A stretch of 32,013 bases of DNA from Actinomycetota bacterium (GTDB lineage Bacteria > Actinomycetota > Thermoleophilia > Solirubrobacterales > Thermoleophilaceae). The stretch is from assembly GCA_019246335.1 (NCBI GenBank), contig JAFAQQ010000117.1, positions 1 to 32,013 on the forward strand, in the 5' to 3' direction. The translations under genes were made by a program, and so were the position numbers. Below, piece by piece: positions 1 through 32,013 of the stretch; within the stretch, counting starts at the first letter, position 1, and every line of letters starts with the position of its first letter. The notes under the pieces are model-generated. The model saw only the letters and a list, made by a program, of their open reading frames with translations, was not told the origin of the DNA and did not search any database.

Positions 1-2253
1 TGGGACGGCATCTACGCTGACAACTGCTCTGGGCCGGCCACCGGGGTGCACGACCCGATCGACGCGCGGGCGATCGCGGTCTCCGACGGGCGCGACCTTC
101 CCGTCGTCTATGCCTCGGTTACGCAGATCGGGCTCTTCGACTACTACACCGACTTCGCGCGCCGGGACCTCCTGACCACCTACCACGTCCACGCGGACCT
201 GGTCGTGAGCGCGAACCACAACGAGAGCTCGCCCGACAGCATCGGCCTCTACGGCGCCCTGAACACCCCCCTGGGAGTGGGCCTGCGCTCGGGGATCGAC
301 GAGTACTTCATGAGCTTCCTCGACGACCGGATCGCCCACGCGGCCGCCGACGCGGTGCACAACCTGCAACCCGCGACGCTGTACGCCAATCAGGTCGAGA
401 GCCGGATCTCGGACGGCGCGAGCGGCGACCAGTACCCGCTGCTCACGGGCGCCTCACAGCGGCTATCGGACCAGTTCCCGACCACGGTCGCCAATCCGAC
501 CTATGCGCCGGGCGACAACCGCATCGCCGCGGTCGACCCGAAGATGGGCGTCCTGCAGGCACGCGGGTCCGACAGCAAGCCGATCTTCACCGTGATCAGC
601 CTGGCCGCGCACAACCAGGAGATGGGCAACTCGGGCGCGGACCTGAGCGCCGACTGGCCCGGGGCGATGCAGGAGGCTTTCGACGCCGCCAATCCGGGCG
701 TGGCGATGTTCCTGGTCGGCGACAACGGCTCCGAGGAGGATCCGCAAACAAATCCCCCGGCGATACCCGGCGGCTCGGAGAACCACTCCTCCACGGCGAC
801 CCAGTACATCCAGGCGAAGGCCACGGGGGAGCGCTTCGCGTCGATCGCCGCGGGTGCGGCGGGCACGGCGGCGAAACTGACACCTGGCGCGGTGACGCTC
901 ACGCGCAAGCAGATTTGCGTGCCGCTCGAGAACAACGGCTTCGTGGCCCTTGCAGCGGGCGGCGAGTTCGGCAAGCGGCAGGCATACGTGTGCGCAAATG
1001 GCAGCCCGGTCGCGCCGGTGCCGAACGCCGACATCGCCACCAGCGGCGCCGAGTTCCGGACGTTCCTGAGCTACGCGGACATCGGGCCCGACCTGCAGTT
1101 CATCGACAACCCCGGAGAGTCGTTCCCCGCCCTCATGCTCGGCAGCCCGTTCGGCCAGGAGGAGGAGAGCTGTAACCGTCCCAACCCCGAGGTGCCGGCG
1201 TGGCACGCTCGGGCGCCTTACCGGTTCCAGGTCGGGCTGGCGGACGACCTGATCGGATACCTGATCCCCGCCTGGGGGTTCGCGAGCGGCACGCCCGGCC
1301 TGTTCAACAACGACACCTGCTACCAGGACATGAACGGCCACCGCCACAAGCTCGAGTCTGAATCGGTGGGACCGACCGGTGCGAACGACGTGGCCAACGG
1401 CCTCGCCTCGATGCTCGACTCCGAGAAGGACCCCACGGCGCACATCGTCCAGGGCCGGTTCGTGCTCCCCGACGGCAGCTACTCGCGCTGGCCGACGGGG
1501 GCGGTTGGAGTGCTCATCCCGCCGTCCGGCGCAGCGTCGCTCGACCCCGGCGCCGGCACGCTGGTTGGCGATCCCCATACCGCCGGATTCGGTAGCCGCG
1601 CCGTCGACGCGACCGGGTACTTCATGGATTACGACGGCCAGCCCCAGTCGAGCCCGGACGTCACGACCCGGGGCATGATCGTCTTCGGCGCGAACGGGTG
1701 CCCGACCGCGCGCTACTACCTCGACGTCTTCCCGACGCTCGACACGAGCAAGAAGCTCGGCGCGGCGGCGGCGCAGTCGAAGGTCAAGCAGGTCGGGAGC
1801 TGCACGAGCACCGTCCAGCCGGGGGCGGGCGGCGGGCCGAAGCCGGGATGCCGCGACAAGTCGCCGCCGCACAGCAAGATCATCCACAGCGAGTCCGGCC
1901 TCCACAAGGGCAAGCTGGTGCTCCACGGGACTTCCTCGGACCGCGATTGCCACGGCAAGCTGGCCAGCGTCGCGCGCGTGACCGTGACCGTCGCCCGCCA
2001 CGTGGCGCCCGGGCAGTGCCGGTTCCTCCTGGGGGACGGGAAGAGCTTCACGAGCACTCGCGCGTGCGACGGCCGGCCGCCCCTGCTGCTCCTCGCCAAG
2101 GGCACCTCCAGCTGGTCGCTCAAGCTCAAGGTCACGCTGCCCGCGGGCACGTACACCGTGCGATCCACCGCGGTCGACCTCGCCGGCAACCGCCAGCCGG
2201 TGCGGCGCGAGGGCCGGAACGTGCTGCTGCTCCAAGTGCCGAAGCACGGCTAA
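1..2253 (+). CDS. Neutral ceramidase-like secreted hydrolase (5' end outside window)
   Basis: The frame is open from base 1, so the start lies upstream; the GTG at 46 is internal-looking. Stretches such as VVSANHNESSPDSIGLYG (about residues 55-72 from GTG 46), AAHNQEMG and SADWPGAM resemble the neutral/alkaline non-lysosomal ceramidase N-terminal domain, in which such histidines bind zinc and the SADWPG segment follows. Those enzymes hydrolyse the amide bond of ceramide; the substrate here is not known. The last 130 or so residues, after a Gly/Pro-rich linker, form a separate beta-rich domain with paired cysteines (SDRDCHG, GQCRF, RACDG), like the Ig-type modules found on exported actinobacterial proteins. 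The cysteines and composition suggest an extracytoplasmic protein. The neighbours downstream are also exported hydrolases. The family call is by motif memory and is moderately sure; the catalytic set cannot be checked because the N-terminus is missing. Confidence 0.6.
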   Translation, partial: WDGIYADNCSGPATGVHDPIDARAIAVSDGRDLPVVYASVTQIGLFDYYTDFARRDLLTTYHVHADLVVSANHNESSPDSIGLYGALNTPLGVGLRSGIDEYFMSFLDDRIAHAAADAVHNLQPATLYANQVESRISDGASGDQYPLLTGASQRLSDQFPTTVANPTYAPGDNRIAAVDPKMGVLQARGSDSKPIFTVISLAAHNQEMGNSGADLSADWPGAMQEAFDAANPGVAMFLVGDNGSEEDPQTNPPAIPGGSENHSSTATQYIQAKATGERFASIAAGAAGTAAKLTPGAVTLTRKQICVPLENNGFVALAAGGEFGKRQAYVCANGSPVAPVPNADIATSGAEFRTFLSYADIGPDLQFIDNPGESFPALMLGSPFGQEEESCNRPNPEVPAWHARAPYRFQVGLADDLIGYLIPAWGFASGTPGLFNNDTCYQDMNGHRHKLESESVGPTGANDVANGLASMLDSEKDPTAHIVQGRFVLPDGSYSRWPTGAVGVLIPPSGAASLDPGAGTLVGDPHTAGFGSRAVDATGYFMDYDGQPQSSPDVTTRGMIVFGANGCPTARYYLDVFPTLDTSKKLGAAAAQSKVKQVGSCTSTVQPGAGGGPKPGCRDKSPPHSKIIHSESGLHKGKLVLHGTSSDRDCHGKLASVARVTVTVARHVAPGQCRFLLGDGKSFTSTRACDGRPPLLLLAKGTSSWSLKLKVTLPAGTYTVRSTAVDLAGNRQPVRREGRNVLLLQVPKHG

Positions 2254-2290
2254 CGCGCCCGGGGGGCGCGTCGTACACACTGTGCGGGTC

Positions 2291-3820
2291 ATGCGCCGAC
2301 CCCTGAGCGCACCAAGCCGGGTTCCCCTGATGGCGTGCTGCGCATTGGCGGCCGGAGTGGGCCTGCTCAATGCGGCGGCGGTGGGAGCGCAGGGGCCGCC
2401 AGCGCCCACCGTCACGGCGTCGGTCGGCAGGTCCGAGGTTCCGTTCGGGTCCACGATCACGATCTCCGGCGTCGTCACGGTCGGGGGCGCCCCCGCGCCG
2501 GCACAGCCGGTCACGCTCCTCTCCAAGCCGTACGGCGCGAGCGCCTACTCCCCGGTCGCGACGGCCACGACCGGAGGCGACGGCGCGTACCGGTTCAGGG
2601 AGCGCCCGCCGCGTAACACCCTCTATCGGGTGAGCTACACCCCCGCGGCACCGGCGACGCTCGTCTCGCGCAGCCCCACGGTGAAGGTGACCGTCGACGA
2701 GGTCCTCGAATCCCACATCCGCCACGTGAGCCCGGGGCACATGAGCGTCGAGGTGACCTCCCGGCACGACAAGACGCTCGCGTGGGGCGGCCAGAGCGTC
2801 TACTGGTTCGTGGCGGAGGGCACCTCACCCGATTTCAGGCTCGTCCGGCAGACGGAGACCACGCAGGGCCGGTCCGGGCTCACGCGCATGACCGCACGCT
2901 TCAGAGTCGCGGCCGGCCGCTTCCGGGTGCTCGCCTGCTTCGACCCGCAGCTCCGCAAGGCGATGGGGCCCCCGAGGGCCCACACGGCCTGCCCGAACGC
3001 CGACTTCCACCGCAGCCACCTGACCCGGAGGTCCTTCAGCATCACCTCCTTTCACCGCGTGGGCTTCGCGCCGTACGGCTTCCCCGGCCCGGACGCCGTG
3101 AGCTCCGCGACCAGCTCCATCCTCAGCCGCGCGGGCTACCACTCCTTTGCGGTCGTGGACAGCGAGGGGCGCCTCAGCGGCTGGGACATCCACAGCACGT
3201 ACATCTCCGCCAGCGTCGTGAAGGCCATGCTGCTGGTCGCCTACCTGCGCAAGCTCCACTACGAGGACCATCGCGGCTTCTGCTGCGACGACCAGGCGGT
3301 CCTCTACCCCATGATCCACGTGTCGGACAACAACGCCGCCACGACGATCTGGCAGCGAGTGGGCGACGGCCGGCTCTACGACCTCGCGCACCTGGCCGGC
3401 ATGAACGACTTCTCGATCAGCGGCATCTGGGCCAACGCGTACTTCAGCGCCGCGGACCAGGCCAAGTTCATGTGGAAGCTCGACGAGCTCCTGCCGGACG
3501 AGTTTCGCGGCTACGCCCGCTGGCTGCTCGCGAACATCGACCCCTCCCAGAGCTGGGGAATCCCCGCCGTGGCGCGGCCGTACTGGTACGTCATGTTCAA
3601 GGGCGGCTGGCGTACCACGGGACTCGGCCAGCTCGTGCACCAGATCGGACGCCTCGAGCGGCCCCGGCGGACCTGGTCGATGGCCGTGCTCACCGACGGC
3701 GACCCGTCGATGGGCTACGGGATCGGGACGATCGAGGGAGTCACGGCGCAACTGGTGGGCTCAGCCGACACGGTCTTTACCGCGTCGAACACGAACGACC
3801 TCGGGTCCGGCGGCGGCTGA
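2291..3820 (+). CDS. Secreted serine hydrolase, beta-lactamase/transpeptidase-like, with N-terminal Ig-like domain
   Basis: A signal peptide (hydrophobic run VPLMACCALAAGVGLLN, then AAAVGAQG) leads into a beta-rich Ig-like domain (about residues 40-135), a linker domain, and a C-terminal serine hydrolase domain (about 265-500). The three active-site elements of the penicillin-recognising fold are visible, numbered from GTG 2282: S311-V-V-K314, S348-D-N350 and K440-G-G. The third box is KGG rather than KTG, and no ExxLN motif (the deacylating Glu of class A beta-lactamases) is seen, so true beta-lactamase activity is doubtful; a peptidoglycan-related or esterase role is more likely. The convergent gene at 3855 is a paralogue of the catalytic domain. 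ATG 2291 is preferred, but GTG 2282 is in frame and neither has a clear ribosome-binding site. The gene starts 37 bases after the preceding stop, so the two may be co-transcribed. Confidence 0.72.
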   Translation: MRRPLSAPSRVPLMACCALAAGVGLLNAAAVGAQGPPAPTVTASVGRSEVPFGSTITISGVVTVGGAPAPAQPVTLLSKPYGASAYSPVATATTGGDGAYRFRERPPRNTLYRVSYTPAAPATLVSRSPTVKVTVDEVLESHIRHVSPGHMSVEVTSRHDKTLAWGGQSVYWFVAEGTSPDFRLVRQTETTQGRSGLTRMTARFRVAAGRFRVLACFDPQLRKAMGPPRAHTACPNADFHRSHLTRRSFSITSFHRVGFAPYGFPGPDAVSSATSSILSRAGYHSFAVVDSEGRLSGWDIHSTYISASVVKAMLLVAYLRKLHYEDHRGFCCDDQAVLYPMIHVSDNNAATTIWQRVGDGRLYDLAHLAGMNDFSISGIWANAYFSAADQAKFMWKLDELLPDEFRGYARWLLANIDPSQSWGIPAVARPYWYVMFKGGWRTTGLGQLVHQIGRLERPRRTWSMAVLTDGDPSMGYGIGTIEGVTAQLVGSADTVFTASNTNDLGSGGG

Positions 3821-3827
3821 CGCCGCC
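3812..3827. terminator. GC hairpin enclosing a stop codon between convergent genes
   Basis: GGCGGC (3812-3817) pairs perfectly with GCCGCC (3822-3827) around a four-base loop TGAC that contains the TGA stop of the upstream hydrolase. There is no T-tract. It lies at the meeting point of two convergent genes 34 bases apart, so it may act on both strands. Confidence 0.35.
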
Positions 3828-3854
3828 CTCGGTGACTGCGGCCGCCGACCTTCT

Positions 3855-4871
3855 CTAGTACGAGCTCCCCAACGCCATCGGCCCGTGCTCGGGCAGGCCG
3901 GCGAGGAGCCGGGCGAACATCCCCTGGAGGGTCTCCTGGCCGTAGGGGTGGCTGCCGTCGTCCATCGTCAGGACCGCGACCGACACGCGCGTGTGCCCGT
4001 GCGTCAGGAGGGCGACCTGGTGGTCGACCCTGCCCGTACCCGAGCCCCAACCGCCCTTGAAGAACAGACGCCATCCGGGCGGCTGGACCTGACCGACGCC
4101 CCACCGCTGCCATGGGACGATCGTCTCGAGCAGGTTCATCGCATACGCGCGGTGCCGCGGCGGGATCAGCTTGTCGATGTAGAGGAAGAACTCGGTCTGG
4201 TCCTGCGCGTCGATCTGGCTGTTTCCCCAGATGGGATACGACGGAGAGAAATGCTCCATGTGCGCGTCGAGCGCGAGCTGATCGAGTCCCTGCTCGCCGA
4301 CCATGTTGAACATGCGGTCCGCGGCGTTGTTGTCGGACCACCGGATCATCGGCTCGATTGTCCCGCGCTCGTCCGCAGTCAGGTCACGGTCGCGCACGTC
4401 CGGGCGGCGGAGGTACGCGACCATCAGCATCGGCTTCAGCACGCTGGCCGACGGATAGATGCGCGTGTCGTACCAGCCCCAGTAATGGCTCCGCGTGCGC
4501 ACGGCAAACGCGATGACCCCGGTCCGCGAGAGCGCGTACTGGATTGCCGAGCCCGTGTCCGGGATCCAGGGCTTGATCCGGATCCCGCGCGCGCTCTCCG
4601 AGCGGGGCGTCGAAGGCGGCTTGGCGGGCGCGGCCTCCGCCCAGGCGCCGACGATGACGACGAGGGCGGCAAGCAGGGCGGCGATGCGGGCCCGGTGTCG
4701 AGCGATCGCGACGATCGCGGGATTGTAGGCGCGGCCTGGGACCCGGCCGAGCGAGTCGCTACTCTGCGCGCCGGCGCCACCGGCTGCAAGGGACGCGGTG
4801 GCGCCGGGCGAACCGGCCCGGCCGCAACTTAAGCCGCGGTGACCGGTTGGTACGGCCCATGGGCCGCCCAC
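3855..4871 (-). CDS. Secreted serine hydrolase, beta-lactamase/transpeptidase-like (paralogue of 2291-3820)
   Basis: The catalytic domain carries SASVLK (Ser-x-x-Lys), WSDNNA and FFKGGWGSG, the three boxes of the beta-lactamase/DD-peptidase fold. It aligns along its length with the convergent neighbour (MLMVAYLRR/MLLVAYLRK, SDNNAA, FKGGW), so the two are paralogues that now face each other. No ExxLN deacylation motif is visible and the third box is KGG. A clear membrane-export segment (RIAALLAALVVIVGAWAEAAPA) lies about 60 residues into the frame, but no ATG, GTG or TTG codon precedes it closely: the in-frame choices are GTG 4871 (used here) and GTG 4922. Both give an unusually long, Gly/Ala-rich stretch before the signal segment. 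The true start could be a non-standard codon. The function is inferred only to the level of an envelope serine hydrolase or transpeptidase. Confidence 0.68.
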   Translation of the reverse strand: MGGPWAVPTGHRGLSCGRAGSPGATASLAAGGAGAQSSDSLGRVPGRAYNPAIVAIARHRARIAALLAALVVIVGAWAEAAPAKPPSTPRSESARGIRIKPWIPDTGSAIQYALSRTGVIAFAVRTRSHYWGWYDTRIYPSASVLKPMLMVAYLRRPDVRDRDLTADERGTIEPMIRWSDNNAADRMFNMVGEQGLDQLALDAHMEHFSPSYPIWGNSQIDAQDQTEFFLYIDKLIPPRHRAYAMNLLETIVPWQRWGVGQVQPPGWRLFFKGGWGSGTGRVDHQVALLTHGHTRVSVAVLTMDDGSHPYGQETLQGMFARLLAGLPEHGPMALGSSY

Positions 4872-4941
4872 CGGCGCGAATCGTGACGTCCCTGTGCCGC
4901 CAAAGCGGGGGCGATGGCGCACACGATGGCAACCGCAAGCG

Positions 4942-4948
4942 AAGGAGG
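4942..4948 (+). promoter_or_regulatory. Ribosome-binding site deciding the start at 4955
   Basis: AAGGAGG at 4942-4948 is a perfect Shine-Dalgarno match. It abuts an in-frame ATG at 4949, which is too close, and lies six bases before GTG 4955, which is ideal spacing. It therefore favours the GTG start for the downstream gene. Confidence 0.6.
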
Positions 4949-4954
4949 ATGTGG

Positions 4955-6751
4955 GTGAGGCTCCGACGAGTGCTGGCCGTGACGCCCGTGATCGGCCTCT
5001 TGGGCGGCGTCCCGGTCGTCCAGGGCGCCGACACGCTCAGCGTCTACCCCACCGCCGGCACCCAGACGGCTTCGCCGACGACCCAGATCAGCTTTCGCGG
5101 CGCGGCGACCGCCCCCGCCGCGTCCGTCCTTGTCTCCGGCTCCGCCACCGGACCGCATAGCGGCACGGTCGAGAACCACTCCGACGGGAACGGCTTCAGC
5201 TTCATCCCCGACCAGAGCTTCCAGCCCGGCGAGACGGTGAGCGTCCAGGTCATGGGCTACGACCTGGTGGGGGAGCAGAACGGCTCGGTCAGCTTCCAGA
5301 TCTACACCCCGGTCCCCCACCTCAAGCTGGTCCCCAACCCGGACGCCGGCGGCACGGCCAAGAAGTCCCAGCACTTCCACTCGGAGCCCCATCTCCTGCC
5401 CCCGTTCCTCGTGGTCATGACCAAGAAGGGCGGCACGGCGCCGGGCGACCTCTTCACCGCGCCCAAGATCAGCCGCGGCCAGGATGGCGCGATGATCACG
5501 AACAAGCGCGGGCAGCTCATCTGGTTCCACCCCGCCCCCAAGGGCACGAGCATCTACGACTTCCGCGTGCAGCACCTCGGTGGACAGCCGGTGCTCACCT
5601 GGTGGCAGGGGAAGACCCTGTTCGCCAAGGGGTACGGCAAGGGCGTGATCTACGACACGACCTACCGCAAGATCGGGCAGGTCACGGGCGCGAACGGGTA
5701 CAAGCCCGATCTCCACGAGTTCGAGCTGGGCCCCGACGGGACCGCGTACACCACGAACTACCAGCCGGTCATGTACGACGTCAGCTCGATCACCGGCACG
5801 CCCGGGCAGATGGGCAAGCTCTTCGACTGCGTGATCCAGGGGATCGACATCAAGACCGGCCTCGTGAAGTTCGAGTGGCACTCGCTCGACCACATCCCGC
5901 TCACCGACTCCTACTTCCGGTTCATAGCGAGCGCCGTCGACCCCTTCGACCCGGTCCACCTGAACTCGGTCGAGCCGGAGCCGAACGGGAACCTGCTGCT
6001 CTCCGGGCGCAACACGAGCGCCGCCTACGAGATCGATCCCTCGAGCGGAAACATCCTCTGGCGGCTCGGCGGAAAGAGCTCGGACTTCTCCATGGGCCCG
6101 CGCGCGTCGTTCGTCGCCCAGCACGACGTGCGCCGGCGACCGGACGGTGACATCACGGTCTTCGACAACGGGACGCCGCCCCAGAGCCCGTCGCAGAAGC
6201 CGCGACCCGCTCGGGGCATCCAGCTTCACCTCGACATGAACGCCCACACGGCGACCCTCGTGCACAAGTTCAAGCGGCGGCAGAAGACGTTCGCGGCGAG
6301 CCAGGGCAACGTCGAGACCCTGCCGAACGGCAACGTCTTCGTCGGCTGGGGTGGATCGTCGCCGTACATGTCCGAGTTCAAGAGCGACGGGAGCCTGGTC
6401 TTCGACGCCCGGTTCGACCCGGGCGGGTCCACGATCGGGACGGACACGAACAGCTACCGCGCGTACAAGCTTCCCTGGAGCGCGCGGCCCTACTTCCCGC
6501 CGAAGCTCGCGCTGGAGAGCGTCGGCGGCGGGAAGCTGGAGGTCTACCTGAGCTGGAACGGCGCAACCGACGTGGCCAAGTGGGAGGTCCTCGCCGGCTC
6601 GAGCCCGAGCACGCTGAAGTCTGTGAAGAGGTTCCACCACAACGGTTTCGAGTCGAGCACGAGGATCCCGTCGAGCTACAAGTACGTGGCCGCGCGGGCG
6701 CGTGCGTCCGACGGCTCCGTGCTCGGGACGACCCAGACCGTCAAGCGGTAG
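4955..6751 (+). CDS. Arylsulfotransferase (ASST) family protein, exported
   Basis: The N-terminus (VLAVTPVIGLLGGVPVVQGAD) is a signal peptide, followed by a beta-rich domain of about 100 residues and then a propeller-like region. Diagnostic stretches are LHEFELGPDGTAY, VIQGIDIKTGLVKFEW, EPNGNLLLSGRNTSAAYEID, ILWRLGGK, QHDVRRRPDGDITVFDNG and NVETLPNGNVFVGWG. These match the actinobacterial arylsulfotransferase group, in which repeated D/N-G blades form a beta-propeller. Characterised ASSTs move sulfate between phenolic compounds through a histidine; the His of QHDVRR is a candidate, but the reaction in this branch is unproven. A C-terminal fibronectin-like segment (EVYLSWNGATDVAKWEVLAG) follows the propeller. 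GTG 4955 is chosen because of the AAGGAGG six bases upstream. The protein is 598 residues and ends in a shared hairpin with the convergent deacetylase gene. Confidence 0.8.
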   Translation: MRLRRVLAVTPVIGLLGGVPVVQGADTLSVYPTAGTQTASPTTQISFRGAATAPAASVLVSGSATGPHSGTVENHSDGNGFSFIPDQSFQPGETVSVQVMGYDLVGEQNGSVSFQIYTPVPHLKLVPNPDAGGTAKKSQHFHSEPHLLPPFLVVMTKKGGTAPGDLFTAPKISRGQDGAMITNKRGQLIWFHPAPKGTSIYDFRVQHLGGQPVLTWWQGKTLFAKGYGKGVIYDTTYRKIGQVTGANGYKPDLHEFELGPDGTAYTTNYQPVMYDVSSITGTPGQMGKLFDCVIQGIDIKTGLVKFEWHSLDHIPLTDSYFRFIASAVDPFDPVHLNSVEPEPNGNLLLSGRNTSAAYEIDPSSGNILWRLGGKSSDFSMGPRASFVAQHDVRRRPDGDITVFDNGTPPQSPSQKPRPARGIQLHLDMNAHTATLVHKFKRRQKTFAASQGNVETLPNGNVFVGWGGSSPYMSEFKSDGSLVFDARFDPGGSTIGTDTNSYRAYKLPWSARPYFPPKLALESVGGGKLEVYLSWNGATDVAKWEVLAGSSPSTLKSVKRFHHNGFESSTRIPSSYKYVAARARASDGSVLGTTQTVKR

Positions 6752-6754
6752 ACG

Positions 6755-6777
6755 CGCCCGATCGGCCAGGTCGGGCG
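6755..6777. terminator. Bidirectional hairpin between convergent genes
   Basis: CGCCCGA (6755-6761) pairs with TCGGGCG (6771-6777) over a nine-base loop. It fills the 27-base gap between the stop codons of the arylsulfotransferase-family gene and the deacetylase gene, so it probably terminates transcription from both sides. There is no T-tract, as is common in very GC-rich genomes. Confidence 0.55.
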
Positions 6778-6778
6778 G

Positions 6779-7678
6779 TCAGCCGGCGGAGCCCGCGGAC
6801 GGCTGGGGGCCGGAGCCGCTGCCGGCCACCAAACCCAGGACGGTCGCCGCGGTGGCCGAACGGCCGACGTGGATCCGCGGTATCTCGAGCGGCGCCGACG
6901 TTGACGCCGTGGTCCCGGCCTTCGTCGTGACCGCCAGCAGGAAGCCCGCGCGACGGACCGCCGCGACGACGGCCGGGTCGAACGCCCCGTACGGATACGC
7001 GAACCAGTACACGGGGTGCCCGAGGATCTGGCGGAGGTCGCTCGCGGAGCCGTCGATCTCGGAGCGCCGGCGCGCGGCCGGCAGCACCGGAAGGTCGGCG
7101 TGGGTCCGCGTGTGGGCGCCGACGTCCATGCCGGCCGCCTCGAGCTGCCTGATCTGGTCGGAGCTCAAGAAGCCCTGCTCGTGGGTGCGACCGGTGATCA
7201 CGTAGAACGTCGCCGTCATGCCGAGCCGGCGAAGCACCGGCAGAATCTCGGTCACGTCGTCGACGTAGCCGTCGTCCACGGACACGATCACCGGCTTCGG
7301 CGGGAGCGCGGCGCCGCCGTACATCGCGTCGAAGAGCTGGCGCTGAGTGACCGTCCGGTACCCCGCGCGGTGCAACGCCTCCATCTCGGCCTGGAACGTG
7401 CCCGGCTCGACGGTCAGGTCGGGGGTCGACTTCTTGAGCTCCGTCGCGTAGGCGTGCACGCGGTGGTAGGTGAGGATCGGCACGCGGACGGCGTGCGTGG
7501 CGAAGCGCTGCGGGACGCTCAACGGCCGGAAGGCAGGGCGGGCCGGCGCCGAGGGCGCGCTCGGCTTCGAAGCGGGGGCGCCGCCGCGCGCCGGCCGAGG
7601 ACCGGTCGAGCCGCAGCCCGCGCCGCCGAGGAGCGCGAGAGCGGCCAGGAGCGCCGGCAGCCATCGTGGGCGTCGCAT
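6779..7678 (-). CDS. Polysaccharide deacetylase (NodB/CE4 family), exported
   Basis: The protein has 299 residues. Its N-terminus (WLPALLAALALLGGAGCGS) is a signal peptide with a possible, weak lipobox at Cys22, followed by a Pro/Ala-rich linker to about residue 55. The CE4 core shows the entry motif PILTYHRV (67-74), motif 1 VSVDDGYVDD with Asp135-Asp136, the zinc-binding His189-x3-His193 (AHTRTH), and the later motif WFAYPYGAFD. Members remove N- or O-acetyl groups from cell-wall or extracellular polysaccharides using a metal held by Asp and two His residues, all present here. The ATG at 7678 directly precedes the signal peptide. It converges on the arylsulfotransferase-family gene and starts 12 bases beyond the stop of the GNAT gene, which is read in the same direction, so the two may be co-transcribed. 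The exact substrate cannot be told from sequence. Confidence 0.88.
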   Translation of the reverse strand: MRRPRWLPALLAALALLGGAGCGSTGPRPARGGAPASKPSAPSAPARPAFRPLSVPQRFATHAVRVPILTYHRVHAYATELKKSTPDLTVEPGTFQAEMEALHRAGYRTVTQRQLFDAMYGGAALPPKPVIVSVDDGYVDDVTEILPVLRRLGMTATFYVITGRTHEQGFLSSDQIRQLEAAGMDVGAHTRTHADLPVLPAARRRSEIDGSASDLRQILGHPVYWFAYPYGAFDPAVVAAVRRAGFLLAVTTKAGTTASTSAPLEIPRIHVGRSATAATVLGLVAGSGSGPQPSAGSAG

Positions 7679-7689
7679 GCGGACGGAGA

Positions 7690-8178
7690 CTACGAGGGCG
7701 GCTCCGAGTCGCCGGCGGGCTCGACGTCCTTCACGAAGTACCGGCCGCCGTCGCGCATCCCGAACCGGCGGTACAGGTGGTGCGCGTTGGTGCGCTCGTA
7801 GCCGGACTCCAGCGTGAGGACCCGGCACCCGCGCGCCGCGGCCCGCTGCTCCGCCTCGGCCAGCATTGCGGCGCCGATCCCCTCCCTGCGGGAGGCCTCC
7901 CTCACGACGAGGTCGGGTATCCACGCGTCCTCCCGCACCTGGTTCAGCCGAGGCCGGAAGTGAAGCGAGCAGAAGGCGACGACTTCCCCTTCCGCGTCGA
8001 CGGCGACCATGTGGTGGGAGTTCGGGTCCACCACCTGCTGGCGGAAGAGCGCCTCGCAGTGGTCGCGCGTCTCCGGGGTCACCCGCGCGCGGCCGAGCCG
8101 CTCGAGCAGCCCGGTCACCGCCTCGAAGTCGTCTCCGCGGGCGGCCCGTATCCGGTTTTGGGAGCGGGTTGGGGGCAT
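7690..8178 (-). CDS. GNAT-family N-acetyltransferase
   Basis: This 162-residue protein has the GNAT layout: an N-terminal strand (RIRAARGDDFEAVTGLL), a central strand with VAVDAEGEVVAFCSL, the acetyl-CoA binding segment PDLVVREASRREGIGAAML (R/Q-x-x-G-x-G/A at about 97-103), and the C-terminal NAHHLYRRFGMRD block that usually packs on CoA. It should transfer an acetyl group from acetyl-CoA to a small molecule or protein amine in the cytoplasm; the acceptor is unknown. The ATG at 8178 is the start that begins the first GNAT strand. A candidate promoter lies immediately upstream, so the transcript would have almost no leader. It is divergent from the PAC2-family gene (75-base gap) and lies 11 bases upstream of the deacetylase start. 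Confidence 0.85.
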   Translation of the reverse strand: MPPTRSQNRIRAARGDDFEAVTGLLERLGRARVTPETRDHCEALFRQQVVDPNSHHMVAVDAEGEVVAFCSLHFRPRLNQVREDAWIPDLVVREASRREGIGAAMLAEAEQRAAARGCRVLTLESGYERTNAHHLYRRFGMRDGGRYFVKDVEPAGDSEPPS

Positions 8179-8185
8179 CAGCGCA

Positions 8186-8214
8186 AATTCTTTCCCGATT
8201 CCAGCGGCGGACAA
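8186..8214 (-). promoter_or_regulatory. Candidate promoter of the GNAT gene
   Basis: Read leftward, TTGTCC (8214-8209) is followed by a 17-base spacer and AGAATT (8191-8186). This is a fair match to the vegetative sigma consensus. The predicted start of transcription lies within a few bases of the ATG at 8178, which would make the mRNA leaderless or nearly so. No Shine-Dalgarno sequence is seen before the ATG. Confidence 0.4.
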
Positions 8215-8253
8215 CCGTGTCGCAGGGGGAAGCGGTTTGGGTACCGTGACCCC

Positions 8254-9129
8254 ATGGACGAGATCAGGTGGACCGAGCGTCCGCGTCTGCGCGACCCGCT
8301 CCTTGTCTGCGCCTTCAAGGGCTGGAACGACGCCGGCGAGGCCGCCAGCGCGGCGGTGGGCTTCCTGATGGACAGCTTCGACGCGACGCCGGTCGCCTCG
8401 ATCGACCCGGAGGAGTTCTACGACTTCACGGCTGTCCGCCCCACCGTCCAGCTGTCCGAGGGGCGCACGCGCGTCATCGAATGGCCCGAGAACGCGTTCC
8501 GCGCGGCGACGGTGTCGGGGGCCGACCACGACCTCCTGCTCTTCCAGGGCGCCGAGCCGTCGCTGCGCTGGCGACGGTTCACCGACCTCGTCCTTCACGT
8601 GAGCCGCGAGCTCGGAACCCGCATGGTGATAACGCTCGGAGCCCTCCTGGCGGACGTGCCGCATACGCGGCCGGTGCCGATGACCGGAATCGGCTCGGAC
8701 CAGGCGCTCGTCGAGCGGCTCGGGTTCGAGCGGTCGACCTACGAGGGCCCTACCGGGATCGTCGGAGTGCTCCACCACGCCTGTGCCCGCGCCGGCGTCC
8801 AGTCGGCTTCGCTGTGGGCGTCGGTTCCCCATTACGTGGCCGCGGCGCCGAACCCAAAGGCGGCGCTCGCTCTCGTCCGGGCGTTCGAGGGCGTCGCCGG
8901 CGTAGTGGTCGACGCAAGCGACCTCGAGGAGTCGGCCGAGAGCTACGAGCGGCAGGTGAACGCAGCCGTCGCGAGCGACCCTGAGGTCAAGAGCTTCGTG
9001 GAGCGCCTCGAGGAGACGGTCGACGAGAGCCAAGCCGACGTGACGCCCGAGCAGATCCCGTCCGCGGACGCGATCGCCCGCGACTTCCAGCGCTTCCTCC
9101 GCCAGCGCGGGCCCGGCGACCCCCCTTGA
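8254..9129 (+). CDS. PAC2-family protein (proteasome-assembly-chaperone-like)
   Basis: The 291-residue sequence opens with RLRDPLLVCAFKGWNDAGEAASAAVGFL, which fits the start of the PAC2 family. Further matches are IDPEEFYDFTAVRP, VITLGALLADVPHTRPVPMTG, YEGPTGIVGVLHHACARAGV and SLWASVPHYVAAAPNPKAALAL. In eukaryotes and archaea PAC2 relatives help assemble the proteasome. Actinobacterial members are widespread but their role is not established, and no proteasome gene is in this window. The acidic C-terminal tail (EERLEETVDESQ-type, about 235-265) is probably helical. No export signal is seen, so it is probably cytoplasmic. ATG 8254 matches the family N-terminus. The stop is four bases from the stop of the convergent 70-residue gene. 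Confidence 0.85.
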   Translation: MDEIRWTERPRLRDPLLVCAFKGWNDAGEAASAAVGFLMDSFDATPVASIDPEEFYDFTAVRPTVQLSEGRTRVIEWPENAFRAATVSGADHDLLLFQGAEPSLRWRRFTDLVLHVSRELGTRMVITLGALLADVPHTRPVPMTGIGSDQALVERLGFERSTYEGPTGIVGVLHHACARAGVQSASLWASVPHYVAAAPNPKAALALVRAFEGVAGVVVDASDLEESAESYERQVNAAVASDPEVKSFVERLEETVDESQADVTPEQIPSADAIARDFQRFLRQRGPGDPP

Positions 9130-9133
9130 GGCC

Positions 9134-9346
9134 CTAGCCGGTTATGAGGCGGCGGAGGCGGCCGGCGACGCCGAGCGGCTTCTCCTCGAGCGGAAAGCCG
9201 CTCTCGTCGTACTCGATGTCGGGCGGCCGGGCATACCCGCGGCCTGGGCGCACCTGGTCGAGCTTGCGCTGAAAGCGCCTCGCCCGGGTCACATCGTCGA
9301 AGGGCCTTCCGCGCGCTACGCGGTCCGGCCGTCGCTCCTGATCCAT
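9134..9346 (-). CDS. Hypothetical 70-residue protein
   Basis: I do not recognise a named family. The ATG at 9346 is preceded by GGAGGAGAG at good spacing, and the protein is strongly charged: an Arg-rich first half (RARRFQRKLDQVRPGRGYARP) and a second half with PPDIEYDESGFPLEEKPLGV ending in RLRRLITG. There is no membrane segment or signal peptide. The composition and acidic middle look like a real small soluble protein, not a GC-rich chance frame. It lies 109 bases downstream of the helicase/nuclease gene on the same strand and converges on the PAC2-family gene. Co-transcription with the helicase is possible, though the good ribosome site would serve independent translation. The frame extends further upstream, but the region before 9346 has no comparable start. 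Confidence 0.6.
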   Translation of the reverse strand: MDQERRPDRVARGRPFDDVTRARRFQRKLDQVRPGRGYARPPDIEYDESGFPLEEKPLGVAGRLRRLITG

Positions 9347-9455
9347 CTCTCTCCTCCGGCGTCGGGGGCCAACTCTGCGAACCCCACCCCCTCTGCGAGG
9401 CCACCTCCATCCTGCTGTTCCCGGAACCTGCGGACTTAATCCACCCGTACGGCGG

Positions 9456-12400
9456 CTACTTCTCGGCCGCCGGGCAGACGATCCGGTAGTCGCAGAACGA
9501 GCACAGCTCGTACGACGGGCGTGGCTCGAACCGGTGGGCCTGGATCCCCTCCGCGATCTGCGCGACGGCCCCCCGAACCCGCTCGAGCTCCTCCTCCGAG
9601 TGCTCCACGGGCACCTTGCGGTTGTCGAGCACGTAGTAGTAGCTCTGCGCGGTCGTGTCGAGGCCCCAGGCCTCACGCGCCCCCATCTGGTAGAGGGAGA
9701 GCTGCAGGTCCTCCCGCAGCTCCCGCGCGGTCTTCGCCTTCCCGGTCTTGTAGTCGATCAGCTCGTAGCTGCCGTCGGGCAGGCGATCCACCCGATCGAC
9801 CCGGCCGCGCAGCAGGTGCGGGCCAAGGCGGAAGGAGAAGCTCCGCTCGAAGGAGACCGGCTCCGTCTCGCGATCCCGGTCGGCCTCCCAGTAGCGGCGC
9901 AGAGCCTCGACCGCTCGCTCGCGGAACTGGACGTCGTCGTTCGCGTCGCCGAAGCCGGACCGGCGCCAGGCCGCCTCGAAGAGCTCCAGCAGCCGCTCGA
10001 GCGAGCCTCCACCCGTGGCGTGGTAGCGCTCGAGCACCTGGTGCACCGCGATCCCGAAGCGCTGGTTGATGGTGGGCTCCTCGGGGATCCGGAAGACGCG
10101 GGCGAACTTGTACTTCAGCGGGCACAGGCGGTAGGTCTCGATGTCCGATGCCGAGAGCGCGAGGCCGTCGCCCCGCCTGGGGATGAATGGCTCGAGCGTG
10201 TCCTCAGCACGGACCCCGATGGCCTCCCTGCGTCGGTGGTCGTCGGCGTCGCCGTCGAGCAGGTAGTCGTCGAGCGCGGAGAGCCTGAACAGCTCGCGCT
10301 GCTCGGCGCTCGCGCCCTGGAGCAGGAGCTCGTTCACCTCGGCGAGGGCGTCGCGCACGGTCTGCCCCTCCTTCGAGCGCTCGATCAGAGCGGCGAGCTT
10401 CAGGAGCTCGAGGTAGCGCGCGACCGCGTGCGAGACCTGCTGGTAGGTGTCGAGCCGCATCTCGCCGAGGCGGCCGGCGACCTGCCCGACCGTGTCGAGC
10501 AGCTCGTCGCGCATCATCCGGAAGGTGGAGTGAAGGCCCTCCGCCGGGCCGAACAGCTCCTCCTCGACCAGCTCGTACTCGCCGGCGCACGCCGCGCGGA
10601 CCTCCTCGAGCAGCGGCGAGGGCCGGGCTGCCGCGCCCTGCTCGCCGGTCTCCGCCCAGGACAGCACCAGGCTCCGGCGCGCGCGCGTCATCGCCACGTG
10701 GAGCAGCCGGCGCATCTCTGCCTCGTGCTCCGAGCGGGGGTCGCCGCCCGGCGGCAGCGTTTCCTTGACGAGCGCCGGCGGCACCGCATCCGCCTGCGGG
10801 CGAAGGGGGCCGGGGATCCGCGATGCCACGAGCCCCAGGACGATCACGTGGTCGAACTCCCGACCCTTGGCCGCGTGCATGGTCATCACGTGCACGGCGC
10901 CGGTGAGGTCGGGTGGCGAGGCCTCCTCCTCGGGGAGTCCCGCCTCCGCGACCGCCGCGAGGTAGCGCGCGAAGTCGCGCGAGGACGCCGAGGGCTCCCG
11001 GCGCACGAAGCCGTTGGCCACCTCGGCGAGCTTGGCGATGTTGACCAGGCGCTCCACCGTGTCGGCCTGGGCCGCGAAGACCTGCTGGCGGCGCAGCCCT
11101 ATTCGCTCGATCAGGCGGTGGACGAACCGGTCCGGGGCCATCTCCTCGAACGCCCGGCAGGCGGCGCGGTAGATCCGGAGGAAGGTGAACGCGCGATCGC
11201 GGCCCTCCGGAGACAGCTGCGGCGACTCGAGCGCCGCCTCGATGCCCGAGATCATGTCGAGCTTGCGCCGCCGGGCGAGCTGGGTGAGGCGGGCCACGTC
11301 CACGGGGCGAAGCTCGACGGGCGGCCTCGACAGGGCCCGAACGACCGCGTTCGAGTCGGCCGGGTCGGCCAGCAGCCGCAGCCAGGCGAGCACGTCGCGC
11401 ACCTCCGACCGCTGGAAGTACGCGGCGGCGCCCGCGAGCCGGAACGGGATCGCCCGCTCCTCGAGCGCCGAGCCGACCGCGGCGCCCTCGGACTTCACGG
11501 ACCTCACGAGCACGCAGATCTGGTCGGGCGCCACGCCGGCTGTGATCAGCCGCTCGGCCTCGGCCGCCACGCGCTGGGCCTGCGCCCGAGGCGACCGGCA
11601 CTGCCAGAACCGGACCTCCCCGCCCGCCCGGCCACGCAGCCGCTTGTCGATCCGGCCCGGGATCGGCGCGACCACCGCGTGGGCGGCGTCGAGAATCCGC
11701 CGCCCGGACCGGTGGCTGCGCTCGAGGGCGATCAGCTTCGCGTCCGGATACTCCCGGCGGAAGTCCGCGATGTTCTTCTGCGAGGCCCCCCGGAAGCGGT
11801 AGATCGCCTGGTCGTCGTCGCCCACCGCGGTCACGTTTCGGTGCTCCTGGCAGAGCAGCCGCAGGAGCATCCCCTGGGAGAAGTTCGTGTCCTGGAACTC
11901 GTCGACGAGCACGTGCCGGTACCGGGCCGCCACCCGCCGACGGACGTGCGGCTTCTCGTGCAGGAGCTCGAAGGAGCGAAGGATCAGGTCGCCGAAGTCG
12001 AGCGCGCCGCGCTCGGCGAGGAGGCGCTCGTGGTCCGCGTATGCGTGCGCGAACTCGAGCTCGCGATCGGCATGCGCCCGCTCTGCGTCGTCGCGCGCGG
12101 CGGCGGCCTCGGACTCGGCGTAGCGAAGGTACTCGGCGGGAGACACCATCTCGTCCTTGAGCCTGTCGATGCGGGAGACGAAGCTACCGACCAGCCGCGC
12201 CGGGTTCCCCCGGATCTCGTGGCGCCGGAGCGTGAGCTCGTCCAGGTGATCGAGCAGGATCGCCAGGCGGTCCGCCGGCGTGACCGGGACGAAGAAGGGA
12301 TCGACCCCGGCCTCGAGCGCCTCGTCCCGGAGCAGCCGGGCGCAGAAGGAGTGGAAGGTCGCCACCGGCAGCTCCTCCCAAGAGGTCTCGATCAGCGTCT

Positions 12401-12614
12401 CGAGCCGCTCGCGCATCTCGCCGGCCGCGGGGTTCGAGAACGTCAGCGCGAGGATGCAGTCGGCCGGAGTCCCCTCCGAGACGAGCCACGCGAAACGCTC
12501 GGTGACGACGCGCGTCTTGCCGGTCCCCGCCCCGGCCACGACGAGCAACGGGCCTCCCGGATGCGTCACAGCGTCGAGCTGGGAGGCGCTCAGCGCACCT
12601 GTCTGCGGCGGCAC
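9456..12614 (-). CDS. UvrD/Rep-type ATP-dependent DNA helicase with C-terminal PD-(D/E)XK Fe-S nuclease
   Basis: The 1052-residue protein begins with the Q motif (LSASQLDAVTH) and Walker A GAGTGKT (28-34). Later SF1A motifs are LTFSNPAAGEMRERL, DEFQDT (about 240), GDDDQAIYRFRGA, SHRSGRRIL, VMTMHAAKGREFDHV and VAMTRARRSL. The last 250 residues form a RecB-like nuclease: LCPLKYKF with the first Cys, ELIDYKTGK (about 951) with the catalytic Asp and Lys, QLSLYQ, and the closing CSFCDYRIVC that supplies three more Cys for a 4Fe-4S cluster as in AddB/AdnA-type proteins. It should unwind and degrade DNA ends in break repair. GTG 12614 starts just before the Q motif. An ATG at 12689 is also in frame, but it would overlap the divergent topoisomerase start. 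The promoter for either choice is unclear. Confidence 0.92.
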   Translation of the reverse strand: MPPQTGALSASQLDAVTHPGGPLLVVAGAGTGKTRVVTERFAWLVSEGTPADCILALTFSNPAAGEMRERLETLIETSWEELPVATFHSFCARLLRDEALEAGVDPFFVPVTPADRLAILLDHLDELTLRRHEIRGNPARLVGSFVSRIDRLKDEMVSPAEYLRYAESEAAAARDDAERAHADRELEFAHAYADHERLLAERGALDFGDLILRSFELLHEKPHVRRRVAARYRHVLVDEFQDTNFSQGMLLRLLCQEHRNVTAVGDDDQAIYRFRGASQKNIADFRREYPDAKLIALERSHRSGRRILDAAHAVVAPIPGRIDKRLRGRAGGEVRFWQCRSPRAQAQRVAAEAERLITAGVAPDQICVLVRSVKSEGAAVGSALEERAIPFRLAGAAAYFQRSEVRDVLAWLRLLADPADSNAVVRALSRPPVELRPVDVARLTQLARRRKLDMISGIEAALESPQLSPEGRDRAFTFLRIYRAACRAFEEMAPDRFVHRLIERIGLRRQQVFAAQADTVERLVNIAKLAEVANGFVRREPSASSRDFARYLAAVAEAGLPEEEASPPDLTGAVHVMTMHAAKGREFDHVIVLGLVASRIPGPLRPQADAVPPALVKETLPPGGDPRSEHEAEMRRLLHVAMTRARRSLVLSWAETGEQGAAARPSPLLEEVRAACAGEYELVEEELFGPAEGLHSTFRMMRDELLDTVGQVAGRLGEMRLDTYQQVSHAVARYLELLKLAALIERSKEGQTVRDALAEVNELLLQGASAEQRELFRLSALDDYLLDGDADDHRRREAIGVRAEDTLEPFIPRRGDGLALSASDIETYRLCPLKYKFARVFRIPEEPTINQRFGIAVHQVLERYHATGGGSLERLLELFEAAWRRSGFGDANDDVQFRERAVEALRRYWEADRDRETEPVSFERSFSFRLGPHLLRGRVDRVDRLPDGSYELIDYKTGKAKTARELREDLQLSLYQMGAREAWGLDTTAQSYYYVLDNRKVPVEHSEEELERVRGAVAQIAEGIQAHRFEPRPSYELCSFCDYRIVCPAAEK

Positions 12615-12687
12615 CGGACCTAGGATAAGCGCCGCCCGGCGGCCATCCGGCGTGCCCACCCTCGCCCGTCTGGGTAAATGGTCGGCC

Positions 12688-13734
12688 ATGGCACGGCTGC
12701 GCAGAGTCGACTGCTCGGGCCCCGGAATCCGGCGCCGCAGGCGCGGACGCGGTTTCGAGTTCGTCGACGAGGACGGCAACCGCGTCGACGAGCCGGAGGT
12801 GCTGGCGCGGATTGGCGAGCTCGTGATCCCACCAGCCTGGGACGAGGTCTGGGTCTGCCCCTATCCGCTCGGTCACATCCAGGCGACCGGGATCGACGCC
12901 CGGGGGCGGAAGCAGTACATCTACCACCCGCATTGGCGCGCGCGGCGCGACCAGCAGAAGTTCGATTCGATGATCGACTTCGCGCGCGCGCTGCCGCTCA
13001 TGCGCCGGCGCATCCGCCGCGACCTCGCGGACACCGAGATGAGCAGGCAGCGCGTGCTGGCGTGTGCCGTGCGCCTGCTCGACAGGGGGTTCTTTCGCGT
13101 CGGCGGCGAGGACTACGCGGTCGAGAACGAGACCTACGGCCTTGCCACGATGCTGAAGTCGCACGTGACCGTCGGCGGCGCCGAGCTGACCTTCGACTAC
13201 CCGGCGAAGAGCGGGCAGCGTCGCGTCCAATCCGTCGTCGACCCGGAGGTCGCGGAGATCGTCCGGGCGCTGAAACGGCGGCGCGGTGGCTCACCTGAGC
13301 TGCTCGCCTACCGTGAGGGCCGGCGGTGGGTCGACGTCAAGTCCGCCGAGATCAACGAGTACGTGAAGCGAGTCACCGGCGGTGACTTCTCGGCGAAGGA
13401 CTTCCGCACCTGGAACGCGACCGTGCTCGCCGCGGTCGCGCTCGCCGTCTCCGGGCCCGCCGCAACGGCGTCGAAAACCGCGCGCAAGCGGGCCAAGGTG
13501 CGCGCGGTGAAGGAGGTCGCCCATTACCTGGGCAACACCCCGGCCGTGGCCCGGGCGTCGTACATCGACCCCCGCGTCTTCGACCGATTCGACTCCGGCC
13601 TCACGATCGGCGGCGTCCTTCCCGAGGTTGCGGACTCGAGCGACATGGACTCGCTTCACGGCCCGATCGAGGAAGCCGTGCTGGACCTCATAGCCGCGGA
13701 CGAGTCCTCGCCCGCCGTCGAGAAGGTCGCCTGA
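12688..13734 (+). CDS. DNA topoisomerase IB (eukaryote/poxvirus type)
   Basis: The 348-residue protein matches bacterial topoisomerase IB in length and layout. The N-terminal domain holds GFEFVDEDGNRV, IPPAWDEVWVCPYPLGHIQATGIDARGRKQYIYHP and ARRDQQKFD. The catalytic domain contains KDFRTWNAT with Arg240, HYLGNTPAVARASYIDP with His279, and Tyr292 as the likely nucleophile. The family relaxes supercoils by a transient 3'-phosphotyrosyl link. The ATG at 12688 sits in a CCATGG whose reverse complement is a possible start of the divergent helicase. Three bases in (MARLRRV) the family N-terminus starts. The position next to a helicase/nuclease suggests a DNA-maintenance pair, but a functional link is only inferred. 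There is no terminator hairpin after the stop; the next gene begins 52 bases on. Confidence 0.93.
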   Translation: MARLRRVDCSGPGIRRRRRGRGFEFVDEDGNRVDEPEVLARIGELVIPPAWDEVWVCPYPLGHIQATGIDARGRKQYIYHPHWRARRDQQKFDSMIDFARALPLMRRRIRRDLADTEMSRQRVLACAVRLLDRGFFRVGGEDYAVENETYGLATMLKSHVTVGGAELTFDYPAKSGQRRVQSVVDPEVAEIVRALKRRRGGSPELLAYREGRRWVDVKSAEINEYVKRVTGGDFSAKDFRTWNATVLAAVALAVSGPAATASKTARKRAKVRAVKEVAHYLGNTPAVARASYIDPRVFDRFDSGLTIGGVLPEVADSSDMDSLHGPIEEAVLDLIAADESSPAVEKVA

Positions 13735-13786
13735 GTCGGCGCGGCCTCAGGTTTCGCGATTTTGGCCTGCGGGCACTCCTCTGCCC

Positions 13787-14443
13787 GTGGCTCGCACCGC
13801 GATCCTCGACATCGACGGCACCCTCGTCGACACCAACTACCAGCACGCGCTGGCCTGGTACCGGGCCTTCCGCCAGAGCGGGATCGTGCTGCCGATCTGG
13901 CGGATCCACCGGCACATCGGGATGGGCGGCGACCAGGTGATAGCGGCGCTCACCGACGAGCGAACCGAGGAGGAGAAGGGCGAGGAGATCCGCTCGGCCG
14001 AGAAGGCCCTTTACATGGCGATGATCGAGGAGGTCGAGCCGATGAGCGGCAGCCGCGACCTGATCAAACGCCTCAAGGACGGCGGCGCGACGGTGGTGCT
14101 GGCGAGCTCGGCGAAGGGGTCCGAGGTCGAGCATTACCTCGACCTGCTCGACGCTCGCGAGCTCGCCGACGACTGGACGATGTCGGACGACGTCGAGGCG
14201 ACCAAGCCGGAGCCCGACCTCGTGAAGGCGGCGCTCGAGAAGGCAGGGGCCGACGCCTCCGAAGCGGCGATGCTCGGCGACACCCCGTGGGACTGCGAAG
14301 CGGCAAGCCGGGCCGGCGTGCCGACCGTGGCGCTGATGACCGGCGGGTTCTCGGAGGCCGAGCTGAGGGACGGCGGGGCGGTCGCGGTGTTCGAGTCGAT
14401 CCCGGAGCTGATCGAGCGGATGGACGAGACGCCGCTCGCCTGA
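13787..14443 (+). CDS. HAD-family hydrolase (phosphatase-like)
   Basis: All four HAD motifs are present in 218 residues: motif I DIDGTLVD (Asp8, Asp10), motif II ASSAKG (Ser/Thr), motif III Lys in ATKPEPD, and motif IV MLGDTPWDCEAA with the metal-binding Asp pair. The helical cap between motif I and II (about 15-85) is the C1 type of phosphoglycolate phosphatase/beta-phosphoglucomutase relatives. It probably removes phosphate from a small metabolite in the cytoplasm; the substrate is not inferable. GTG 13787 is three codons before the first conserved strand. It follows topoisomerase IB by 52 bases and precedes the epimerase gene by 51, all rightward, so a common transcript is possible. Codon use resembles its neighbours. 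Confidence 0.88.
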   Translation: MARTAILDIDGTLVDTNYQHALAWYRAFRQSGIVLPIWRIHRHIGMGGDQVIAALTDERTEEEKGEEIRSAEKALYMAMIEEVEPMSGSRDLIKRLKDGGATVVLASSAKGSEVEHYLDLLDARELADDWTMSDDVEATKPEPDLVKAALEKAGADASEAAMLGDTPWDCEAASRAGVPTVALMTGGFSEAELRDGGAVAVFESIPELIERMDETPLA

Positions 14444-14494
14444 CAGGCACGCGGCGGCGGTTAGCGGCGGTACGCGCCGGGGTAGTGCCAGGGC

Positions 14495-15547
14495 ATGCGG
14501 GTGGTGGTCGTCGGCGCGACGGGGAACGTGGGCACGAGCGTGCTGCGCGCGCTAGCCGACGAGCCCCAGGTCGAATCCGTGCTCGGGATCGCCCGACGAA
14601 GCCCGCCCCTGGTGTGGCCGAAGGTCTCCTGGGCTCGGGCGGACATATCGCGCGACGAACTGCGCCCGCACTTCGAAGGCGCCGACGCGGTGGTGCACCT
14701 GGCGTGGCTCATCCAGCCCTCCCGCGACATGGCGACGCTCCGCGCGACGAATGTCGAGGGCAGCCAGCGGGTGTTCCACGCGGCCGGGGCCGCGGGCGTG
14801 CGGGCGGTCGTCTACGCGTCGTCGGTCGGCGCCTACTCGCCGGGGCCGAAGGATCGCCGCGTGGACGAGGGCTGGCCGACCGACGGCATCGAGTCGTCGT
14901 TCTACTCGCGTCACAAGGCCGAGGTCGAGCGCCAGCTCGACCGGTTCGAGCTGGAGTTCCCGGACGTTCGTGTCGTGCGCCTGCGCCCGGGCCTGATCTT
15001 CAAGCGAGAGGCGGCCGCGGAGATCCGCCGCTACTTCGTGGGGCCGCTGCTGCCGGGCCTCCTGATTCGGGAACCGCTGATCCCGGTCGTGCCGGACGTG
15101 CCGGGCCTACGGTTCCAGGCGGTCCATTCCTTCGACGTGGGGAACGCCTACCGGCTCGCGCTGGTGCGCGACGTGCGCGGGGCCTTCAACATCGCCGCCG
15201 ACCCGGTGCTCGACCCCGATGAGCTCGCCGATCTCCTCGGCGCGCGGAAGGTCCCCTTGCCTGCGGAAGCCCTGCGGGCCGCGGCCGGCGCGACCTGGCG
15301 GATGCGCCTGCAGCCCTCGCCGGTCGGATGGGTCGACATGGCGCTCGGCGTCCCGCTGCTCGACACGACCCGCGCGCGGGAAGAGCTCGGCTGGGAGCCG
15401 CGATGGAGCTCGCGCGACGCCTTGCTCGACCTCCTGCACGGCCTGCGCGACGGCTCCGGAGTGGACACGCCCCCGCTCGACCCCCGTGCCGGCGGACCGC
15501 TCAGGATGCGCGAGATCCTGACCGGGGTCGGCGGCCGCTCGGCCTAG
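14495..15547 (+). CDS. NAD-dependent epimerase/dehydratase (extended SDR)
   Basis: The 350-residue protein begins with the Rossmann motif VVVVGATGNVG (G7-x-x-G10-x-x-G13). It keeps the active-site set of the extended short-chain dehydrogenases: VYASSVGAYS and Tyr137-x3-Lys141 (YSRHK). The middle region RLRPGLIF and the later HSFDVGNAYRLAL and FNIAADPVL match the NAD-dependent epimerase/dehydratase family that modifies nucleotide sugars or related substrates. No export signal is seen. The last 100 residues hold LDTTRAREELGWEPRWSSRDALLDLL, which is typical of this family's C-terminus. The ATG at 14495 is the natural start. It is followed by a strong hairpin (15583-15605) after the stop. The substrate cannot be named. 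Confidence 0.87.
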   Translation: MRVVVVGATGNVGTSVLRALADEPQVESVLGIARRSPPLVWPKVSWARADISRDELRPHFEGADAVVHLAWLIQPSRDMATLRATNVEGSQRVFHAAGAAGVRAVVYASSVGAYSPGPKDRRVDEGWPTDGIESSFYSRHKAEVERQLDRFELEFPDVRVVRLRPGLIFKREAAAEIRRYFVGPLLPGLLIREPLIPVVPDVPGLRFQAVHSFDVGNAYRLALVRDVRGAFNIAADPVLDPDELADLLGARKVPLPAEALRAAAGATWRMRLQPSPVGWVDMALGVPLLDTTRAREELGWEPRWSSRDALLDLLHGLRDGSGVDTPPLDPRAGGPLRMREILTGVGGRSA

Positions 15548-15947
15548 ATCGTCCAGCTTCGGACCCTGCCGACGGACCGGAGAGGCGGGGCCGCTCGCCC
15601 CGCCTCCCGAGCCCTTGGAGGTGAGGGGAAACCTCCGTCAGTGGGCGGGTGGGTACACCGCTGATACCGCCCACGCTCGTTGCAGGGAGGACCACGGCGG
15701 GGGCGGCGCGGCACATCTCTGGCGCAGCCGCCCGTCGCCTGGTCGTGCACCTCCCTCAGCGCCTCGCCGGCAAGGCGCTCCAGCAGTCTCCTGGTTCCGG
15801 CTCCCTCTCAGGGCCAATGCCTTCACTCCTCCTTGAGCAGCCGTCGCCGCCTCCCGTGTGGAAGCCCCTCGCGCGGCCGGGCATCTCTATGTAGGGGTAC
15901 TACGTGGTGGTACCCCGCCACGGCCCCGGCTAGTCCTGGCCGCGCGA
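15548..15947. other. Gene-free, hairpin-rich intergenic region (possible structured RNA)
   Basis: This 400-base stretch lies between two convergent genes and contains no convincing coding region on either strand. It has an unusual density of perfect inverted repeats. Beyond the first hairpin (15583-15605), there are GGAGGT/ACCTCC (15617-15622, 15631-15636), GTGGGCGG/CCGCCCAC (15641-15648, 15667-15674), AGCGCCT/AGGCGCT (15758-15764, 15773-15779) and GGGGTAC/GTACCCC (15894-15900, 15910-15916). A longer imperfect pairing, GGGAGG to CCTCCC (about 15685 to 15756), encloses further matches. Such order suggests a folded RNA or an overlapping terminator set. It did not match what I recall of RNase P RNA, tmRNA, SRP RNA or cobalamin and c-di-GMP riboswitches. 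The strand is unknown. Confidence 0.4.
15583..15605 (+). terminator. Strong hairpin after the epimerase gene
   Basis: AGGCGGGG (15583-15590) pairs perfectly with CCCCGCCT (15598-15605) over a seven-base loop, 35 bases after the epimerase stop. It has no T-tract but is the best terminator candidate for the rightward 12688-15547 gene group. Confidence 0.5.
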
Positions 15948-17624
15948 TTATCCCTGGCGGAACAGCTGATCAGCCGGGATGGCGCGCAGCCCGCGGCTCC
16001 GCAGCTCCGACGTGAGCGCCTCGAGGGTCGCTCGCCAGTTCGATCCCCGGCCGGCGCCGACCTCCACCACGTCGCCGCGGTGGACGCTGCCGAGTGACCC
16101 CGACCCGCTGAGGCGGAGCTTGCCGCGGATGGCCGAGGCGCCCGCCGTCTTGCCTAGGAGGTCCTGCGTGATCGTGAAGCCGTGCCTTGGTGGCGCGTAA
16201 TAGATGTGCCCCGACTCCCCGAGCTCTCGCGCCATGTGCTTGATCTGCTGGCGCGTTCCGACCCAGCGCACGGGACCGCCGCCCTTGAGACGGGGGATGA
16301 GGTCGCTGCCGTTCGCTCGCACGTCCCCCACGGTGGCCGGGTCCACCTCGCCGTTCGTGGCGATCGAGCCGCTCGCGCCCGCCCGCTTGAGCTGCGCGGA
16401 GACCGGCACGACAAGCGAGCTCGGCGCGTCGACGATCACGCCGACCTGCGGCCGGCTCGTCCGCACGGATGTGGCGGGCCGGATCCCGAACAGGGCTGCG
16501 AACGCGGAGAACGAGTCGTCCGAGGCGACTCCCCACGCGAGCAGTCCGGCCGCCGCCGCGGTCGCGAGCGCACGCCGCGCGATCGGAGCCGGCAGAGCCG
16601 GAAAGCGCGGGGTGAGGCGACCGCGCCAAGGCGCCGAAACGGGCGCGGGGACGGGCTGGCGCACCGGGACGCCCTCGACAGGCTCGTTCGCGCGGCGCCA
16701 CTCCACGTAGCGGCGGACTCCCTCGCGGAACGGCGTGGAGGCGCTCCAGCCGAGCTCGGTCTGCGCGCGCTCGCTCGACACCTCCTTCCCGCCGAAGTCG
16801 CCCGCACGCGCCTCGGTATGCACGATCTCGACGTCGCCGAGCAGATCACGGACGGTCTGCGCGATCTCGAGGATCGTCGTGGTCTCGGTGCCGGCGAGGT
16901 TGAACACCCGGTTCGCGGCCCCGGGACGCAGTCCCGCGACGATCCCCTCCGCCAGGTCCTCGACGTAGACGAAGCGCCGGCCCTGGCTGCCGTCTCCAGC
17001 CACGGTGAGCGGCTCGCCGTTCAGCGCGCGCTCGACCATCGCGGGCACGACGGCGGCGACTCGCGCGCGCGGCCCGTACGGGATGCCGAAGCGCAGGATG
17101 GTGTAGTCGACCCCGTAGAGCTCCGCGTAGGAGCGGCAGTAGAGCTCGCCGGCGAGCTTGGTGGCCGTGTAGAGGTGGCCGGGGTGGGCCAGCCTCGTGC
17201 TCTCGTCGACGACCTGCTCCGGGCAATCGCTGTAGACCCAGATCGTGCTGCCGTAGACGACGCGCTCGACTTCCGTGTTGCGAGCCGCCTCGAGCACCGC
17301 GGCGGTGGCGCGCGCGTTGGCCCGCTCGGCCCCGACCGGGTCCGCCTGGACGTGGCCGACGTCGGCCATCGCCGAGAGGTGGATCACAGCCGAACAGCCC
17401 TCCATCGCGCGCTCGAGCGCCTTCGGGTCGGTGGCGTCGCCGACGACGGTTGCGACGCTGCCGCGTTCGTGATGCGGCGACTCGCGAAGGTCGAAGATGC
17501 GCGGCTCGTAGCCGCCGCGGGCAAGGACGTCCACGACGTGAGACCCGATGAAGCCGGATCCGCCCGTCACAAGGACACGCGGGCGGCTGCCATTCGAGGC
17601 CTGGTGGGAGAACGGGGTCTGCAT
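15948..17624 (-). CDS. NAD-dependent epimerase fused to a membrane-anchored degenerate deacetylase-like domain
   Basis: Residues 1-320 are an extended SDR epimerase: VTGGSGFIGSH (G21-x2-G24-x2-G27), IHLSAMADVGH, YGSTIWVYSD, Tyr152-x3-Lys156 (YTATK), RRFVYVEDLAEGIVAGL and FNLAGTE, as in UDP-sugar 4-epimerases. A Pro-rich linker leads to one hydrophobic segment (about 350-366, RRALATAAAAGLLAWGVA), then a 165-residue C-terminal domain. That domain follows the order of a NodB deacetylase: VGVIVDAP at the DDGP position, LKRAGASGSIATNGEV, IYYAPPRHG where RPPYG is usual, and NWRATLEALTSELRSRGLRAIPADQL as the closing helix and strand. The metal ligands are gone, so a binding role is likelier than catalysis. 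ATG 17624 is the first good start. The fold call for the C-terminus is an inference from pattern. Confidence 0.75.
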   Translation of the reverse strand: MQTPFSHQASNGSRPRVLVTGGSGFIGSHVVDVLARGGYEPRIFDLRESPHHERGSVATVVGDATDPKALERAMEGCSAVIHLSAMADVGHVQADPVGAERANARATAAVLEAARNTEVERVVYGSTIWVYSDCPEQVVDESTRLAHPGHLYTATKLAGELYCRSYAELYGVDYTILRFGIPYGPRARVAAVVPAMVERALNGEPLTVAGDGSQGRRFVYVEDLAEGIVAGLRPGAANRVFNLAGTETTTILEIAQTVRDLLGDVEIVHTEARAGDFGGKEVSSERAQTELGWSASTPFREGVRRYVEWRRANEPVEGVPVRQPVPAPVSAPWRGRLTPRFPALPAPIARRALATAAAAGLLAWGVASDDSFSAFAALFGIRPATSVRTSRPQVGVIVDAPSSLVVPVSAQLKRAGASGSIATNGEVDPATVGDVRANGSDLIPRLKGGGPVRWVGTRQQIKHMARELGESGHIYYAPPRHGFTITQDLLGKTAGASAIRGKLRLSGSGSLGSVHRGDVVEVGAGRGSNWRATLEALTSELRSRGLRAIPADQLFRQG

Positions 17625-17795
17625 GCGTGGTCGTTTCGCGACTTAGCGCCAAGTCCCTCGCGGCGCAGCGGCGTTTCGCGCCTGCCGAGAAGAGACTAAG
17701 TGAGGACCCGGCCGGACGCCAGGGCCGGGGGCGCGCGCCAGGATAGGGGAAGAGCCGGAAACCGTCTCGCCCCGGCGCGTGGCAACTGTTACTAA

Positions 17796-18701
17796 CTACC
17801 CGATCTCGGGCCGCGGGACGTCGGGGTCGGCCGCCGTCGGCGCCTCCCGCGGGAGCGCGTCGATCTCCCCGGTGTCGAGTGGGAGCGCCGCCCGGCAGAA
17901 CCCCTCGCCGAACGCCGTCAGGTGAATGCTGCGGCGGACGGTCCGGCCGCGGCCGGCGCGCTCCATCGCCTCCGCCACCTCCGGCTGCGCCTCCAGTACC
18001 TGGTAGCGGCGAACGTCGGGCAGCGCCTCCCGTGCGAACCAGATCAGGCCGAGCCGGGAGAGGTTGTCCAGATAGGCGTGGACTCGATCCAGCCTGCGCA
18101 CGCCGGCCTGGGCGCCGATCATGCTGAGGCCGGGCGCCACGAGCTCGGAGTTGATCGCCGCGAGCGGGCCTCCGGTGCGAACGTCCACCGACGGTTGCGG
18201 CCCCTCGAGCGCGAGCAGCCTGAGGACGCGGGCCTCATCCGGCGCCAGCTCCTCGAGGATGCGCACGTACGCGGGATGCCCCTCGTCGTCCGGCGTGAGC
18301 TCGGCGGACCGTCGCAAGAGCTCGGCGCCGCGCTCGCGAAGCGTCGCCTGGGTCGCGTGGCCGTCGACAGTCGCGCCGGCGGGTTCGAAGGGCGCGGCGC
18401 CGGCAGCGGGCGCACCCCCGTTGACATCGGACTCGCGGATGTCGAGCAGCTCGCGCAGGTAGCGGCGGAGCTCCGTCTCGGCCTCCTGGACGAGGACGGT
18501 CGGCGACTCTCCGCGGGCCGCCCCGCGTACGACCCGGATGCTCGCTCGAAGCGAGGTCTGGAGCGTCCACCCCGTGGCGCGCCACCAGGCGCCGGCCGCG
18601 AGCCGGGCGAGCACCGGGGCTGCACGCACCAGGCTCGGCTCGGGCCCGGCCCGCTGAGCCGAAGGGCCGCGGGGGCTTGTCGATCGACTCGGCGCCGCCA
18701 T
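17796..18701 (-). CDS. DUF4393 (Abi-alpha-like) protein
   Basis: The 301-residue protein has a short hydrophobic segment near the N-terminus (VRAAPVLARLAAGAWWRATGWTL, about 25-50). Its central region, LAPDEARVLRLLALEGPQPSVDV, and GVRRLDRVHAYLDNLSRLGLIWFA resemble DUF4393, the domain also called Abi-alpha. In that family one member has been linked to abortive phage infection, but most are chromosomal genes of unknown role. The ATG at 18701 begins three bases after the stop of the DUF445 gene, so the two form an operon and are probably translated in a coupled way. That pairing suggests a membrane-associated job, not defence. The Pro/Arg-rich N-terminus is low-complexity. The start could lie a few codons either way. 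Confidence 0.68.
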   Translation of the reverse strand: MAAPSRSTSPRGPSAQRAGPEPSLVRAAPVLARLAAGAWWRATGWTLQTSLRASIRVVRGAARGESPTVLVQEAETELRRYLRELLDIRESDVNGGAPAAGAAPFEPAGATVDGHATQATLRERGAELLRRSAELTPDDEGHPAYVRILEELAPDEARVLRLLALEGPQPSVDVRTGGPLAAINSELVAPGLSMIGAQAGVRRLDRVHAYLDNLSRLGLIWFAREALPDVRRYQVLEAQPEVAEAMERAGRGRTVRRSIHLTAFGEGFCRAALPLDTGEIDALPREAPTAADPDVPRPEIG

Positions 18702-18704
18702 GCT

Positions 18705-19967
18705 CTAGGCGAAGAGCGCCAGGTGCGCCAGGCCGCCGACGACACCGAGCGCCGCGCCGTGCAGGAGCAGCAGCCACTCGTCCTCGCGCATGGCCGATCG
18801 CAGCATCTCGGAGAAATCGGCGGGCGGCATCTCGCGCATCCTCTCGGTAAGGAGCGTCTTGACGGGCGCCGCTCGGGCGCGATTGAACTCCGGATCCGTT
18901 AGGGGGGTCATCGACTGGTCAATCCCCTCGAGCGCGACCGACTCGCGGATGGCATCGTACTCCCGCGGCCCCACCGCGAGGCGTACGAGCGGTCGCACGC
19001 CGCCGACAGCGCGGTCGACCGCCGGCCGCAGCGTGTTCGCGAGCAGCTGCCGCGTTCGATCGGCGCGGGCGCCGTGGAGGAGCTCGTCGGTCAGGTTCGC
19101 GAGCGTGACGATGTCCTCCGAGATCACCTCCGCGTAGACCTCCGAGACCTCGTGCTGGCGGCGCAGGAAGAGGCCGTGCACGAGGAGGCCCCCGACGCGC
19201 CGAGGCTCGACCGGCTCGAAGATCATCAGGATGGCGAGCCAGTTGGTGACCCAGCCGACGATCGGCCCGCAGATAAGGAGCACCCAGGGCGAGCCCAGGA
19301 TGCCGGTCAGGACGGCGACCGGGATGCCGAGCACGAAGCCGAAGATCGCCCCGAAGTTGATGATGAGCCGCAGCTCGCGGTCGCCGACCGACTTGAAGAT
19401 CCGGTTGGCGAGCTCCGGATGCTGCTCGATGCGGCGGATCACCATCAGCTTCACGTCGAGCAGGTCGTCGATATTGGCGCCGATCTCACGCGTGACGTCG
19501 CGGATGAGGTCCGGGTACTGGCGCTCGACACGCTCGTGTATCGCCGCGCGGAGCTCCGGCGTGAGGTCGCGCCAGAGGGCCGGGTGCTCGCGCTCCATTA
19601 CGCGCTCGACCAGCTCGCTGACGTCCCCCGACTGGACGATGTGCTCGGCGATGCCGTCGGGATCCAGCGTCTCGTAGAAGTCGCCCGGGCGGCCGAGCTT
19701 CGCGATTCCCTTGTCGACCGCGATGCTCCCCATCTTCGCCGCGCGCGACGGGATGATCCCCTGCCATCCGGCGCCGCCGACCATGACGCCCGGGATCTGC
19801 TGCACGCGCCGCGGCAGGATGCGAGCCAGCCGCGCGAGTCCCGGCAGCCGGAAGCCCGCGAACTTGACGGGGTAGAAGAGCATCCACACGCCGGTCCAGT
19901 TCGTGACGTAGCCGATCGCCGCCGAGAACAGCGGGATCGTCAAGAGGCTTATCGTCTCGCCGCCCAT
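18705..19967 (-). CDS. DUF445 family integral membrane protein
   Basis: The 420-residue protein has the DUF445 shape: an N-terminal membrane helix with SAAIGYVTNWTGVWMLFYPV, then a long soluble region of helices, a central pair of membrane helices (IINFGAIFGFVLGIPVAVLTGI and SPWVLLICGPIVGWVTNWLAILMIFEPV) and a C-terminal hydrophobic tail (LLLLHGAALGVVGGLAHLALFA). The repeated GYVTNW/GWVTNWLAI motif near each membrane segment is characteristic of the family. Its function is unknown; relatives occur widely in bacteria as cell-envelope proteins. The ATG at 19967 has an AGGGAG site five bases upstream (GACAGGGAGCCG before ATG). The DUF4393 gene follows after three bases, which suggests one transcript. 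It is divergent from the small membrane protein at 20049. Confidence 0.85.
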   Translation of the reverse strand: MGGETISLLTIPLFSAAIGYVTNWTGVWMLFYPVKFAGFRLPGLARLARILPRRVQQIPGVMVGGAGWQGIIPSRAAKMGSIAVDKGIAKLGRPGDFYETLDPDGIAEHIVQSGDVSELVERVMEREHPALWRDLTPELRAAIHERVERQYPDLIRDVTREIGANIDDLLDVKLMVIRRIEQHPELANRIFKSVGDRELRLIINFGAIFGFVLGIPVAVLTGILGSPWVLLICGPIVGWVTNWLAILMIFEPVEPRRVGGLLVHGLFLRRQHEVSEVYAEVISEDIVTLANLTDELLHGARADRTRQLLANTLRPAVDRAVGGVRPLVRLAVGPREYDAIRESVALEGIDQSMTPLTDPEFNRARAAPVKTLLTERMREMPPADFSEMLRSAMREDEWLLLLHGAALGVVGGLAHLALFA

Positions 19968-20048
19968 CGGCTCCCTGTCGCGGGAACTCTGTCAGGCCGA
20001 GCGCGCGTCGGGGCCGGGCGCGCCGCCCAGCGTTCTAGTCTTCGGTCC

Positions 20049-20264
20049 ATGAGCGACATGGCTCGCCGCCCGTCCCGGATGCCGCGCCGCCAGCGCGAGC
20101 AACGTGCGTACCGGCTGGTGGTGATCGGCGGGGGCGCGGGGGCCGTCGCGGTGGTGGGCGCGGTCCTGGCGATCGCGGGCGTGATCGGCGGCGCCATCCC
20201 GCTGGTCGCGGCGATCGTCGCCGTCGTGTGCGTGGTGCTCTTCCGCAGCACCGTGTCCCGCTGA
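20049..20264 (+). CDS. Small two-helix membrane protein, unknown function
   Basis: The 71-residue protein starts with a basic stretch (ARRPSRMPRRQREQRAYRL), then two hydrophobic segments with little between them (VVIGGGAGAVAVVGAVLAIA at about 24-43 and GAIPLVAAIVAVVCVVLFRS at about 48-67). This pattern is typical of small actinobacterial inner-membrane proteins with the basic end in the cytoplasm. I do not recognise a family. ATG 20049 and the in-frame ATG 20058 are both possible starts. It is divergent from the DUF445 gene over 81 bases that hold no clear promoter boxes, and converges on the SnoaL-like gene 23 bases later. Real coding is supported by the basic-then-hydrophobic order, which random GC-rich frames seldom show. 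Confidence 0.6.
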   Translation: MSDMARRPSRMPRRQREQRAYRLVVIGGGAGAVAVVGAVLAIAGVIGGAIPLVAAIVAVVCVVLFRSTVSR

Positions 20265-20287
20265 CGGGCGCGGCGCGCGCTCGGCGC

Positions 20288-20722
20288 CTACGTGAGCAGG
20301 CCGACCTGGCGGAGGATCGACACCGAGTCCGAGTAAACGGTCTTGCGCTTCACCAGGCCGCCCTCGAACGGGATCACGTCGAGGCCCTTCCACTCGATCC
20401 GGCGACCGCTCGGCTCCGCTGTGATGTCGCCGCGCCGCATCGGACGGTCGTGCGTGGCGGTTGCGGTCCACTCCTGGACGACCAGGCCGTCGCGTATGTA
20501 CGTACGGCGGCCCTCGAACCGGATGTCGGGCCAGCTGTCGAAGATCGCGGCGATGTGCTCGCGCACCTGGTCACCCTCCGCGGACTCGCCCGCGGTGTGG
20601 TTCTCGAACACCATGTCCGGCGCATGCATCGCGACGATCGCATCGAGGTCATGCGCGTTCCAGGCGTCGTTGTAGCTGACGATCGCCTCATCCAGGGCGG
20701 CGGCGGAGTCCTCGTCGTTCAT
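20288..20722 (-). CDS. SnoaL-like/NTF2-fold protein
   Basis: The 144-residue protein reads as a SnoaL-like (NTF2 superfamily) domain: YNDAWNAHDLDAIVAMHAPDMVFENH at the N-terminus, then EHIAAIFDSWPDIRFE, VVQEWTATATHDRP and the closing WKGLDVIPFEGGLVKRKTVYSD. This family includes ring cyclases, isomerases and many uncharacterised small-molecule binding proteins; the pocket cannot be assigned to a substrate from sequence. It is cytoplasmic, with no signal. ATG 20722 is chosen because the domain starts about ten residues later, and upstream codons (from GTG 20758) look non-coding. It is divergent from the cupin gene by 53 bases, so the two may share a control region. Confidence 0.82.
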   Translation of the reverse strand: MNDEDSAAALDEAIVSYNDAWNAHDLDAIVAMHAPDMVFENHTAGESAEGDQVREHIAAIFDSWPDIRFEGRRTYIRDGLVVQEWTATATHDRPMRRGDITAEPSGRRIEWKGLDVIPFEGGLVKRKTVYSDSVSILRQVGLLT

Positions 20723-20775
20723 CCGAGGCAGCGATACTAACCGGCGCTGAAGGGACAAACGGAGGAGGGCTTCGG

Positions 20776-21132
20776 ATGGCCGGCTTCACCATCAAGCATC
20801 GCGACGATCTCGACCGCGAAGGGAAGTGGCTGCTCGCCCGGAGGTCGCTCGAGGTCGGGTCGTTCGGGATGAACCTCGTCGAGCTCGCGCCGGGTGAATC
20901 GATCCCCGAGCACGACGAGACCGATCGCGACCAGGAGGAGGTCTTCTACGTCGTGGACGGCGACGCTGTGATCGTCATCGACGGCCAGGACCACGCGTCG
21001 CCCGCCGGGACGTTCGTGCGGTTGGACCCGCATGTTCGGCGGACGGCGCGGAACGACGGGGACGCGGCGGTGACGCTCATGATGGTCTCGGCGCCGCGCT
21101 CGAGCGGGTACGAGCCGATGAGCTGGGCGTAG
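20776..21132 (+). CDS. Cupin-domain protein
   Basis: This 118-residue protein is a single cupin barrel: LVELAPGESIPEHDETDRDQEEVFYVVDG is the first cupin motif (G-x5-H...E-x6-G) and DHASPAGTFVRLDPHVRRTARN the second. Only one histidine of the usual HxH pair is seen in the first motif (PEHDE), so metal binding may use a reduced ligand set or be absent. Cupins of this size act in small-molecule metabolism or as sensors; no substrate can be named. ATG 20776 has a GGAGGAGGG ribosome site nine bases upstream, so the start is secure. It is divergent from the SnoaL-like gene and converges on the PIG-V-type gene. Confidence 0.85.
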   Translation: MAGFTIKHRDDLDREGKWLLARRSLEVGSFGMNLVELAPGESIPEHDETDRDQEEVFYVVDGDAVIVIDGQDHASPAGTFVRLDPHVRRTARNDGDAAVTLMMVSAPRSSGYEPMSWA

Positions 21133-21156
21133 ATCGGGCCTATCTCCGCGCGCGCG

Positions 21157-22314
21157 TCAGGTGATCCAGTAGCCGTTCGCGTACACGACGGTGCACAGTC
21201 CGAGCACCCCCACCGATGTCGCGAGCAGCGGTTCGTATGCCAGGCGGTACCGGACCGCGATCAGCGCAAGGATGACGAAGAGCGGGAACACGATGCTGAG
21301 CAGGCGAGGCATGGCCTCCATGGTTCCCGACGACAGGTACACCGCGACGAGAGCCGCCCCAAATGCGAGGTAGCTCGTACGCACCTTCAGCCGCACGCCC
21401 GCGACAAGGAGTACGACGGCGGCCACCAGGAGGCCGAAGAACAGCCACCTGTGGAAGAGGCTGTAGTGCGCCGCGCTCTGAAAGGTCGTGACCGGGCTCG
21501 TGAACCGCCTGCCCCATTGCTTGCTCGCCTTGAAGTACGCGAGGAAGTCGTTGAAGCGCAGGTAGCTGTACGTAAAGAAGAGGACCGCGCCCATCGGGAC
21601 GAGCGCGAGCGACACCCCCTGGGGACGGGCTAGCGCGCGCAGCCTTACCGGACCTTCCCGGTGCTGGCGCACCCACTCGATGAGCAGCGGCAAGAGGATG
21701 AGAACCCCGATGTGCCTCGTACCGGCCGCCGCCATGCCCAGCAGGGAGGCGACGAGCCACCGCCCGCGCACGGCCGCGAGCAGCGAGCCGGTCGTGACCA
21801 TGAGGAAAAGCGACTCGGCGTAGGCGCCCGAGAAGAAGAAGCTCACCGGGCTGAACAGCAGGAACACGATCGCCAGCCTCGCCACGGCGGGATTCTCATA
21901 ATCCACGCGAATCAGCTCGTAGAGCAGAAAGCACGCCGCCACGAGGCAGACGTTGGACAGGATGATCGCGGCGAAGTCGAGGCGCGGCTCGAAGGGGACG
22001 GCGTACGAGACCGCCTTGGTGAGGAGCGGATACAGGGGGAAGAACCCCATCGGCGACTGGTGCTGCGCGGAGAAGGAGTAGCCGTGCCGCGCGATGTCGA
22101 GGTACCAGAACCCGTCCCACTGCACGAGCACGCGACGCAGTCCGCCCGGCTGCCAGTACTGGCCCTTGGTGATGGCGGCGCGGGACATCCATATGATCGC
22201 GGCGATCAGGCCTCGCGAGGTGATGAATGCGACGGCGAGCGGAACCGCCGCCTCGCGCCGCCGGACCAGCGAGAGTGCTCGCGGCGGAAGGTTCGTGACG
22301 GTCCTGGCCGTCAT
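21157..22314 (-). CDS. PIG-V family mannosyltransferase-like membrane protein
   Basis: The 385-residue protein is strongly polytopic, with about ten hydrophobic segments spread along its length. The motif VQWDGFWYLDIARHGYS in the first luminal-side loop, then FPLYPLLTKAV and FLLFSPVSFFFSGAYAESLFL, matches the PIG-V/GPI mannosyltransferase 2 family of GT-C transferases, where the acidic residue of the first loop is catalytic. In bacteria, members are thought to add mannose from a polyprenyl-phosphate donor to lipid or protein acceptors; the acceptor here is unknown. A start at ATG 22314 places about 15 basic/polar residues before the first helix. No strong ribosome site is visible. The gene is divergent from another polytopic protein over a short gap, and a joint envelope-glycan job is likely but unproven. 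Confidence 0.78.
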   Translation of the reverse strand: MTARTVTNLPPRALSLVRRREAAVPLAVAFITSRGLIAAIIWMSRAAITKGQYWQPGGLRRVLVQWDGFWYLDIARHGYSFSAQHQSPMGFFPLYPLLTKAVSYAVPFEPRLDFAAIILSNVCLVAACFLLYELIRVDYENPAVARLAIVFLLFSPVSFFFSGAYAESLFLMVTTGSLLAAVRGRWLVASLLGMAAAGTRHIGVLILLPLLIEWVRQHREGPVRLRALARPQGVSLALVPMGAVLFFTYSYLRFNDFLAYFKASKQWGRRFTSPVTTFQSAAHYSLFHRWLFFGLLVAAVVLLVAGVRLKVRTSYLAFGAALVAVYLSSGTMEAMPRLLSIVFPLFVILALIAVRYRLAYEPLLATSVGVLGLCTVVYANGYWIT

Positions 22315-22390
22315 CGGCAGGGAGCAGCTTACGGACGGGCGCGGCCTGCAGGGCGGCGCCGCCCGGACCGCGCGACGAACGTACGACTGG

Positions 22391-24013
22391 GTGAGGCCGC
22401 TGGCTCGCGAGCCGGTCCTCTTCGCCGCGCTGATCGTTATCAACGCGGTCCCTGCTTGGGTGTTCAAGTACTTCCCGAGTCAGGACGGGCCGGCGCACCT
22501 GGCCACGGCGGAGCTGGCGAGCGAGCTGCACGCGCACCATTCCGGCGTCCTCGCGCAGTACTACGTCGCGTCCGACCGGCTGGTGCCGAACTGGCTGGTG
22601 CCGATGGGGCTGAGAGGCCTGGTCGCGCTGGTGAGCCCCCCGGTCGCGCAGAAGGTGGTGGTCACCGGCTACCTCGTCCTCCTCCCGGTCGCCATCCGCT
22701 ACGCGGTCACGGCGTTGAGGCGCGACGCCGTTTTTCTCGGCTACCTCGCATTTCCCCTCACCTACAGCTACTTCCTGCACATGGGGTTGTACGACTTCGT
22801 GTACGGCCTCGCGCTGTATTTCGTGGTCGTCGGATACTGGCTGCGCCACGGTCCGGCGCTTGGGATCGGCAGAGCCGTGGTTCTGGCGGCGCTCGTCCTG
22901 CTCCTGTACTTCGCCCACCTCGTCGCCTTCGTTGCGGGCGCCGCGTCCCTCGCGGGAATGCTGGTCTGGCGAGCCTGCTTGCGCGTCGCACGCGATCGGC
23001 GCGTTCGCCCGGCAGGTGGTCGGCGCCGGACCTTTCGCGACTCCGGCCGGGCGATCTGGCCGGCCGCCTTCGCAATGGCCGGGCCGGCGATCCTCGCGCT
23101 TGTGTTCGTCCGGCACCAGGGCCACGTCGGCGGCTTCGCCCTCCGCGCCGACTGGGGCGACATCCTCCACAAGCTCGTAACGCTCGACCTGCTCGTCTCG
23201 TTCCACCCGCTCGAGGGCCAGCTCGCCGAGCTCGCGAGCGCCCTGTTCGCGGCCCTCGTCCTCTACACGCTCGTCGTTAGAGCCCGCCAGAGGACGCTCG
23301 ACCCATTCGACGGCTTCCTGGTGCTCGCGCTGATGTGGGTCGGGGTGGCGCTCGTCACGCCGGCGCACCTCGCCGGAGGCTCGCTGGTCACCGACCGGCT
23401 ACTCGTCTTTCCCCTCGCGTCGACGCTGCTCTGGCTGGCGGGCCACCGCTATTCAAGGCCGATCCAGGTTGGTGCGGCCGTGGCGGCGGCGCTCGTCGCC
23501 ATCGCCTTCGCGGTGCTGCACGTGGCCCGCTACCGGGAGCTGGACGCCTATGCGGCCGAGTACGCGCGCGGTGCGCCCGCGATTCTCGCGGGTGCGCGCG
23601 TCTTGCCGATTCTCGTATCCGACACGGCAGCGCACACCACACGGCTCACGCGGCGGATTCACACCCTGTGGAACTTCGGAACCTACGTCACGACATCCCG
23701 GCGCTCGGTCGACGTCTCGAACTACCAGGCCACGACCGGCTACTTCCCGATCGAGTACCGGCCCGGACATGACGCGTTTCGCCGAAAGGGGCCATGCGGC
23801 GTCGGCTTGGCCGGTGGACGGTTCATCTGGACCTCCCGTGTGCGGCTGGCCCTCACCGACCACTGCGTCGACTACGTGCTGGTCGGGGACGTGGGCAACG
23901 ACCGGAGGGCGACCGCGACTTTCAGCCCGCTGCTTCAAGCGATCCGGACGAGGTTCGCCCTGGTCTACCGCTCGCGCCCGCGCGGGGTGGTCAGGGTGTA
24001 CAGGCGGCGGTGA
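22391..24013 (+). CDS. Polytopic membrane protein, possible GT-C type glycosyltransferase
   Basis: The 540-residue protein has many hydrophobic segments: an N-terminal helix (PVLFAALIVINAVPAWVFKYF), then about nine more to residue 400, and a C-terminal soluble domain of about 130 residues ending RPRGVVRVYRRR. The first loop, FPSQDGPAHLATAELASELHAH, carries an Asp after the first helix, as in GT-C transferases, but the overall sequence does not match a named family for me. Its layout (membrane part then soluble tail) is that of oligosaccharide-related transferases. GTG 22391 is used because it lies just before the first helix and leaves 76 bases for promoters; GTG 22295 would overlap the divergent gene start. 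It is divergent from the PIG-V-type gene and followed after 37 bases by the tRNA-Ile gene on the other strand. Confidence 0.65.
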   Translation: MRPLAREPVLFAALIVINAVPAWVFKYFPSQDGPAHLATAELASELHAHHSGVLAQYYVASDRLVPNWLVPMGLRGLVALVSPPVAQKVVVTGYLVLLPVAIRYAVTALRRDAVFLGYLAFPLTYSYFLHMGLYDFVYGLALYFVVVGYWLRHGPALGIGRAVVLAALVLLLYFAHLVAFVAGAASLAGMLVWRACLRVARDRRVRPAGGRRRTFRDSGRAIWPAAFAMAGPAILALVFVRHQGHVGGFALRADWGDILHKLVTLDLLVSFHPLEGQLAELASALFAALVLYTLVVRARQRTLDPFDGFLVLALMWVGVALVTPAHLAGGSLVTDRLLVFPLASTLLWLAGHRYSRPIQVGAAVAAALVAIAFAVLHVARYRELDAYAAEYARGAPAILAGARVLPILVSDTAAHTTRLTRRIHTLWNFGTYVTTSRRSVDVSNYQATTGYFPIEYRPGHDAFRRKGPCGVGLAGGRFIWTSRVRLALTDHCVDYVLVGDVGNDRRATATFSPLLQAIRTRFALVYRSRPRGVVRVYRRR

Positions 24014-24050
24014 GGGTCGAGCGGCGGGGCGCTCTGCGGACGGCTTCTAG

Positions 24051-24124
<74 letters not shown>

Positions 24125-24137
24125 CTGGCGGCCCGCG

Positions 24138-24143
24138 ATTCTA
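24138..24143 (-). promoter_or_regulatory. Candidate -10 box of the tRNA-Ile gene
   Basis: TAGAAT read leftward at 24143-24138 lies 13 bases before the mature 5' end of the tRNA, as expected for a promoter with a short leader. No good -35 element is visible; TTGAGC a little further upstream is spaced too closely. Confidence 0.35.
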
Positions 24144-24151
24144 GCGGCGGC

Positions 24152-24173
24152 CCCCGCGCTCAAGCGGGCGCGG
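24152..24173 (-). terminator. Possible hairpin after parB
   Basis: Within the 70 bases between the parB stop and the tRNA, a CCGCGC...GCGCGG (or CCCGC...GCGGG) inverted repeat around TCAAGCGG is present. It sits on the tRNA side of the parB stop, so it is upstream of the tRNA and downstream of nothing on that strand except the promoter region. It may be structural or chance; termination of parB is not shown by it. Confidence 0.15.
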
Positions 24174-24194
24174 TGGCGGGCTCGCGGAGCGCTG

Positions 24195-25118
24195 TCAGGC
24201 GGCGCGACGCCGCAGGATCCGCTCGGCCAGCTCGACGCCGTCGCGAGGGTGGTCGAGCTCGAGCTCCACGCGGAACCGCCCGGCGTGCGGCCGGACCCTC
24301 ACCTCATGGCCGGTCGCCGCCGTGAGCGCGTCCTCGGCGGCCCCGATCGCGTCGGCAAGGTCGGGATGGATCACGATCTCGCGCCCGGTCTGCGTGCCTC
24401 GGCGCGCGTCGTGCCCGCGTGCGTGCCGCTCGGTCTCCCGCACGGACCAGCCGTGATCGCGCGCCTCGCGACCGAGTGAAAGGCGGCGCGAATGGTCCTT
24501 GCAGAGGAGCAGCGCGCGGCCGTGCCCGGCCGACAGCGCGCCTCGCTCGATCATCTGCACGACCTCGTCGGGGAGCTCGAGCATCCGGACCAGGTTCGCG
24601 ACGGCGGCGCGGCTTCGGCCGACCCGCCGCGCGACCTCCTCCTTCGTGAGTCCGAGGTCCTCGACCAGCGTCGCGCACGCGCGCGCCTCCTCGATCGGAT
24701 TGAGGTCCGCCCGCGCCATGTTCTCGATCAGGGCCAGCTCGAGCCGCTCGGCCTCTGCGGTCTCGCGGACGATCGTGGGGATGCGATCGAGGCCGGCCGC
24801 CTTCGCGGCGCGAAGCCGGCGCTCACCCGCGACCAGCTCGTAGCGGCCGCCGACAAGCGGGCGCACCACCACCGGCTGCAGCACACCACGCGCGCGTATC
24901 GATTCCGCCAGCGCCGCCAGCAGATCGTCGTCGAACACCCTTCGCGGTTGGGTGGGGTTCGGCGCGATCAGCTCGATCGGGAGCTCGCGCAGACCCGACG
25001 GCCCCGCGGCCTCTGGTGACGAGATGATCGCCGCCAGGCCGCGGCCCATTCCGCGCGCCACCCCGGCGCGCCCCGGCTCCGAACTGGGTGCGCGGTCCGC
25101 GCGAGCCGGCTCAGCCAC
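24195..25118 (-). CDS. parB: Chromosome-partitioning protein ParB
   Basis: The 307-residue protein has the ParB/Spo0J order: a low-complexity N-terminus with GVARGMGRGLAAII, the CTPase/NDPase fold with PNPTQPRRVFDDDLLAALAESI (box I region), VLQPVVVRPL, YELVAGERRLRAAKAAG (box II, GERR), VRETAEAERLELALIENMARADLNPIEEARA, and the helix-turn-helix GLTKEEVARRVGRSRAAVANLVRMLELP. A C-terminal dimerisation region follows. ParB binds parS, loads as a CTP-dependent clamp and works with ParA to segregate origins. A GTG at 25118 starts the gene, overlapping the last eight bases of parA, so the pair is translationally coupled. A parS site lies in this cluster at 26715-26730. No terminator is certain after its stop. 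Confidence 0.96.
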   Translation of the reverse strand: MAEPARADRAPSSEPGRAGVARGMGRGLAAIISSPEAAGPSGLRELPIELIAPNPTQPRRVFDDDLLAALAESIRARGVLQPVVVRPLVGGRYELVAGERRLRAAKAAGLDRIPTIVRETAEAERLELALIENMARADLNPIEEARACATLVEDLGLTKEEVARRVGRSRAAVANLVRMLELPDEVVQMIERGALSAGHGRALLLCKDHSRRLSLGREARDHGWSVRETERHARGHDARRGTQTGREIVIHPDLADAIGAAEDALTAATGHEVRVRPHAGRFRVELELDHPRDGVELAERILRRRAA

Positions 25119-25869
25119 GTGCCGCGACCTCCTTCGCGAGCCTCAGGTACGCCACGGCGCCGGAGCAGCGCGGGTCGTGGCGTGTGACCGGCACGCCAAA
25201 GCTCGGCGCCTCGCTGACCCGGACGTTGCGCGGGATCACCGATTCGAAGACCAGATCCGGGAAGTGCTGCCGCAGCTCGGCCTCGACGTCCTGCGCCAGG
25301 CGCGTACGCCCGTCGTGCATCGTCAGGACCATTCCGGACACGACCAGGCGGGGGTTGAGCTCGCGCTGGATCAGAGCGAGCGTGTCGAGTAACCCGGCCA
25401 GGCCCTCCAGTGCGAAGTACTCGGTCTGGACCGGCACGAGCACCCGGTCCGCGGCTACGAGCGCGTTCACCGTCAGCGGGCCGAGCGACGGCGGGCAGTC
25501 GAGGATCGTGAAGAGATAGCGGTCCCGGAAGCCCTCGAGCGCCTCTCGGAGCCTCGTCTCCGATCCGGGCTCTCGCGGCAGCTCCATGTTCGCCCCGGCG
25601 AGGTCGGGCGTGGCCGGGGCGAGCCAGAGGCCCGGCACGTCCGTCGTGACGACGGCGTCCTCGAGCGGCGCCGTGCCCGACAGCACCTCGTAGACGCTCG
25701 GGTCGTGGTCCTTGGGGACGCCAAGGGCCACGGTCGCATTGCACTGCGCGTCGAGGTCGACGAGCAGCGAGTCGTACCCCGCCTCGGCGACGCAGGCCGA
25801 GACGTTCACGGCGGTGGTCGTCTTGCCGACGCCGCCCTTCTGGTTCGCAACGGCGTAGATGATCCCCAT
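25111..25869 (-). CDS. parA: Chromosome-partitioning ATPase ParA (Soj)
   Basis: The 252-residue protein begins MGIIYAVANQKGGVGKTTTAVN, the deviant Walker A (KGGVGKT) of the ParA/MinD family. It continues with LLVDLDAQCNATVALGV (Walker A' DxD), ILDCPPSLGPLTVNAL (Walker B) and VPVQTEYFALEGLAGLLDTL. The C-terminal SVIPRNVRVSEAPSFGVPV is the typical Soj ending. It is a DNA-binding ATPase that positions ParB-bound origins. ATG 25869 is the family start; further in-frame ATGs upstream (25929, 26016) would add non-homologous residues overlapping rsmG. No clear ribosome site precedes the ATG. It follows rsmG by 73 bases and overlaps parB by eight. Confidence 0.97.
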   Translation of the reverse strand: MGIIYAVANQKGGVGKTTTAVNVSACVAEAGYDSLLVDLDAQCNATVALGVPKDHDPSVYEVLSGTAPLEDAVVTTDVPGLWLAPATPDLAGANMELPREPGSETRLREALEGFRDRYLFTILDCPPSLGPLTVNALVAADRVLVPVQTEYFALEGLAGLLDTLALIQRELNPRLVVSGMVLTMHDGRTRLAQDVEAELRQHFPDLVFESVIPRNVRVSEAPSFGVPVTRHDPRCSGAVAYLRLAKEVAARG

Positions 25870-25942
25870 CGGCGGCGACCGTACCGGCGAGCGCGGTCGG
25901 AAGGATGGTGTCCGCGCTTGTATCCCCATGCGGGTGCCCGGA

Positions 25943-26722
25943 TCACCCAAGCGGGCGCTTCGCGGCGACCCCAGGGCGGCGTGGAAACCGCTCCGGCGTC
26001 GGGCTGGTCTTGACATACACGTGCAGGTGACGGTTGAGGCTGGCGGGGTACGGCCGCACCGGGATCACCCGCGACAGCTCGAGGCCCACCCTCTGTGCGG
26101 CACGCACGCCGCTGTCCTCCTCGGCGGCCTCCCGCTGACCCTTCCAGGCGACGAGCACGCCTCCGATGCGCAGCAGCGGCGCCGCGAACTCGACGAGAAC
26201 CGCAAGTGGGGCAACCGCGCGTACGGTGGCGGAGTCGTAGGCCCCCCGGCCGTCCCCGAGCGCCACGTCCTCGGCGCGTGCGGCAATCGCGCGAGCGTTG
26301 GCAGCCGCGGCCGTGCCGGCGAGTCGCACGATCAGCTCCGCCTTCCGCCGCGAGGACTCGATCAGATCCACGCGTGCGCGAGGCAGCGCGATCGCGAGCG
26401 GCAACCCCGGGAAGCCGGCGCCCGCCCCCAGATCCGCGATCCGCCGCGCGGCGCGAAGCTCGTCGACCTCAAGCCCGGCCAGGCTGTCCGCGATGTGAAC
26501 ATCGACGGCGTCCTCGAGGGCAACGGTGGTATGTGGGTCGGGCTCGGCGGCGAGCGCCTCGAGGAGGTCCTCGAGCTGCCGGCGGGCGCCGTCGGGAAGC
26601 CGGTGGAGGCCGGCGAGCTCATCAAGGCGGCTCGAAGAATGTATGGCGCGCTGCTGAGGTCCATTCTCCGCACCTATAGCGCCACGAGACGACCCTTGAC
26701 CCTCGTGTCGCGGCCGTTTCAC
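25943..26722 (-). CDS. rsmG: 16S rRNA (guanine-N7)-methyltransferase RsmG
   Basis: The methyltransferase core is clear: HIADSLAGLEV, then the SAM site RRIADLGAGAGFPGLPLAIALP (G-x-G-x-G-x-P-G) followed by RVDLIESSRRKAELIVRLAG, ARAEDVALGD and a later GGVLVAWKG. RsmG methylates G527 of 16S rRNA (E. coli numbering). In this actinobacterial style, the usual WN..NLT stretch is replaced by a degenerate N-terminus (AAEPDPHTTVALEDAVDVHIADS). The only ATG, GTG or TTG start in frame before the core is GTG 26722, giving 259 residues; this codon is inside the parS palindrome (CACGTG core). About 35 residues after it look poorly conserved, so a rarer start codon further in is possible. The gene lies between jag and parA. 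Confidence 0.93.
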   Translation of the reverse strand: MKRPRHEGQGSSRGAIGAENGPQQRAIHSSSRLDELAGLHRLPDGARRQLEDLLEALAAEPDPHTTVALEDAVDVHIADSLAGLEVDELRAARRIADLGAGAGFPGLPLAIALPRARVDLIESSRRKAELIVRLAGTAAAANARAIAARAEDVALGDGRGAYDSATVRAVAPLAVLVEFAAPLLRIGGVLVAWKGQREAAEEDSGVRAAQRVGLELSRVIPVRPYPASLNRHLHVYVKTSPTPERFPRRPGVAAKRPLG

Positions 26723-26730
26723 GTGAAACG
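26715..26730. promoter_or_regulatory. parS centromere site
   Basis: CGTTTCACGTGAAACG is a perfect 16-base palindrome matching the parS consensus (TGTTTCACGTGAAACA) in 14 inner bases. It lies between jag and rsmG, about 850 bases upstream of parA, where ParB would load. I saw no second copy in the window. Confidence 0.93.
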
Positions 26731-26753
26731 CGGCCGCGCGGACGGCTCGACCG

Positions 26754-27230
26754 CTACCCCGCGCCCCTGACCGGCGTCACGACCAACCGGCGTTCCGGCT
26801 CGTCCCCCTCGCTGTGCGTCTGGACCTCGGTGCGGTCCCGGAGGTATGTATGGACGATTCGTCGCTCCGCGGCCGACATCGGCTCGAGCTCGACTGGCCG
26901 GCCGAAATCGAGCGCGTCGGACACGGCGCGGTCGGCGGCCCGCTGCAGCGCGGCTTCGCGGCGGTCCCGATAGCCGGCGGCGTCCAGCACCAGCAGCTTG
27001 CGCTCGGCGTCGCCGCGAAACGCCGCCCGGGCGGCCAGGTGCTGCAGCGCGTCGATCGTCCCGCCGTGCTTGCCGATCAGGCGGCCGAGATCGTCGCCGT
27101 TGATAGTGGCCCTGATGGCCTCTTCGTCCTCCTGGATGTCCACGGACGCGCGCAATCCCATCGCCGAGGTCACGCGGGTAACAAGCGACCGCACGCGCTC
27201 TGCGGCGTCCTGGTTCCCCTGGTCGGTCAC
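26754..27230 (-). CDS. jag: Jag/KhpB-type RNA-binding protein (KH and R3H domains)
   Basis: The 158-residue protein has the Jag layout without the N-terminal Jag_N domain: a helical start, then a type II KH domain (ATINGDDLGRLIGKHGGTIDALQHLA, with the GxxG loop GKHG), and an R3H domain (MSAAERRIVHTYL, R-x3-H). In firmicutes KhpB/Jag binds many RNAs and affects cell division and shape; in this cluster it follows yidC, as in most bacteria. GTG 27230 is chosen because AAGGAGGGG lies about ten bases upstream; GTG 27272 is also in frame, four bases after the yidC stop. The gap to the parS/rsmG start is 31 bases. Confidence 0.9.
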   Translation of the reverse strand: MTDQGNQDAAERVRSLVTRVTSAMGLRASVDIQEDEEAIRATINGDDLGRLIGKHGGTIDALQHLAARAAFRGDAERKLLVLDAAGYRDRREAALQRAADRAVSDALDFGRPVELEPMSAAERRIVHTYLRDRTEVQTHSEGDEPERRLVVTPVRGAG

Positions 27231-27276
27231 GCCGGAAGTCCCCTCCTTCTCCCGTTCTCGATCCGGAACCACAGGG

Positions 27277-28167
27277 CTAGCGGCGCCTGCCCGAGCGCTT
27301 CTTCTTCTTGCGCGGGGAAGGTGGCGGCGCTTTGCGCGGCCCGCCGTTCCCGTCCCCGCCGCCGGCGGCGCCCGCCTTGGCGGCGGCCCGCGCGGGCGCC
27401 TTCACAGCCGAGGCGCCGTCACCCCCGCCAGGCCGCGGCTTGCGGCCGCGGGACGACGAGGTCGCGGCGGCCGCGCCCGCCGGCAGCGGCTCGGGCGGCG
27501 GGAGGAAGCGCTTCACGGCGAGCTGCTGGCCGATCGTCCACATGTTGGTCGTGATCCAGTAGACGATCAGGCCGGCGGGAAACCGGATGATCACGAAGAC
27601 GAAGATGAACGGCAGCAGCAGCATGATCCGCCGCTGGTTCTGGTCCTGCGCATTGATCATCGTGACGAGGCTCGCGCCGAGCTGGGTCGCGACGTAGATC
27701 ACGATCAGCGTCACGAGCACCGCCGGGTGGTTCGTCACGGGCTTCGTGAGGTTCGGGATGAACAGGAATCCCGACCCGTGGACCTCCTGCTTGAAATGCG
27801 TCGAGCGCTGCAGCTGGTACAGGGAGATGAAGAACGGCAGCTGGAGAAGCAGCGGGAAGCAGGAGGCGAGCGGATTGACCTGGTGCTCCTGGTAGAAGGC
27901 CATGATCTCCTGCTGCTGGCGCTTCTTGTCGTCCTTGTAGCGCTCCTGGATCCGCTTCATCTCCGGGGCCAGGCGCTGCAGCGCCTGCATCGAGCGGATC
28001 TGCTTGAAGGTCAGCGGGAGGATCGCGAGCCGGATGACGACCGTCAGTCCGACGATCGACATCCCCCACCCGAAGCCGACCTGGTTGTGGAAGAACTTCA
28101 GGATCGCCTCGTTGAGGTCGACGAGCGGCTGGAGGAACTTCCAGACGGCGAGCGGGACCGGGATCAC
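27277..28167 (-). CDS. yidC: Membrane protein insertase YidC
   Basis: The 296-residue protein matches Gram-positive/actinobacterial YidC: WKFLQPLVDLNEAILKFFHNQ, a first helix with SIVGLTVVIRLAILPLTF including the conserved Arg in the hydrophilic groove, the cytoplasmic loop LAPEMKRIQERYKDDKKRQQQEIMAFYQEHQVNPL, and FPLLLQLPFFISLYQLQR. Later helices are LVTLIVIYVATQL, IMLLLPFIFVFVIIRFPAGLIVYWITTNMW. It ends in a long Lys/Arg/Ala-rich tail (PRKKKKRSGRRR), which in such proteins binds ribosomes. GTG 28167 overlaps the yidD stop as GTGA, which settles the start and shows coupling. It inserts membrane proteins with or without SecYEG. Jag follows. Confidence 0.96.
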   Translation of the reverse strand: MIPVPLAVWKFLQPLVDLNEAILKFFHNQVGFGWGMSIVGLTVVIRLAILPLTFKQIRSMQALQRLAPEMKRIQERYKDDKKRQQQEIMAFYQEHQVNPLASCFPLLLQLPFFISLYQLQRSTHFKQEVHGSGFLFIPNLTKPVTNHPAVLVTLIVIYVATQLGASLVTMINAQDQNQRRIMLLLPFIFVFVIIRFPAGLIVYWITTNMWTIGQQLAVKRFLPPPEPLPAGAAAATSSSRGRKPRPGGGDGASAVKAPARAAAKAGAAGGGDGNGGPRKAPPPSPRKKKKRSGRRR

Positions 28168-28418
28168 CGCGTCGACCTCGCTCTGAAGATGCGCTGGTTC
28201 TCGACGGGGTCCAACCCGCCGTTCGAGAACGGGTTGCAACGCAGTACGCGCCAGGCAGCGAGCACGAGGCCGCGCACGACACCGTGCGCTCGCACGGCGT
28301 CGACCGCGTACTCGGAGCAGCTCGGGTAATACCGGCAGCGCGCTCCGAGCAGCGGCGACACGATCCGGCGGTAGAGCCGGATCGGGCCTACGAACAGCTC
28401 GCGCAGGGCGACCGTCAC
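28164..28418 (-). CDS. yidD: Membrane-protein insertion efficiency factor YidD
   Basis: The 84-residue sequence shows the YidD signature: LYRRIVSPLLGARCRYYPSCSEYAVDAVRAHG, then RVLRCNPFSNGGLDPV. The three cysteines (in CRYYPSC and RCNP) are conserved in the family. YidD helps YidC-dependent insertion at the inner face of the membrane. The gene starts at ATG 28418, overlaps the rnpA stop by four bases, and its own stop overlaps the yidC start by four bases, so rnpA, yidD and yidC are tightly coupled. Confidence 0.95.
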   Translation of the reverse strand: MTVALRELFVGPIRLYRRIVSPLLGARCRYYPSCSEYAVDAVRAHGVVRGLVLAAWRVLRCNPFSNGGLDPVENQRIFRARSTR

Positions 28419-28810
28419 GCAGCCGGCCTCTCGATCAGGCCCGCCGCGTCGACGAGCTGGCGCAGGGCGGCCTCCATCTCGCGCTCGCCACCCTCGCGCG
28501 CCAGCCGACCCGCCTCGGGACGTGCGACGACGACGAAGTCGTGGCGGTCGGGAAGCTCGGGCGCAACGCTGCGGAAAGCCTCGCGGAGCAGCCGCTTCAC
28601 GCGATTGCGCTCGACGGCCCCGCCGACCTTGCGACCGACCGAAACGCCGAGTCGCGGCTCACCGTCGCCGTCCGTCCGGGGGAACGCGTAGAGCACGAGG
28701 TGGCGCGTGGCGTGCGAGCGGCCCTCGCGGTAGACGCGGTCGAAATCGGCGCTTCGCGACAGCCTCTGGCGCCTGCCGCGGCGTCGGGCGCCGCCGTCGG
28801 AGCCGGCCAC
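28415..28810 (-). CDS. rnpA: Ribonuclease P protein component RnpA
   Basis: The 131-residue protein is the RNase P protein: RRQRLSRSADFDRVYREGRS at the start, HLVLYAFPR, RLGVSVGRKVGGAVERNRVKRLLREAFRS with the RNR motif that binds P RNA, and DFVVVARPEAG. It helps mature tRNA 5' ends, joined to the P RNA (not found in this window). GTG 28810 lies two bases beyond the rpmH stop, so translation is coupled. The same frame is open far upstream, through rpmH to 29131, which is either a GC-rich artefact or a longer form. The stop overlaps yidD by four bases. Confidence 0.94.
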   Translation of the reverse strand: MAGSDGGARRRGRRQRLSRSADFDRVYREGRSHATRHLVLYAFPRTDGDGEPRLGVSVGRKVGGAVERNRVKRLLREAFRSVAPELPDRHDFVVVARPEAGRLAREGGEREMEAALRQLVDAAGLIERPAA

Positions 28811-28812
28811 GG

Positions 28813-28947
28813 CTACGCCGTGAGCCGCCTGCGGCCCTTGCTCCGGCGCCGCTTCAGGATCTGCCTGCCGGCGCGCGTGCGCATGCGCGCTCGGAAACCG
28901 TGCGTGCGGGCTCGCTTGCGCTTCTTCGGCTGATAGGTGCGCTTCAT
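28813..28947 (-). CDS. rpmH: 50S ribosomal protein L34
   Basis: Read leftward from ATG 28947, the 44-residue product starts [18 protein letters not shown], contains [19 protein letters not shown] and ends RRRLTA, a full-length L34. This very basic protein binds 23S rRNA in the large subunit. It heads the leftward origin operon and is followed after two bases by rnpA. The likely promoter is the TATACT at 28987-28982. No strong ribosome site is seen before the ATG. Confidence 0.98.
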
Positions 28948-28981
28948 TGGGAGGCGGGCCGAAGCGGCCGGACAGCCTCAG

Positions 28982-28987
28982 AGTATA
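28982..28987 (-). promoter_or_regulatory. Candidate -10 box of the rpmH operon
   Basis: TATACT, read leftward at 28987-28982, matches TATAAT in five of six bases. It would give a leader of roughly 27 bases before the rpmH ATG at 28947. No close -35 match is found 16-18 bases upstream. Confidence 0.5.
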
Positions 28988-29171
28988 GGCAGCGGCACCC
29001 CTGCGACCGCGGCCCTCGACGCGGTTGCGCACAGGTCGTGAACAGCCCTCCACAGCACATTTACGACCGGCGCCATCCGAGCGCTCGGCGAGCGCTCTCG
29101 GCGGGCCGAACCGGGCCGCGGCGCTTTTCACCGCGATTTGCGGGAACCCCTCAAAAGGGGGGATTCAAGCG

Positions 29172-29201
29172 GTCGAGGCGGGCGCGATCCGGCGCTACAC
29201 T
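29172..29201 (+). promoter_or_regulatory. Candidate promoter of dnaA
   Basis: GTCGAG (29172-29177), an 18-base spacer, then TACACT (29196-29201) form a modest vegetative promoter match. The leader to GTG 29292 would be about 80 bases. Confidence 0.35.
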
Positions 29202-29291
29202 GGCCCGCGCCAGAGGCCGATCCCCCGCTCCGGGTGGCGCCTCTCCTCCAGATAGCCACCGCAGATCCGCCCAGGGAGGCGCCGCCCACCC

Positions 29292-30659
29292 GTGCCCGAA
29301 ACGTCGTCGATCGACGCATCCGAGGAGCTCGTGCGCGGCTGGGATGCGGTGACCCTCGCGCTTCGGCGGGACGTCACCGATTTCACATTCCACATCTGGC
29401 TCGAGCCGCTGATCCCGGCCGCCCGCGTCGGCGACACGCTCTTCGTTCGGGCCCCCGACCACATCCGCACATGGGTCGAGGAGAGCTTCCTCGCGCTCCT
29501 CCACCGCACCGCCGCGGGCGCGATCGGCGCGAGCGCCGTGCAGATCGTCGACATGGACTGGGTCCCGCCCGCAGGCGCGGCCGACGCTAAACCGGGCGAA
29601 GTCGGTGCCGGCTCACCCGACCTCAACCCGAGCTACACGTTCGACCACTTCGTGATCTGCGACGGCAACCGGCTTGCGCACGGCGCGGCCCTCGCGGCCG
29701 CCGAGCAGCCCGGTCAGGCCTACAACCCGCTCTTCATCCACGGCAGGCCCGGGCTCGGGAAGACCCATCTCCTCCATGCGATTGGCAACTACGTACACCT
29801 CTACGGCGACGGGCTGACCGTGCGTTACGTGACCGTCGAGGAATTCACGGCCGAGTTCGTGCGCGCCGTGCGAACCGGCGACTCCGCCGCCTTCCGGCAC
29901 CGGTTTCGAGACGCCGACGTCCTCCTGGTCGACGACGTGCAGTTCCTCGCCGCGAAGCTGCGGACGGAGGAGGAGTTCTTCCATACCTTCAACGCCCTGC
30001 ACGAGTCCGGCAGCCAGCTAGTGATCACGAGCGACCGGCGCCCGCGCGACATCGAATCGCTCGAGATCCGCTTGCGCGAGCGCTTCGAGTGCGGGCTCGT
30101 AGCCGACCTCGAGCCCCCTGACTTTTCCGCCCGCCTCGCGATCCTCCAGCAGCGTGCGCGGCTCGACGCGGCGGCTGCGATTCCCGCCGAGACCTTGAGC
30201 GAGATCGCCGCGCGCATCACGTCGAGCGTCCGGGCGCTAGAGGGCGCACTCGTGCGCGTGGTCGCGTACGCGTCGCTTCACGACCGGCGCCCGACGCCGG
30301 ACGTCGCCCGTCATGTGCTGCGCTACATGCAACCGCGCGGTGAGCGCGCTCGCGCCACCCTTGGCGACATCCAGAGCGCATCGGCAGCCGCCCTCGATGT
30401 GCCAGCGGACGCTCTTATCGCCAAGGATCGGCGACCGCGTGTCGCTCTGGCAAGGCAGATCGCCATGTATCTCGCGCGCGAACTCACCGATGCGAGCCTC
30501 CCGGCGATCGGCCGCCACTTCGGTGGTCGCAACCACTCAACGGTACTTCACGCGCACCGTCGTATCGCCGGGGATCTCGCAGAGGACAGCGAGACGACGG
30601 AAGCGGTGAAGCGTGCACAGGACACCCTCGCGCCCGCCGGCGACGACCGTAGGCGATGA
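29292..30659 (+). CDS. dnaA: Chromosomal replication initiator protein DnaA
   Basis: The 455-residue protein has the four DnaA domains: I (about 10-90, DFTFHIWLEPLIP), a very short linker II (about 92-112), the AAA+ domain III with NPLFIHGRPGLGKTHLLHAIGN (Walker A 151-158), DVLLVDDVQFLA (Walker B) and LRERFECGLVADLEPP with the arginine finger region, and domain IV with the DNA-binding helix-turn-helix SLPAIGRHFGGRNHSTVLHA (402-421). It binds DnaA boxes and opens the origin. Two departures are visible: the P-loop reads GRPGLGKT where GGVGLGKT is usual, and residue 414 is Asn in GGRNHSTVLHA, where GGRDH is normal. GTG 29292 is the start; an AGGGAGG lies 12 bases upstream. dnaN follows after 111 bases. 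Confidence 0.97.
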   Translation: MPETSSIDASEELVRGWDAVTLALRRDVTDFTFHIWLEPLIPAARVGDTLFVRAPDHIRTWVEESFLALLHRTAAGAIGASAVQIVDMDWVPPAGAADAKPGEVGAGSPDLNPSYTFDHFVICDGNRLAHGAALAAAEQPGQAYNPLFIHGRPGLGKTHLLHAIGNYVHLYGDGLTVRYVTVEEFTAEFVRAVRTGDSAAFRHRFRDADVLLVDDVQFLAAKLRTEEEFFHTFNALHESGSQLVITSDRRPRDIESLEIRLRERFECGLVADLEPPDFSARLAILQQRARLDAAAAIPAETLSEIAARITSSVRALEGALVRVVAYASLHDRRPTPDVARHVLRYMQPRGERARATLGDIQSASAAALDVPADALIAKDRRPRVALARQIAMYLARELTDASLPAIGRHFGGRNHSTVLHAHRRIAGDLAEDSETTEAVKRAQDTLAPAGDDRRR

Positions 30660-30724
30660 CAGAATCGACAGGGCCGTCGACAGCGCAACCCCGGATCCAT
30701 AGCGGCTTCGGCCAGCCCATCAAC

Positions 30725-30733
30725 ATCCCCACA
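30725..30733 (+). promoter_or_regulatory. Weak DnaA-box-like site in the dnaA-dnaN gap
   Basis: ATCCCCACA resembles TTATCCACA in six of nine bases, and TTACACAG follows ten bases later. The 111-base gap is the usual oriC position in many actinobacteria, but these sites are poor. Confidence 0.2.
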
Positions 30734-30770
30734 GCCCCTTACACAGCCATCAAAGAGTGAGCTTTCTTAA

Positions 30771-31886
30771 ATGAAGATCGATCTTGAGAAGTCAAGCTTC
30801 CTGAGCGCGCTCGGGATCGCCGTTCGCGGCGTCTCGACCCGCAGCGCGGTTCAGACCCTCGCCGGCGTGATGCTCAAGGTCGACGGCGGCCAACTCGAGC
30901 TCCAGGCGACGGATCTCGAGCTTGGCGTGCGGGCGCGAGTTGACGTGAACGTCGATCGCGACGGGTCGGCGGTGGTGCCGGGGCGCCTGCTGCTCGACGT
31001 CGTCCGCTCGCTGCCCGGGGACCGCGCCACGCTGGAGTACCGCTCTTCGCAAGGTGACGTGGAGGTGGTATCCGGCCCGGCTCGATTCCACCTTCGCACG
31101 TTGCCTGCCGAGGAGTTTCCACGTCTACCGGAGGCCGGCGATGCGAGCGTGGTCAAGTTGCCGGCCGAGTCGTTCGTCGAGACCGTGAACCGGGTGGCGA
31201 GGGCCGCGTCGCGGGATGAGACGCGGCCGCACCTGACGGGCGTGCTGGTCTCAGCGTCGGAGCGTCAGCTGCGGATGGTCGCGACCGATTCGTATCGCCT
31301 GAGCGTGAAGGAGACGCCCCTGGACGCGCCGGTCGAAGGGTCACTCGAGGCCAACGTCCCCGCACGCACCCTCCAGGAGCTCGGGCGGATCACATCTTCC
31401 ACGCAACCGGAGGAGATCGCCATCGCCTCGCTCGAGCATCAGGTGATCTTCAGCTCGGGCGGAGTGGCGCTCTCCTCTCGTCTGGTCGAGGGCCGGTTTC
31501 CGAACTATCAGCAGCTGTTGCCGGAGTCGTTCGAGCACCAGCTGCGGATCAGCACCCCGGAGTTGCTCGAGGTCGTTCGGCGGATCAGCCTCCTGGCGCA
31601 GAAGAACGCGCCGCTGCGGATGCGGTTCAGCGAGGGCACCCTCGACGTATCGGCACAGACTCCGGACATAGGCGAGGCGACCGAGTCGCTGCCCGTGCCG
31701 TTCAAGGGCGAGCAGCTCGAGATCGGGTTCAACCCGGACTTCCTGCGCGAGGGGCTCGAGAGCGCCGAGTCCGAAGAGGTCACGCTCAAGCTGATCAGCC
31801 CCCTGCGCCCCGGGCTGATCGAGGCCTCGGGCGACGGCCCGGGCTCGTTCATGTACCTCGTCATGCCCATCCGGCTGAATGTCTGA
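30771..31886 (+). CDS. dnaN: DNA polymerase III beta sliding clamp
   Basis: The 371-residue length is standard. The protein starts MKIDLEKSSFLSALGIAVRGVSTRSAVQTLAGVML and has the three clamp repeats, with VVPGRLLLDVVRSLPG, FHLRTLPAEEFPRLP, TGVLVSASERQLRMVATDSYRLS, VEGRFPNYQQLLPESFEH and a C-terminus DGPGSFMYLVMPIRLNV that fits the family's MPxR ending. The homodimer rings DNA and tethers polymerase III. ATG 30771 matches the family start; a GAGTGAG is upstream. recF begins 12 bases after the stop, so the two are probably co-transcribed. Confidence 0.98.
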   Translation: MKIDLEKSSFLSALGIAVRGVSTRSAVQTLAGVMLKVDGGQLELQATDLELGVRARVDVNVDRDGSAVVPGRLLLDVVRSLPGDRATLEYRSSQGDVEVVSGPARFHLRTLPAEEFPRLPEAGDASVVKLPAESFVETVNRVARAASRDETRPHLTGVLVSASERQLRMVATDSYRLSVKETPLDAPVEGSLEANVPARTLQELGRITSSTQPEEIAIASLEHQVIFSSGGVALSSRLVEGRFPNYQQLLPESFEHQLRISTPELLEVVRRISLLAQKNAPLRMRFSEGTLDVSAQTPDIGEATESLPVPFKGEQLEIGFNPDFLREGLESAESEEVTLKLISPLRPGLIEASGDGPGSFMYLVMPIRLNV

Positions 31887-31898
31887 GGTGTAGCCAGG

Positions 31899-32013
31899 GT
31901 GTACGTCAGCGGGGTTGCGATGCGGCACTTCCGCAACTACGAGCGCGCGGAGCTCGAGCTGGGTGAGGGCCTCAACGTCCTGCACGGGCCCAACGGCGCG
32001 GGCAAGACGAACC
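31899..32013 (+). CDS. recF: DNA replication/repair protein RecF (3' end outside window)
   Basis: The first 38 codons read VYVSGVAMRHFRNYERAEL, then GLNVLHGPNGAGKTN, the RecF N-terminus with its Walker A (GPNGAGKTN) at the usual position. RecF is an SMC-like ATPase that loads RecA at gaps. GTG 31899 fits the family start and has GAGG about 13 bases before it; ATG 31920 is an internal alternative. The gene is cut by the window edge. It belongs to the dnaA-dnaN-recF order. Confidence 0.93.
   Translation, partial: MYVSGVAMRHFRNYERAELELGEGLNVLHGPNGAGKTN

What the first reader, a model, noticed from the sequence alone, without database searches (positions are those of the whole stretch)
15948..17624. 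Epimerase fused through a membrane helix to a NodB-like domain without metal ligands
The first 320 residues keep a full SDR active site (Tyr152/Lys156). The C-terminal 165 residues follow the order of a polysaccharide deacetylase, but the DDG and HxxxH positions are replaced and RPPYG reads APPRHG. Joining a cytoplasmic sugar-nucleotide enzyme to a membrane anchor and an apparently inactive glycan-binding fold is unusual and could couple sugar synthesis to an envelope site.
Basis: partly seen in the sequence, partly recalled or inferred. Interest (0 to 1): 0.6.

Follow-up and report, generated by a model that had tools for sequence, protein, structure and literature searches.

The report
Sugar enzyme tethered to dead deacetylase
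A soil actinobacterium carries a sugar-nucleotide enzyme joined through one membrane helix to a catalytically dead deacetylase domain outside the cell; relatives show it is probably the remnant of a larger sugar-lipid building protein that has lost its middle (glycosyltransferase) part.

Summary
Minus-strand gene 15948-17624 (558 aa) is an intact extended SDR (Tyr152/Lys156), one N-in/C-out membrane helix (350-366) and a C-terminal domain that no Pfam model hits. An AlphaFold model from 30 relatives (pLDDT 86.8) matches only CE4 proteins with confidence in the PDB; the best hit is the CE4 pseudoenzyme BA3943. Metal histidines, catalytic base and the MT4/MT5 motifs are gone; only one MT1 Asp remains. 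The same fusion occurs in five genomes of two genera, so it is not an assembly artefact.

New here: the pseudo-CE4 domain is an unnamed family found in 64 of 232 genomes of the order. Elsewhere it is the tail of GT-TM-pseudoNodB or SDR-GT-TM-pseudoNodB proteins (GT = MGDG-synthase-like), usually encoded beside an intact NodB deacetylase, with a DegT aminotransferase, EamA-like protein or PAP2 phosphatase. The window form lacks the GT but keeps the pre-membrane WRxR footprint. This genome's own DegT/NodB/EamA/GT cluster (contig C51) lacks its SDR, so the window protein probably supplies it.

Likely function: a membrane-tethered SDR feeding an amino-sugar-lipid pathway. Architecture is well supported, GT loss moderately; the chemistry is inferred.

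The parts
15948..17624 (-). 558-aa SDR-TM-pseudoNodB gene (P0001)
   Evidence: ORF, codon bias, five genomes with the same fusion
16680..17585 (-). Extended SDR / NDP-sugar epimerase domain, residues 14-315, active site intact (TGGSGFIG, Tyr152, Lys156)
   Evidence: Pfam PF01370 E 1.6e-51; motif alignment of 43 rows; nearest solved chain 6wjb, E 1.8e-41
16578..16679 (-). Cytoplasmic linker, residues 316-349, where larger relatives carry the glycosyltransferase
   Evidence: domain maps of 63 loci
16614..16628 (-). WRGRL motif, residues 333-337: counterpart of the WRxR stretch that follows the GT in the larger relatives
   Evidence: side-by-side pre-TM sequences
16521..16577 (-). Single transmembrane helix, residues about 350-368, N-in/C-out
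   Evidence: helix in model; more Lys/Arg before than after the helix in 63 of 63 relatives
15957..16472 (-). Extracytoplasmic pseudo-CE4 (pseudoNodB) domain, residues 385-556
   Evidence: model pLDDT 86.8; Foldseek PDB best hit 6hm9, E 1.7e-8
16422..16433 (-). Degenerate MT1 motif VDAP (398-401) in place of DDGP
   Evidence: merged alignment with intact NodB proteins
16179..16196 (-). Degenerate MT3 motif APPRHG (477-482) in place of RPPYG
   Evidence: hhalign and merged alignment

Best explanation
The gene encodes a membrane-tethered sugar-nucleotide SDR. It most likely derives from a larger SDR-glycosyltransferase-membrane helix-pseudodeacetylase protein by loss of the glycosyltransferase. 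The SDR works in the cytoplasm, probably as an NDP-sugar 4-oxidoreductase or epimerase. The helix holds it at the inner face of the membrane. The C-terminal CE4 fold lies outside and very probably cannot catalyse deacetylation; it probably acts as a docking or substrate-holding module. The SDR's product most likely feeds a separately encoded set in the same genome (DegT aminotransferase, MGDG-synthase-like GT, EamA-like membrane protein, intact NodB deacetylase on contig C51) that would make an amino-sugar lipid and process it on the outer face. Shown: the fusion, the predicted fold, the loss of the catalytic motifs, the topology signal, the family-wide gene association, and the absence of an SDR from its usual place in this genome's cluster. 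Inferred: GT loss (supported by tree and footprint), substrate, lipid acceptor, binding role, supply in trans.
For: CE4 fold. Lost catalytic motifs and a new family-specific motif near the former metal loop: P444 30/30, W454 29/30, T457 27/30, R458 26/30. Purifying selection on the pseudo domain: NG86 dN/dS about 0.26-0.49 between orthologues. Domain maps: 24 SDR-GT-pNodB, 33 GT-pNodB, 5 SDR-pNodB loci; an intact NodB gene lies within 5 kb of 19 of the 24 and 27 of the 33. The SDR-TM-pNodB clade's pseudo domain groups with that of the SDR-GT-TM-pNodB protein of G078 at 96/86, and the pre-TM WRxR stretch remains in the window. The own cluster has DegT at 1406-2524 and NodB at 2540-3445 with no room for the SDR that G007, G008, G016, G020 and G023 carry there. 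The best other SDR in the genome is only 33% identical.
Against: G007 and G020 keep both a cluster SDR and the fused one, so the fused protein need not be the pathway's SDR everywhere. The fused gene is not next to the cluster. SDR-tree support for the GT-loss order is weak (82/66 and 80/50). Genera g15 and g7 have the cluster and gave no match to the pseudo domain, so the domain is dispensable to the pathway. Sequence-only profile comparison with the intact NodB proteins is not significant (hhalign probability 1%). No substrate or partner was tested.
Confidence: 0.55

Rival explanations
1. The pseudo domain is only a passive remnant: it stays as an anchor or folding cap and has no ligand; the SDR makes a sugar nucleotide for any envelope polymer.
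For: In g15 and f2 g29 the same SDR family is fused to a multi-helix tail instead, so a tether alone can do. The pseudo domain evolves faster than the SDR (dN about 0.43 against 0.11 for G000-G002).
Against: A plain anchor would not need a conserved P444/W454/T457/R458 set near the former metal loop, nor a 170-residue extracellular fold kept under purifying selection.
Confidence: 0.25
2. The C-terminal domain is an active hydrolase with a rebuilt, metal-free or otherwise displaced active site.
For: Metal-independent NodB-fold enzymes lacking both MT1 Asp residues are known (3CL6, described in PMC10967932); Asp399 and a conserved Trp-Thr-Arg set remain here.
Against: No MT5 His and no MT4 Asp, which 3CL6-type enzymes are said to keep in part, and a bona fide NodB is already encoded next to most family members.
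Confidence: 0.12
3. The fusion arose independently by joining a stand-alone SDR to a TM-pseudoNodB piece, not by loss of a GT.
For: The SDR tree does not firmly nest the SDR-TM-pNodB clade inside the SDR-GT-TM-pNodB proteins.
Against: Both domains point the same way: pseudo domain with G078 at 96/86, SDR weakly with the f3 fused forms; the WRxR footprint is kept, although it belongs to GT-TM-pNodB proteins too.
Confidence: 0.2
4. Assembly or binning artefact joining two genes.
For: Fragmented assembly of 227 contigs.
Against: The same fusion in five separate genomes of two genera, full length in four.
Confidence: 0.01

Closest known systems
CE4 / NodB polysaccharide deacetylases (Bc1960, PdaA)
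   Same: Fold, strand/helix order, positions of the motif loops
   Different: Metal His pair, catalytic Asp, MT4 and MT5 gone; no Pfam PF01522 match
CE4 pseudoenzymes BA3943 (PDB 7bkf, 6hpa, 6hm9) and BA0150 (4m1b)
   Same: BA3943 is the best structural match; 4m1b is called a pseudoenzyme in PMC10967932
   Different: 11-16% identity; fusion to an SDR or GT was not looked for there; here the domain closes a membrane-spanning biosynthetic protein
Extended SDR NDP-sugar 4-epimerases (6wjb, 4zrm)
   Same: Complete cofactor and Ser/Thr-Tyr-Lys site
   Different: Distant (145 bits at best); STIWVY motif; membrane tether and pseudo-CE4 tail
MGDG-synthase-like glycosyltransferases (PF06925)
   Same: GT domain of the larger relatives and of the own cluster
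   Different: Absent from the window protein; fused to SDR and pseudoNodB elsewhere
Arn pathway for 4-amino-4-deoxy-L-arabinose (ArnA/B/C/D/E/F; PMC12748117)
   Same: Parts list: SDR, aminotransferase, lipid glycosyltransferase, deacylase, small membrane transporter-like protein
   Different: No formyltransferase or ArnT was seen or systematically sought; GT is MGDG-like; no shared ancestry of the pathway shown

Membership tests
Extended SDR (NDP-sugar epimerase/dehydratase) | TGxxGxxG cofactor motif and Ser/Thr-Tyr-x3-Lys site | tested here: met
   TGGSGFIG, STIWVY, YTATK; PF01370 E 1.6e-51
NDP-sugar 4,6-dehydratase | Asp-Glu pair in the TDExYG-type motif | tested here: not met
   STIWVYS in its place, outgroup L022 has STDEVYG; TIGR01181 135 bits against a cut-off of 365
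CE4 / NodB fold | Deformed (beta/alpha) barrel matching CE4 structures | tested here: met
   25 PDB matches at E <= 0.001, all CE4 enzymes or pseudoenzymes, TM-score up to 0.70
CE4 active enzyme | MT1-MT5 catalytic and metal residues | tested here: not met
   Only Asp399 remains; His pair, MT4 and MT5 lost
CE4 pseudoenzyme | Measured lack of deacetylase activity | not testable with these tools
   Sequence and predicted structure only
SDR-GT-TM-pNodB family of the order | TM plus pseudoNodB tail with WRxR before the helix | tested here: met
SDR-GT-TM-pNodB family of the order | MGDG-like GT domain | tested here: not met
   Absent in all five SDR-TM-pNodB loci; G001 is cut by its contig end but the stretch between SDR end and helix is seen
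Arn-type aminosugar-lipid pathway | SDR + aminotransferase + GT + NodB + transporter encoded together | tested here: inconclusive
   All five kinds lie together in G016, G023, G008; the own cluster lacks the SDR
Arn-type aminosugar-lipid pathway | Aminosugar attached to polyprenyl phosphate or other lipid | not testable with these tools
   No chemistry data

The most novel reading that the evidence does not exclude
An enzyme/pseudoenzyme pair works across the membrane: the dead CE4 domain outside binds the flipped amino-sugar lipid, or the active NodB, and passes it on, while its cytoplasmic half (SDR and/or GT) makes the same sugar lipid, so that synthesis and outer-face processing of one glycolipid are linked in a single polypeptide. 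No such fusion was found in the papers searched.
Probability: 0.25. Interest if true: 0.75.

Novelty: new variant of a known kind. Interest (0 to 1): 0.55.

Why it matters
It identifies an unnamed family of CE4-fold pseudoenzymes that, in a sample of 397 genomes of the phylum, was not found with confidence outside this order. It also exposes a natural set of fusions and splits (SDR, GT, aminotransferase, deacetylase, transporter-like protein) that points to one uncharacterised sugar-lipid pathway in soil actinobacteria. If the dead domain is needed, it is a tractable case of a pseudoenzyme working beside an active relative.

Tried and rejected
Frameshift or assembly chimera: rejected by five genomes. 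Chance resemblance of the C-terminus: rejected by structure search; sequence-only profile tests were not significant, and the first six-sequence model was poor, pLDDT 62.5. Dehydratase reading of the SDR: rejected by the missing D-E pair. Operon with the upstream Abi_alpha and DUF445 genes: no support; G002 and G007 have other neighbours. Recent decay of the pseudo domain: not supported, dN/dS below 0.5. YN00 dN/dS mostly failed, so only NG86 values are used. Literature searches on the fusion, on glucosaminyl-diacylglycerol with a deacetylase, on NaxD, and on the class with these enzymes gave nothing usable.

Full report
Observation. The gene lies on the minus strand, 15948-17624, 558 aa. Pfam sees only the SDR, Epimerase 17-244, E 1.6e-51. 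Third-position GC is high in both halves.

Not an artefact. The whole fusion is in G002 (71% identity), G007 and G020 (63%), and its C-terminal part in G001 (72%); with the own genome these are five genomes of two genera. The C-terminal domain shows NG86 dN/dS of about 0.26 (G000-G001), 0.49 (G000-G002) and 0.27 (G007-G020), against about 0.13-0.18 for the SDR, so it is constrained, though less tightly.

Fold. With 30 relatives (A2) the C-terminal model reaches pLDDT 86.8. Foldseek against the PDB gives 25 matches at E <= 0.001, all CE4 enzymes or pseudoenzymes; the first is 6hm9, a mutant of the CE4 pseudoenzyme BA3943, and the wild type 7bkf is also in the list. Sequence profiles alone do not show this, which explains why Pfam is silent. 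In a merged alignment with 14 intact NodB proteins, the catalytic Asp is Val398, the second Asp is kept as Asp399, the His loop is missing and a family-specific P-R-L...R-W-x-x-T-R stretch follows, RPPYG is APPRHG, MT4 is deleted and LLHD is VEVG. The names of the motifs follow PMC10967932; that the first Asp is the base and the second a metal ligand is my own knowledge of CE4 enzymes. This alignment joins very distant sequences, so exact pairing in the His loop is uncertain.

Topology. One helix at 350-366; in 63 of 63 relatives more Lys/Arg precede the helix than follow it (mean 4.8 against 1.1). The SDR is therefore cytoplasmic and the pseudo domain outside (inference from the positive-inside rule).

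Family. A search of 232 genomes of the order found the domain in 64; in a phylum-wide sample of 397 genomes only the own genome gave a real match, with one marginal 32-position hit (that scan scored few candidates per genome and held few of the genera known to carry the domain). The domain sits at the end of three kinds of protein: GT-TM-pNodB (33 loci), SDR-GT-TM-pNodB (24, plus one frameshifted copy in G078) and SDR-TM-pNodB (5, the window kind). The GT is MGDG-synthase-like (PF06925). Neighbours are an intact NodB (PF01522), a DegT aminotransferase (PF01041), an EamA-like membrane protein and, in one branch, a PAP2 phosphatase. The intact NodB is within 5 kb of 19 of 24 SDR-GT-pNodB and 27 of 33 GT-pNodB loci; several contigs end before that point. 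None of the five SDR-TM-pNodB loci has such a neighbour within 5 kb.

Origin of the window form. The pseudo domains of the SDR-TM-pNodB clade group with that of G078, an SDR-GT-TM-pNodB protein, at 96/86. The SDR tree makes the clade single (99/95) and puts it near the same proteins with weak support. The WRxR stretch that follows the GT in larger relatives is still present before the helix in the window, G001 and G002. Loss of the GT is the simplest reading.

Own genome. Contig C51 carries DegT (1406-2524, +), NodB (2540-3445, -), EamA-like (3094-4269, +) and GT (4176-5042, -, cut by the contig end). In G007, G008, G016, G020 and G023 an SDR of the same family stands between DegT and NodB; here there is no room for it. 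The best other SDR in the genome is 33% identical to the window protein. Hence the proposal that the window protein supplies this step in trans. G007 and G020 have both copies, so the supply is not exclusive there. The clusters of G001 and G002 are cut or missing in their assemblies and cannot be judged.

Function. The parts list resembles the Arn pathway (PMC12748117) but membership is not shown. The own DegT protein keeps an SFYATK lysine motif (read from the sequence). The SDR has no dehydratase D-E pair. The PAP2 and MGDG-like genes suggest a diacylglycerol acceptor in at least one branch; this is inference. The recurrence of membrane tails on this SDR (pseudoNodB, or multi-helix tails in G016, G023, G048) suggests that placing the SDR at the membrane matters.

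Verdict. Real, probably ordinary in chemistry, unusual in build: a new variant of a known kind. Confidence is high for fold and family, moderate for GT loss, low to moderate for the proposed pathway and for the binding role of the dead domain.

Noticed in passing
L125 (G000:C51) 1406-5042: Own-genome cluster DegT / NodB / EamA-like / GT with no SDR between DegT and NodB, where relatives have one.
   Followed up: yes
L091 6776-9595 (G168) and L153 3525-6413 (G171): SDR-GT-TM-pNodB proteins whose SDR active site is also degenerate (YTATK reads RAATR or RSVAG).
   Followed up: partly
window 6779-7924 (-): A separate polysaccharide deacetylase with a lipobox-like GCGS stretch and an AYPYG motif; PF01522 genes also lie on the contigs of the window gene's orthologues in G001 and G002.
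   Followed up: partly
window 24195-31886: A ParA-like gene (25111-26016, -) with another minus-strand gene after it, and dnaN (30771-31886, +): the contig may hold the replication origin region.
   Followed up: no
window 17796-19967 (-): Upstream Abi_alpha (PF14337) and DUF445 genes; the neighbours differ in G002 and G007.
   Followed up: no
window 14495-15547 (+): A second SDR-type gene (Epimerase, E 2.8e-18) that converges on the window gene.
   Followed up: no
L042-L046: SDR-GT proteins with a membrane helix and short tail but no pseudoNodB domain.
   Followed up: partly
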